Origin: Crocinitomicaceae bacterium
GTDB lineage: Bacteria; Bacteroidota; Bacteroidia; Flavobacteriales_D; Sanyastnellaceae
Direction: 5' to 3'
Assembly (NCBI GenBank): GCA_002700285.1
Contig: PACT01000046.1
Location: 13,515-50,286, forward strand
Length of the DNA stretch: 36,772 nt
Position numbers and translations under genes: made by a program
Shown: positions 1-36,772 of the stretch, piece by piece
Layout: every line of letters begins with the position of its first letter
Numbering within the stretch: position 1 is the first letter of the stretch
The notes under the pieces: model-generated
The model's database searches: none
What the model saw: only the letters and a program-made list of their open reading frames with translations
What the model was told of the DNA's origin: nothing

Positions 1-771
1 AAAAACATTGGCGCGTGGAATGCCATTGGCCTCTAGCCAAGGGCTGATGGCGTCAGCACGTCCCCGCTCAGGGGCACCCTGAACATGGGGAGAGGCAGCA
101 ATCGTGCTGAGACCGACATGACCCACATTTCCCCACGCCGCAATCAATAGTGCGTCGGGATGATGGCAGAGCAACCGACGAAATGCGGCGATAACGATGT
201 CTTGGCCCTTGCGATTTTCTAACTTGCCACCAGAAAAGATCACCAAACTGCGTTTCAACAACCGCGGTACTGGTTCAGGATTAAAGACAGCGGTGTCTAC
301 GCCCTGATGGACAAGATGCGAACGATCAATCCCCTGCCGCTTCAGCAGTGCTTGATTCCAGCGGGATCCACTGATCACAAGATCGAATTGATTGAGAATC
401 TCGAGATCCTTCTGAGAAAAACGGCTGCACTCAAAAAATGTCACTCCCACATGCTTTAAGGCAGTAAATCGCGGTGCGGGAACATAATTTCCAAGTGGCG
501 AAAAACCAAGTTCTGCCTGAGTGGGAACCGGCAATGTGCCGGCTCCTTCAGCAGCAGCCAGTTGTTGCATCAGTGATGACGACTGATCTTCAAGATGCTG
601 CAGCACATCGAGCCAATGCAAATCACAGAAGGAGCTGCGATCGTTACAAGCCAAGAGGCGTGGCCAATACAGACGTTGCTCGAGCAGGGCCTGAGCAAGC
701 TGAATTCCATAGCCGCCCCACCCCGTGTAGGGCGTAAGCGGCCAATCAATCAGCGCCTGACGATCAGCCAT
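1..771 (-). CDS. Glycosyltransferase, GT-B type (3' end cut by window edge)
   Basis: An open frame on the minus strand starts at the ATG at 771-769 and runs off the left edge without a stop, giving about 257 residues. The N-terminus (MADRQALIDWPLTPYTGWGG) has a glycine-rich stretch near the start, as in the sugar-acceptor domain of many GT-B enzymes. Near residues 195-210 is SGGKLENRKGQDIV, the typical opening of the nucleotide-sugar-binding C-terminal domain of GT4-like transferases. The motif that would carry the catalytic glutamates lies beyond the edge. The start overlaps the end of the upstream gene by 8 bases (ATGGCTGA), so the two are probably co-transcribed and translationally coupled. 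Donor and acceptor sugars cannot be told from sequence. Confidence 0.85.
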   Translation of the reverse strand, partial: MADRQALIDWPLTPYTGWGGYGIQLAQALLEQRLYWPRLLACNDRSSFCDLHWLDVLQHLEDQSSSLMQQLAAAEGAGTLPVPTQAELGFSPLGNYVPAPRFTALKHVGVTFFECSRFSQKDLEILNQFDLVISGSRWNQALLKRQGIDRSHLVHQGVDTAVFNPEPVPRLLKRSLVIFSGGKLENRKGQDIVIAAFRRLLCHHPDALLIAAWGNVGHVGLSTIAASPHVQGAPERGRADAISPWLEANGIPRANVF

Positions 772-1657
772 GGGGCAGTGACGGTACCAAGCCCATAAAG
801 TTTCGTCCGCCATGCTCCACCGTGAGGAAGCGGCCGCTGGATGGAGCTGGCTTCAGGAGTTGGAATGTCTTGAGCATGGCCAGAGTTGCGGCACTCTCAA
901 GCGGACCATGAAAACTGGTGTCAACCACTGCGGCATGGCCGCTCGCAGCAAATAAGTGCGCCTGATCTCGATTGAGGAAGAAACAACCTGAATGCAAGTT
1001 GGAAGGCTGCTCAAACTGCACCCATTCCCCCAAATGCTGCATCGAAAAGTTGAGGTCGATACTTTGACGGTACTGAGAAGAAACTGCTGGATTGTAGTGT
1101 CCATCAATATAAAATCGGCGCAACTGTCCTTGAACTTCTAGCGTTTCAATCCGATTTGGCATTAACAAATATTGATTACCAAACGTACGGCTAAATAATC
1201 GTAATTTCAGAAAAAAATCAGCATCGGTCAGAATAATATCATCTTCTAAATAAGCAATATAATCATAAGGCTGACCAGATGCCTCCGCTTGTTGATGCGC
1301 TTGCACAAGCACATTCTGAGCTGCGAAACCAAGCCACCGTGGATCCTCTGTTTCACAAGCAATCGGTTGAAACAACCCTTTAAGTTCGTCGAGATGATCA
1401 AGCACGTGGCAATCGCCACGTACACAAACACGCAGATCCACCAATCCACCACCATCCTCAACCCCGTCCACCCGTCGGTCGCAATGGTTGAGCACTGCAG
1501 CAGGTTGGCCATAAAGCCGATGGATCTGAAGAATCAAGCGCTTTAAGGCATCAATCCTGGGCTGAGGATCCGCTGCTAACGAGCCGTGACGGCCATTGCC
1601 GGGCTTGAAATAATGAACAACTGCGAGGAGAAGACGCATTAACGGTGTAGCTCTCAT
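764..1657 (-). CDS. Putative glycosyltransferase with EDD motif (297 aa)
   Basis: The 297-residue protein has YLEDDI around residue 137-142, an acidic motif like the metal and nucleotide-sugar-binding DxD of GT-A transferases. It follows a stretch (QPYDYIAYLEDD) that reads like the end of a Rossmann-like strand. I cannot assign a CAZy family. The C-terminal half contains NLHSGCFFLNRDQA and a possible active-site acidic residue in FHGPLESAA. There is no signal peptide, though residues 7-17 are mildly hydrophobic; the methionine at residue 7 is an alternative start. It overlaps the next gene downstream by 8 bases and lies only a few bases from the divergent plus-strand operon, so the two promoters must overlap. 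A surface-glycan transferase role is inferred from motif and neighbours. Confidence 0.6.
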   Translation of the reverse strand: MRATPLMRLLLAVVHYFKPGNGRHGSLAADPQPRIDALKRLILQIHRLYGQPAAVLNHCDRRVDGVEDGGGLVDLRVCVRGDCHVLDHLDELKGLFQPIACETEDPRWLGFAAQNVLVQAHQQAEASGQPYDYIAYLEDDIILTDADFFLKLRLFSRTFGNQYLLMPNRIETLEVQGQLRRFYIDGHYNPAVSSQYRQSIDLNFSMQHLGEWVQFEQPSNLHSGCFFLNRDQAHLFAASGHAAVVDTSFHGPLESAATLAMLKTFQLLKPAPSSGRFLTVEHGGRNFMGLVPSLPHG

Positions 1658-1689
1658 CCATGCAGAGGTTCAAGAATAAGCTGACCTCA

Positions 1690-1950
1690 ATGACTCCATC
1701 TAATTCCAACCTTGTTCGCCGCGATCCTCGCCTCAGCATGCGGCGGCGGTTCCGCCGAGTGCTCGTACGGGCGCGGGTGTCGCCGGTGACCGTGCCTTTG
1801 CTATTACTCCTGTTCTACGCAGGCGTCATGGTCGGCCTCACCCAAGTGGCTGACCAGTGGATCGTGGCCCTGGCGCTCACCCCTTTGATTTTCGCTCTGC
1901 TGCTCACCATCGGGTGCCTGGTGGCCTACCGGCGTGATTTCTACGCGTGA
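1690..1950 (+). CDS. Small two-helix membrane protein
   Basis: This is a short basic protein (86 residues from the ATG at 1690; an in-frame ATG at 1660 would add 10 but sits 3 bases from the divergent gene). The N-terminal half is Arg-rich (RRRFRRVLVRARV). Two hydrophobic segments follow: one starting at VTVPLLLLLFYAGVMVGL, and one around IVALALTPLIFALLLTIGCL. It ends in a short polar tail. The positive-inside rule puts both termini in the cytoplasm. No Shine-Dalgarno separates the candidate starts. Its stop overlaps the GTG start of the next glycosyltransferase (GTGA), so it is the first gene of that operon. The function is unknown; a membrane anchor or partner for the glycosyltransferases is only a guess. 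Confidence 0.6.
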   Translation: MTPSNSNLVRRDPRLSMRRRFRRVLVRARVSPVTVPLLLLLFYAGVMVGLTQVADQWIVALALTPLIFALLLTIGCLVAYRRDFYA

Positions 1951-3653
1951 CTTGCTCCGATCTGGCCAGCCTGCTGATGCCGCCTGATGCTTTCGACACC
2001 TCGAAGCATCAAGTAATGGGGCGTCGGGTGGCTGGCGGCAGCTTTGCCCGGGGGCTTTGCGCGACCCTACAAGCCTCGGAGACGCTCACCGTGTTCTGTG
2101 GGGGGGAGACAGCGGCTCCAGCACTGCAAGAGTTGTTGGCACCAGTTCTGAAAGCCGGTGCTCAAGTGCGCCTGCAGCCAACACTCGATTCCGCGGCCCT
2201 CGCCAGCAGTGGCTGCCTTCACTTGCCCGACCCTGGGTTGCACCACTGGTGCTGGCTGCGATCAGGGAGTTCCACCAGACACTTTTCCCTAACAGGCGTC
2301 ACCCACACCCTCTGCTCCCATGGCGTGATGCAAGGGCTGGAACAGTTGGTGGCAGCCCCCCTAGAACCATGGGACGCGCTGGTATGCACTTCACGCTCGG
2401 CCCAGCAGGTGGTGCAGTCCGCCATGGCCTGCATGCAAGAACGGCTGGAACGGCGTTTTGGAATGGCATTACCAGCTCCCAAAGGCCCGCAATTGCCTGT
2501 AATTCCATTGGGCATTGAACCGAGCATTTTTGATTGGCGGGGTCGCTTCGCCAGTCGACAAGAACAACGCGATCAGGCACGGCAACAGTTGCAACTGTCG
2601 ACCACCGCCCGCGTGGTGCTGTTTCTGGGGCGGCTCAGTTTTCACAGCAAAGCGCATCCCTTACCGTTGTATCGAGCCTTGGAGCGGCTCACAGATCAGC
2701 ACGAGGTTGTACTGCTGGAATGTGGCCATATTTATAACGACACCATTGCAGGGGCCTATGACGAGCTCGCACGCCGGTTTCCACGGTTAAAGTTACACCG
2801 ACTTGGTGGGCTAACCCCAGCCACCAGCGAAGAGAAGCTGCTCGCACTAGCGGCCGCGGATATATTTTGCTCGCCAGCCGACAACCTGCAGGAAACCTTC
2901 GGCCTGAGCGTTCTCGAGGCCATGGCTAGTGGTTTACCCGTGATCGCAAGCGACTGGAATGGCTACCGCGACTTGGTGCAGCACGGACACACCGGCTGGC
3001 TAGTGCCCTGCAGGGATCTGCTCAAAACCCAATCAAAACCATCAGCCATTGATCAGCAATTTGCCCTTGGCCTCAAGGATTACGACAGTACCGTGGGGAT
3101 GCATAGCCTCGGCGTGGTGATCGATCACCAGGCGTTGGAGGTTGCACTCGGCGAGCTACTTCAATCACCTGAGCGATGCCAAAGCATGGGTGACAACGGG
3201 GTCGCGAGAATTCAAATCATGTTCCATTGGGATCACGTCTGCAGGCAATACAGAGAACTTTGGAAAGAACTCAACCAACGTCGAACCAACAGAGACAGCG
3301 ACGATGTTCAAACGTTTTGGCCGATGGCCACATCTGCCCGATTGTTTGCAAATCATTCGCAAGAAAGGCCTTGGGAAGGGCCTTGGGAGATCAGCCCTCA
3401 ATGCACAGATCCCATGGTGCTTAATGACATGATGCAAGCTTACTTTCTTGAGCCAATTATTGGTCTTGATGCACTACAAAAACTTGCAAGCTTGCTTGAA
3501 CAAGGACGAAACCAGCCCGGTCTCAAGCTTTTAAGCAACAACACGCTGCATGAGATTTACGAGAATAGCGGAATTGCTGAAGCTCAGTTCGCTCGCATCA
3601 CAAATGTGCTCGAAAAGATTGCCGTAATACTCCCACACACACAACAGACATGA
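1947..3653 (+). CDS. GT4-family glycosyltransferase (568 aa)
   Basis: This GT-B retaining transferase has a GTG start overlapping the previous stop by 3 bases. Around residues 225-235 VVLFLGRLSFHSK opens the donor-binding domain. Around residues 307-345 ADIFCSPADNLQETFGLSVL followed by EAMASGLPVIASDWNGYRD is the classic GT4 signature, with the E-x7-E pair (QETFGLSVLE) that contacts the nucleotide sugar. At 568 residues it is longer than the usual 350-420. The roughly 120-residue C-terminal extension (after about residue 450) has no motif I recognise and may be an extra accessory region. The downstream gene begins inside its stop codon (ATGA), so translation is coupled. Sugar specificity cannot be read. 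Confidence 0.9.
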   Translation: MTCSDLASLLMPPDAFDTSKHQVMGRRVAGGSFARGLCATLQASETLTVFCGGETAAPALQELLAPVLKAGAQVRLQPTLDSAALASSGCLHLPDPGLHHWCWLRSGSSTRHFSLTGVTHTLCSHGVMQGLEQLVAAPLEPWDALVCTSRSAQQVVQSAMACMQERLERRFGMALPAPKGPQLPVIPLGIEPSIFDWRGRFASRQEQRDQARQQLQLSTTARVVLFLGRLSFHSKAHPLPLYRALERLTDQHEVVLLECGHIYNDTIAGAYDELARRFPRLKLHRLGGLTPATSEEKLLALAAADIFCSPADNLQETFGLSVLEAMASGLPVIASDWNGYRDLVQHGHTGWLVPCRDLLKTQSKPSAIDQQFALGLKDYDSTVGMHSLGVVIDHQALEVALGELLQSPERCQSMGDNGVARIQIMFHWDHVCRQYRELWKELNQRRTNRDSDDVQTFWPMATSARLFANHSQERPWEGPWEISPQCTDPMVLNDMMQAYFLEPIIGLDALQKLASLLEQGRNQPGLKLLSNNTLHEIYENSGIAEAQFARITNVLEKIAVILPHTQQT

Positions 3654-4621
3654 GTCGCCGACGCCTGCTATTTGTCTGCTATCCAGACACCAATCACCCC
3701 ATCGGTGGCGTTAAACAAATCTATCGCCAAGTCGAGCTCTTGAACAATGCCGGATGGGATGCATTTGTACTGCAAGAACAACCAGGATTTCGAGCCAGTT
3801 GGTTCAAACATTCAGCCCCAGTCATGGATCTAGAAAGTTACACACAAAGCCATCCGAGCTCTGATGGCGATCTCTTGATCCTTCCTGAAACCTGGCTCAA
3901 TAACGCACCTGGATATTGGCCTGGAATCCCAAAGATCATCTTCAATCAGAACGCTTTTTATAGTTTTGGTCTCAATGGGGATTGCAATGAAAGAACCCTA
4001 GAGCTGTACCAAAATCCGGACATCCACGCGGTCGTGACAGTTTCCAACGACAGCCGCAATCTGCTGGTAGAGGGTTGCGGAATCGCCGGAGACCGCTGCT
4101 CAGTATTAATTAACGGCATTGACCAACAATTATTTCATCCACCCGCCGTGAAACACCGGCGTGTTGTGTTTCTGGGTCGAAAACATGCCGACCACGCACG
4201 CAAGGTGGCGTTGATGGCAAGCCAAGATCAGCAACTCAAAAACGTGGACTTTCATGAGCTACCAAGAATGCAGCACGACGAAGTTGCCTTGGCCTTGCAG
4301 GAGGCCCTCATTTATTTGAGCTGTGGACACCCGGAGGGATTTGGCTTGCCGCTCGCCGAAGCGATTGCCTGTGGATGCATGGTGGTCGGATACCACGGAT
4401 TGGCAGGTCGCGATTTTGCTCTGCCGCACATGAAGGTGGTGGAGTTTGGCGATCTGCTCGGCCTGCTCCTAGGCATCAAAAGCGAGCTGGAGCGCTTCGA
4501 TACCAATCGCGAACAAGTGATTCAAGAGCGCCTCGAAGCCTCCCGCTTGATCTTGAAGCATTACAGCCTTGAAGAAGAGCAAGCCAGCTGCCTGAGAACA
4601 TGGAGCCAACTCTGCCCATGA
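3650..4621 (+). CDS. GT4-like glycosyltransferase (323 aa)
   Basis: This GT-B transferase starts by a 4-base ATGA overlap with the preceding gene. The N-terminus (RRLLFVCYPDTNHPIGGVKQ) has the glycine-containing acceptor-domain loop. VVFLGRKHADHARKVALM near residues 170-190 opens the second domain. LSCGHPEGFGLPLAEAIACG near residues 223-242 is the GT4 E-x7-E motif in compact form (EGFGLPLAE). The length is at the short end for the family. The final codons overlap the start of the downstream GT9 pseudogene (ATGA), which shows that the pseudogene was once part of the same operon. Confidence 0.87.
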   Translation: MSRRRLLFVCYPDTNHPIGGVKQIYRQVELLNNAGWDAFVLQEQPGFRASWFKHSAPVMDLESYTQSHPSSDGDLLILPETWLNNAPGYWPGIPKIIFNQNAFYSFGLNGDCNERTLELYQNPDIHAVVTVSNDSRNLLVEGCGIAGDRCSVLINGIDQQLFHPPAVKHRRVVFLGRKHADHARKVALMASQDQQLKNVDFHELPRMQHDEVALALQEALIYLSCGHPEGFGLPLAEAIACGCMVVGYHGLAGRDFALPHMKVVEFGDLLGLLLGIKSELERFDTNREQVIQERLEASRLILKHYSLEEEQASCLRTWSQLCP

Positions 4622-5312
4622 TCCCGTTGAAGCGGGTGGGTCAGTACGACAGCAGAGACCTCGGGTATCAGCAACACATTGCTGTGCTTGGTAGCTGCAA
4701 GGTGGGCAACTTCGTTGCGACACTCCCCCTGTTGCGCTTGGTGCGCCGGCGCTATCCAAACGCACAGATTGATTTTGGGGCACAGAAGCCACACGCGATT
4801 TTGAAATCGCCTTGTGCGGCAAAAAGCAGCCGGTCAATTGGCGCATCTCATGGGACCGACCAAAAGACAAAACCAATCCCATGGGACGACTGGAAACAAT
4901 CACGGCATCAGAAGCACAAAGAAAATGTGATGCAAGTGCCCTTGATTTGGTGATTAATTTCGACGGGTTAAATCCGTTAGCGCAAACGCTGTACAGAGGG
5001 TTAGAACCTCATTGGGTTGCGGGAGCGAGTTTGAGGGCAGATGAGCAGTTGTTACTAACATGGGGTATCGCAACAGTTGTAAAACAAACCTTGGCTGTAG
5101 TCGATTACGATACCAACTGCGTAGGGGCCAGTCCAATCCGAGTTTGGCAATCACAGAGCCCTGTTGTTCAACGAGACATCATTACTGCAAGCTGCAAACT
5201 TTGCAGTGACAACCGACTTCATTACAATGGCTGCATAGCAGTAAAACACTATTACATTATATGCGATAGAGCCAATCAAGTAATAAATTGGCTTGGGAGA
5301 AAATTGGGATGA
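4618..5312 (+). pseudogene. GT9 (heptosyltransferase-like) pseudogene: frameshifted and truncated
   Basis: The reading frame from the ATG at 4618 gives IAVLGSCKVGNFVATLPLLR, the N-terminal glycine-loop motif of GT9 ADP-heptose:LPS heptosyltransferases. At 4771-4780 (GATTTTGGGG) the frame breaks. Restoring one T gives DFWGTEATRDFEIALCGKKQ, a continuous family-like sequence that carries on in the +1 frame through LETITASEAQRKCDASALDL and NPLAQTL to about 5060. After that the sequence no longer resembles the family. The next gene starts at 5309, so the C-terminal half of a normal roughly 350-400 residue enzyme is missing. A single-base sequencing error could explain the shift but not the missing half. 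The pieces could in principle be translated as a 111-residue stub. Confidence 0.75.
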
Positions 5313-6496
5313 ATATTCTAGTTATCACCAACATTTATCCGCCACAAGAACTTGGGGGGTATGGACGCTCAATTGCAGATTTTGTTTGGGGCTTGCAGAA
5401 GCGCGGCCACAGCCTGCAAGTATTGAGCAGCGATGCGCCTGATCTTGGAGCAGGCAGCCACATTGGACCAAGCGGAGAGAATGTCGATCGACGCCTAATC
5501 CTCAAAGGAAGCTATTCCGGTGGGGTAAAACATATTGAAGACCCAGGAAAAAAGCGGCAAATCGACAACCATAACATCATATTAACTCGTGAGTGGATCA
5601 AAGTAAAAAAATGGGATGGCATACTGGTAGGCAATATTGATTTGATTGGTCCAGAACTGCTATCTATTCTTCCTGAAGCCAACTGCAAAATCCAACATCA
5701 CGTAGGTTTTGTACATCCACCGTTCCCAGCCAACGCTTGGCCGCAGTCAACCAATTATCAAATGGTGGCGGCATCAAAGGCTGTACGTACAGCACTTATA
5801 GAAGGAGGAATGCCAACAAAAAATATTCCAGTGGTTTATCCCGGAGCAAGAACCGAACAGTTTGGTGAACTCAACGTAGGCATGCCTACACCTCTAACTG
5901 CAGATGGTAGCCAACAACGTCCACTGAAGGTGTGTTTTGCAGGCTTGTTAATGATGAGCAAAGGCGTTCACACACTCATAGAGGCAATAATTGAACTCAA
6001 CAGAAATGGAATCTGTGTACAAGCATCCATTGCTGGAAATAGTTTTCAAAAGGGATACCGACAGCAAATGGAAAATGCCATTCGAAAAGAGGGGCTAGAT
6101 GGTGCTGTTCAATTTGTGGGAGAACTGAAGAGAACATCACTAGCAAGGCTTTATGCATTACATCATGTAGGAGTTTTCCCATCGATTCATCCAGAAGCAT
6201 TTGGAATTGTGGCCGCCGAAATGATGGCCTCTGGTTTAGCTGTCATCAGTAGTTGCGTTGGCGGAGCAGGAGAGCTCGTAAAACATGAGACCACAGGACT
6301 TGCATTCGCGGCTGGAAACAACCAAGAATTGGCCAAATGCCTTGCACGTCTGGCCAAAGATTCTGAATTGCGAAGTCGTCTGGCAGAAGAAGGTCGACAT
6401 CAAGTTGAAGCAAATTTCAGCGTAAACAATGCAAGCAAACTTCTTGAGCAAGGATATTTAGACGGGAATATCGATGAAATACTAAATTTTCAATAA
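5309..6496 (+). CDS. GT4-family glycosyltransferase (395 aa)
   Basis: The start at ATG 5309 is preferred over an in-frame TTG at 5288 because it follows GGAGA at 5296-5300 and begins MNILVITNIYPPQELGGYGR, the canonical GT4 N-terminus with its PPxxGG loop. KVCFAGLLMMSKGVHTLIEA (about 205-225) opens the donor domain. PSIHPEAFGIVAAEMMASGL (about 291-310) has the E-x7-E pair (EAFGIVAAE). SSCVGGAGELV follows, as is usual. The length is normal for the family. It is the last gene of the left plus-strand operon. Base composition becomes more AT-rich here than in the first two GT genes, hinting at a separate origin. The substrate is unknown. Confidence 0.92.
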   Translation: MNILVITNIYPPQELGGYGRSIADFVWGLQKRGHSLQVLSSDAPDLGAGSHIGPSGENVDRRLILKGSYSGGVKHIEDPGKKRQIDNHNIILTREWIKVKKWDGILVGNIDLIGPELLSILPEANCKIQHHVGFVHPPFPANAWPQSTNYQMVAASKAVRTALIEGGMPTKNIPVVYPGARTEQFGELNVGMPTPLTADGSQQRPLKVCFAGLLMMSKGVHTLIEAIIELNRNGICVQASIAGNSFQKGYRQQMENAIRKEGLDGAVQFVGELKRTSLARLYALHHVGVFPSIHPEAFGIVAAEMMASGLAVISSCVGGAGELVKHETTGLAFAAGNNQELAKCLARLAKDSELRSRLAEEGRHQVEANFSVNNASKLLEQGYLDGNIDEILNFQ

Positions 6497-6830
6497 GCGA
6501 TTGACCATAATACTCTGGAACCAATTAAAAGAGAAATAAAAGAGATTCAATAATTTCAATTCGGTAAATATAAACTAAAAAACGAAACAAAGACAAGAAA
6601 TGAACACTAATCTGAAAGAGATAAAAACACAAAACATCTATTACGCTAAAGGCAAAGAAGAAGATCTCGGAGCAAGGAGCAAGGCAAACAGATCCTCTGA
6701 CAGTCTAGCAAGAATGTAAATGCAACAGCTAAATAAAAGAAAATGGATAACCTAAAATTGTCATTAAGAGACTTATCCACAGAATAGTAAACTAATATCA
6801 AAAATATAATAACTACATCGTAAGGTATAA

Positions 6831-6902
6831 AGCGGATGAAGAGATTCGAACTCTCGACCCTCTCCTTGGCAAGGAGATGCTCTACCACTGAGCTACATCC
6901 GC
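6831..6902 (-). tRNA. tRNA-Gly (anticodon GCC)
   Basis: The minus strand gives a complete 72-base cloverleaf. The acceptor stem GCGGATG pairs with CATCCGC and has a U discriminator. The D arm is AGCTCAGTGGTAGAGC, the anticodon stem is CTCCT/AGGAG around the loop TTGCCAA with anticodon GCC, and the T arm is GAGAGTTCGAATCTC. CCA is not encoded, which is common in cyanobacteria. The 3' end faces the left glycosyltransferase operon. tRNA genes are frequent island-integration sites, and this one sits at the junction between two blocks of different base composition. Confidence 0.97.
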
Positions 6903-6939
6903 GATATGGTCTCAAGGCAGTGAGCCTGAAGACAGAACA

Positions 6940-6969
6940 AGCATGCATCACCGAGGGTCCATAAGTCAA
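6940..6969 (-). promoter_or_regulatory. Possible tRNA-Gly promoter
   Basis: On the minus strand TTGACT (6969-6964) lies 18 bases before CATGCT (6945-6940). Transcription would start about 30 bases upstream of the mature tRNA 5' end. The -35 is good and the -10 is weak, so this is a tentative call. Confidence 0.35.
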
Positions 6970-7582
6970 CTCCACGATGAGGGCATCGCGAAAACAGGCA
7001 GTCGGGGGTTGACCTAGAACCATTGGAAAGCATTCCAGAGATGGGACGGCAGTAAACCGGCCTGAGGTCTTAAAGCCAAAGGCAATAAAGGCACAACAGT
7101 CCGCAAATGAAACAGGGCAGGCGCGCTTGGTGAAGTACGCGAATTGATGTTGTGAGCAGCTTCAAGGACACGTAGCAACGTGCATGACAAAAAGGAGGAA
7201 GCAAGCGGTCGCCGAAAACAACCAAAGATCGATGCGATCCTTAGTAAACAGAGTGGAAACAAATGCTGCGAACGATAACCGCCCCAAAAAAATGTCCAAA
7301 ATCGGTCAATTCTCAAATAATAGAAAGTTGAGGAGTGTTACGTCGATATGACGAAGCAGTTGGTAAATTCTAAATACAAAATGAATCTAACTTAGCAAGC
7401 TAACTTCATGTAAAAAAAATAGAGCACCTAGGATTTGCGGAAAGGAATCAGTGATATACATACTCAAAGAGTTAAGAAGTGAATTGTATATACTTACTCA
7501 AAATACACACATCTTGAGCAAAGATTTCCCGTTGTATCAGGTGAATAAAGTTGAAAAAGGCAATAGTTTAATTAAAGTTGGC

Positions 7583-8656
7583 TCACAGCCAAGACAAAAG
7601 TGGATCAGCCAAAGAAGAATTTAACATCTTGCCTGTAATGAAGCCAATTGTTCCATCAGCACTTGACTCGTAGACTCGGGACATATGCTTAACAACCTGG
7701 ACACTAGATACAGGATTTTTCCCTATTGCAGCTTCAGCTGCAAGTACGATGCCTGAAGAGCCTGAGACAAAAAGATTAAAAAGGTCAGAAATCTCAGCTC
7801 GAGAAGGCAAATCACTGGTCATCATAGAATCTAATATGTTAGTGGCGACATAACATGGTGTACTTAAATTTTGGCATACCTCAAGAATCGCTTTGGTAGC
7901 TAAAGGTATTCTTGAAATAGAAATCTCTCTAGAAAGGTCTCCACGATCGATTAAGATACCGTCGACTGATGATGCTATGTCACGTAAATTCAACAAACCC
8001 ATTCTTGATTCAATTTTGGCAATAATACGAGGCCTTAACTGTTCATCTAAGCAACAAGAATCGAGCAGAGCATTTAGTCGTTGTATGTCACGCCGAGAAG
8101 ATGCAAACGACAAATAGATTGATTTAAGACCAGAAGCGGCAAATTTACCAATAGCATATTCATCAAACTCCGTAAGATAACTAAGATGAATAGTTTTTTC
8201 CTGAATATCAACAGCCCTGTTAAGTACAATATTGCCAGATTTCAGGACCTTAGCCCGTGCCAAACAATTTGATACGTCAACATTCAAAATAGAGACGACT
8301 ACTCCACCAAAATCAATTTTAAGCGTATCACCTACTTCAATCTGAGTAAAAAATTCTGAATGGTTGATACCAATACCTGGAGAGTCATAATCGGATGCAA
8401 CAGAGAAAATATTCAGCTCAGAACCTTCTTCTAGAAAATTGGTACCAATAATTTTTTCGATTCTAAGTTGCGCACCTTGCGTATCCAAGGAAAATGGGAC
8501 AGATGCACCTTTAAGGACATCAAGGTAACTTGTAAGCGATTCAGGACTTGAATGAGAAAGATTAATTCTAAAATCTGTTGCACCTGCATAAAACATCTGC
8601 GTTAAAGTCTCTACATCGAGAGAAGAGGGACCAACTGTTGTAACAATTTCATGCAT
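7583..8656 (-). CDS. Pyruvate-kinase-like protein lacking the C domain (357 aa)
   Basis: The A domain of pyruvate kinase is recognisable: TTVGPSS at residues 6-12, FRINLSH (Arg, Asn, Ser, His of the nucleotide and K+ site), LDTQGAQLRI (usual LDTKGPEIRT; the Lys is Gln), IIAKIES (catalytic Lys and metal Glu kept), LIDRGDLS (metal Asp kept), VATNILDSMM (Thr kept) and SRAEISDLFN. A B-domain-like insert lies between about residues 70 and 160. The protein stops after the A domain, so the roughly 120-residue allosteric C domain is absent. It is AT-rich and divergent from the neighbouring operon. A housekeeping pyruvate kinase is unlikely in this setting. I infer a specialised PEP, pyruvate or phospho-transfer enzyme for glycan building; the reaction is unknown. 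Confidence 0.75.
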   Translation of the reverse strand: MHEIVTTVGPSSLDVETLTQMFYAGATDFRINLSHSSPESLTSYLDVLKGASVPFSLDTQGAQLRIEKIIGTNFLEEGSELNIFSVASDYDSPGIGINHSEFFTQIEVGDTLKIDFGGVVVSILNVDVSNCLARAKVLKSGNIVLNRAVDIQEKTIHLSYLTEFDEYAIGKFAASGLKSIYLSFASSRRDIQRLNALLDSCCLDEQLRPRIIAKIESRMGLLNLRDIASSVDGILIDRGDLSREISISRIPLATKAILEVCQNLSTPCYVATNILDSMMTSDLPSRAEISDLFNLFVSGSSGIVLAAEAAIGKNPVSSVQVVKHMSRVYESSADGTIGFITGKMLNSSLADPLLSWL

Positions 8657-8812
8657 AAAATAGATCTACGACTGATGCAAACACTATAACATAGCATCGA
8701 TGATGGCAGCAAGATAGCAGTTTTTTTTCAGAAATAAAAGACAATCCGCATCATGCAGAATATCAAATAGACAGTAAATATATATTATAATAAGCACTGG
8801 AAGAAAACTAAA

Positions 8813-8841
8813 TATATTAGCCGCGTAAGGGCTGTTACAAT
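8813..8841 (+). promoter_or_regulatory. Possible promoter of the AT-rich plus-strand operon
   Basis: TACAAT at 8836-8841 is a fair -10, with TATATT 17 bases upstream as a poor -35. It lies in the 200-base divergent gap between the pyruvate-kinase-like gene and the operon, directly before GAGGAAAG. Since several AT-rich hexamers occur in this gap, the position is uncertain. Confidence 0.25.
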
Positions 8842-8864
8842 AGAGGAAAGAAAGGGTGCACAGG

Positions 8865-10796
8865 ATGCAATCACTCAACAAAATTGTTGAAGAGCAGTGG
8901 AAAGCTGAACTTACAAATCTATTAAAAACAATCTCTGACTATAATCTGAATAGAAGACTAGTCGATAATTCTAATTTTGAATACTGGCAAAAACCGCCTT
9001 TAGAGTCAGTAAGATCGTTATTAAATCATCAATTTTTCTCAATTGACACGAGAGAATGGGATGGAAGATCGGCAAGAATGGCACATCTTGGTGAGTATGA
9101 AGTTCGCTGCATAAGTGCGGATCCCTACACACTTATATCAGTACCCGACGAGGAAAATATATATCTGAGACTCCATCCTCAGGAATATACTCATAAAGGT
9201 GACGAGCGAATTCCAAGCCGCGACTTTTTACTGAGTTCATATCCTTGGGGCAATATTTTCATGGCTAGTAGTCTTGTAGAGAATTCAGAAACCTGGGCAC
9301 AAATCATCCGTGATTCGATTGAACATGAAAAAAATTACAAATCCCGAAGTTCATTAGAAACAAATTTAGATGTCGATGTGGCTTACTTTGGATTAGAGAA
9401 AGATACTTCTGCAGGCTTTCGTGAAGTAATAAGCTATCCTGAATTTAAAAAATTAGTGGCCGACAAGTCAAGACTTAGTAGTGCAATTAACGAAAGGGGC
9501 TTTAGTGGCTTTGCGTATAAACTTATATCAAAGCATCAAGGGACATCACACAATTTATTGATCAAGAGGTCGCACCCAAGAAACTTTATTGTATTCATCG
9601 ACAGTCTAGATCTAACTATTTTAGATGACACGAGTTACCAAAAGGGCTTAAAAGCACTTCCTGACATTGTAAACAATAGCATCATATATAAAAACTTTAC
9701 TGCATCCGGAGATTGGACTTATCCATGCTTATTTTCAATGCATACTGGTACACTCCCGCAATTCAATTTTAGCAACTTTCGACACGACCCGACTTTTAGA
9801 TTTCTAGAAAGAGATCAGATAAATTCGATGAATCATAATATGGCTACATATTACATTACACGATCGCTCATTCTTCCTGGGTCAAAACTGAAAAATAAAG
9901 ACTTTCTAACTCGTAAGATCGCCGAAAAGGGATTTAAACAAGCCGGAATTAAGTCATCACGAAATCATGGTTGGAGGTGTGGGTTGACCCATTCTCTAGA
10001 ACTTTCCTTTGAGAACTGCTCAATCGCAGAAATACCAAAACATCTGAGCCATCTTACAAAGACCGGTACAGAAGGAAATATTGATACCTTCTTTATTGAT
10101 ATAGATTGCTTACATCGCAATGACATGTTTACAAGAGCACGGGGTCAGCACTGGAATGTTGATCACACTGAATGGATCCAAGATTCTCCTGATAAATATG
10201 AAAGACTCCTTGGAATCTATCAAGATGCAGATGTTGAGCAAAGGCGCTACAAAGATAAACTTATAACAGCTGATAAGATACTTTCTTCTATTTTAGAGGA
10301 AGCAAATCCGGAAGACAATATTTTGATCTTCTCCGATCACGGAACTCAGTATTTACCTTGGACTCTTGAATCACCATATCCGAGAGATATGGACTCTACG
10401 CTTTCACCTGAAAGGATATGGAAACCTACGCTATTAGTCTATGCGCCAACTAATCCATCTTTTAATGGTCATCAGCACTCAGAAGAATTAGTAAGCACAT
10501 CTGATCTCTACAGTATAATACTTTCACTGCATGGTATAGCAGTTGAAAACAATAATAACCAATCAATATTACCAAAGTCGTTAGGTGGTAAAGTAGGAAG
10601 GGAGATGGCTACAACGTTCGGACTTACAGTTGAAGCCAATGAAGAACATCCTGAACTCTCTTTACCAAATCGCTTCGAGCTAGTTGTAAGAAGAGCCAAA
10701 AATATGGGAGAAATACATCAATGCCCTGCACTGCCACTTATTGAAAGCAATTCATTGGAGGAATTGAACCATAAGATGTTCCCTGCGCTATATTAA
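8865..10796 (+). CDS. Alkaline-phosphatase/sulfatase-superfamily protein, Thr nucleophile (643 aa)
   Basis: The C-terminal two thirds is an alkaline-phosphatase-superfamily fold. NFIVFIDSLD near residue 246 gives the first metal Asp. WTYPCLFSMHTG (Thr near 285) aligns with the sulfatase CxPSR...TG region but has Thr where sulfatases have the formylglycine Cys. IFSDHG (Asp-His near 491) is the second metal pair. A Thr nucleophile is typical of phosphotransferases such as EptA or LtaS rather than sulfatases. The first roughly 240 residues match nothing I know. There is no signal peptide or membrane helix, unlike EptA and LtaS, so it is probably cytoplasmic. The ATG at 8865 has AAAGGG upstream; an in-frame GTG at 8856 is the alternative. 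I infer a phospho-substituent transferase or hydrolase. Confidence 0.75.
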   Translation: MQSLNKIVEEQWKAELTNLLKTISDYNLNRRLVDNSNFEYWQKPPLESVRSLLNHQFFSIDTREWDGRSARMAHLGEYEVRCISADPYTLISVPDEENIYLRLHPQEYTHKGDERIPSRDFLLSSYPWGNIFMASSLVENSETWAQIIRDSIEHEKNYKSRSSLETNLDVDVAYFGLEKDTSAGFREVISYPEFKKLVADKSRLSSAINERGFSGFAYKLISKHQGTSHNLLIKRSHPRNFIVFIDSLDLTILDDTSYQKGLKALPDIVNNSIIYKNFTASGDWTYPCLFSMHTGTLPQFNFSNFRHDPTFRFLERDQINSMNHNMATYYITRSLILPGSKLKNKDFLTRKIAEKGFKQAGIKSSRNHGWRCGLTHSLELSFENCSIAEIPKHLSHLTKTGTEGNIDTFFIDIDCLHRNDMFTRARGQHWNVDHTEWIQDSPDKYERLLGIYQDADVEQRRYKDKLITADKILSSILEEANPEDNILIFSDHGTQYLPWTLESPYPRDMDSTLSPERIWKPTLLVYAPTNPSFNGHQHSEELVSTSDLYSIILSLHGIAVENNNNQSILPKSLGGKVGREMATTFGLTVEANEEHPELSLPNRFELVVRRAKNMGEIHQCPALPLIESNSLEELNHKMFPALY

Positions 10797-10805
10797 TAAG
10801 TGATC

Positions 10806-11759
10806 ATGGAAGCTCTAGCGTTGAACTCAACTACCAAATCAGCATCAACATATGCTATTTGCGACTTTCATTACAACACTAATATTGTAGGTTTTTATGC
10901 ATCTAACCAACAATATTCTAATGCTATAGCAACCGATTTTAAATCAGTAGTGAAACGCTGCATGCGCACACTGCCACCCGATGACCAAAGTATACAGCTT
11001 GAGCACTATGGAACAACCAGATATCAAGTGAATCAAGCCACAAATAAAAAGTACTTTGATGAATTGCTTCATCTACGCGATCGGATATCAATACCTGTTG
11101 AAGCCAATTCAATTAATGTTGAGCTTAGTAAGGAAGAATTAGTGTTGGCTTGGAATCTTCTTGAATCGATACCTAATTTATTCGACACCGTAAAGCGTCA
11201 CCTAGGCGGAGAATTTTTAGTCATGGAAGCCTACCATTTTGTAGCTTCTAATTACAATAAACAGTCAAAGGTAAGCACGAGTGGTTTTTGGCATCGTGAT
11301 TCAATAGGCCGAAGGATTAAGATCTTCATATGTCTGCAAACAACAGGTCATTCCCCTGTTACTGCTGTATTACCTTGCACCTACCTTGACCCTATCCCCC
11401 GAGGTTGGGAAATGTTACGTGCAGCTATATCTTCAACGGCAAATAGCAATGTCACAACTGAACCAATGAATAATTTAAATTCGACATTTGAAAAATTTAA
11501 TCAAGTCGATCAAAGTTACACTCAAGGCGATATTGTGCTCCTTGATACCAATGCAATACATAGAGGCATTTACTCTGATTATAATAATCAGAAGGATTCA
11601 TACCGTCATCTTCTGCAGATTAGCCTGATACCTAAAACAACCTTGGATCTGCAAAGAATGCTCAACAGCGTTTGTTGGGCACAAAAAGATGTCAAATATC
11701 CGGTTGACTTATTTGATAAAATTCCACTTCATACTCCACCATTTTATAAAGACAAATAA
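10806..11759 (+). CDS. Phytanoyl-CoA-dioxygenase-like Fe(II)/2-oxoglutarate oxygenase
   Basis: The protein has the facial-triad pattern of the PhyH family: HRD within SGFWHRDSIGRRIKIFICL (about residues 160-178), a second His in LDTNAIHRGIY (about 253-263), and an Arg in SYRHLLQIS that would bind 2-oxoglutarate. Its length of 317 residues is normal. The start is taken as the ATG at 10806; a GTG two codons earlier is possible and neither has a clear Shine-Dalgarno. The gene starts 9 bases after the preceding stop, and its stop shares one base with the next ATG, so it is in the middle of an operon. I infer hydroxylation or another oxidation of a sugar or lipid-linked precursor; the substrate is not known. 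Confidence 0.7.
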   Translation: MEALALNSTTKSASTYAICDFHYNTNIVGFYASNQQYSNAIATDFKSVVKRCMRTLPPDDQSIQLEHYGTTRYQVNQATNKKYFDELLHLRDRISIPVEANSINVELSKEELVLAWNLLESIPNLFDTVKRHLGGEFLVMEAYHFVASNYNKQSKVSTSGFWHRDSIGRRIKIFICLQTTGHSPVTAVLPCTYLDPIPRGWEMLRAAISSTANSNVTTEPMNNLNSTFEKFNQVDQSYTQGDIVLLDTNAIHRGIYSDYNNQKDSYRHLLQISLIPKTTLDLQRMLNSVCWAQKDVKYPVDLFDKIPLHTPPFYKDK

Positions 11760-12460
11760 TGTATACATCACAAAGTCTTGGGAGCTTTATTCAACAGCGC
11801 TACATATCCTTTGGGCCTTCATGCCTTTCAGCTGAAATATTAAAGGCATGCAATCTTAGGTTTTGCACATTTGGATTTGACTGGTTTCGAAGCGGAAGTT
11901 TTCATCACTCATTATTCTTCAAGCTCGATTTAAAAGACTTTCTAAAGTTCCACGTTAATAATTTATCTGCTCCTTTGCGTCAGAGGAGCAATCCAGAACA
12001 ACAAGATAATAAAACCTCAGAGGTTGAAGGGCTTAAGCAAGTTTATGGATATAATGTATTATACAACCCTCACAAAAATTATAATAAATACTCATTCGAC
12101 TATTACGAGAGGTCCTTTCGCCGATTAACACTCAGACTAGACAGCAATTCACCGGAATTCATATCACCAATATTCTTGATGGCAGACTATCTAAACAAAG
12201 CCCATTATGTTCACTTCAACAATACAGGAGAAGCAGCAGCATATCTCAGCTACAATTGTTTATTAAAATATAACTATACGCCTTCCATAAAGATAATTAG
12301 ATTCAAATTAGTAGAAGATGAGGATTTGTGCAGCTTACCTCTATCTTTTAAAAAAAGTGAGCATCACACCGAATATATAGTTCCATTGTCGTATAAGATT
12401 GACGCCAGTACAGAAATGAGAAGACTATTTTACAAAAGTCTTTTTGAAATTTTTGCATAA
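11759..12460 (+). CDS. DUF1796-like (papain-like Cys peptidase annotated) protein
   Basis: The N-terminus reads YISFGPSCLSAEILKACNLR, then TFGFDWFRSGS, then YNPHKNY near the middle. This matches the pattern of DUF1796 proteins: a small-residue loop ending in Cys, a PFDW-like motif, and a later conserved His. The family is annotated in databases as putative papain-like cysteine peptidase, but to my knowledge its activity is not established, and members often lie beside glycosyltransferases. The length is 233 residues, with no signal peptide. The ATG shares one base with the preceding stop (TAATG). Family assignment is from motif memory, so moderate confidence. Confidence 0.6.
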   Translation: MYTSQSLGSFIQQRYISFGPSCLSAEILKACNLRFCTFGFDWFRSGSFHHSLFFKLDLKDFLKFHVNNLSAPLRQRSNPEQQDNKTSEVEGLKQVYGYNVLYNPHKNYNKYSFDYYERSFRRLTLRLDSNSPEFISPIFLMADYLNKAHYVHFNNTGEAAAYLSYNCLLKYNYTPSIKIIRFKLVEDEDLCSLPLSFKKSEHHTEYIVPLSYKIDASTEMRRLFYKSLFEIFA

Positions 12461-12462
12461 TC

Positions 12463-13179
12463 ATGATGAAGGCATACATACCACATTACACACCTTTAGC
12501 AGAGCGTCATAAATCAATAATAGCAACCTGCAATGATCTAAAATTAGATCCTCAGATTATTAGTGCTTATGACAAAGAAAGCCTTCTTTCACATCCAAAA
12601 TGGTCAGAGGAAAACCAGAGAGAATGGAATAATAGAGTCCAACGTATAATTCCTATACTACTTGCTAATGCAAATTCATTATCGTCAAATTCGCAGATCC
12701 CACAATGGGCTACTTACAGAATCCTCAAAAGCTCAGAAATAAGCCTTACATATAAGCATTTTTTGTGCCTGCTACAAATTGCTTCCAACAGAGAACCAGG
12801 TCTTGTATTTGAGGATGACATTCTAACTAAACCTACAAGCAAATTAAATCTCACACGAGCCCTTGATCTACTCGGATCTGAAGCTGATTATATTGATCTA
12901 GGAGGCGGTTGTGAACTGCCGCCATACGCTTCAGATGCCGCGTTAGAAACAGGTGGAATATTTATAAAGACAAACCCACCAAGAAGCAGGACAACAGCCG
13001 CTTACGCAATAACTCCAGAAGCTGCGCTAAAAGTCGCAAGTAGTTTGTTCCCATGTATTTTCCCACTTGATTGGTCATTTCAATATATCTTTCTCGAGAA
13101 GGGTTTGAGGGTTCTTTGGACTCAGCCATCATGCCTGCTTCATGGCTCACAAAACTCGATGCCATCATCTATCCAATAA
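12463..13179 (+). CDS. GT25-like glycosyltransferase (LPS biosynthesis type)
   Basis: The order of motifs matches GT25: an N-terminal strand (MKAYIPHYTPLAERHK), SLTYKHFLCLLQIA (usual S-x-x-x-S-H-x-x-x-W), LVFEDDILTK (the EDD metal-binding motif), then TTAAYAITPEAALKV and PLDWSFQYIF, which correspond to the conserved Y-x-I-s-x-x-A-A and P-x-D segments. It is 238 residues, close to the family norm. Two consecutive ATGs (12463, 12466) are possible starts. GT25 enzymes transfer galactose or glucose in lipooligosaccharide synthesis; the sugar used here is unknown. It begins 2 bases after the DUF1796-like gene. Confidence 0.8.
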   Translation: MMKAYIPHYTPLAERHKSIIATCNDLKLDPQIISAYDKESLLSHPKWSEENQREWNNRVQRIIPILLANANSLSSNSQIPQWATYRILKSSEISLTYKHFLCLLQIASNREPGLVFEDDILTKPTSKLNLTRALDLLGSEADYIDLGGGCELPPYASDAALETGGIFIKTNPPRSRTTAAYAITPEAALKVASSLFPCIFPLDWSFQYIFLEKGLRVLWTQPSCLLHGSQNSMPSSIQ

Positions 13180-13186
13180 TATTAGT

Positions 13187-14407
13187 ATGGGCCTTGCTAA
13201 TTTGCTATCAATACCATTTATTTATTCAAGCAATAATATATCTATCACAGACAGCAATCGATTATATTTTGTTCGTTACTCATGGTCACCTTCAGACGAA
13301 CGAATTTTTTATCTTGACAAGAATCTTAAACCAATAGAGGCCAATTTAGACGTTAAATTATTCCCAGGGCTAAAGGAGTTCTTGCATACTTGTTTAGACT
13401 GTAGAGACGAAATAATTGCATCAATAGATGAAAACGTTATCCAAAATCTACTAACGCTGGACGAAACTCGCGGACCACAAAGCTTTGCATTTGGTCATTA
13501 CGCTGTAGATATATTGCCAATACTATACTACCTTCAGTTATTTCAAAAATCTATAATTAAGTCGCTGCCACCTCTTTTGATCTATGATATTTGCAAATGG
13601 CATGAAGATTTACATAGTATATTTGGTATTCCCTTGGCAAGCGTATTTCCATTAAATTCATATAGAAGCCTTCTTGATGTTAAAATCAGCGGTGGCAAGC
13701 AAATTCTTTTATATGCGGCAAACATAAAAGTTATTTCTTATAATAACACTCTAATCCGTACTTCTTTTTCTAACAATCTGATTCTCATAAATCAAAAAGA
13801 ATATTCTGCACCAAAAACGGATGTTCTGTTCTTGCTTCGCAAACAACTCGGTGGTCGGCCAGTTCGATGGACTAATCAGCAAATGTACGAATCGCTGCTA
13901 AATAGAAATACTGAAATCAGCAGCGCTATTGTAGATCCGGCACGGTTGATGCCCTCAGAACTCGTATCATATGCCAAACAGACCTCAATAGTTGTTACGC
14001 CTCCCGGCTCTTCTGCTTACATACCACTTCATATCTCGAGGCCCAATGTATTCGTTGTTATGCCAGTAAGCTTTAAGTGTAATCATGCAAACACATGGGA
14101 CTATACCCTTAAGATGTTTACTCATTACTCACATAAATTAATCCTTGTTTGCAATTCGGACAACGCAATATCGCCCTCATCAGCCGCCTGGGACACACCT
14201 TTTAACATCGAACACAATCATCTGATGAACTTAGTCGAAAAAATAATCTCAATCACAAAGTCTAAAGATTTCTCGTTTCCAACAGATCGAAAGTACAAAC
14301 AAGAATATTCAGCTCTTGATTTACGTTGTGAGCTACATTTTGAATCACTTAGTGTATCTATGCCTGCTTCATTTAAAAACACGATCTCAGCATTAGCATC
14401 CTCATGA
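13187..14407 (+). CDS. GT61-family glycosyltransferase (DUF563-like)
   Basis: Family signatures are FAFGHYAVDILPILYYL (usual NFGHWLxDxLP) about residues 100-116, the central segment DVLFLLRKQLGGRPVRWTNQ (usual RRxxxRrixNE), MPSELVSYAKQTSIVVTPPG (usual SFxEQvxLFxxAxvivgxHG), and an envelope of Rossmann-like strands. The start is set at the ATG at 13187 rather than the in-frame ATG at 13142, which lies inside the previous gene; no Shine-Dalgarno distinguishes them. GT61 enzymes transfer xylose or GlcNAc in eukaryotes and act in LPS and capsule loci of bacteria. The stop overlaps the next start (ATGA). Confidence 0.75.
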   Translation: MGLANLLSIPFIYSSNNISITDSNRLYFVRYSWSPSDERIFYLDKNLKPIEANLDVKLFPGLKEFLHTCLDCRDEIIASIDENVIQNLLTLDETRGPQSFAFGHYAVDILPILYYLQLFQKSIIKSLPPLLIYDICKWHEDLHSIFGIPLASVFPLNSYRSLLDVKISGGKQILLYAANIKVISYNNTLIRTSFSNNLILINQKEYSAPKTDVLFLLRKQLGGRPVRWTNQQMYESLLNRNTEISSAIVDPARLMPSELVSYAKQTSIVVTPPGSSAYIPLHISRPNVFVVMPVSFKCNHANTWDYTLKMFTHYSHKLILVCNSDNAISPSSAAWDTPFNIEHNHLMNLVEKIISITKSKDFSFPTDRKYKQEYSALDLRCELHFESLSVSMPASFKNTISALASS

Positions 14408-15645
14408 ATTCACAACTACAGTTAAACCGAATAGACTACGGAATAAAGCATAAATATGCAACTCAATTCCTTAACCATCACAAAACTTCCAATTATACTC
14501 GACGGACATATCTATCGCACATAAGAACATGGAACTCCTTTATCGAAGACCAGAAAAGAAACAAACATGATTTTACTGCTCAATTTGAATCTATAATTAA
14601 AAAAATAAATCAAAATGGTTACGATCTCTTCCCCCCCATACAAATATCATCTAGCCATAATCTTGTAAATGGCATTCATAGACTTGTGGCATGTGACATA
14701 ACAAGTACTGAGCCAAGTATTGAATATGTTGATTCTCCATACATATACGATTCAAACTTCTTCTCATCATACCAAAATCCTCACGACGGCTCACGTTTTT
14801 CCACGCAGTTGAGGGATCAACTCATCTCAACTTATATTGATTCCTCCTCACTTAATGCACTCATTGTATTGCCTAAAGCAATTGCAAGTGACGGAGGAAA
14901 TTTTGTTAAGAACATGATAGCTAATGACAAGAAAATAAGTTTTGTTCGGCGGTTTAAAGTCCCACTTAACTTACTAGACCTTGTTGTTGCACATTTTTAC
15001 TACGATCAGCAGTGGTGCAACAAGGGAAATCAAATCAATTGGGAAGCACTTTCATTTAAAACCAGAGAAATTACATCAGTCGATACAATACAGTATTTAG
15101 ATTTTTATACGACTACCTATTCACCAGAAGAGTTAGTTAATATTAAAAAAGAAATAAGGTCACACTATGGCATAGCTAATAGTTCAGTCCACAGCACTGA
15201 CCACCCAAAGGATGCCAGAGTCGTAGGTCAGTTCCTAATGTCAACAGGAATGATACGTTCATTATGGACAACTGAGCGGTGTAGCAAAAGCCGGGTTGTT
15301 AGTCAATACTTGATAAAAGAACTGACGAAACCCTCTTACAAATGGAACCCCGATCGAATGCTCGTAGGAAGCGCATTAAATGATATTGCAGGACTAAGAA
15401 ATGCCAATGATCTTGACTTCATATCACGAGAAGTCTGCAATAATGCAAACAATACTGCATCACACAATGAATATGAGTATCTATATTCGCGATCACTTTT
15501 TGATTTATTAGATGAACCCTCCTGTTATTTCACTTTATTCGGTTGCAAGGTAATCTCGACAAAAGAATATCAATACTTTAAACGACAGCGTAACGAAGAA
15601 AAAGATTCAATAGACCTACATGCCTTATCTCTAATAGGTGGTTAA
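14404..15645 (+). CDS. ParB/sulfiredoxin-like plus nucleotidyltransferase-like protein (413 aa)
   Basis: Near residues 79-97 PIQISSSHNLVNGIHRLVAC resembles the ParB/sulfiredoxin fold loop (usual DGxHRL). Near residues 317-342 PDRMLVGSALNDIAGLRN, followed by ANDLDFI, resembles the GS...D-x-D active-site strand pair of nucleotidyltransferase-fold proteins. HSTDHPKDARVVGQFLMSTG in between looks like a helix-rich linker. The two assignments together suggest a two-domain protein that binds or modifies a nucleotide or phospho-sugar, not a DNA-partition protein. The start overlaps the GT61 stop by 4 bases, and the stop is 2 bases before GT10, so it belongs to the operon. Both domain calls are from motif recognition only. 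Confidence 0.5.
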   Translation: MNSQLQLNRIDYGIKHKYATQFLNHHKTSNYTRRTYLSHIRTWNSFIEDQKRNKHDFTAQFESIIKKINQNGYDLFPPIQISSSHNLVNGIHRLVACDITSTEPSIEYVDSPYIYDSNFFSSYQNPHDGSRFSTQLRDQLISTYIDSSSLNALIVLPKAIASDGGNFVKNMIANDKKISFVRRFKVPLNLLDLVVAHFYYDQQWCNKGNQINWEALSFKTREITSVDTIQYLDFYTTTYSPEELVNIKKEIRSHYGIANSSVHSTDHPKDARVVGQFLMSTGMIRSLWTTERCSKSRVVSQYLIKELTKPSYKWNPDRMLVGSALNDIAGLRNANDLDFISREVCNNANNTASHNEYEYLYSRSLFDLLDEPSCYFTLFGCKVISTKEYQYFKRQRNEEKDSIDLHALSLIGG

Positions 15646-15647
15646 CT

Positions 15648-16529
15648 ATGATTCCAGTAATTTTTATTCCTGGCTGGCCGGATGAGACAATAAGCGCGTA
15701 TACAAAAAGATTGGCATTACAAACTCCAGGAAATTCAGCCAGATGGAGAAAAATATATGCAACTTCCGACCCAAGCGAAGCACGTTATGCTATTTGTCAG
15801 GACAATCCAATCTCAATACGTCTTGCAAGACAACATGGCTTTAGGAAGTCGCAAATAATTTATATTAAAAGAGAAGCTGATTCAGCACTACCTCCTATTG
15901 ATCAGGATTCAGTACTGCTGACTTATCAAGGCTCTGATAAGTTAATTCCTGCAGTATGGTGGCTATCAATTCCGTTCGATGAACTCAGTAAACTAAGCTA
16001 TCCAGAAAAGCACAATACTTGTTCCGCCATTGTGAGCTCATGTTCCAATTTACCTGGACATCGTAGGCGCTTAACTTTTATCAATGCTCTAGCAAAGTAT
16101 TCTGAGATTGATATCGATATCTTTGGTAGAGGACACAGACCCGGATCTTTTTACAACAGGTATCGAGGTGAATTAGTTGATACCGGGCGCTGTAAGAGAA
16201 ATGGCTTGCTAAAGTACAATTACTCAATATGCATAGAAAATACTCAAGAAAACGGATACATAACAGAAAAATTTAATGATGCCGTATTATGCTTTGCATT
16301 ACCTATTTATCACGGCGCACCAAATATAAACTCGTACTATCCTCAAGAATCCTATATTAATCTGCCTGACATAACAAGTGGTTTTAACATAGACAAGGTG
16401 CTTGACTTAACTCAAGAAGTACCAAATTCTGAAGAGCTGGCAGCATTAAGAAATGCAAGAGAACTATTGCTTTATAAGTATAATATTTGGAATATTGTTA
16501 ATGCACTTGTCCTAGATGCACACACTTAA
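15648..16529 (+). CDS. GT10-family (alpha-1,3-fucosyltransferase-like) glycosyltransferase
   Basis: The C-terminal half shows the GT10 signature: LKYNYSICIENTQENGYITE, then KFNDAVLCFALPIYHGAPNI, corresponding to the family's YKFxixFENS-x-x-x-YvTEKi-x-dal-x-ag-x-vPiv-x-G block that binds GDP-fucose. Length is 293 residues. Other GT10 members use other donors, so fucose is likely but not proven. It is the last gene of the plus-strand AT-rich operon, and its stop is 5 bases from the end of the convergent methyltransferase gene. Confidence 0.85.
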   Translation: MIPVIFIPGWPDETISAYTKRLALQTPGNSARWRKIYATSDPSEARYAICQDNPISIRLARQHGFRKSQIIYIKREADSALPPIDQDSVLLTYQGSDKLIPAVWWLSIPFDELSKLSYPEKHNTCSAIVSSCSNLPGHRRRLTFINALAKYSEIDIDIFGRGHRPGSFYNRYRGELVDTGRCKRNGLLKYNYSICIENTQENGYITEKFNDAVLCFALPIYHGAPNINSYYPQESYINLPDITSGFNIDKVLDLTQEVPNSEELAALRNARELLLYKYNIWNIVNALVLDAHT

Positions 16530-16534
16530 AAAAA

Positions 16535-17449
16535 TCATACTAAGCTTGAGCAATCAGCAAGCTGGACTGCATTATTCAGATTAACCAATCGAATCCCATG
16601 AAGTGAGGGGTACATAGTGTCAGTTTCACGACAAAATAAAGTTGAACTCTCAAGTTCTTCAAGTTCATATCTATAGCAATCCGGTGTAACATATTTATAC
16701 CCAGCACGAGAAGTCGAGGGGTAGGATTCACTTTTTGTAAAAAGCATAAACGTAGTCTTATTTAAAATAGGCTCGATACTAGGAAGATTTTTATCTATAT
16801 CTATAAGCTCTAAACCATTCATTTCGCAACAGTGCCGTATACCACGGGCATAATTATGTTTATCCATATGTGCCTTCATTTCTAAGGAGGCATCTTCATA
16901 GCAAGGCTCAAACAAAGCAATATAACGCTTTGAAACTCTGGCTAATTCCTTGATGATTCTGGAACTATTCAAAGAATTTGGCTCAATTGCATGAGATGTG
17001 AAAACAATATCAATACTAGAGTTACTGAGTGGAATATTTATCAGCGAGGATGCCACAAGATCTAGGTCTGCAAAAGAGGAAACTCCTTGATCGGTTAAAA
17101 ACTTTTTGCCTGCCAGCAGACGAGAAAAAGATCCATCTATTCCCACATACTTTAAATGGCGGGCAGCATCAATTAATTGGTAACTGCCAGTTAACTCACC
17201 GCATCCTGCATCTAGGATTGAATCGCTTGTTTTAAAATATGGGGATAGCTTTTCTACTATGGCATTACCATATACTTTATAGATCTCATTTTTTTCAGCC
17301 ATTTCTTTTGAATAGGACCCGGCCTGTGTGTCATAAGACAAACTAATAATCGCGTCTTCTCCTAGCTCTGGATGGTTATCTCTTAAATACTGATTTACAT
17401 TAATACCCTTAGAAAATAATTCTTTGGCAAGTTTTTCAATGTCATTCAT
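16535..17449 (-). CDS. Class I SAM-dependent methyltransferase (304 aa)
   Basis: SILDAGCGELTGSYQLI near residues 77-93 is motif I of class I methyltransferases. YVGIDGSFSRLLAGKKFL gives the acidic residue of motif II, and IDIVFTSHAIEP matches the motif IV region. The C-terminal 100 residues have KTTFMLFTKSE and several Cys (DCYRYELEELESSTLFC) that I cannot assign. Methyltransf_11 is the closest type. It is convergent with the GT10 gene. The target is probably a glycan or a precursor, from context only. Confidence 0.75.
   Translation of the reverse strand: MNDIEKLAKELFSKGINVNQYLRDNHPELGEDAIISLSYDTQAGSYSKEMAEKNEIYKVYGNAIVEKLSPYFKTSDSILDAGCGELTGSYQLIDAARHLKYVGIDGSFSRLLAGKKFLTDQGVSSFADLDLVASSLINIPLSNSSIDIVFTSHAIEPNSLNSSRIIKELARVSKRYIALFEPCYEDASLEMKAHMDKHNYARGIRHCCEMNGLELIDIDKNLPSIEPILNKTTFMLFTKSESYPSTSRAGYKYVTPDCYRYELEELESSTLFCRETDTMYPSLHGIRLVNLNNAVQLADCSSLV
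16543..16563 (-). terminator. Weak stem-loop between convergent genes
   Basis: AGCTTG and CAAGCT form a perfect 6-bp inverted repeat with a 9-base loop, inside the last codons of the minus-strand methyltransferase. A T-run follows on the minus strand only after about nine bases, so it is a poor intrinsic terminator on its own. Confidence 0.25.
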
Positions 17450-17569
17450 TTGAAATTTTAGATGTAGGACGAAGGAGTGTGATCATCTTAGCAAACATAG
17501 TTTATGGCGATGTGAGTTAAATTCAGGTGACTAAACTCAGGTTGATTCAGTTTTACTAAAATCATCAGG

Positions 17570-18982
17570 TTATGATACAACTGGAGCGTTTTTCCAGAGA
17601 TTGCTTATATAAATTATTGACTTTGCTGTACTTGAATTATTTCGTTGAAGTTCTTCTTCTGAAAATTCATGGTACATGCTCATCCCTGCATTTGGTGAAC
17701 CCTTAAAAGCCTTTTGAGATAACATATCTGAAACGTAGTCTTGATTTGAAGTCAGCGCAGATTCAAGATCGATTCTACTTTTATTGAATATGGCCGAATC
17801 AAGAGTTGAATATGCTGTTGAATTGTCAACGATCAGAACACCCTCTGCTCCCTTCAATGGTCCAGCTTTACTTGATATAAGCGGGCAACCCTTAATTAAA
17901 GCTTCAGATTGAATGGTACCCATAATCGATGCACAAATTGGCTGGTGTTCAAGCAATTCATCAGTCTTGGTCTCAGCATCTAATAGTTCACAGTTGTGTA
18001 ATCTGATGATATCTGTGAGTATATTAGTGCCACGGTAAGCATTGTAATTGACTTGCTTATCTTCCCATGCTGCCAAAAACATTGCAGGGTGTTCCTTAAT
18101 ATAAATTGGGATACTATCTTGGACACTTCTACGAATCAATCTTATAAAGTCGATCTGCCTTGGCAAACTCGCACCAAGGACAGGATTAACAGTAGCTTCA
18201 GGCTCATTATGGAGAAAAATAAAAATTGAATTTTTTATATCTTTTACTTCACCTAGATTAATAGCATTAGACTGCCATTTGTGATAATACGATAATGCAT
18301 CACCATTCTGATTTTCTTCACTCTGCAGATATTGATAAATACCGATCTGCGAACCTAGTTTTTGACTACTAACAAACCTATAAGTATCAGCCCATTTATC
18401 CTGTCTCTGTGCTTTAGGCTTGTAATCCTTAACCATTTTAATCGTCTTATCTTCGTTTCTTCGAGTATGAATGGAAAAGTCAGAATCGTATATAAAGTGT
18501 CCTCCCTTGATCATTGGTAGGTCTTGATGCATGCTGACCCCTATTCCCTTTTTTTTAGCAATCAGTAAAAGCACGTAGTCAGCTACAGAATGCGGAATAC
18601 CGCCGAAAGCAACATGATCAACATTGGTATTATCTAATAAGAAGACAGAATTTTGCTCCTGTTGCTCAATCAACAATAGTCGTTCATGGATAGTTAAATC
18701 TGCCATAAAGCCCATACGTTCGGATTGAACAAGGACGTGGAGTCTTTCAGCTGGACTTAACAATACAGTCTCGGAAGAATTATGATCTACTGCTGTAAAG
18801 CAATTCCAGGCTGCAACATCGAATATCGTGCAATGTGGCCAGTACTGAAAAATAGACTCACGCATTGTCTGCTCAAATGCAAAAGCCGGTATTGATATAA
18901 ATTCAACAGTATGTCCTTCTGAAGCAAAACGCCCACAAAAAAAGCTATCTAAGCCACAAAAATGAAGAAGGCCGAATCGCAT
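17570..18982 (-). CDS. Capsule-synthesis-like GT-B protein (470 aa)
   Basis: The 470-residue soluble protein has a GT-B-like pattern. NSIFIFLHNEPEATVNPVLG (about residues 245-265) is followed by SVQDSIPIYIKEHPAMF, similar to the KEHP strand of the capsule-synthesis (KpsS/KpsC) and related phospho-polyol transferase families. Later SIMGTIQSEALIKGCPLISS resembles their G-T-x-x-x-E-A-x-x-x-G-x-P loop that binds the nucleotide sugar. The N-terminal 230 residues (MRFGLLHFCGL and onwards) look like a separate alpha/beta domain that I do not recognise. It is single-gene spaced (120 bases to the next gene) and divergent from the methyltransferase at 19220. Transferase activity is inferred. Confidence 0.55.
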   Translation of the reverse strand: MRFGLLHFCGLDSFFCGRFASEGHTVEFISIPAFAFEQTMRESIFQYWPHCTIFDVAAWNCFTAVDHNSSETVLLSPAERLHVLVQSERMGFMADLTIHERLLLIEQQEQNSVFLLDNTNVDHVAFGGIPHSVADYVLLLIAKKKGIGVSMHQDLPMIKGGHFIYDSDFSIHTRRNEDKTIKMVKDYKPKAQRQDKWADTYRFVSSQKLGSQIGIYQYLQSEENQNGDALSYYHKWQSNAINLGEVKDIKNSIFIFLHNEPEATVNPVLGASLPRQIDFIRLIRRSVQDSIPIYIKEHPAMFLAAWEDKQVNYNAYRGTNILTDIIRLHNCELLDAETKTDELLEHQPICASIMGTIQSEALIKGCPLISSKAGPLKGAEGVLIVDNSTAYSTLDSAIFNKSRIDLESALTSNQDYVSDMLSQKAFKGSPNAGMSMYHEFSEEELQRNNSSTAKSIIYISNLWKNAPVVS

Positions 18983-19219
18983 TAATTTTCTTAGAGATCA
19001 TTTATCTTACCATTTTAACCGAGGCAAACTCCCTAATACGTCTAACATCCTTGAATCTTAGCAGGATTAATTGCATTTTTCAGAATGGTAACTTAAAAAA
19101 TATCAAACCAACTGTATGCAAAGCCAAGAATTTCATCTAAGGGGACTTTTCTGAAAATGCTATGAGTAGTAGAATTGGAAGAGTTACTTTCTGCCATCTC
19201 AAGAGCAGTCAGAAATCTT

Positions 19220-20017
19220 ATGCTAAATGAGGAGTACTTCCACCTAGCTAGGCTTAATAACCAACAAAAGCTCAATGCTCATGGGATTAATGCAAAAAGC
19301 TACAACAACTTTACCTATGAGCATGTCAAGAACTGCCTTAAACTAGTAAAGGCTCATTCACCGCAAACAGTCCCCAAAATTCTGGATTGTGGATGTGGCT
19401 GGGGTGGATTAGGAAGAGTAATACGTAAAACTCATCCAGATATTGTTATTAATGGTATTGAACCAGATGAGGCCATGTCATCAGTAGCAGCACTATTTCA
19501 TGACAAAGTCCTTACTGCCTCGATAGAACAATACCAATCCTTCAAACCTATCAATGAACTATTAAGTACTTCTGATATTATTATCTTGTCTGATGTTTTT
19601 GAACATCTCTATGACCCTTGGAAAGTATACAGTGATATATGCAAAACCATGAAGCCAGGTGCTTCACTTATTCTCTCAATACCAACAATCACAAATGTAT
19701 ACTCATTAGCGTACTTATTTAGAGAAGGATTTACATACCGCGCTAGCGGAATATACGACTTTACACATCAACGCTTCTTTGCACCTTCTGATATTTTAGA
19801 TCTTATCAGCAAGCTAACTCTTAGAGATCATACAATTGCAGTGACAAATAATTATTGTCCCGAAAGTGCGAATATGTTTCTTGAATCACCTTCGGAGCCA
19901 GGTACAATTTCATGCTCGCTCGACAAAGATGTCACACTTCGTATCAGAAAAAATTCTATAAAACATCAGCAACTTATCACTCGTGGACTAATAGTTTCAG
20001 TGAATATGCAAACATGA
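19220..20017 (+). CDS. Class I SAM-dependent methyltransferase (265 aa)
   Basis: KILDCGCGWGGLGRVIRKTH is motif I (glycine-rich SAM loop), INGIEPDE supplies the motif II acidic residue, and DIIILSDVFEHLYDP is the characteristic D-x-x-EHL-x-DP of Methyltransf_23-type proteins. An in-frame TTG at 19175 would add 15 residues; the ATG at 19220 is chosen because a stop lies 9 bases before the TTG, leaving little room for a ribosome-binding site. Small-molecule or sugar O- or N-methylation is likely. It stands alone, divergent from the 470-aa gene. Confidence 0.75.
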   Translation: MLNEEYFHLARLNNQQKLNAHGINAKSYNNFTYEHVKNCLKLVKAHSPQTVPKILDCGCGWGGLGRVIRKTHPDIVINGIEPDEAMSSVAALFHDKVLTASIEQYQSFKPINELLSTSDIIILSDVFEHLYDPWKVYSDICKTMKPGASLILSIPTITNVYSLAYLFREGFTYRASGIYDFTHQRFFAPSDILDLISKLTLRDHTIAVTNNYCPESANMFLESPSEPGTISCSLDKDVTLRIRKNSIKHQQLITRGLIVSVNMQT

Positions 20018-20189
20018 AGATAACTATTAATTGCAACATTTTATCTCAACGATAAATGGCAAAATGTCATAATGACTCAGCAAAGACAAGCTGTCGTTTA
20101 AGAGTATAGTCATCATCTGCGCATTATACAAATAATCTAATTAGAAGGATGGCAAAAAAATAGCAAACAATATCTCCATGCACAAAGAA

Positions 20190-21239
20190 TCAGATTAAGG
20201 ATTCCAATGCGAGAGGCTCGCCTTTGCTAAAAGGCTTTTTAGCTATTTTACCAATCAAAAGATTATACATACTTGGTGGTGATCCATACCCAGGGCGAAC
20301 AATACGGAGATTATGAGCAGTAAAAGCCTCGCCAGCTTTTATATTTTCAGCTACATATATAGATCGTCTAAATACAAGACTTCTCATCTCAGCCTCTGTT
20401 GGACCGTATTTGACTTCTCCAAGTGACATCCATGCTTGAGAACTTTCCGTAACAAGACTTTTGAGCTCATGCGGCTCCAGTGAAAAAGCACTGTCTACAC
20501 CACCATCTGCTCTTGATAATGTGAAATGCTTTTCAATAACACTAGCTCCTAAAGCTACTGCAGCTATAGCAGCACCTACACCCATCGTGTGATCAGACAA
20601 ACCCACCTCACAATTGAATAACTTCCGTAGATGAGGAATCGTCCTGATATTGGTATTTGCCGGTGTAGCTGGATAAGTACTGGTGCATTTAAGCAAAATC
20701 AAATCAGAGCAGCCAGCATCTCTAGCAGTTGTAACTGCCTGCTCGAGTTCGCCAAGACTTGCCATACCTGTGGAGATGATGAGTGGCTTTCTAGTTGCAG
20801 CGGCCTTCTCAATTAAAGGCAAATGATTATTCTCAAAGCTTGCAATTTTATAAGCTGGAACGTCTAGATCCTCCAAAAAATCAACAGCTGATTCATCAAA
20901 GGGAGAACTAAAACAAAGCATGTCATGATCCCTAGCCCGCTGCATAATCGGCTCATGCCATTCCCACGGGGTGTAAGCCTGCTTATAGAGATCGTGCAAA
21001 TTCTTTCCTGACCACAATGACTCAGCATCATTGACCTGAAAACTTCCTCCACGAACGTTTAAAGTAATCGTATCTGCTGTGTAGGTCTGTAATTTAAGAG
21101 CATGAGCACCTGAAGCAGCAGCTGCATCAACAATCGCAAGAGCACGATCAAGACTCTGGTTATGGTTGCCGCTCATCTCGGCGATCACCAGTGGAGGATG
21201 GTCAAGACCGATTAAACGATCCGCTAAAGAGATAGTCAT
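20190..21239 (-). CDS. pseI: Pseudaminic/nonulosonic acid synthase PseI (NeuB family)
   Basis: This enzyme condenses the 6-deoxy-2,4-diacetamido sugar with PEP to make a nine-carbon acid. The (beta/alpha)8 barrel carries PLVIAEMSGNHNQSLDRALA (N-terminal, NeuB hallmark), ALKLQTYTADTITL, PLIISTGMASLGELEQAV, GLSDHTMGVGAAIAAVALGA and EKHFTLSRADGGVDSAFSLE. Metal and PEP residues appear to be in place. The last 60 residues (FRRSIYVAENIKAGE and onwards) are the SAF antifreeze-like domain that closes the active site in this family. The length of 349 residues is normal. PseI is preferred over NeuB because pseB, pseC and pseG-type genes are in the same region; a legionaminic-acid synthase cannot be excluded. 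Confidence 0.92.
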   Translation of the reverse strand: MTISLADRLIGLDHPPLVIAEMSGNHNQSLDRALAIVDAAAASGAHALKLQTYTADTITLNVRGGSFQVNDAESLWSGKNLHDLYKQAYTPWEWHEPIMQRARDHDMLCFSSPFDESAVDFLEDLDVPAYKIASFENNHLPLIEKAAATRKPLIISTGMASLGELEQAVTTARDAGCSDLILLKCTSTYPATPANTNIRTIPHLRKLFNCEVGLSDHTMGVGAAIAAVALGASVIEKHFTLSRADGGVDSAFSLEPHELKSLVTESSQAWMSLGEVKYGPTEAEMRSLVFRRSIYVAENIKAGEAFTAHNLRIVRPGYGSPPSMYNLLIGKIAKKPFSKGEPLALESLI

Positions 21240-21603
21240 TGGCTAATGAAAAGTGTAAAAAGGAAAAGTGGAACTGCCCTTCGATTACCGGGAATTGAAT
21301 GAATTAATCATGACAGTCTCTATAATGGTTGTCATCCCTCAGACCACACAAAGAAATCATTATGACAACTTCATAGAAGGGTCACTACCAAGTCAAACAC
21401 AAGATAAATCGAAATCCACCTAAAATGCACGAAGAGAATCAATTCCTAATTAAAAATTTAAGCAATAATAAATTACACAAAAAGTTCTTACATTTAATCA
21501 CTTAAGTACTTATTAGCTGTAAAAACACCTTAATTTAGAGATCGCTAAATTCGCCAGCGAAACAAGATTTCGTAAATATTAGTTATAAGCTTGCCGATAT
21601 TGT
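21240..21603. other. Intergenic spacer between pseI and the pseG fusion
   Basis: About 360 AT-rich bases without an ORF. It holds a cluster of short palindromic arms around 21310-21369 and would have to contain the pseI promoter. No clear -35/-10 pair for the minus strand and no terminator for the upstream fusion gene is visible. Confidence 0.6.
21328..21369. repeat. 8-bp inverted repeat upstream of pseI, with a third partial arm
   Basis: GTTGTCAT at 21328-21335 and ATGACAAC at 21362-21369 are perfect inverted repeats 26 bases apart. A third arm, ATGACA, lies at 21310-21315, forming a second inverted pair with TGTCAT at 21330-21335. The cluster is 70-130 bases before the pseI start, a plausible operator position. 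It may also be chance in AT-rich DNA. Confidence 0.3.
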
Positions 21604-23814
21604 TCACTGTGCAGACACCTTGATTACAAAACGCTTGCCGTACCGATAGAAGAAAGCTGGATAAGACTGATTGTCCACAATCCGTAGAAGATTAAACTGC
21701 TCGGCCAGAGAAAGCTCGGGATCCAACTGCGAATCCACGCTACGGCGACGACCGTAATGACTCCTTTCTCCATGCTGGGATCGGGCTAAGGCCGTCACCT
21801 CCTTATATCTGTCAAACCATTCCAGGCAGAGTTGCAGAGTGGCCCTTTCCTGCAAGGCACGCCACTCATCAACAAGCTCATGCCCTGACAGAACTATTTG
21901 TTGTTGCAGATAAATCTTGCCGGCATCAAGCTCAGCGGTGGCCTCAAAGAGAGTAATGGGGATACTGCTCACACCATCAAGAATCTGCCAAGTCATCGGA
22001 CTCCAACCCTGACCTTGCGGCAAAGCACTTGCGTGCACGACAAGATTATGCCGATGAAGGGCCAGTTGTTCGGCACTAAGCAGTCGACCGCAACTTAATA
22101 GCAGACATACGTCGCCTGGTCGCAACTGAGAAGGGTCATGAATCCAACGCACAAAATGACCTCGCTGCCAAAGAGCCAAAATCATCTCAGGTAGATAGGT
22201 ATTCAGCCAACTGCCGCAGTCACTGAGAATAGTGATGTAACTCGGAACTAAAAACAGAGATTCACAATCCGTCGCCATCGAAGCAGTAAATTGTTCACTG
22301 AAGAGAACACGAGCAAAACAAGCGAAGCTCTTGTTGATCTCTTCCGATCCGCCCGATACCGGACCCCAACACTGTTCCATCTCTTTAAGACCAAGACGGA
22401 TCATCTGATTAATTAAGCCATGATCACCTGCACACTTATCAAGAAGTAGAGCAGTCCGAGCTATTTGCCTGTCTGTTTCCAACCCGAATGGCTGCCGGTC
22501 AAAACAAATTAAGCCTATTGGGCAACCATGATTAGTAGTTACAGTCAAGAAAAGCTTGTTACTATCTGTAAGAGCATCACTAAACCAGTCATTACTCCCT
22601 GACACACCAATCAGCTCAGACAATAAGCTATCAATTCCTAACTGTTGATCACTAGCCCAGTGCAGCAAAAGTGCTTTATCACTTGGCTCGGCCGGTCGCA
22701 AACTGATGCTGGGTTGAGGGCCCAGCATTTTTAAGGCCAAACGTGAAGCACCAAAACCGTCAGTGAGATCAAAATGATTGGCATGCGATATAAACTCATC
22801 TACCCGAGACAACAGTGCTGAGCGAATCTGAGCAACAGTGACAGTTGCAGATTCGCCCAGCAAATGGAGATGACCTTCATTAGCAAGAGCATTGACAAAT
22901 GGCACTTGATTGGCAGCAATAGCTACTACAAGACTCGGCAATCTCAAGCAAATTCGTTCCCAAGTAGTGGAGCCCCCAGCGCCAATAGCCAGATCAGCCC
23001 GTGAAATCAATGCCGCCAAGCTCGGCAGCGGAGCATGCAAATTAGTAAATTTTCTCTGGGCTACCAAGTTCTCCACCATCTGCCGATGAGGTGACTGGCG
23101 CCCAAGAACTACATCCACCGCAAGATGGTCGAAAGCTGGATCCATCAGTGCCTCTAGAGCACGACAAGTCAAATTGTCTTGATCTACCCCTCCAAAAAAC
23201 ACAAGCACGCGTTGTAATTCCGTGCGCTCTGGCACCAACGAGCGAAGTTGAGCATATTCTGACCCCATAAGGGCGTAATGAGGTCCGAGTAGCTGCTGGC
23301 AATGGCTCGGCAATAGCCCTCGATAGCGTTGATCAGTGGCGGCACTGAAAAAATTCTGATCCAACAGCAAATCGGCTTGATGGGATCTGTCAGCCAAGTC
23401 ATCAATCACCAACAACCTGGAGGGGGCTTGACCTTCGAGAGCCTTCAATACCTGAGATTCCCAGATGGCATCAAGGCCGTAATGATCGACCACCAACCAG
23501 TCAATACTGTTTAAACCAGCTCTTGCTAGGGCGGCTAGGCAGTCTTCGGCATCTTGCTTCTGGCTGCAACCGAGCCAAGCAGCGTATATCTCGCGGCCAA
23601 CTAAACGATCGCAAACAGCAAGAGGCTGATCAGGTAATGGCAATACCCGAAACTCCTTCTCGAGTAGAGCAATCAAATCCCCATGCTGACTACGACACAA
23701 AAACACAACTTCAGCACCATAACTCTGCAACTCTCGGGCCAATATGCGACAACGAATCACATGGCCGCTGCCGATCGACAGAGAAGCATCGCATCGAAAA
23801 ACAATACGGGGCAT
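21604..23814 (-). CDS. Three-domain fusion: PseG hydrolase, GNAT acetyltransferase, formyltransferase (736 aa)
   Basis: Residues 1-345 are PseG, the UDP-2,4-diacetamido-trideoxy-altropyranose hydrolase. It begins with FRCDASLSIGSGHVIRCRIL (catalytic His in GSGHVxR), then LLVIDDLADRSHQADLLLDQ and AIGAGGSTTWERICLRLPSL. Residues about 370-520 are a GNAT-like acetyltransferase (SLRPAEPSDKALLLHWASDQ and GCPIGLICFDRQP), the position-4 acetylation step done elsewhere by PseH. Residues about 525-736 are a formyltransferase-type domain, with NLVVHASALPQGQGWSPMTW and ITLFEATAELDAGKIYLQQQ. All three lie in one uninterrupted frame. GGGAG precedes the ATG. The C-terminal domain's acceptor is unknown. Spacers of more than 300 bases on both sides suggest its own transcript. 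Confidence 0.88.
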   Translation of the reverse strand: MPRIVFRCDASLSIGSGHVIRCRILARELQSYGAEVVFLCRSQHGDLIALLEKEFRVLPLPDQPLAVCDRLVGREIYAAWLGCSQKQDAEDCLAALARAGLNSIDWLVVDHYGLDAIWESQVLKALEGQAPSRLLVIDDLADRSHQADLLLDQNFFSAATDQRYRGLLPSHCQQLLGPHYALMGSEYAQLRSLVPERTELQRVLVFFGGVDQDNLTCRALEALMDPAFDHLAVDVVLGRQSPHRQMVENLVAQRKFTNLHAPLPSLAALISRADLAIGAGGSTTWERICLRLPSLVVAIAANQVPFVNALANEGHLHLLGESATVTVAQIRSALLSRVDEFISHANHFDLTDGFGASRLALKMLGPQPSISLRPAEPSDKALLLHWASDQQLGIDSLLSELIGVSGSNDWFSDALTDSNKLFLTVTTNHGCPIGLICFDRQPFGLETDRQIARTALLLDKCAGDHGLINQMIRLGLKEMEQCWGPVSGGSEEINKSFACFARVLFSEQFTASMATDCESLFLVPSYITILSDCGSWLNTYLPEMILALWQRGHFVRWIHDPSQLRPGDVCLLLSCGRLLSAEQLALHRHNLVVHASALPQGQGWSPMTWQILDGVSSIPITLFEATAELDAGKIYLQQQIVLSGHELVDEWRALQERATLQLCLEWFDRYKEVTALARSQHGERSHYGRRRSVDSQLDPELSLAEQFNLLRIVDNQSYPAFFYRYGKRFVIKVSAQ

Positions 23815-24138
23815 ATCAGCTCCCTCACTGAGAGAAACACTTCTGTCGCATCATTACCCATCTGAGATCTACACCAACGATCCCAAAACTAAATACATTC
23901 TTTAAACAAGAATAAACCCACGAGCAGATTTGGCTGGCGCAAGAGAAAAAGCCTGGCCATTTGAGCTGCCACTGAAACGATATATCAATAAACGCATTAC
24001 AATACCAAGTTTGAGCCGGATCCGATAACGGAGCCCCCTCGCCATGAGCCATCACAAAGGGGATGAATATGTCTGCTCAATGCTAAGTCATAGAGCGATG
24101 CTGAAACCACATCTCAAACATTGATGCACGAAATGAAT
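23815..24138. other. Intergenic spacer upstream of the PseG fusion
   Basis: About 320 bases without a supported gene. A 76-codon minus-strand frame (24055-23825) has no motif, and I treat it as chance. The sequence just before the fusion gene holds the GGGAG ribosome-binding site and a short near-palindrome, CTCAGTGAG. I see no strong terminator after the SpsF fusion. Confidence 0.5.
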
Positions 24139-26229
24139 TTAATTTAGACGCTTGAAACCACCGTGACAAACAGGACCTTCTAATAAATCCTCAATGGAGC
24201 GGCCATTTTCACACTCAGCGATCAGAGAGAATACACTGTCAAGGTTCTCTAAATAAGACTCGATGACCTCAGGGGTGTGAGCCAGAGATGTATAACAACT
24301 AGTCGCAGCTAAAAACCCCATTTTAAGCATTTCTTGAGTGATGAGGGTTTTATACTTCAAATGCCTGGGATTTTCGAAGACAAAACTAGTCAAAGCAGGT
24401 AGACCATTATGACTGATTCTCAACGCATAACGGTCAGCAAGTGCCTGCCATTGGGAGCGCAACTCTAAGCCAGTGGCAGTTATGGTCTCCCAGCTACGTT
24501 CGCGCTCCATCACCTCCAAAGTTTTCAAAGCAGCGGTGGGTCCAATTCGCTCAGTCCAAAAAGTACTGCTAATAAAAGTATTTTGAGCTGCGTCCATCAC
24601 AGCGCGTCGGCCGACAATGGCGGTAATTGCATAACCGTTGCCCATGGCTTTACCAAACATTGCCATATCTGGCTCAACACCAAATTTGATGTGCAAGCCT
24701 CCAAAGGTTTCACGGAAACCCGAAGTGCATTCATCGAAGATCAATACGATGCCGCGCCGTGTGCAGAGCTCTCTTACCCCTTCAAGAAAACCAGGCGCCG
24801 GTGGAGTTGAACGCTGCACCTCCATCTTCACAGCAGCGAGCTCATGATTGCTTGCAATCACCTCAAGCTGATCCAATCGATTGAAACTGAACGGCAGCAC
24901 CGTTCCTGCCAAGCCTGCAGGAACACCATTGGGCTCCAAACCAGGAAGTAGATGCTCCTCTAAACCCGAGTCGTTCTGGAGGTTGGTGGCGAGATACCAA
25001 TCATGCCAACCGTGATATCCACAGATTGCAACTGTGTCTCGACCAGTGGCTGCGCGGGCAATGCGAATTGCGATGGCGTTGGCTTCTCCACCACTACGGG
25101 CAAAGCGAACCATTTCAGCCCAGGGATGCATGGCCACCAACCGCTCAGCCAGCCAAACCTCCTCCGGACAATTGAGCGTGCTCATGTTTCCGGCGGCAAG
25201 GGTCGCTGCAACTGCCGCATCTACCTCTGGATGGCCATAGCCGAGCAGGTTGGTTCCAATGCCCATGATGCTCATATCAATGAGTTCTATACCGTCGAGA
25301 TCCCATACGCGACAGCCCTTTGCACGTGAGAAATAGGCCGGCCACTGCTCAGGCAAAAACATCTCCGATCGTTTGGAGAGCAGCATGTTGCCGCCAGGAA
25401 TCACCTGCTTTGCACGGCGCCACAACTCCTGGCCCTGTCCCTTACTCATTGAAGACGACTGAGCATTTGCAGCATCTTCAGCGAGGGAGTTGAGGAAGCC
25501 CTCATTGCGCACCGTTGACAGATTGCGAGCAGCAAGATCGGGATACTGCTCGAGGTAAGCCACCACCTCATCAACTCCAAACGAAGGATCCTGCGGTTCC
25601 AGAGCTTCGACAACCGTGCGCACCACCTCAAGATCCACCTGATCATCAACCGTGACGCGGAAATAAGGACGGACAGGCTGATGGCAGAAATGCCCCCAGC
25701 GCAGTCCAGCACGATCACTGCGGAACCAAGGTGTGACATGTTCTCTCTCCGACGGCAGTAGCGCTTCTCGAGCGGCACGCTCTAACAGTTCAGCTCGGAA
25801 CACTTCAGCATCAAAGCCATCCGGAACACTCAGCTGCTGCTCATCCGCGCAGTTGGACAGATAGTCCCACTCACCATCTGCAAAGGCCTCCACCAACTCA
25901 TCAATCAAGGCTGGATCGCTGAGCGGACAATCACCGGTGAGACGGACTACGGTAGTGGCTTGTGCTGCAGCGGCACAAGCCCGGAAACGCTCAAGAACAT
26001 CTTCCAGATCGCCGCGGAACACCGTGAAGCCAGCAATTTTGACTAGATCAGCAAGGGTGTCGTCGGAACTTTGATCTGATGTGGCGAGCACCACAGTATC
26101 AATTCGGCTGCAATTTTGGAGACGGTCAAGCTGGTAGAGCACCATCGGCTTGGTGCCAATTGGCAGAAGCACCTTCCCTGGCAAGCGAGAAGATGAAGTG
26201 CGTGCTTGAACAATGGCTAGAACTGACAT
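24139..26229 (-). CDS. Fusion: SpsF-type cytidylyltransferase plus class III aminotransferase
   Basis: The start is the ATG at 26229, which follows AAGGGG; an in-frame ATG at 26283 would overlap the previous gene by 44 bases. Residues 1-245 are an SpsF/NeuA-like nucleotidyltransferase: VLAIVQARTSSSRLPGKVLL binds CTP, VVRLTGDCPLSDP carries the metal Asp, and EREHVTPW is typical of SpsF. From about residue 262 it is a glutamate-1-semialdehyde-aminomutase-like class III PLP enzyme: VIPGGNMLLSKRSEMF, WDLDGIELIDMSIMGIGTNL, ICGYHGWHDWY, LIFDECTSGFRE and the PLP Lys in MAMFGKAMGNGYA. The first half would make a CMP-sugar; the second half's sugar substrate is not known. The downstream spacer is 324 bases. 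Confidence 0.88.
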   Translation of the reverse strand: MSVLAIVQARTSSSRLPGKVLLPIGTKPMVLYQLDRLQNCSRIDTVVLATSDQSSDDTLADLVKIAGFTVFRGDLEDVLERFRACAAAAQATTVVRLTGDCPLSDPALIDELVEAFADGEWDYLSNCADEQQLSVPDGFDAEVFRAELLERAAREALLPSEREHVTPWFRSDRAGLRWGHFCHQPVRPYFRVTVDDQVDLEVVRTVVEALEPQDPSFGVDEVVAYLEQYPDLAARNLSTVRNEGFLNSLAEDAANAQSSSMSKGQGQELWRRAKQVIPGGNMLLSKRSEMFLPEQWPAYFSRAKGCRVWDLDGIELIDMSIMGIGTNLLGYGHPEVDAAVAATLAAGNMSTLNCPEEVWLAERLVAMHPWAEMVRFARSGGEANAIAIRIARAATGRDTVAICGYHGWHDWYLATNLQNDSGLEEHLLPGLEPNGVPAGLAGTVLPFSFNRLDQLEVIASNHELAAVKMEVQRSTPPAPGFLEGVRELCTRRGIVLIFDECTSGFRETFGGLHIKFGVEPDMAMFGKAMGNGYAITAIVGRRAVMDAAQNTFISSTFWTERIGPTAALKTLEVMERERSWETITATGLELRSQWQALADRYALRISHNGLPALTSFVFENPRHLKYKTLITQEMLKMGFLAATSCYTSLAHTPEVIESYLENLDSVFSLIAECENGRSIEDLLEGPVCHGGFKRLN

Positions 26230-26239
26230 AGCCCCTTTT

Positions 26240-27262
26240 TTATGACTCTTGTCTTGATGTGTAGTCTCGAGTAACCAAGCCATCAGGCTTATAAAAAACT
26301 CGGGAGAGCAATGCTTTTTGGAGAACTGAGTCTGGTGTATAAAATCTATCTCCAGACTTTATTCGCAGATCATTTGCATCAGCGCTCAGACTATCGCGCT
26401 TTAGCAACATAATTCCGCCATTGCAAGAAATTAGAAAGCTTTCGGGGTCTGCATGAAGTATGAGGCCATATGTAAAGGGATGCATGTAACACTCTCGCTC
26501 TATGGCTAAATCTATAATGCGTACTTTTTGACCCTTGATAAAGGTAAATGATCCTGAATAGGGCTTCGAAAAAGCGAGCACAAAGCTCTCAAGATCTTGC
26601 ATTGAGAGAGACCAATTAATACAGCCATGCAGATCAGATGAGATGCGAGGAAAATAAGAATCTGGCCCATCCTGTGGAATTAGACTAGATGCTGATTGAT
26701 CTAATGTAATCTGACCAGAAATAACTTGCTTAATCCACGGAGTCAGATGTTCAAACTCTTCCTTAAGCTGACGCTTTTGAAGGTCGCACGGCATACGCTC
26801 TTCGTCTGAAAATATAAAATCTTTTCGAAATGCATATGCACCTTCATCTATTTTTGTTGTGACATAGTGCATTAAGATCGATCCCCTTTTATCTCGCTGG
26901 AGGATTCTCCAGCTAAAACCCCCACCGCCTTTGAATTCGGGCAACGGTGCACCATGTGAATTGATTAACTGTCCACGAAAATCGTCAATATCTTTTTGCG
27001 TGAATATGAATGGTGATCCAAAAGAAATGCCAAGACTTTGGCGGTGTCGGACTCCAATCTCTTGAAAAGAAGCATCGGACAGGCTCTGTACGCATAACTT
27101 TTTGACAGACGCCGAAAGATTTAAGGACTCAATCGAATCTTGTTGGCGAGGGCCAAAAACAACATTGCACTCTACGCTTGCAGCGTCTAAAAAATCAGTA
27201 ATTTGTAAAAAGTGTGGACTAAAGCCAAAAAGGCAGACAACATCGAAGCTATCTCTCGTCAT
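26240..27262 (-). CDS. Sugar N-formyltransferase-like protein (340 aa)
   Basis: The protein resembles methionyl-tRNA-formyltransferase-fold enzymes. The catalytic Asn-x-His is in QLINSHGAPLPEFKGGGGFS, and the catalytic-Asp region is MHYVTTKIDEGAYAF. A beta-rich C-terminal domain follows around residues 203-265 (SSDLHGCINWSLSMQDLESF and PYSGSFTFIKGQKVRIIDL). Sugar formyltransferases use N10-formyl-tetrahydrofolate to formylate an amino sugar, and that role fits the amino-sugar genes on both sides. It starts inside the stop of the small upstream ORF (ATGA, 27262-27259) and ends 10 bases before the SpsF fusion, so it belongs to the hisH-to-spsF operon. Base composition is AT-rich relative to that fusion. 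Confidence 0.82.
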   Translation of the reverse strand: MTRDSFDVVCLFGFSPHFLQITDFLDAASVECNVVFGPRQQDSIESLNLSASVKKLCVQSLSDASFQEIGVRHRQSLGISFGSPFIFTQKDIDDFRGQLINSHGAPLPEFKGGGGFSWRILQRDKRGSILMHYVTTKIDEGAYAFRKDFIFSDEERMPCDLQKRQLKEEFEHLTPWIKQVISGQITLDQSASSLIPQDGPDSYFPRISSDLHGCINWSLSMQDLESFVLAFSKPYSGSFTFIKGQKVRIIDLAIERECYMHPFTYGLILHADPESFLISCNGGIMLLKRDSLSADANDLRIKSGDRFYTPDSVLQKALLSRVFYKPDGLVTRDYTSRQES

Positions 27263-27465
27263 GTGTCAATCCTGTTAGGAAGACCCGCGTTGCGGATGTG
27301 AGAGCGGAACTTCATTAGATTCTGATCGCTTTGGTAGAAAAAGGTGAAGGAAGCTAAACCTACCTCATAACCCCCAACAAAGTGCTGTGCTAATCCACAG
27401 CAGTCTAGAACGATCACCGGAACCACCCTGACTAATGGCATCTTACCTTCACTAAATTTTTTCAT
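27259..27465 (-). CDS. Small ORF in the amidotransferase operon (68 aa)
   Basis: A 68-codon frame starts at 27465, overlapping the end of the WbuX-like gene; MPLVRVV at 27441 is an alternative start. It ends in an ATGA overlap with the formyltransferase gene. That tight coupling on both sides argues that it is translated. The segment RVVPVIVLDCCGLAQHF vaguely resembles the N-terminal strand-loop of HisF (usual RIIPxLDxxxGxxVK), so it could be a leftover of a second hisF-type gene, but the similarity is short. No other function is visible. Confidence 0.45.
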   Translation of the reverse strand: MKKFSEGKMPLVRVVPVIVLDCCGLAQHFVGGYEVGLASFTFFYQSDQNLMKFRSHIRNAGLPNRIDT

Positions 27466-28594
27466 GCATAAGTTTTTCCCTTAAAATATTAATCCACCTT
27501 CCATCGGATTGGCTCCAAATCGAAGGCGTTCGATGGGAATCAACGATTTTATTAAACTCGTCTCTATCAATTCCCATATAATCTAATATAGGTGGGATTG
27601 ATTCTTCGGGAAATTCCCCATCATATTTTTGCGCAAGTATGATTGCCTCTTCTCGGGTAATCTCTTCATTTTGGATATGTCGCGATAAGTCACGTATTCC
27701 TCGCCCGTATCCAAACTTAATATAATTCAGGTAATAGTAAAGATCATCGGTGTAATCATCCAGAGAGTCGTAATTAGTAAATGTGCCATATGTCCTCCCT
27801 CTCTCAGCAGTTTTAAAATTAATTTTTGATGCTACATAACGATAATTTTCTTTTACATTCCATTTTCTATAATAACCGTAGTAGTGAGCTTCAATTCCGT
27901 TCTTTTTTATAGAACTTGGAGTTGGCATTACATATTGATATAAATCACGTGGAGTTATATTATCGCCATCTACCCAGTTACGAGGATTATCTCCAACCAG
28001 GTTTTCGATTATTTCTTCGTAATCACGAATTTTTTCTGAGTTTTTGTGCAAAACTCTTCCCCCATAATTTGTTTCCCCATGCTCGGCATAGAAAATATAT
28101 GGTAATTTTAAATCTATTGCAATTTTAAAAATTGCAGATGCTATGCCTGCATCCCAATGCAACTTTGGATTTCCCCTTTCAAGGAAAAAACGATAACACA
28201 ACTTACGAGATACGCTGACATTTAAATTAATTTGCATGCTATCGAAACCATGATTCAATACTTCTCTACAATTATGTATACCCACCTTTGTAGGAATTAA
28301 CGGATTGAATCTAATCAAAAGCGGGTTTAGCCCAAAATCCTCTTTCAGGTGAATGGCAACTGCTGAACTATCTTTGCCTCCACTCCAGGGAATGATGCAA
28401 TCATAAACATTCCCATTGCTACTACTATATTCTTTAATCGCAGCAATATGATTATTTAATTCAGTCTCTCTCTCGTTGTAATTGACATCACCTCTTCTCT
28501 TTTCTTCGGCAAATACACATGCGTTACATACACCATCCTTAAAACTGATTCGTGGTCTTGTGTCGGGTGTGAGGCATTTTTTACAATACTTCAT
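27452..28594 (-). CDS. N-acetyl sugar amidotransferase (WbuX/WbpG/PseA family)
   Basis: MKYCKKCLTPDTRPRISF with KDGVCNACVF is the family's paired-Cys zinc-ribbon-like start, and CIIPWSGGKDSSAVAIHL holds the SGGKDSS ATP-pyrophosphatase loop. YIFYAEHGETNYGG and NYDSLDDYTDDLYYYLNYIK are also family-typical. These enzymes use ammonia delivered by HisH/HisF-like partners to turn an N-acetyl into an N-acetimidoyl (acetamidino) group. The start is the ATG at 28594 because it overlaps the HisF-like stop by four bases (ATGA); an upstream ATG at 28633 lies inside the HisF-like gene. The length of 380 residues is standard. Confidence 0.92.
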   Translation of the reverse strand: MKYCKKCLTPDTRPRISFKDGVCNACVFAEEKRRGDVNYNERETELNNHIAAIKEYSSSNGNVYDCIIPWSGGKDSSAVAIHLKEDFGLNPLLIRFNPLIPTKVGIHNCREVLNHGFDSMQINLNVSVSRKLCYRFFLERGNPKLHWDAGIASAIFKIAIDLKLPYIFYAEHGETNYGGRVLHKNSEKIRDYEEIIENLVGDNPRNWVDGDNITPRDLYQYVMPTPSSIKKNGIEAHYYGYYRKWNVKENYRYVASKINFKTAERGRTYGTFTNYDSLDDYTDDLYYYLNYIKFGYGRGIRDLSRHIQNEEITREEAIILAQKYDGEFPEESIPPILDYMGIDRDEFNKIVDSHRTPSIWSQSDGRWINILREKLMHEKI

Positions 28595-29337
28595 TGGATA
28601 ATTTTTCTGATGTAGCAGCCATCTACTGTACATTGCTGCCTTAGTGAACCAATTGCAATTTTGGACATATGATGAACGTCACATACCGCCACAGAGTCAA
28701 CAAAGTTCTTCGATAATAATTCGGAAAATTGATCCCAGTCAATTATTCCGCATGATCCCACATGAATAGGTATATTTCTTGGCAAAAACATGCAAACATG
28801 TTCTATAGCCTCAATATTAGCTCCCATAACCCTACCGTCATTTTCAACATCTTGGATCATAAATTCTCCAATATAAGGTACAATATCTTCGAAATTATCA
28901 GGTAAGAATTGTTCTCTGAATTTTCGACAAGCCCAGTCGTATGAATACAATTTATCTGAAAATATTCCAAAATCTATTGATGCAATCACTGCTTGTTTAC
29001 CGTAGGTCAATGCAACTTCCTTAAGAACATTTTGGCTGTCCCATAATGCACGATTAAACAATAATCTATCCGCCCCAATGTCAAATAAAAATTTAGCCTG
29101 TTCTAGAGTAGATACACCAGCGGCAATTGAAAGTGGCACGGTGAGCTGATCAACCATTTTTCCAATAAACTGGTAAAAACTATGCAATGGTTGTCGATCT
29201 GTACAGACAACTATGACTTCATCAAAAGAAGGATAACTTGCATGATCTACAGTATATAGATGTTCTGGATTAAATTGACGCGTTTTTGTGAATGCACCGC
29301 CTGAAATTGTCAGAAGCAATGTAACTCTTTTATACAT
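28591..29337 (-). CDS. HisF-like cyclase/ammonia channel subunit for sugar amidination
   Basis: The (beta/alpha)8 barrel of HisF is visible: YKRVTLLLTISGGAFTKTRQ at the N-terminus, VPLSIAAGVSTLEQAKFLFD (second phosphate-binding half), GADRLLFNRAL, VIASIDFGIF and VGSCGIIDWDQFSELL. Position next to HisH-like and WbuX-like genes identifies it as the dedicated sugar-modification paralogue (WbuZ/WbpI type) and not the histidine enzyme. It starts eight bases before the HisH-like stop (ATGTATAA overlap), an unusually tight coupling that fits a HisH-HisF complex made in equal amounts. Length is 248 residues, near the usual 250. Confidence 0.9.
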   Translation of the reverse strand: MYKRVTLLLTISGGAFTKTRQFNPEHLYTVDHASYPSFDEVIVVCTDRQPLHSFYQFIGKMVDQLTVPLSIAAGVSTLEQAKFLFDIGADRLLFNRALWDSQNVLKEVALTYGKQAVIASIDFGIFSDKLYSYDWACRKFREQFLPDNFEDIVPYIGEFMIQDVENDGRVMGANIEAIEHVCMFLPRNIPIHVGSCGIIDWDQFSELLSKNFVDSVAVCDVHHMSKIAIGSLRQQCTVDGCYIRKIIQ

Positions 29338-29923
29338 GAAGATCCAAAAAATTTTTTACGATGCTTAACCCGCTTTTATCTGATTTTTCTGGATGAAATT
29401 GCATCGCTAAGATATTTTTGTGTTCAACCATCCCGGTCACTCCATCCTCACATTTATAATAAATGCAATCTTGATTGCCGGAATCTACAATGTAGTAAGA
29501 GTGTACAAAATAGTAAGCATGTTGTGAATTAGTTGAAAGTCTTGACCAGCCTATTCTTGGGACTCTGCCACTGTAATCAGAAAATCCTTCAAGTGAGCTG
29601 CAATATGTCTTGATTAAGCCCAGTCCCATTGATCCAGGTGCTTCTTCTGATGATTCTGTAAGTAGTTGCGCTCCAAGGCAAACTCCTAGCAAAGGTTTTC
29701 CGCTTGAAGCAAATTGTTTAATTTCAGAGAATAAACCATTATTGATCAGTTGCTTAGACGCTAACCCAAAATGTCCAACACCTGGGAGAATTAGCACATT
29801 GCAAGTATCTAACCCAGCCACTGAATCGGTGTAAGTACATATGTCACTTGTGAAATTATTAAATAAAAAATTATAAATAGATTTTAAATTTCCGGATCCA
29901 TAGTCTACGACTCCTATTCTCAT
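29330..29923 (-). CDS. HisH-like glutamine amidotransferase for sugar amidination
   Basis: This is a class I glutamine amidotransferase. It begins MRIGVVDYGSGNLKSIYNFL, followed by VLILPGVGHFG, the nucleophile Cys in PLLGVCLGAQLLTESSEEAP, and the His-Glu pair in ILAMQFHPEKSDKSG. It hydrolyses glutamine and passes ammonia through the HisF-like partner to the WbuX-like synthetase. The length of 197 residues is typical. It is the first gene of the tightly coupled hisH-hisF-wbuX operon and follows a 758-base spacer that holds a likely promoter at 29945-29973. Confidence 0.92.
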   Translation of the reverse strand: MRIGVVDYGSGNLKSIYNFLFNNFTSDICTYTDSVAGLDTCNVLILPGVGHFGLASKQLINNGLFSEIKQFASSGKPLLGVCLGAQLLTESSEEAPGSMGLGLIKTYCSSLEGFSDYSGRVPRIGWSRLSTNSQHAYYFVHSYYIVDSGNQDCIYYKCEDGVTGMVEHKNILAMQFHPEKSDKSGLSIVKNFLDLHV

Positions 29924-29944
29924 AACTTAAGCCAAATTTTAGTA

Positions 29945-29973
29945 CCTATAGCATGATTCGCCAAGTACTTCAA
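29945..29973 (-). promoter_or_regulatory. Probable promoter of the hisH-hisF-wbuX operon
   Basis: On the minus strand TTGAAG (29973-29968) and TATAGG (29950-29945) are separated by exactly 17 bases. The -10 is 22 bases before the HisH-like ATG, leaving a leader of about 15 bases. Confidence 0.4.
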
Positions 29974-29982
29974 GGAGCTTTC

Positions 29983-30108
29983 ATGGAGAGTGGGTGGGCA
30001 GGAGCTATTCGTTTTCGCGAAGCCTTAAATCTTTGCCTGCATTTAGAAAGTGAAATTGTAATTTCCGGTCTCGATTTTAAGTATTTTATTTCTACTGGAC
30101 ATGAATAG
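29983..30108 (+). CDS. Possible small protein (41 aa)
   Basis: A frame of 42 codons including stop runs on the plus strand: MESGWAGAIRFREALNLCLH and onwards. AAGGAG lies 5 bases before its ATG, one of the best ribosome-binding sites in the window. The protein is divergent from the HisH-like gene, and the site overlaps its promoter region. No family is recognised, and a chance frame or a gene remnant is just as possible. Confidence 0.2.
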   Translation: MESGWAGAIRFREALNLCLHLESEIVISGLDFKYFISTGHE

Positions 30109-30224
30109 CCTTTGCCGTTAAATTAGTTTGTCAAGTCAATGTCGTGAAGTGAAAAGTTGTAATCAACTCCAAATTTATAATCTGCTTAATTAATCTATTT
30201 AGCTAATTATTTTTCGTTTTCATA

Positions 30225-30419
30225 GAGCCTGTATGTGCTCCTAGGCGGTTCCTTAGCCCTGCGGAAGTGAGAAGCATTGCAAGACCTTCCACGGCGGTAA
30301 TATCCACGGATCAAGCAGATAGGGAGATTCGCCTCGAATAATACGCACAGGTTTGGTTACACACAAATGTCCAGAAGTGGATCGAGGAGGAAGGCGGGGC
30401 ATGAACGCGCCCTTTTTTT
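30225..30419 (+). ncRNA. Candidate structured non-coding RNA
   Basis: A rod-like nest of pairing arms can be read by eye: CCTGT (30228-30232) with ACAGG (30347-30351), AGGCG (30243-30247) with CGCCT (30330-30334), CCCT (30257-30260) with AGGG (30321-30324), and GGAAG (30263-30267) with CTTCC (30286-30290). A TATAAT lies at 30176-30181, and an intrinsic terminator at 30396-30419. The stretch is richer in GC than its flanks. The layout is reminiscent of a 6S-like rod, but I cannot align it to any known family. The limits are approximate. Confidence 0.35.
30396..30419 (+). terminator. Intrinsic terminator (stem-loop plus T7)
   Basis: GGGGC at 30396-30400 pairs with GCCCT at 30409-30413 (last pair G-T) around an eight-base loop, and a run of seven T follows at 30413-30419. 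It faces the plus strand, where no convincing protein gene lies upstream, which is what suggests a small RNA. Confidence 0.55.
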
Positions 30420-30681
30420 GCTCAGAACACCTGAGGTATCAAGAACTAAGGGGATCTCCGCAGCTATGTTCCCAAGATGTCGTGCGTTTTTACCATTTTA
30501 TCCCGTTTGAAGCCCCACCTTTTAGAAACCCTATGTAAAGTCAAGCATTTACGAAAATGTTCAACTGCCCTATTCTATTTCAATAAACTCTCATCAATAA
30601 AAGAACGCCAAAGGACATAAATTTCCATGGAACAAGCAACTATCGCACGCTATAGCGCAATAGAAAGAGGAGCTCCCGTGT

Positions 30682-31572
30682 TCAACGTGGCCAGCGACGA
30701 GGATCCAAGCTAAATGAATCCTTGATGCTCCAAACATGCCAGCCCTGATCTTGAAGAAACGGGGGCATGACCCAAGCTTTCAGTAATTGGTCGAGCTGAG
30801 CGCGAGAGCACACACCCAGAACTACTCCATCGAGCTCCTGCTGAACACGAGCGAAATCCAACGCGCATTCGAGCAAACTACGAGCATGGCCAGCAGCAAA
30901 GGCCCCAAGCTTTGCGTGGTGATCACGAGTAGCCTGGTCAATCCAAGAAGGCCAACGATCAGCTGGGGTCAACAACAAACCCTGAAGATATAAACTCCGT
31001 GCATGAACAAGGCAACCTTGAGAACGTAAATAAGTGATCGTTCCGTTTTGAAGCAGACGCTGATCGTAAAGGGAAAGAGGAAGCTGAACCAGATCCAAAA
31101 GCTCTGAATCAACAGGGCCTAGATCACAAGCTTCATAGATCGATACTCCTAAGCGCCTCACCAATCCACGCTCTTTCAGGCCGAACAACCATTCCTTCAA
31201 AAACTCAGCTCCTGGTTTGCGCAAATCATCCGTGCTATGGAGCAAAAGAGAATCCAGACATGAAATACCCAAACGCGAAAGGCTTAGCTGTAAAGATTGC
31301 TCCCAAATTGAAACATGATTAGCTGTAAAAATACTTTGGCGCTGAGCAGGAAGTTTACTCACTAGTTGAAAATTATGTTCAACAGGAAGGTTGCGTCCGA
31401 TAACAGATTCAGCGTCACCGTAAGCCTGAGCCGAATCGAGCCAAGAGAAGCCTGCTTTTGAAGCATCAGCCAGAATATTCTTAACTTCTAATTCATCCAC
31501 TTGGCCAGACTTATTAGTAATTCCGTAAGGGAGGCCAAATTGAACAGTCCCTAGGCAAAGCTTAGGAGACAT
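30682..31572 (-). CDS. Aldo/keto reductase (296 aa)
   Basis: The protein opens CLGTVQFGLPYGITNKSGQV. It has the catalytic Asp and Tyr of the family in SWLDSAQAYGDAESVIG (usual DTA-x-x-YG), the Lys in LVSKLPAQRQ, and the His in CLDSLLLHSTDD. VRRLGVSIYEACDL follows, as is usual. The length is normal. It starts 3 bases after the PseC stop, so it is co-transcribed with pseB and pseC. The substrate is probably an oxo-sugar intermediate or a related carbonyl compound; no step of the standard pseudaminic pathway needs this enzyme, so it points to a variant sugar. Confidence 0.88.
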   Translation of the reverse strand: MSPKLCLGTVQFGLPYGITNKSGQVDELEVKNILADASKAGFSWLDSAQAYGDAESVIGRNLPVEHNFQLVSKLPAQRQSIFTANHVSIWEQSLQLSLSRLGISCLDSLLLHSTDDLRKPGAEFLKEWLFGLKERGLVRRLGVSIYEACDLGPVDSELLDLVQLPLSLYDQRLLQNGTITYLRSQGCLVHARSLYLQGLLLTPADRWPSWIDQATRDHHAKLGAFAAGHARSLLECALDFARVQQELDGVVLGVCSRAQLDQLLKAWVMPPFLQDQGWHVWSIKDSFSLDPRRWPR

Positions 31573-31574
31573 GA

Positions 31575-32744
31575 TTAGAGGTGCTTCGTTAAAATATTAA
31601 CGACTCTGCCTTGTTCATCCTCTTGAAGGCCTGGGAAGATAGGAAGACTAATAGCGTTAGAGGCATAAAACTCGGCTTCAGGGAAGTCGCCTTCAGAAAA
31701 ACCAAGCGTTCGATAATAAGGTTGAAGATGAACCGGGGTGTAATGCACCTGCACTCCGATACCTGCAGCCCGTAATTCATCGAAAACACGACGATGTTGC
31801 TCAGGCCTGGGATCAGCGAAACGGATCACTGCAAGATGCAACGAGCTCATGACATCTTCAGGCACCGCTAAAAGCTGTAAAGGCAGCATCGACAACAGCT
31901 CCCTGTAAATCTGCCATTGACGGTTACGCTCAGCGATGATCTCATCAAGCCGCTGCAACTGGCTCAAACCCAGAGCCCCCTGCAAGTCAGTCATCCTGTA
32001 GTTAAAGCCAAGATGCTGTTGCTCGTAGCTCCATGGCCCAGCTGCCTTGCGTTCAAAGCGGTGAACATCCTTGGTGATGCCATGGCTGCGTAGCTCTGCC
32101 ATGCGTTGGGCCAGATGGCGATTGTTGGTCGTGGCCAAGCCACCTTCTCCAGTCGTAATGATCTTCACCGGATGAAAGCTAAACACCGTGATAGCGCTGT
32201 ATGAGCAGCTCCCAACAGGTTCCCCTTGATAGCGACCACCGATCGCGTGGCTGGCATCCTCCAGCACGTGAAAGCCATAACGATCAGCAAGAGCTGCGAT
32301 CGACGCCATTTCGCAACTGGTGCCGCAAAGGTGCACTGGCACAACCACCTTGGGAAGGATGCTCTCTCGCTCCGCCAACTCCAGCTTCGCCGCAAGCGCC
32401 TTCACACTCATCAGACCCGTTTCAGGGTCGATATCAACAAAATCAATATCAGCACCGCAGTAACGGCCGCAATTAGCCGAAGCCACGAAAGTGATCGGGG
32501 AGGTCCAGAGCCGATCTCCAGGACCCAAACCCAATGCCAAACATGCGATATGCAAAGCACTGGTTGCACTGTTCACAGCAACGCCATGAACGGCACCAAC
32601 TTTGGTCGCCAACGCCTTTTCAAATGCCGGGACCGCTGGACCTTGCGTGAGGAACGGACTGCGTAGAACCTCCACCACCGTGGTGATGTCGTCTTCAGTG
32701 ATCGTCTGGCGACCGTAAGGAAGAAAGTGATCGGGGTGATGCAC
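31575..32744 (-). CDS. pseC: PseC: UDP-4-keto sugar aminotransferase (DegT/DnrJ/EryC1 family)
   Basis: It is a PLP-dependent aminotransferase of the DegT/DnrJ/EryC1 family. It starts with HHPDHFLPYGRQTITEDDIT, the usual PseC start with PYGRQ. AVNSATSALHIACLALG binds the PLP phosphate, HVLEDASHAIGGRYQGEPVG holds the Asp that contacts the PLP ring nitrogen, and VFSFHPVKIITTGEGG carries the Schiff-base Lys. GFNYRMTDLQGALGLSQL is also present. It would convert UDP-2-acetamido-2,6-dideoxy-L-arabino-hexos-4-ulose to the 4-amino-altrose derivative. The length of 389 residues is typical. It starts 19 bases after the PseB stop, so the pair forms an operon. Confidence 0.93.
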   Translation of the reverse strand: MHHPDHFLPYGRQTITEDDITTVVEVLRSPFLTQGPAVPAFEKALATKVGAVHGVAVNSATSALHIACLALGLGPGDRLWTSPITFVASANCGRYCGADIDFVDIDPETGLMSVKALAAKLELAERESILPKVVVPVHLCGTSCEMASIAALADRYGFHVLEDASHAIGGRYQGEPVGSCSYSAITVFSFHPVKIITTGEGGLATTNNRHLAQRMAELRSHGITKDVHRFERKAAGPWSYEQQHLGFNYRMTDLQGALGLSQLQRLDEIIAERNRQWQIYRELLSMLPLQLLAVPEDVMSSLHLAVIRFADPRPEQHRRVFDELRAAGIGVQVHYTPVHLQPYYRTLGFSEGDFPEAEFYASNAISLPIFPGLQEDEQGRVVNILTKHL

Positions 32745-32762
32745 AGAGCAAGAGACGCAGAT

Positions 32763-33782
32763 CTAAACCGGCTGGAACGTGGAATCCACATGTTCCCTGA
32801 TCAAATCACGGAGCTGTTCCACGGTAAGAAAATCAGCATTGGTACCGGAGTTATAGGCAAAGCCAGGCTCAACAGATTTCACCTTCAATCCGGCCGCCCG
32901 ATACTGACGTTGGACCGAACCATCACTGGGTAGGATTGCATAATATTGGTTAAGATCAATCGTAGAAAAACTATCTGAAGAAGTAATCATCTCTTCATGA
33001 ATTTTCTCTCCAGGGCGTATGCCGATGATCGGCTTCTCGCAGCCCGGACCAATAGCCTCAGCTACATCGGTGATCCGGTAACTCGGAATCTTTGGAACGA
33101 GTAATTCACCACCAAGGGCATGATCAAGTGCCCAGAGCACCATCTCCACTCCATCTTGCAACGAAATATTAAACCTGGTCATCGCCGGATCCGTGATCGG
33201 CAGAACACCGACTTGGGCTTTGTTCAGAAAAAAGGGAATGACCGAACCACGGGACCCCATCACATTGCCGTAACGCACCACAGAGAAGCGCAGATCACGA
33301 GCACCCTTAATGTTATTGGCGGCGACAAAAAGCTTGTCAGAGCAGAGTTTTGTGGCGCCATACAAATTAATCGGAGCAGCGGCCTTATCGGTGCTAAGAG
33401 CAACTACACGCTGCACACCCGTATCGAGACAAGCCTGAATCAGATTTTCAGCGCCGAGCACATTTGTTTTCACGAACTCCATCGGGTTGTATTCAGCTGC
33501 AGGCACCTGCTTCAACGCCGCCGCATGCACGACGGTGTCAACCTGCTCAAGAGCTCTGCGCAAGCGATCCTGATCACGCACATCGCCGAGGAAAAAGCGC
33601 AGCTGGGGATATTCCGCCGCCGGATACTGCTGTTGCAATTCCCACTGCTTTAACTCATCACGGCTATACACAACAATGCGACGTATATCAGGGAAACGCT
33701 CCAGCAAAGTAGCGATAAGGGCTTTGCCGAAACTTCCGGTAGCGCCAGTAACAAGCACACTAGAAGAAGAACCGAAAGTCAT
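32763..33782 (-). CDS. pseB: PseB: UDP-GlcNAc 4,6-dehydratase (5-inverting)
   Basis: This is the first step of pseudaminic acid synthesis. The extended-SDR Rossmann loop is VLVTGATGSFGKALIATLLE. VVYSRDELKQWELQQQYP and FFLGDVRDQDRLRRALEQVD are typical of the inverting dehydratases. VVALSTDKAAAPINLYGATK holds the Asp-Lys and Tyr-Lys residues of the active site. RPGEKIHEEMI is also family-typical. The length of 339 residues is normal. It heads the pseB-pseC-AKR operon, and a methyltransferase lies upstream after a 91-base gap. The last step of the substrate assignment relies on the presence of pseC and pseI in the same region. Confidence 0.94.
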   Translation of the reverse strand: MTFGSSSSVLVTGATGSFGKALIATLLERFPDIRRIVVYSRDELKQWELQQQYPAAEYPQLRFFLGDVRDQDRLRRALEQVDTVVHAAALKQVPAAEYNPMEFVKTNVLGAENLIQACLDTGVQRVVALSTDKAAAPINLYGATKLCSDKLFVAANNIKGARDLRFSVVRYGNVMGSRGSVIPFFLNKAQVGVLPITDPAMTRFNISLQDGVEMVLWALDHALGGELLVPKIPSYRITDVAEAIGPGCEKPIIGIRPGEKIHEEMITSSDSFSTIDLNQYYAILPSDGSVQRQYRAAGLKVKSVEPGFAYNSGTNADFLTVEQLRDLIREHVDSTFQPV

Positions 33783-33873
33783 GATTTCAAAGAAGATTAA
33801 TTTGGATAGTCTTTACAAATGACAATCCCGCTCACCATGCATGAGTTTAACAAACGCAACGAAGCTCGTAAAC

Positions 33874-34572
33874 TCAATTGGTTACAGCGACAGTGTCGAT
33901 TCCCTCAGCACTAGAACTTAGAGCGCATGCTGCTGTGGGGTTTTTCTTTTTTTCAAGTACAAATATCGACCAGTAACAACTAATCGACAAAAGAGTCTGC
34001 GAGATATCAGTTGGCAAAACATTTCCCCTTGACCCTCGTGAGTTCAAGCCTTTGATCTGATTGAAAATAAACTCAAATATTGATGGGTCCCAATTTTCTT
34101 GCTCTTGCCAGAAAACGCCATGTAAATCTTCAATTAAGTAGACCCCTCCGTCACCCAAATTTGACCACAAATGATTTAAACTTAATCTCATGGACGGACT
34201 ATTATGATCGCCGTCATCAATTACGATGTCTGGAGAACCATATTTACCAACAACATACTCTAAGAATTCCTTATTTCTTCCGTCGCCTATTTCCACGAAT
34301 ATATTCTTGCCATCGTCTTCATGGTTTTTGCATTCAGCATTTATATCAAGGCCGACAACACGGGTGCCAGGGCCCAAAGCATCTCTCCAAAACTGCAAAG
34401 AGCCGCCCCTGGAAACACCTATTTCTAAAATCAAGGGCTTTTTATTTATAAATTTCCTTAAATGCATATCATAAGCTTCAAAATACGGAAGCCACTTGAC
34501 CGCCTCTTTTGTCGGAGAGTCGGTAAAATATTCAAAAAAATGACTCACTTTTCTGTCAATTGTAAATAACAT
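33874..34572 (-). CDS. Class I SAM methyltransferase, CmcI/TylF-like (232 aa)
   Basis: LILEIGVSRGGSLQFWRDAL is motif I in the form used by macrocin-O-methyltransferase and CmcI-type proteins. RVVGLDINAECKNHEDD gives the acidic residue of motif II. PDIVIDDGDHNSPSMRLSL holds the Asp and the metal-associated DDGDH. GGVYLIEDLHGVFW is the following strand. The final 30 residues are low in complexity. It is AT-rich compared with pseB and the core genes. Sugar O-methylation is the likely role. It is the first glycan gene after the decayed uvrB region, so it marks the right edge of the island. Confidence 0.78.
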   Translation of the reverse strand: MLFTIDRKVSHFFEYFTDSPTKEAVKWLPYFEAYDMHLRKFINKKPLILEIGVSRGGSLQFWRDALGPGTRVVGLDINAECKNHEDDGKNIFVEIGDGRNKEFLEYVVGKYGSPDIVIDDGDHNSPSMRLSLNHLWSNLGDGGVYLIEDLHGVFWQEQENWDPSIFEFIFNQIKGLNSRGSRGNVLPTDISQTLLSISCYWSIFVLEKKKNPTAACALSSSAEGIDTVAVTN

Positions 34573-34744
34573 TATTATAGCACGCCTAAGGGCACAAACA
34601 AAATGTTTAATTTACTTGCATTTTATTCTGGAGATTATTTATACATATCAGCATTCTTCGAAAGTATCGAAATGCTTTATACCTCCATTACATAGAAGTC
34701 TGCTTAAAAATTCATCGGTTTCTACCTGCACCAAGCATACGAAA

Positions 34745-35670
34745 TCATGACCTTCTCGCGATCTTCAATTGAAGATTGTTGATTCTATCGCGTAAATCAA
34801 CCTCCTCCTCAAAGTCAAGCTTCTTGGCCGCCTCCTTCATTTTGCCCTCCAAAAGATTATTCAATTCCGGAAGCGCTTCGAGAGCCGTTCCTACATCGGA
34901 TCCGTTCTCAAGAGCTGTTGTTACCTTATTAACAACTTCAACAAGTTCAGCATCAGGACCATCCTGATTAAGCCTGCGACTGAGCTCTAGGAAGCTCAAG
35001 ATCAAATGGCTGGCCTTCTTGCACGTAGCAATGGGTACCAACCACGCCGTGCTTCTCGTTGTAGGCCTGCTGATTTGCCCGGCGCCGCCCGATCTCGGAA
35101 ATGGCATTTGCCTTGGAGTCGGTCATGTTGTCGGCATAGAGCAACGCCACCCCCTCCAAATGGCGAGCGGCCCGACCGATGGTCTGGATCAGGGAGCGCT
35201 CCGCCCGCATGAGAACTTCTTTATCGGCATCAAGAATCGCCACCAGGCTCACCTCCGGTAGGTCCAGGCCCTCCCACCACACCTCGTATTCGCCCAACCG
35301 CACAGGACCTGGATGATCTCGATCAGCTCAATCGAATGAATTTCTGAGTGTTGGTAGCTCACCCTTACCTTCTTCTCCGCCAAATAGTGGTTGAGGCCTA
35401 CCGCCGTCCGCTTGGTCAACGTCGCGACCAACACCCGATGGTTCCTGCTTGCCCGATCATGGATCTCCCCCAATAGATCGTCCACCTAGCCGGTGATGGG
35501 CAGCACCTCCACTACCGGATCCAACACCCCCGTCGGGCGGATCACCTGCTAAGCCACCTCGCCATCACCCACTCCCATCACCCAGTCGCCTGGCGTCGCT
35601 TAGACGAATACGGTCTGGCGTGCCTCCTCCAGAACTCGGCCCCCTTGAGAGGCCAGTTCTCTGCCGCGCA
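34745..35670 (-). pseudogene. uvrB: uvrB C-terminal part, decayed
   Basis: Reading the minus strand across frames gives long stretches of Uvr[107 protein letters not shown] and the UVR-domain end [20 protein letters not shown]. In-frame stops replace likely Ser or Gln codons at 35602-35600, 35552-35550 and 35488-35486. A one-base loss lies near 35628, and frames also change near 35310 and 35010. The DNA-binding and ATPase first half is absent. UvrB is a nucleotide-excision-repair helicase that cells rarely lose, so an intact copy probably lies elsewhere. Confidence 0.9.
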
Positions 35671-35987
35671 TAGATGAATTCATGGCTGATCAGCATGCAG
35701 CCGACCACCGGACTCGTCGGCCGTTGCCTGATCGTGATCGTTCCCAGCCAACCCGGTTCAGCGCGAAAGATGGCGTCTTGCAACGGCTCCGGCTGACCAG
35801 CCTTCACCGTGATCCCCAGGCGATGTCCTTCCGCAAGAAGAGCATCCCCAAGGCCCGGGATTTGGGCCGAACCCGATGACACTGGCTGAGGTGACGCAGA
35901 ACGGTCCAATACAGCCAAACGCCAGAACCAATAACCAACAGGCTCAGGGGGAGCAGCAGCTGAAGAAAGCAGCCCCCTCAAATCCAT
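35671..35987 (-). pseudogene. Broken 5' part of a gene with an HEFIY motif, joined to uvrB
   Basis: A 140-codon frame (35987-35565) reads LGDALLAEGHRLGITVKAGQ, PLQDAIFRAEPGWLGTITIR and CMLISHEFIY. The last resembles the start of an HExxH-like motif, as in zinc metallopeptidases, but the second His is lost because the sequence switches to uvrB at about 35671. Reading one base over near the 5' end gives LQLLLPLSLLVIGSGVWLYW, a convincing membrane helix, so the original protein was probably membrane-anchored and has a frameshift between the two. The conserved-looking middle shows it was a real gene. It lies 58 bases after ribH. Family name unknown to me. Confidence 0.6.
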
Positions 35988-36045
35988 CGCAATGAGCTTA
36001 GAGGTGCGATTTCGCTGCTGGAGCTACTGGCGGTCTGAGGGAGGC

Positions 36046-36525
36046 CTAAGGCAATGCCTTCATCAAGCTGCCCATTTCCAGTGCCTCCAGCCCATAGCTC
36101 CAGCCCAGGTTGCTCTTAATGCCAGCGCGCTCTAACGCCTGCTGCATCGTGTCTGTCGTGAGCACACCAAAGATCACAGGCACGCCTGTATCGCGAGCGA
36201 CCGACGCAATTCCCTTACTGGCTTCCCCAACCACCACATCAAAATGAGGGGTATCTCCGCGAATCACGGCACCCAGGGTGATCACCACCTGATACCGACC
36301 ACTGCGTGCCAACTGCTGGGCCACGAGTGGCAACTCGAACGACCCTGGCACCCACGCAACATCCAATTGAGAACTCTCAGCCGTGGTATTAACCCCATGG
36401 CGATGCAGGCAATCAAGGCAACCACTTAGCAACTTTGCCGTGACCAGGTCGTTAAAGCGAGCCACGACAACAGCTATGCGTAGGCCTGACGTATCAGTAA
36501 AACTACCCTCGAAGGTGGCCATCAA
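36046..36525 (-). CDS. ribH: 6,7-dimethyl-8-ribityllumazine synthase (RibH)
   Basis: The last-but-one enzyme of riboflavin synthesis joins 5-amino-6-ribitylaminouracil with dihydroxybutanone phosphate. [58 protein letters not shown] (catalytic His in TPHFD), [20 protein letters not shown] and [14 protein letters not shown] are all present. The length of 159 residues is normal for cyanobacteria. Either of two consecutive ATGs (36525 or 36522) may be used. It follows psbZ in the same direction after 58 bases. It is intact and has the core-genome base composition. Confidence 0.97.
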
Positions 36526-36583
36526 GGCAACGCAATAGTGCTTTCCATCGTGCCACTGTCCGGTAATAGCTCGTAGTGACGAA

Positions 36584-36772
36584 TCAAACCACGAAGAAGC
36601 TCACACCCCAATTGAGCAACACAAGGCCCACCCACACACCACCGCCAAGCAAGATCAGGCGATTTGAACGGCCGCTGTCCTCTGGCGAGGCGTACAGCAC
36701 AGGGACAGCCACAATCAGGGCGAAGGACACCACCACTAGGGCCAGAACGGTGAGGGTGTTAATGAACTGCAT
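36584..36772 (-). CDS. psbZ: Photosystem II protein Z (PsbZ)
   Basis: The 62-residue protein has two membrane helices ([20 protein letters not shown] and [20 protein letters not shown]), separated by the loop [17 protein letters not shown], and ends FFVV. The length, topology and motifs are those of PsbZ (Ycf9), which sits at the edge of the photosystem II core and helps stabilise the supercomplex. The start codon is at the very last bases of the window, so the gene is complete but its promoter is outside. This is the main evidence that the organism is cyanobacterial. Confidence 0.97.

Follow-up and report, generated by a model that had tools for sequence, protein, structure and literature searches.

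Pyruvate kinase (PK; PF00224, TIGR01064) shares with the PK-like protein analyzed here the barrel and lid, the catalytic Lys, Glu, Asp and Thr, and the Arg, Asn and Ser positions; the PK-like protein differs in having no C-terminal domain, in scoring under the TIGR01064 cut-off, in occupying a branch of its own and in carrying four substitutions. EptA, LtaS and OpgB types are phospho-group transferases of the alkaline phosphatase (AP) superfamily. The AP-like protein encoded beside the PK-like gene shows, by eye, the AP fold signature and a Thr nucleophile as they do, but no PDB relative was found for it by sequence and no transmembrane domain was seen by eye. PAPS is formed by modules of ATP sulfurylase and APS kinase, which are joined in fused PAPS synthases such as PAPSS1, as stated in passages of PMC9885120. 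An Ensifer homologue of the PK-like protein is likewise fused to ATP sulfurylase and followed by APS kinase; yet the domain added there is the PK homologue rather than APS kinase, and homologues of neither enzyme occur in our DNA. Cyanobacterial sulfated exopolysaccharide clusters, such as xss for synechan (PMC8205485), bring glycosyltransferases (GTs) and sulfotransferases together, as do several PK-like loci. However, the words 'pyruvate' and 'PAPS' are absent from the main text of PMC8205485, and no sulfotransferase match was obtained in our DNA.

The window, i.e. the whole stretch of 36,772 nucleotides that was analyzed, is marine Synechococcus DNA misbinned into a Bacteroidota MAG; besides its own copy, no short PK-like gene was seen in the Bacteroidota genomes searched around its assembly. 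It is part of a glycan island flanked by ribH on one side and tRNA-Gly on the other, with the following features.

6831 to 6902, minus strand: tRNA-Gly(gcc), bounding the AT-rich island on the left.
7583 to 8656, minus strand: short PK-like gene whose 357-aa product has only the barrel and lid, signature ILIDRGDLSR (PF00224, 9.5e-53).
8856 to 10796, plus strand: AP/sulfatase-superfamily protein, encoded divergently from its partner, the PK-like gene, and first in the operon (PF00884, E=0.0012, below cut-off).
10800 to 11759, plus strand: putative Fe(II)/2-oxoglutarate (PhyH-type) oxygenase (NCBIfam 0.036; H-x-D motif by eye).
11759 to 12460, plus strand: DUF1796-like protein (PF08795, E=0.0077, below cut-off).
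12463 to 13179, plus strand: GT25 glycosyltransferase (PF01755, 9.5e-8, above curated cut-off).
13142 to 14407 (start perhaps 13187), plus strand: GT61-like glycosyltransferase (PF04577, 8.4e-6, 26.5 versus 27 bits).
14404 to 15645, plus strand: protein of no assigned family, by eye ParB-like in its N half and NTase-like in its C half.
15648 to 16529, plus strand: GT10 (fucosyltransferase-type) glycosyltransferase (PF00852, 3.6e-13, above curated cut-off).
36046 to 36525, minus strand: ribH, bounding the island on the right, with 93% identity to a Synechococcus MAG.

The coordinates and architecture given in the initial annotation, a PK-like gene divergent from seven plus-strand genes (8856 to 16529), were confirmed, the divergent gap being 199 bases. 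The plus-strand operon also proved as tight and AT-rich as described: its six junctions measure +3, -1, +2, -38, -4 and +2 bases, and the GC content is 0.375 to 0.386, versus 0.51 on the left side. The 38-base overlap depends on starting the GT61 gene at its first ATG; the later ATG at 13187 would abolish it.

The family calls stood for PK, GT10 and GT25, were below cut-off for GT61, Sulfatase and DUF1796, and failed for two proteins. The 'PhyH' protein had no Pfam match at E<=0.1 and no PDB match at 1, and its H-x-D...H motif was read by eye; for the 'ParB/NTase' protein, Pfam, NCBIfam and PDB gave nothing relevant. A distant homologue of the latter was matched weakly in 1 of 300 family genomes, and its phage record search and viral-contig scan were empty. 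In the AP-like protein, Thr at the place of the nucleophile (DWTYPC) and the DHG metal motif (SDHGTQ) were recognized by eye, the PF00884 score being 18.6 versus a cut-off of 25 bits. This protein was unmatched in 16 genomes behind ribH loci, as it was in a plasmid record search and a viral-contig scan. AlphaFold run without alignments gave pLDDT values of 31 for the AP-like and 34 for the ParB/NTase-like protein.

Of 350 genomes taken from the Synechococcus WH7803 family, 10 encode a short homologue of the PK-like protein (frame of 354 to 383 aa, 34 to 48% identity, E<=2.1e-52), the next match being a full-length PK at 2.6e-40. In a phylogenetic tree, a branch with 100/100 support sets apart the 14 members of the subfamily, the picocyanobacterial proteins being grouped with a T4-like phage protein and with the N-terminal half of a protein from Ensifer/Sinorhizobium. 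Membership of this family and retention of the catalytic residues are observed directly. All 14 members have the barrel domain with catalytic Lys, Mg-binding Glu/Asp, Thr and Arg, and keep ten catalytic or ligand positions of PK; all 14 are also devoid of the C-terminal PK domain, the 11 picocyanobacterial frames and that of the phage being too short to house it. In the window protein, the Pfam barrel match ends at residue 319 to 333 of 357, and the TIGR01064 score is 214.2 bits versus a cut-off of 306.4. Four substitutions near the active site are fixed in the subfamily: A to D (xRGDL, within DRGDL[ST]R), K to Q (DxxGxx), Q to N (ATQ) and S to A (LSxE). Rabbit pyruvate kinase has E at the DxxGxx position where the subfamily has Q. 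The PK-like protein also matched 162 plasmid records, three of which (H1, H2 and H3) were read; a genome-contig scan with it was empty.

At 10 of the 11 picocyanobacterial loci, a gene adjoining the PK-like gene encodes either an AP/sulfatase-superfamily protein (the window, L151, L154, L155 and L157) or a sulfotransferase (L148, L149, L152, L153 and L156), at a distance of -14 to 297 bases; L150 had no profile-supported partner there. This adjacency is likewise a direct observation. Matches to these families at E<=0.01 were obtained for 9 of the 22 neighbours (21 scanned), four of them under the curated cut-off (window, L151, L153 and L157). Among the background genes of the same loci, such families were not among the 25 commonest, and therefore each accounts for at most 4 of 133 proteins, or at most 3 of 75 in a second scan. 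If 3, 6, 12 or 18 of the 133 background genes belonged to such families, Fisher's test would give p = 8e-7, 1e-5, 5e-4 or 4e-3, for an association that was noticed before testing and with a background that was bounded rather than counted. The 133 proteins exclude six frames cut by the ends of the stretches and frames below 150 aa; the 75 exclude 13 more that clustered with assigned proteins. One neighbour (L148, 7218 to 7700; 1 of 22) and one background protein (window, 4812 to 5312; 1 of 133) were omitted from the scan.

A physical link with sulfate activation was observed in Ensifer adhaerens. There, the N-terminal half of a protein is a member of the subfamily by signature and tree, and the C-terminal half is an ATP sulfurylase (PK 1.7e-67, PUA_2 1.4e-38, ATP-sulfurylase 6.4e-64). 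The next gene encodes APS kinase (7.5e-33), a Wzy-type gene lies upstream of the fusion and a sulfotransferase lies 17 kb from it. A fusion 93% identical to this one occurs in Sinorhizobium chiapasense, where an APS kinase homologue is encoded nearby; a homologue of the Ensifer sulfotransferase was absent from the 29 kb downstream. Literature searches found no print record of a fusion of PK with ATP sulfurylase. The two carriers are soil bacteria of another phylum than the picocyanobacteria. Searches with the ATP sulfurylase and the APS kinase of Ensifer found homologues in the S. chiapasense control, but neither in the phage stretch nor in any of the 11 picocyanobacterial ones. The T4-like phage copy, which matched 22 phage records at 27.5 to 41.3% identity, has no confirmed sulfation gene nearby; a P-loop kinase encoded three genes upstream of it was rejected as an APS kinase, having no profile, PDB or phmmer support.

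Because the PK-like gene recurs beside likely enzymes of sulfate or phosphate groups and, in the two soil bacteria, is fused to a sulfate-activating enzyme, the PK-like protein probably serves to decorate surface sugars with sulfate and not to break sugars down. From these sequence comparisons, we propose, with a probability of about 0.5, that a two-gene module recurs, of which the PK-like gene and its AP-like neighbour represent one form, and that the PK-like subfamily is dedicated to sulfate activation for glycan sulfation. The module would consist of a PK-derived small-molecule phosphotransferase and an enzyme that attaches a charged group to a glycan. The PK-like enzyme, if catalytically active, would use PEP to drive the supply of PAPS, most simply by regenerating ATP from the ADP that APS kinase leaves behind. 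The group would then be transferred by a sulfotransferase or, in the window and four other loci, by the AP/sulfatase-fold protein, two kinds of partner that may do equivalent jobs in making a sulfated product. The remaining six genes of the operon, which encode three GTs and three accessory enzymes, would lie outside the module and serve to assemble the particular glycan of the strain. A precedent exists in vitro: passages of PMC9885120 report that PEP and pyruvate kinase are added during PAPS synthesis, as ADP otherwise builds up and hardly any PAPS is formed.

Several results tell against this proposal: the picocyanobacterial and phage stretches hold no homologues of the two Ensifer enzymes, L150 has no supported partner, no sulfation gene is confirmed near the phage copy, and the S. 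chiapasense stretch lacks the sulfotransferase. Plain regeneration of ATP would need no fixed substitutions next to the active site, and the substrate may therefore be something else. APS is similar to ADP in shape. We tentatively consider it possible that the subfamily left glycolysis to become a PEP-linked enzyme dedicated to activating sulfate for surface glycans, its altered active site acting on a nucleotide of the sulfur pathway or driving the unfavourable reaction of the sulfurylase. It would be coupled to ATP sulfurylase, physically so in rhizobia, and sulfotransferases and AP-fold proteins would be interchangeable transfer partners.

We also considered that the group might be phospho. 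The PK-like enzyme would then phosphorylate a small hydroxy-acid or similar compound, and the phospho-group would be moved to the glycan by the AP-like protein, akin to phosphoethanolamine or phosphoglycerol transferases, or by a sulfotransferase-fold enzyme with a 3'-phospho-nucleotide donor. A Thr nucleophile is expected of phosphotransferases and not of sulfate-ester enzymes. By eye, Thr occupies that place in the window and, with similar motifs, in L151 and L154, and the fact that 5 of the 11 partners, including the window's, belong to the AP superfamily counts against sulfate. LicD matches in two L155 genes (one slightly below cut-off), an APH/choline-kinase-like gene in L150 and the shifted active-site residues point the same way. 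Yet five partners are sulfotransferases, and ATP sulfurylase, followed by an APS kinase gene, is the sole fusion partner found; we regard the phospho alternative as rather unlikely. Less likely still is that the PK-like gene simply sits among many other unlinked genes of the island, its neighbours mirroring islands rich in sulfotransferases and AP-fold proteins. Sulfotransferases are indeed common in cyanobacterial polysaccharide clusters, according to passages of PMC8205485, and the partner proteins mostly lack mutual similarity at the clustering threshold applied. Fisher's test, even under a generous assumed background, and the independent fusion with adjoining APS kinase in another phylum argue against such chance proximity.

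The initial annotation had regarded the eight genes at 7583 to 16529 as a candidate system that makes and attaches a phospho- or oxidised substituent. The tight operon and common AT-rich composition speak for this, as do distant homologues of the ParB/NTase-like and GT10 proteins within 20 kb of each other in genome G729, and of GT25 and GT10 side by side on the ribH flank of Synechococcus MU1642 (L060). However, none of the seven operon proteins had a phmmer match (E<=1e-4) in the 14 to 20 kb stretches round the ten other PK-like genes. Elsewhere the overlaps are only partial (L149, L060 and L160); at the level of Pfam families, L149 carries another GT61 gene adjoining its PK-like gene, and L148 a 2OG-Fe(II) oxygenase of a different family two genes away. 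The eight-gene system is disfavoured and very improbable because the families fail to co-occur, the outcome that the initial annotation had itself named as telling against it. Its idea of a substituent survives in part: the associations point to the making and attaching of a charged group on a glycan, with a PK-like/AP-superfamily pairing that recurs elsewhere, but sulfo, by the PAPS pathway, is likelier than phospho or oxidised because of the ATP sulfurylase fusion, the adjoining APS kinase and the sulfotransferase neighbours. That the PK-like protein is an ordinary extra glycolytic pyruvate kinase is hardly credible. Its catalytic residues are kept, yet the picocyanobacterial and phage copies have no room for the C-terminal domain, the substitutions are fixed, the branch is separate, three genomes with a short copy (G502, G536 and G551) already encode full-length PK, and the window copy sits in a glycan island.

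Activating sulfate is thermodynamically unfavourable, and in known cells the reaction is pulled forward by APS kinase, pyrophosphatase or a GTPase. If the role in sulfate activation is true, a PEP-linked enzyme within it would cover the energy cost of the pathway in a new way. The coat chemistry of Synechococcus and Prochlorococcus bears on resistance to phage and grazers, and the PK-like gene would be a genetic marker of sulfated surface glycans in these organisms and in rhizobia. The laboratory practice described in PMC9885120, in which PEP and pyruvate kinase sustain the synthesis of PAPS, may then occur naturally as a fused enzyme. Finally, according to a passage of PMC8205485, cyanobacteria are the only bacterial source of sulfated polysaccharides; this statement would have an exception, and one that can be tested, in the Ensifer cluster.

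The window, positions 13515-50286 of its contig, is marine Synechococcus DNA that was misbinned in a Bacteroidota MAG (GCA_002700285.1): its ribH, psbZ, GC content and tetranucleotide profile do not fit the other contigs of the assembly. The partial 16S of the assembly is Bacteroidota-like, its best whole-query plasmid-borne matches being Aureibacter and Persicobacter (85-86%). The right end of the window's contig, in contrast, reads ribH - psbZ - mutS-like gene (psbZ and mutS recognised by eye), and its RibH shares 93% identity with that of a Synechococcus MAG and 90% with that of WH7803. GC content is 0.525 and 0.566 in the two end stretches of this contig, whereas seven stretches taken from other contigs have 0.43-0.45; its tetranucleotide correlation with those stretches is 0.62-0.76, as compared with 0.72-0.92 among themselves. 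Later genome sampling was centred on Synechococcus WH7803 in place of the Bacteroidota assembly. Contigs with picocyanobacterial ribH (89% and 85% identical) were also seen in MAGs labelled Blastopirellula and Bifidobacterium breve, where they are apparently contaminants.

Features of the window between tRNA-Gly and ribH
6831-6902: tRNA-Gly(gcc)
7583-8656, minus strand: short pyruvate-kinase relative (PK-like), 357 aa
8856-16529, plus strand: seven-gene operon, as initially annotated alkaline-phosphatase (AP)-like (8856-10796), PhyH-like, DUF1796-like, GT25, GT61-like, ParB/NTase-like and GT10
20190-33782: NeuB, Polysacc_synt_2, DegT, a HisF/GATase-like pair and two formyltransferase-like genes; also a cytidylyltransferase/class-III aminotransferase fusion of 714 aa
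34745-35303, minus strand: two short frames resembling, by eye, a frameshifted C-terminal uvrB remnant
36046: end of ribH

A tRNA-Gly(gcc) lies downstream of ribH, within the stretch examined, in 10 of 14 ribH loci of relatives, at 72-82 bases from the ribH match in five (L049, L050, L051, L052, L055) and at 1.2-9.2 kb in five others (L056, L065, L061, L066, L054). In the window the two are separated by 29.1 kb, of which an AT-rich part (about 7-21 kb of the window) includes the PK-like gene and the operon. Since this spacing varies and the island holds glycan genes, the site is a variable hotspot, with glycan genes in the window and a GT25-like gene in WH7803. The segment 20190-33782 looks like a nonulosonic-acid pathway, probably, judging from its gene families. 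The first uvrB-like frame matches frames of about 690 aa near ribH in relatives, and the remnant is either an assembly artefact or an insertion scar.

The initial annotation proposed that the eight genes at 7583-16529 form one glycan-decoration system. Their coordinates, strands and tight spacing were right on re-check. The family assignments fared unevenly: PK and GT10 were strong and GT25 clear, GT61 was borderline, Sulfatase and DUF1796 fell below cut-off, and profile and PDB searches gave no family support for PhyH and ParB/NTase. The claim of a single system was not supported. Stretches of 14-20 kb were examined around each of the PK-like genes of ten other picocyanobacterial loci (L148-L157), the view being one-sided in L150, L154 and L155, where the gene is near the contig start; phmmer (E≤1e-4) found no match there to any of the seven operon products. 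Overlaps were looser: a different GT61-family gene adjoins the PK-like gene in L149, and a 2OG-Fe(II) oxygenase is two genes away in L148. By sequence comparison, then, the eight genes are not a conserved unit. Parts of the operon may still travel together. The ParB/NTase-like protein has a distant match (26% identity) in 1 of 300 genomes (L160:8737-10164), with a GT10-like gene 4.3 kb away, GT10 directly following the ParB/NTase-like gene in the window; GT25-like and GT10-like genes are adjacent in another locus, L060.

In a tree of 67 rows, the 14 members of the PK-like family (11 picocyanobacterial, two fusions and one phage protein) all fall on the same side of a branch supported at 100/100. 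The tree has long branches, and support is weak for how the phage protein and the fusions are ordered within the family. In rabbit PK numbering, the equivalents of R72, N74, S76, D112, R119, K269, E271, D295, T327 and E363 are kept in 14/14. The alignment also includes 53 canonical PKs, and relative to these P116 is replaced by A, K117 by Q, A292 by D, Q328 by N and G297 by S or T in all 14, and S361 by A in 13. This residue pattern fits a possibly active enzyme whose preference for substrate or ion has shifted.

Two types of partner recur next to the PK-like gene, at spacings of -14 to 297 bases: an AP/sulfatase-superfamily protein of 571-646 aa in 5 of 11 loci, and a sulfotransferase in another 5.

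Neighbours of the PK-like gene in the 11 loci
Window: AP/sulfatase, Pfam E=0.0012
L151: DUF229, a family of the AP clan, E=0.00094
L154: homologue of the L151 protein
L155: Sulfatase, E=1.6e-7
L157: AP/sulfatase superfamily, E=2.1e-4
L148: sulfotransferase, E=2.1e-25
L149: sulfotransferase, E=3.8e-11
L152: sulfotransferase, E=3.5e-7
L153: sulfotransferase, E=3.5e-4
L156: sulfotransferase, E=1.1e-9
L150: protein of 460 aa, without match in profile searches

Both picocyanobacterial subgroups of the tree contain both types of partner. Matches to these families at E≤0.01 were found for 9 of 22 neighbours (21 scanned; frames of at least 150 aa), four of the nine scoring below the curated cut-off. 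Among 133 other complete frames, families of AP or sulfotransferase type were outside the 25 commonest and none exceeded four; none exceeded three among 75 frames without prior assignment, and 44 background frames scanned singly gave no match to AP/sulfatase or sulfotransferase families. Fisher p values for neighbours versus background were 8e-7, 1e-5, 5e-4 and 4e-3 at background totals of 3, 6, 12 and 18, these totals being assumed, with each family bounded separately and the adjacency pattern noticed before testing.

Of 350 genomes from the WH7803 family, 317 match the PK-like protein at E≤1e-30. Among the matches listed, 10 genomes have a short frame (354-383 aa, 34-48% identity, E≤2.1e-52), the others being frames of at least 485 aa with E of 2.6e-40 or worse. 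No short copy beyond the known ten came from profile searches of the phylum (214 genomes, among the matches listed) or of a single genus (34 genomes), and the Bacteroidota genomes searched gave none except the window's own. A member with 36% identity is encoded amid phage genes on contig IMGVR_UViG_3300027779_001649 (L158:10001-10978), close to a P-loop kinase and a CTP_transf_like gene; no gene of this neighbourhood was confirmed for sulfation. By eye, this contig looks T4-like.

All PK-like members share the signature [LIV][LIVM][IV]DRGDL[ST]R; the corresponding motif of canonical PKs is ARGDLG. A scan of 174 loci with the family signature retrieved an Ensifer adhaerens plasmid protein, which also ranks first among the plasmid matches to the PK-like protein. 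This protein of 736 aa fuses PK (1.7e-67), PUA_2 (1.4e-38) and ATP-sulfurylase (6.4e-64) domains, and the next gene encodes an APS kinase (7.5e-33; L024:9953-12765 for both); upstream is a gene of Wzy type. In only 2 of 174 matching plasmid records, Ensifer and Sinorhizobium chiapasense, does one place cover at least 80% of the fusion, the latter with a 93% identical fusion and also an APS kinase. About 17 kb from the Ensifer fusion is a sulfotransferase (L176:8478-9443) related to the L149 partner (1.6e-7, small search) and to solved protein-tyrosine sulfotransferases (3.2e-6), surrounded by genes that by eye resemble those of exopolysaccharide export and assembly. No homologue of it was found in 29 kb downstream in S. 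chiapasense, and neither the stretches from the 11 picocyanobacterial loci nor that from the phage contained a homologue of the Ensifer ATP sulfurylase or APS kinase.

The ATP-sulfurylase fusion, the adjacent APS kinase and the sulfotransferase neighbours point to a role of the PK-like family in sulfate activation for glycan sulfation; in every member, both PEP use and sulfation are putative. The simplest mechanism would be a PEP-driven regeneration of ATP feeding PAPS synthesis. PAPS synthesis in vitro is run in this way with PK and PEP: without them, ADP builds up and PAPS is nearly absent (PMC9885120). Given the active-site changes, what the enzyme does in nature may be something less usual than ATP regeneration. 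A phospho-transfer version of the PK-like/partner module is a serious rival, because the partner in the window is an AP-like protein. This protein has Thr at the place of the nucleophile (motifs DWTYPC...SDHG), where sulfatases carry Cys or Ser.

Full-text searches, judged by title or abstract and with most subscription journals outside their scope, found no report of a PK-ATP-sulfurylase fusion or of the PK-like family, and likewise none in the picocyanobacterial literature. In the synechan paper (PMC8205485), sulfotransferase genes are said to be present in many cyanobacterial polysaccharide clusters, and sulfated polysaccharides to be, among bacteria, exclusive to cyanobacteria. With its fusion, APS kinase and sulfotransferase, the Ensifer plasmid is a candidate for a non-cyanobacterial sulfated exopolysaccharide cluster.
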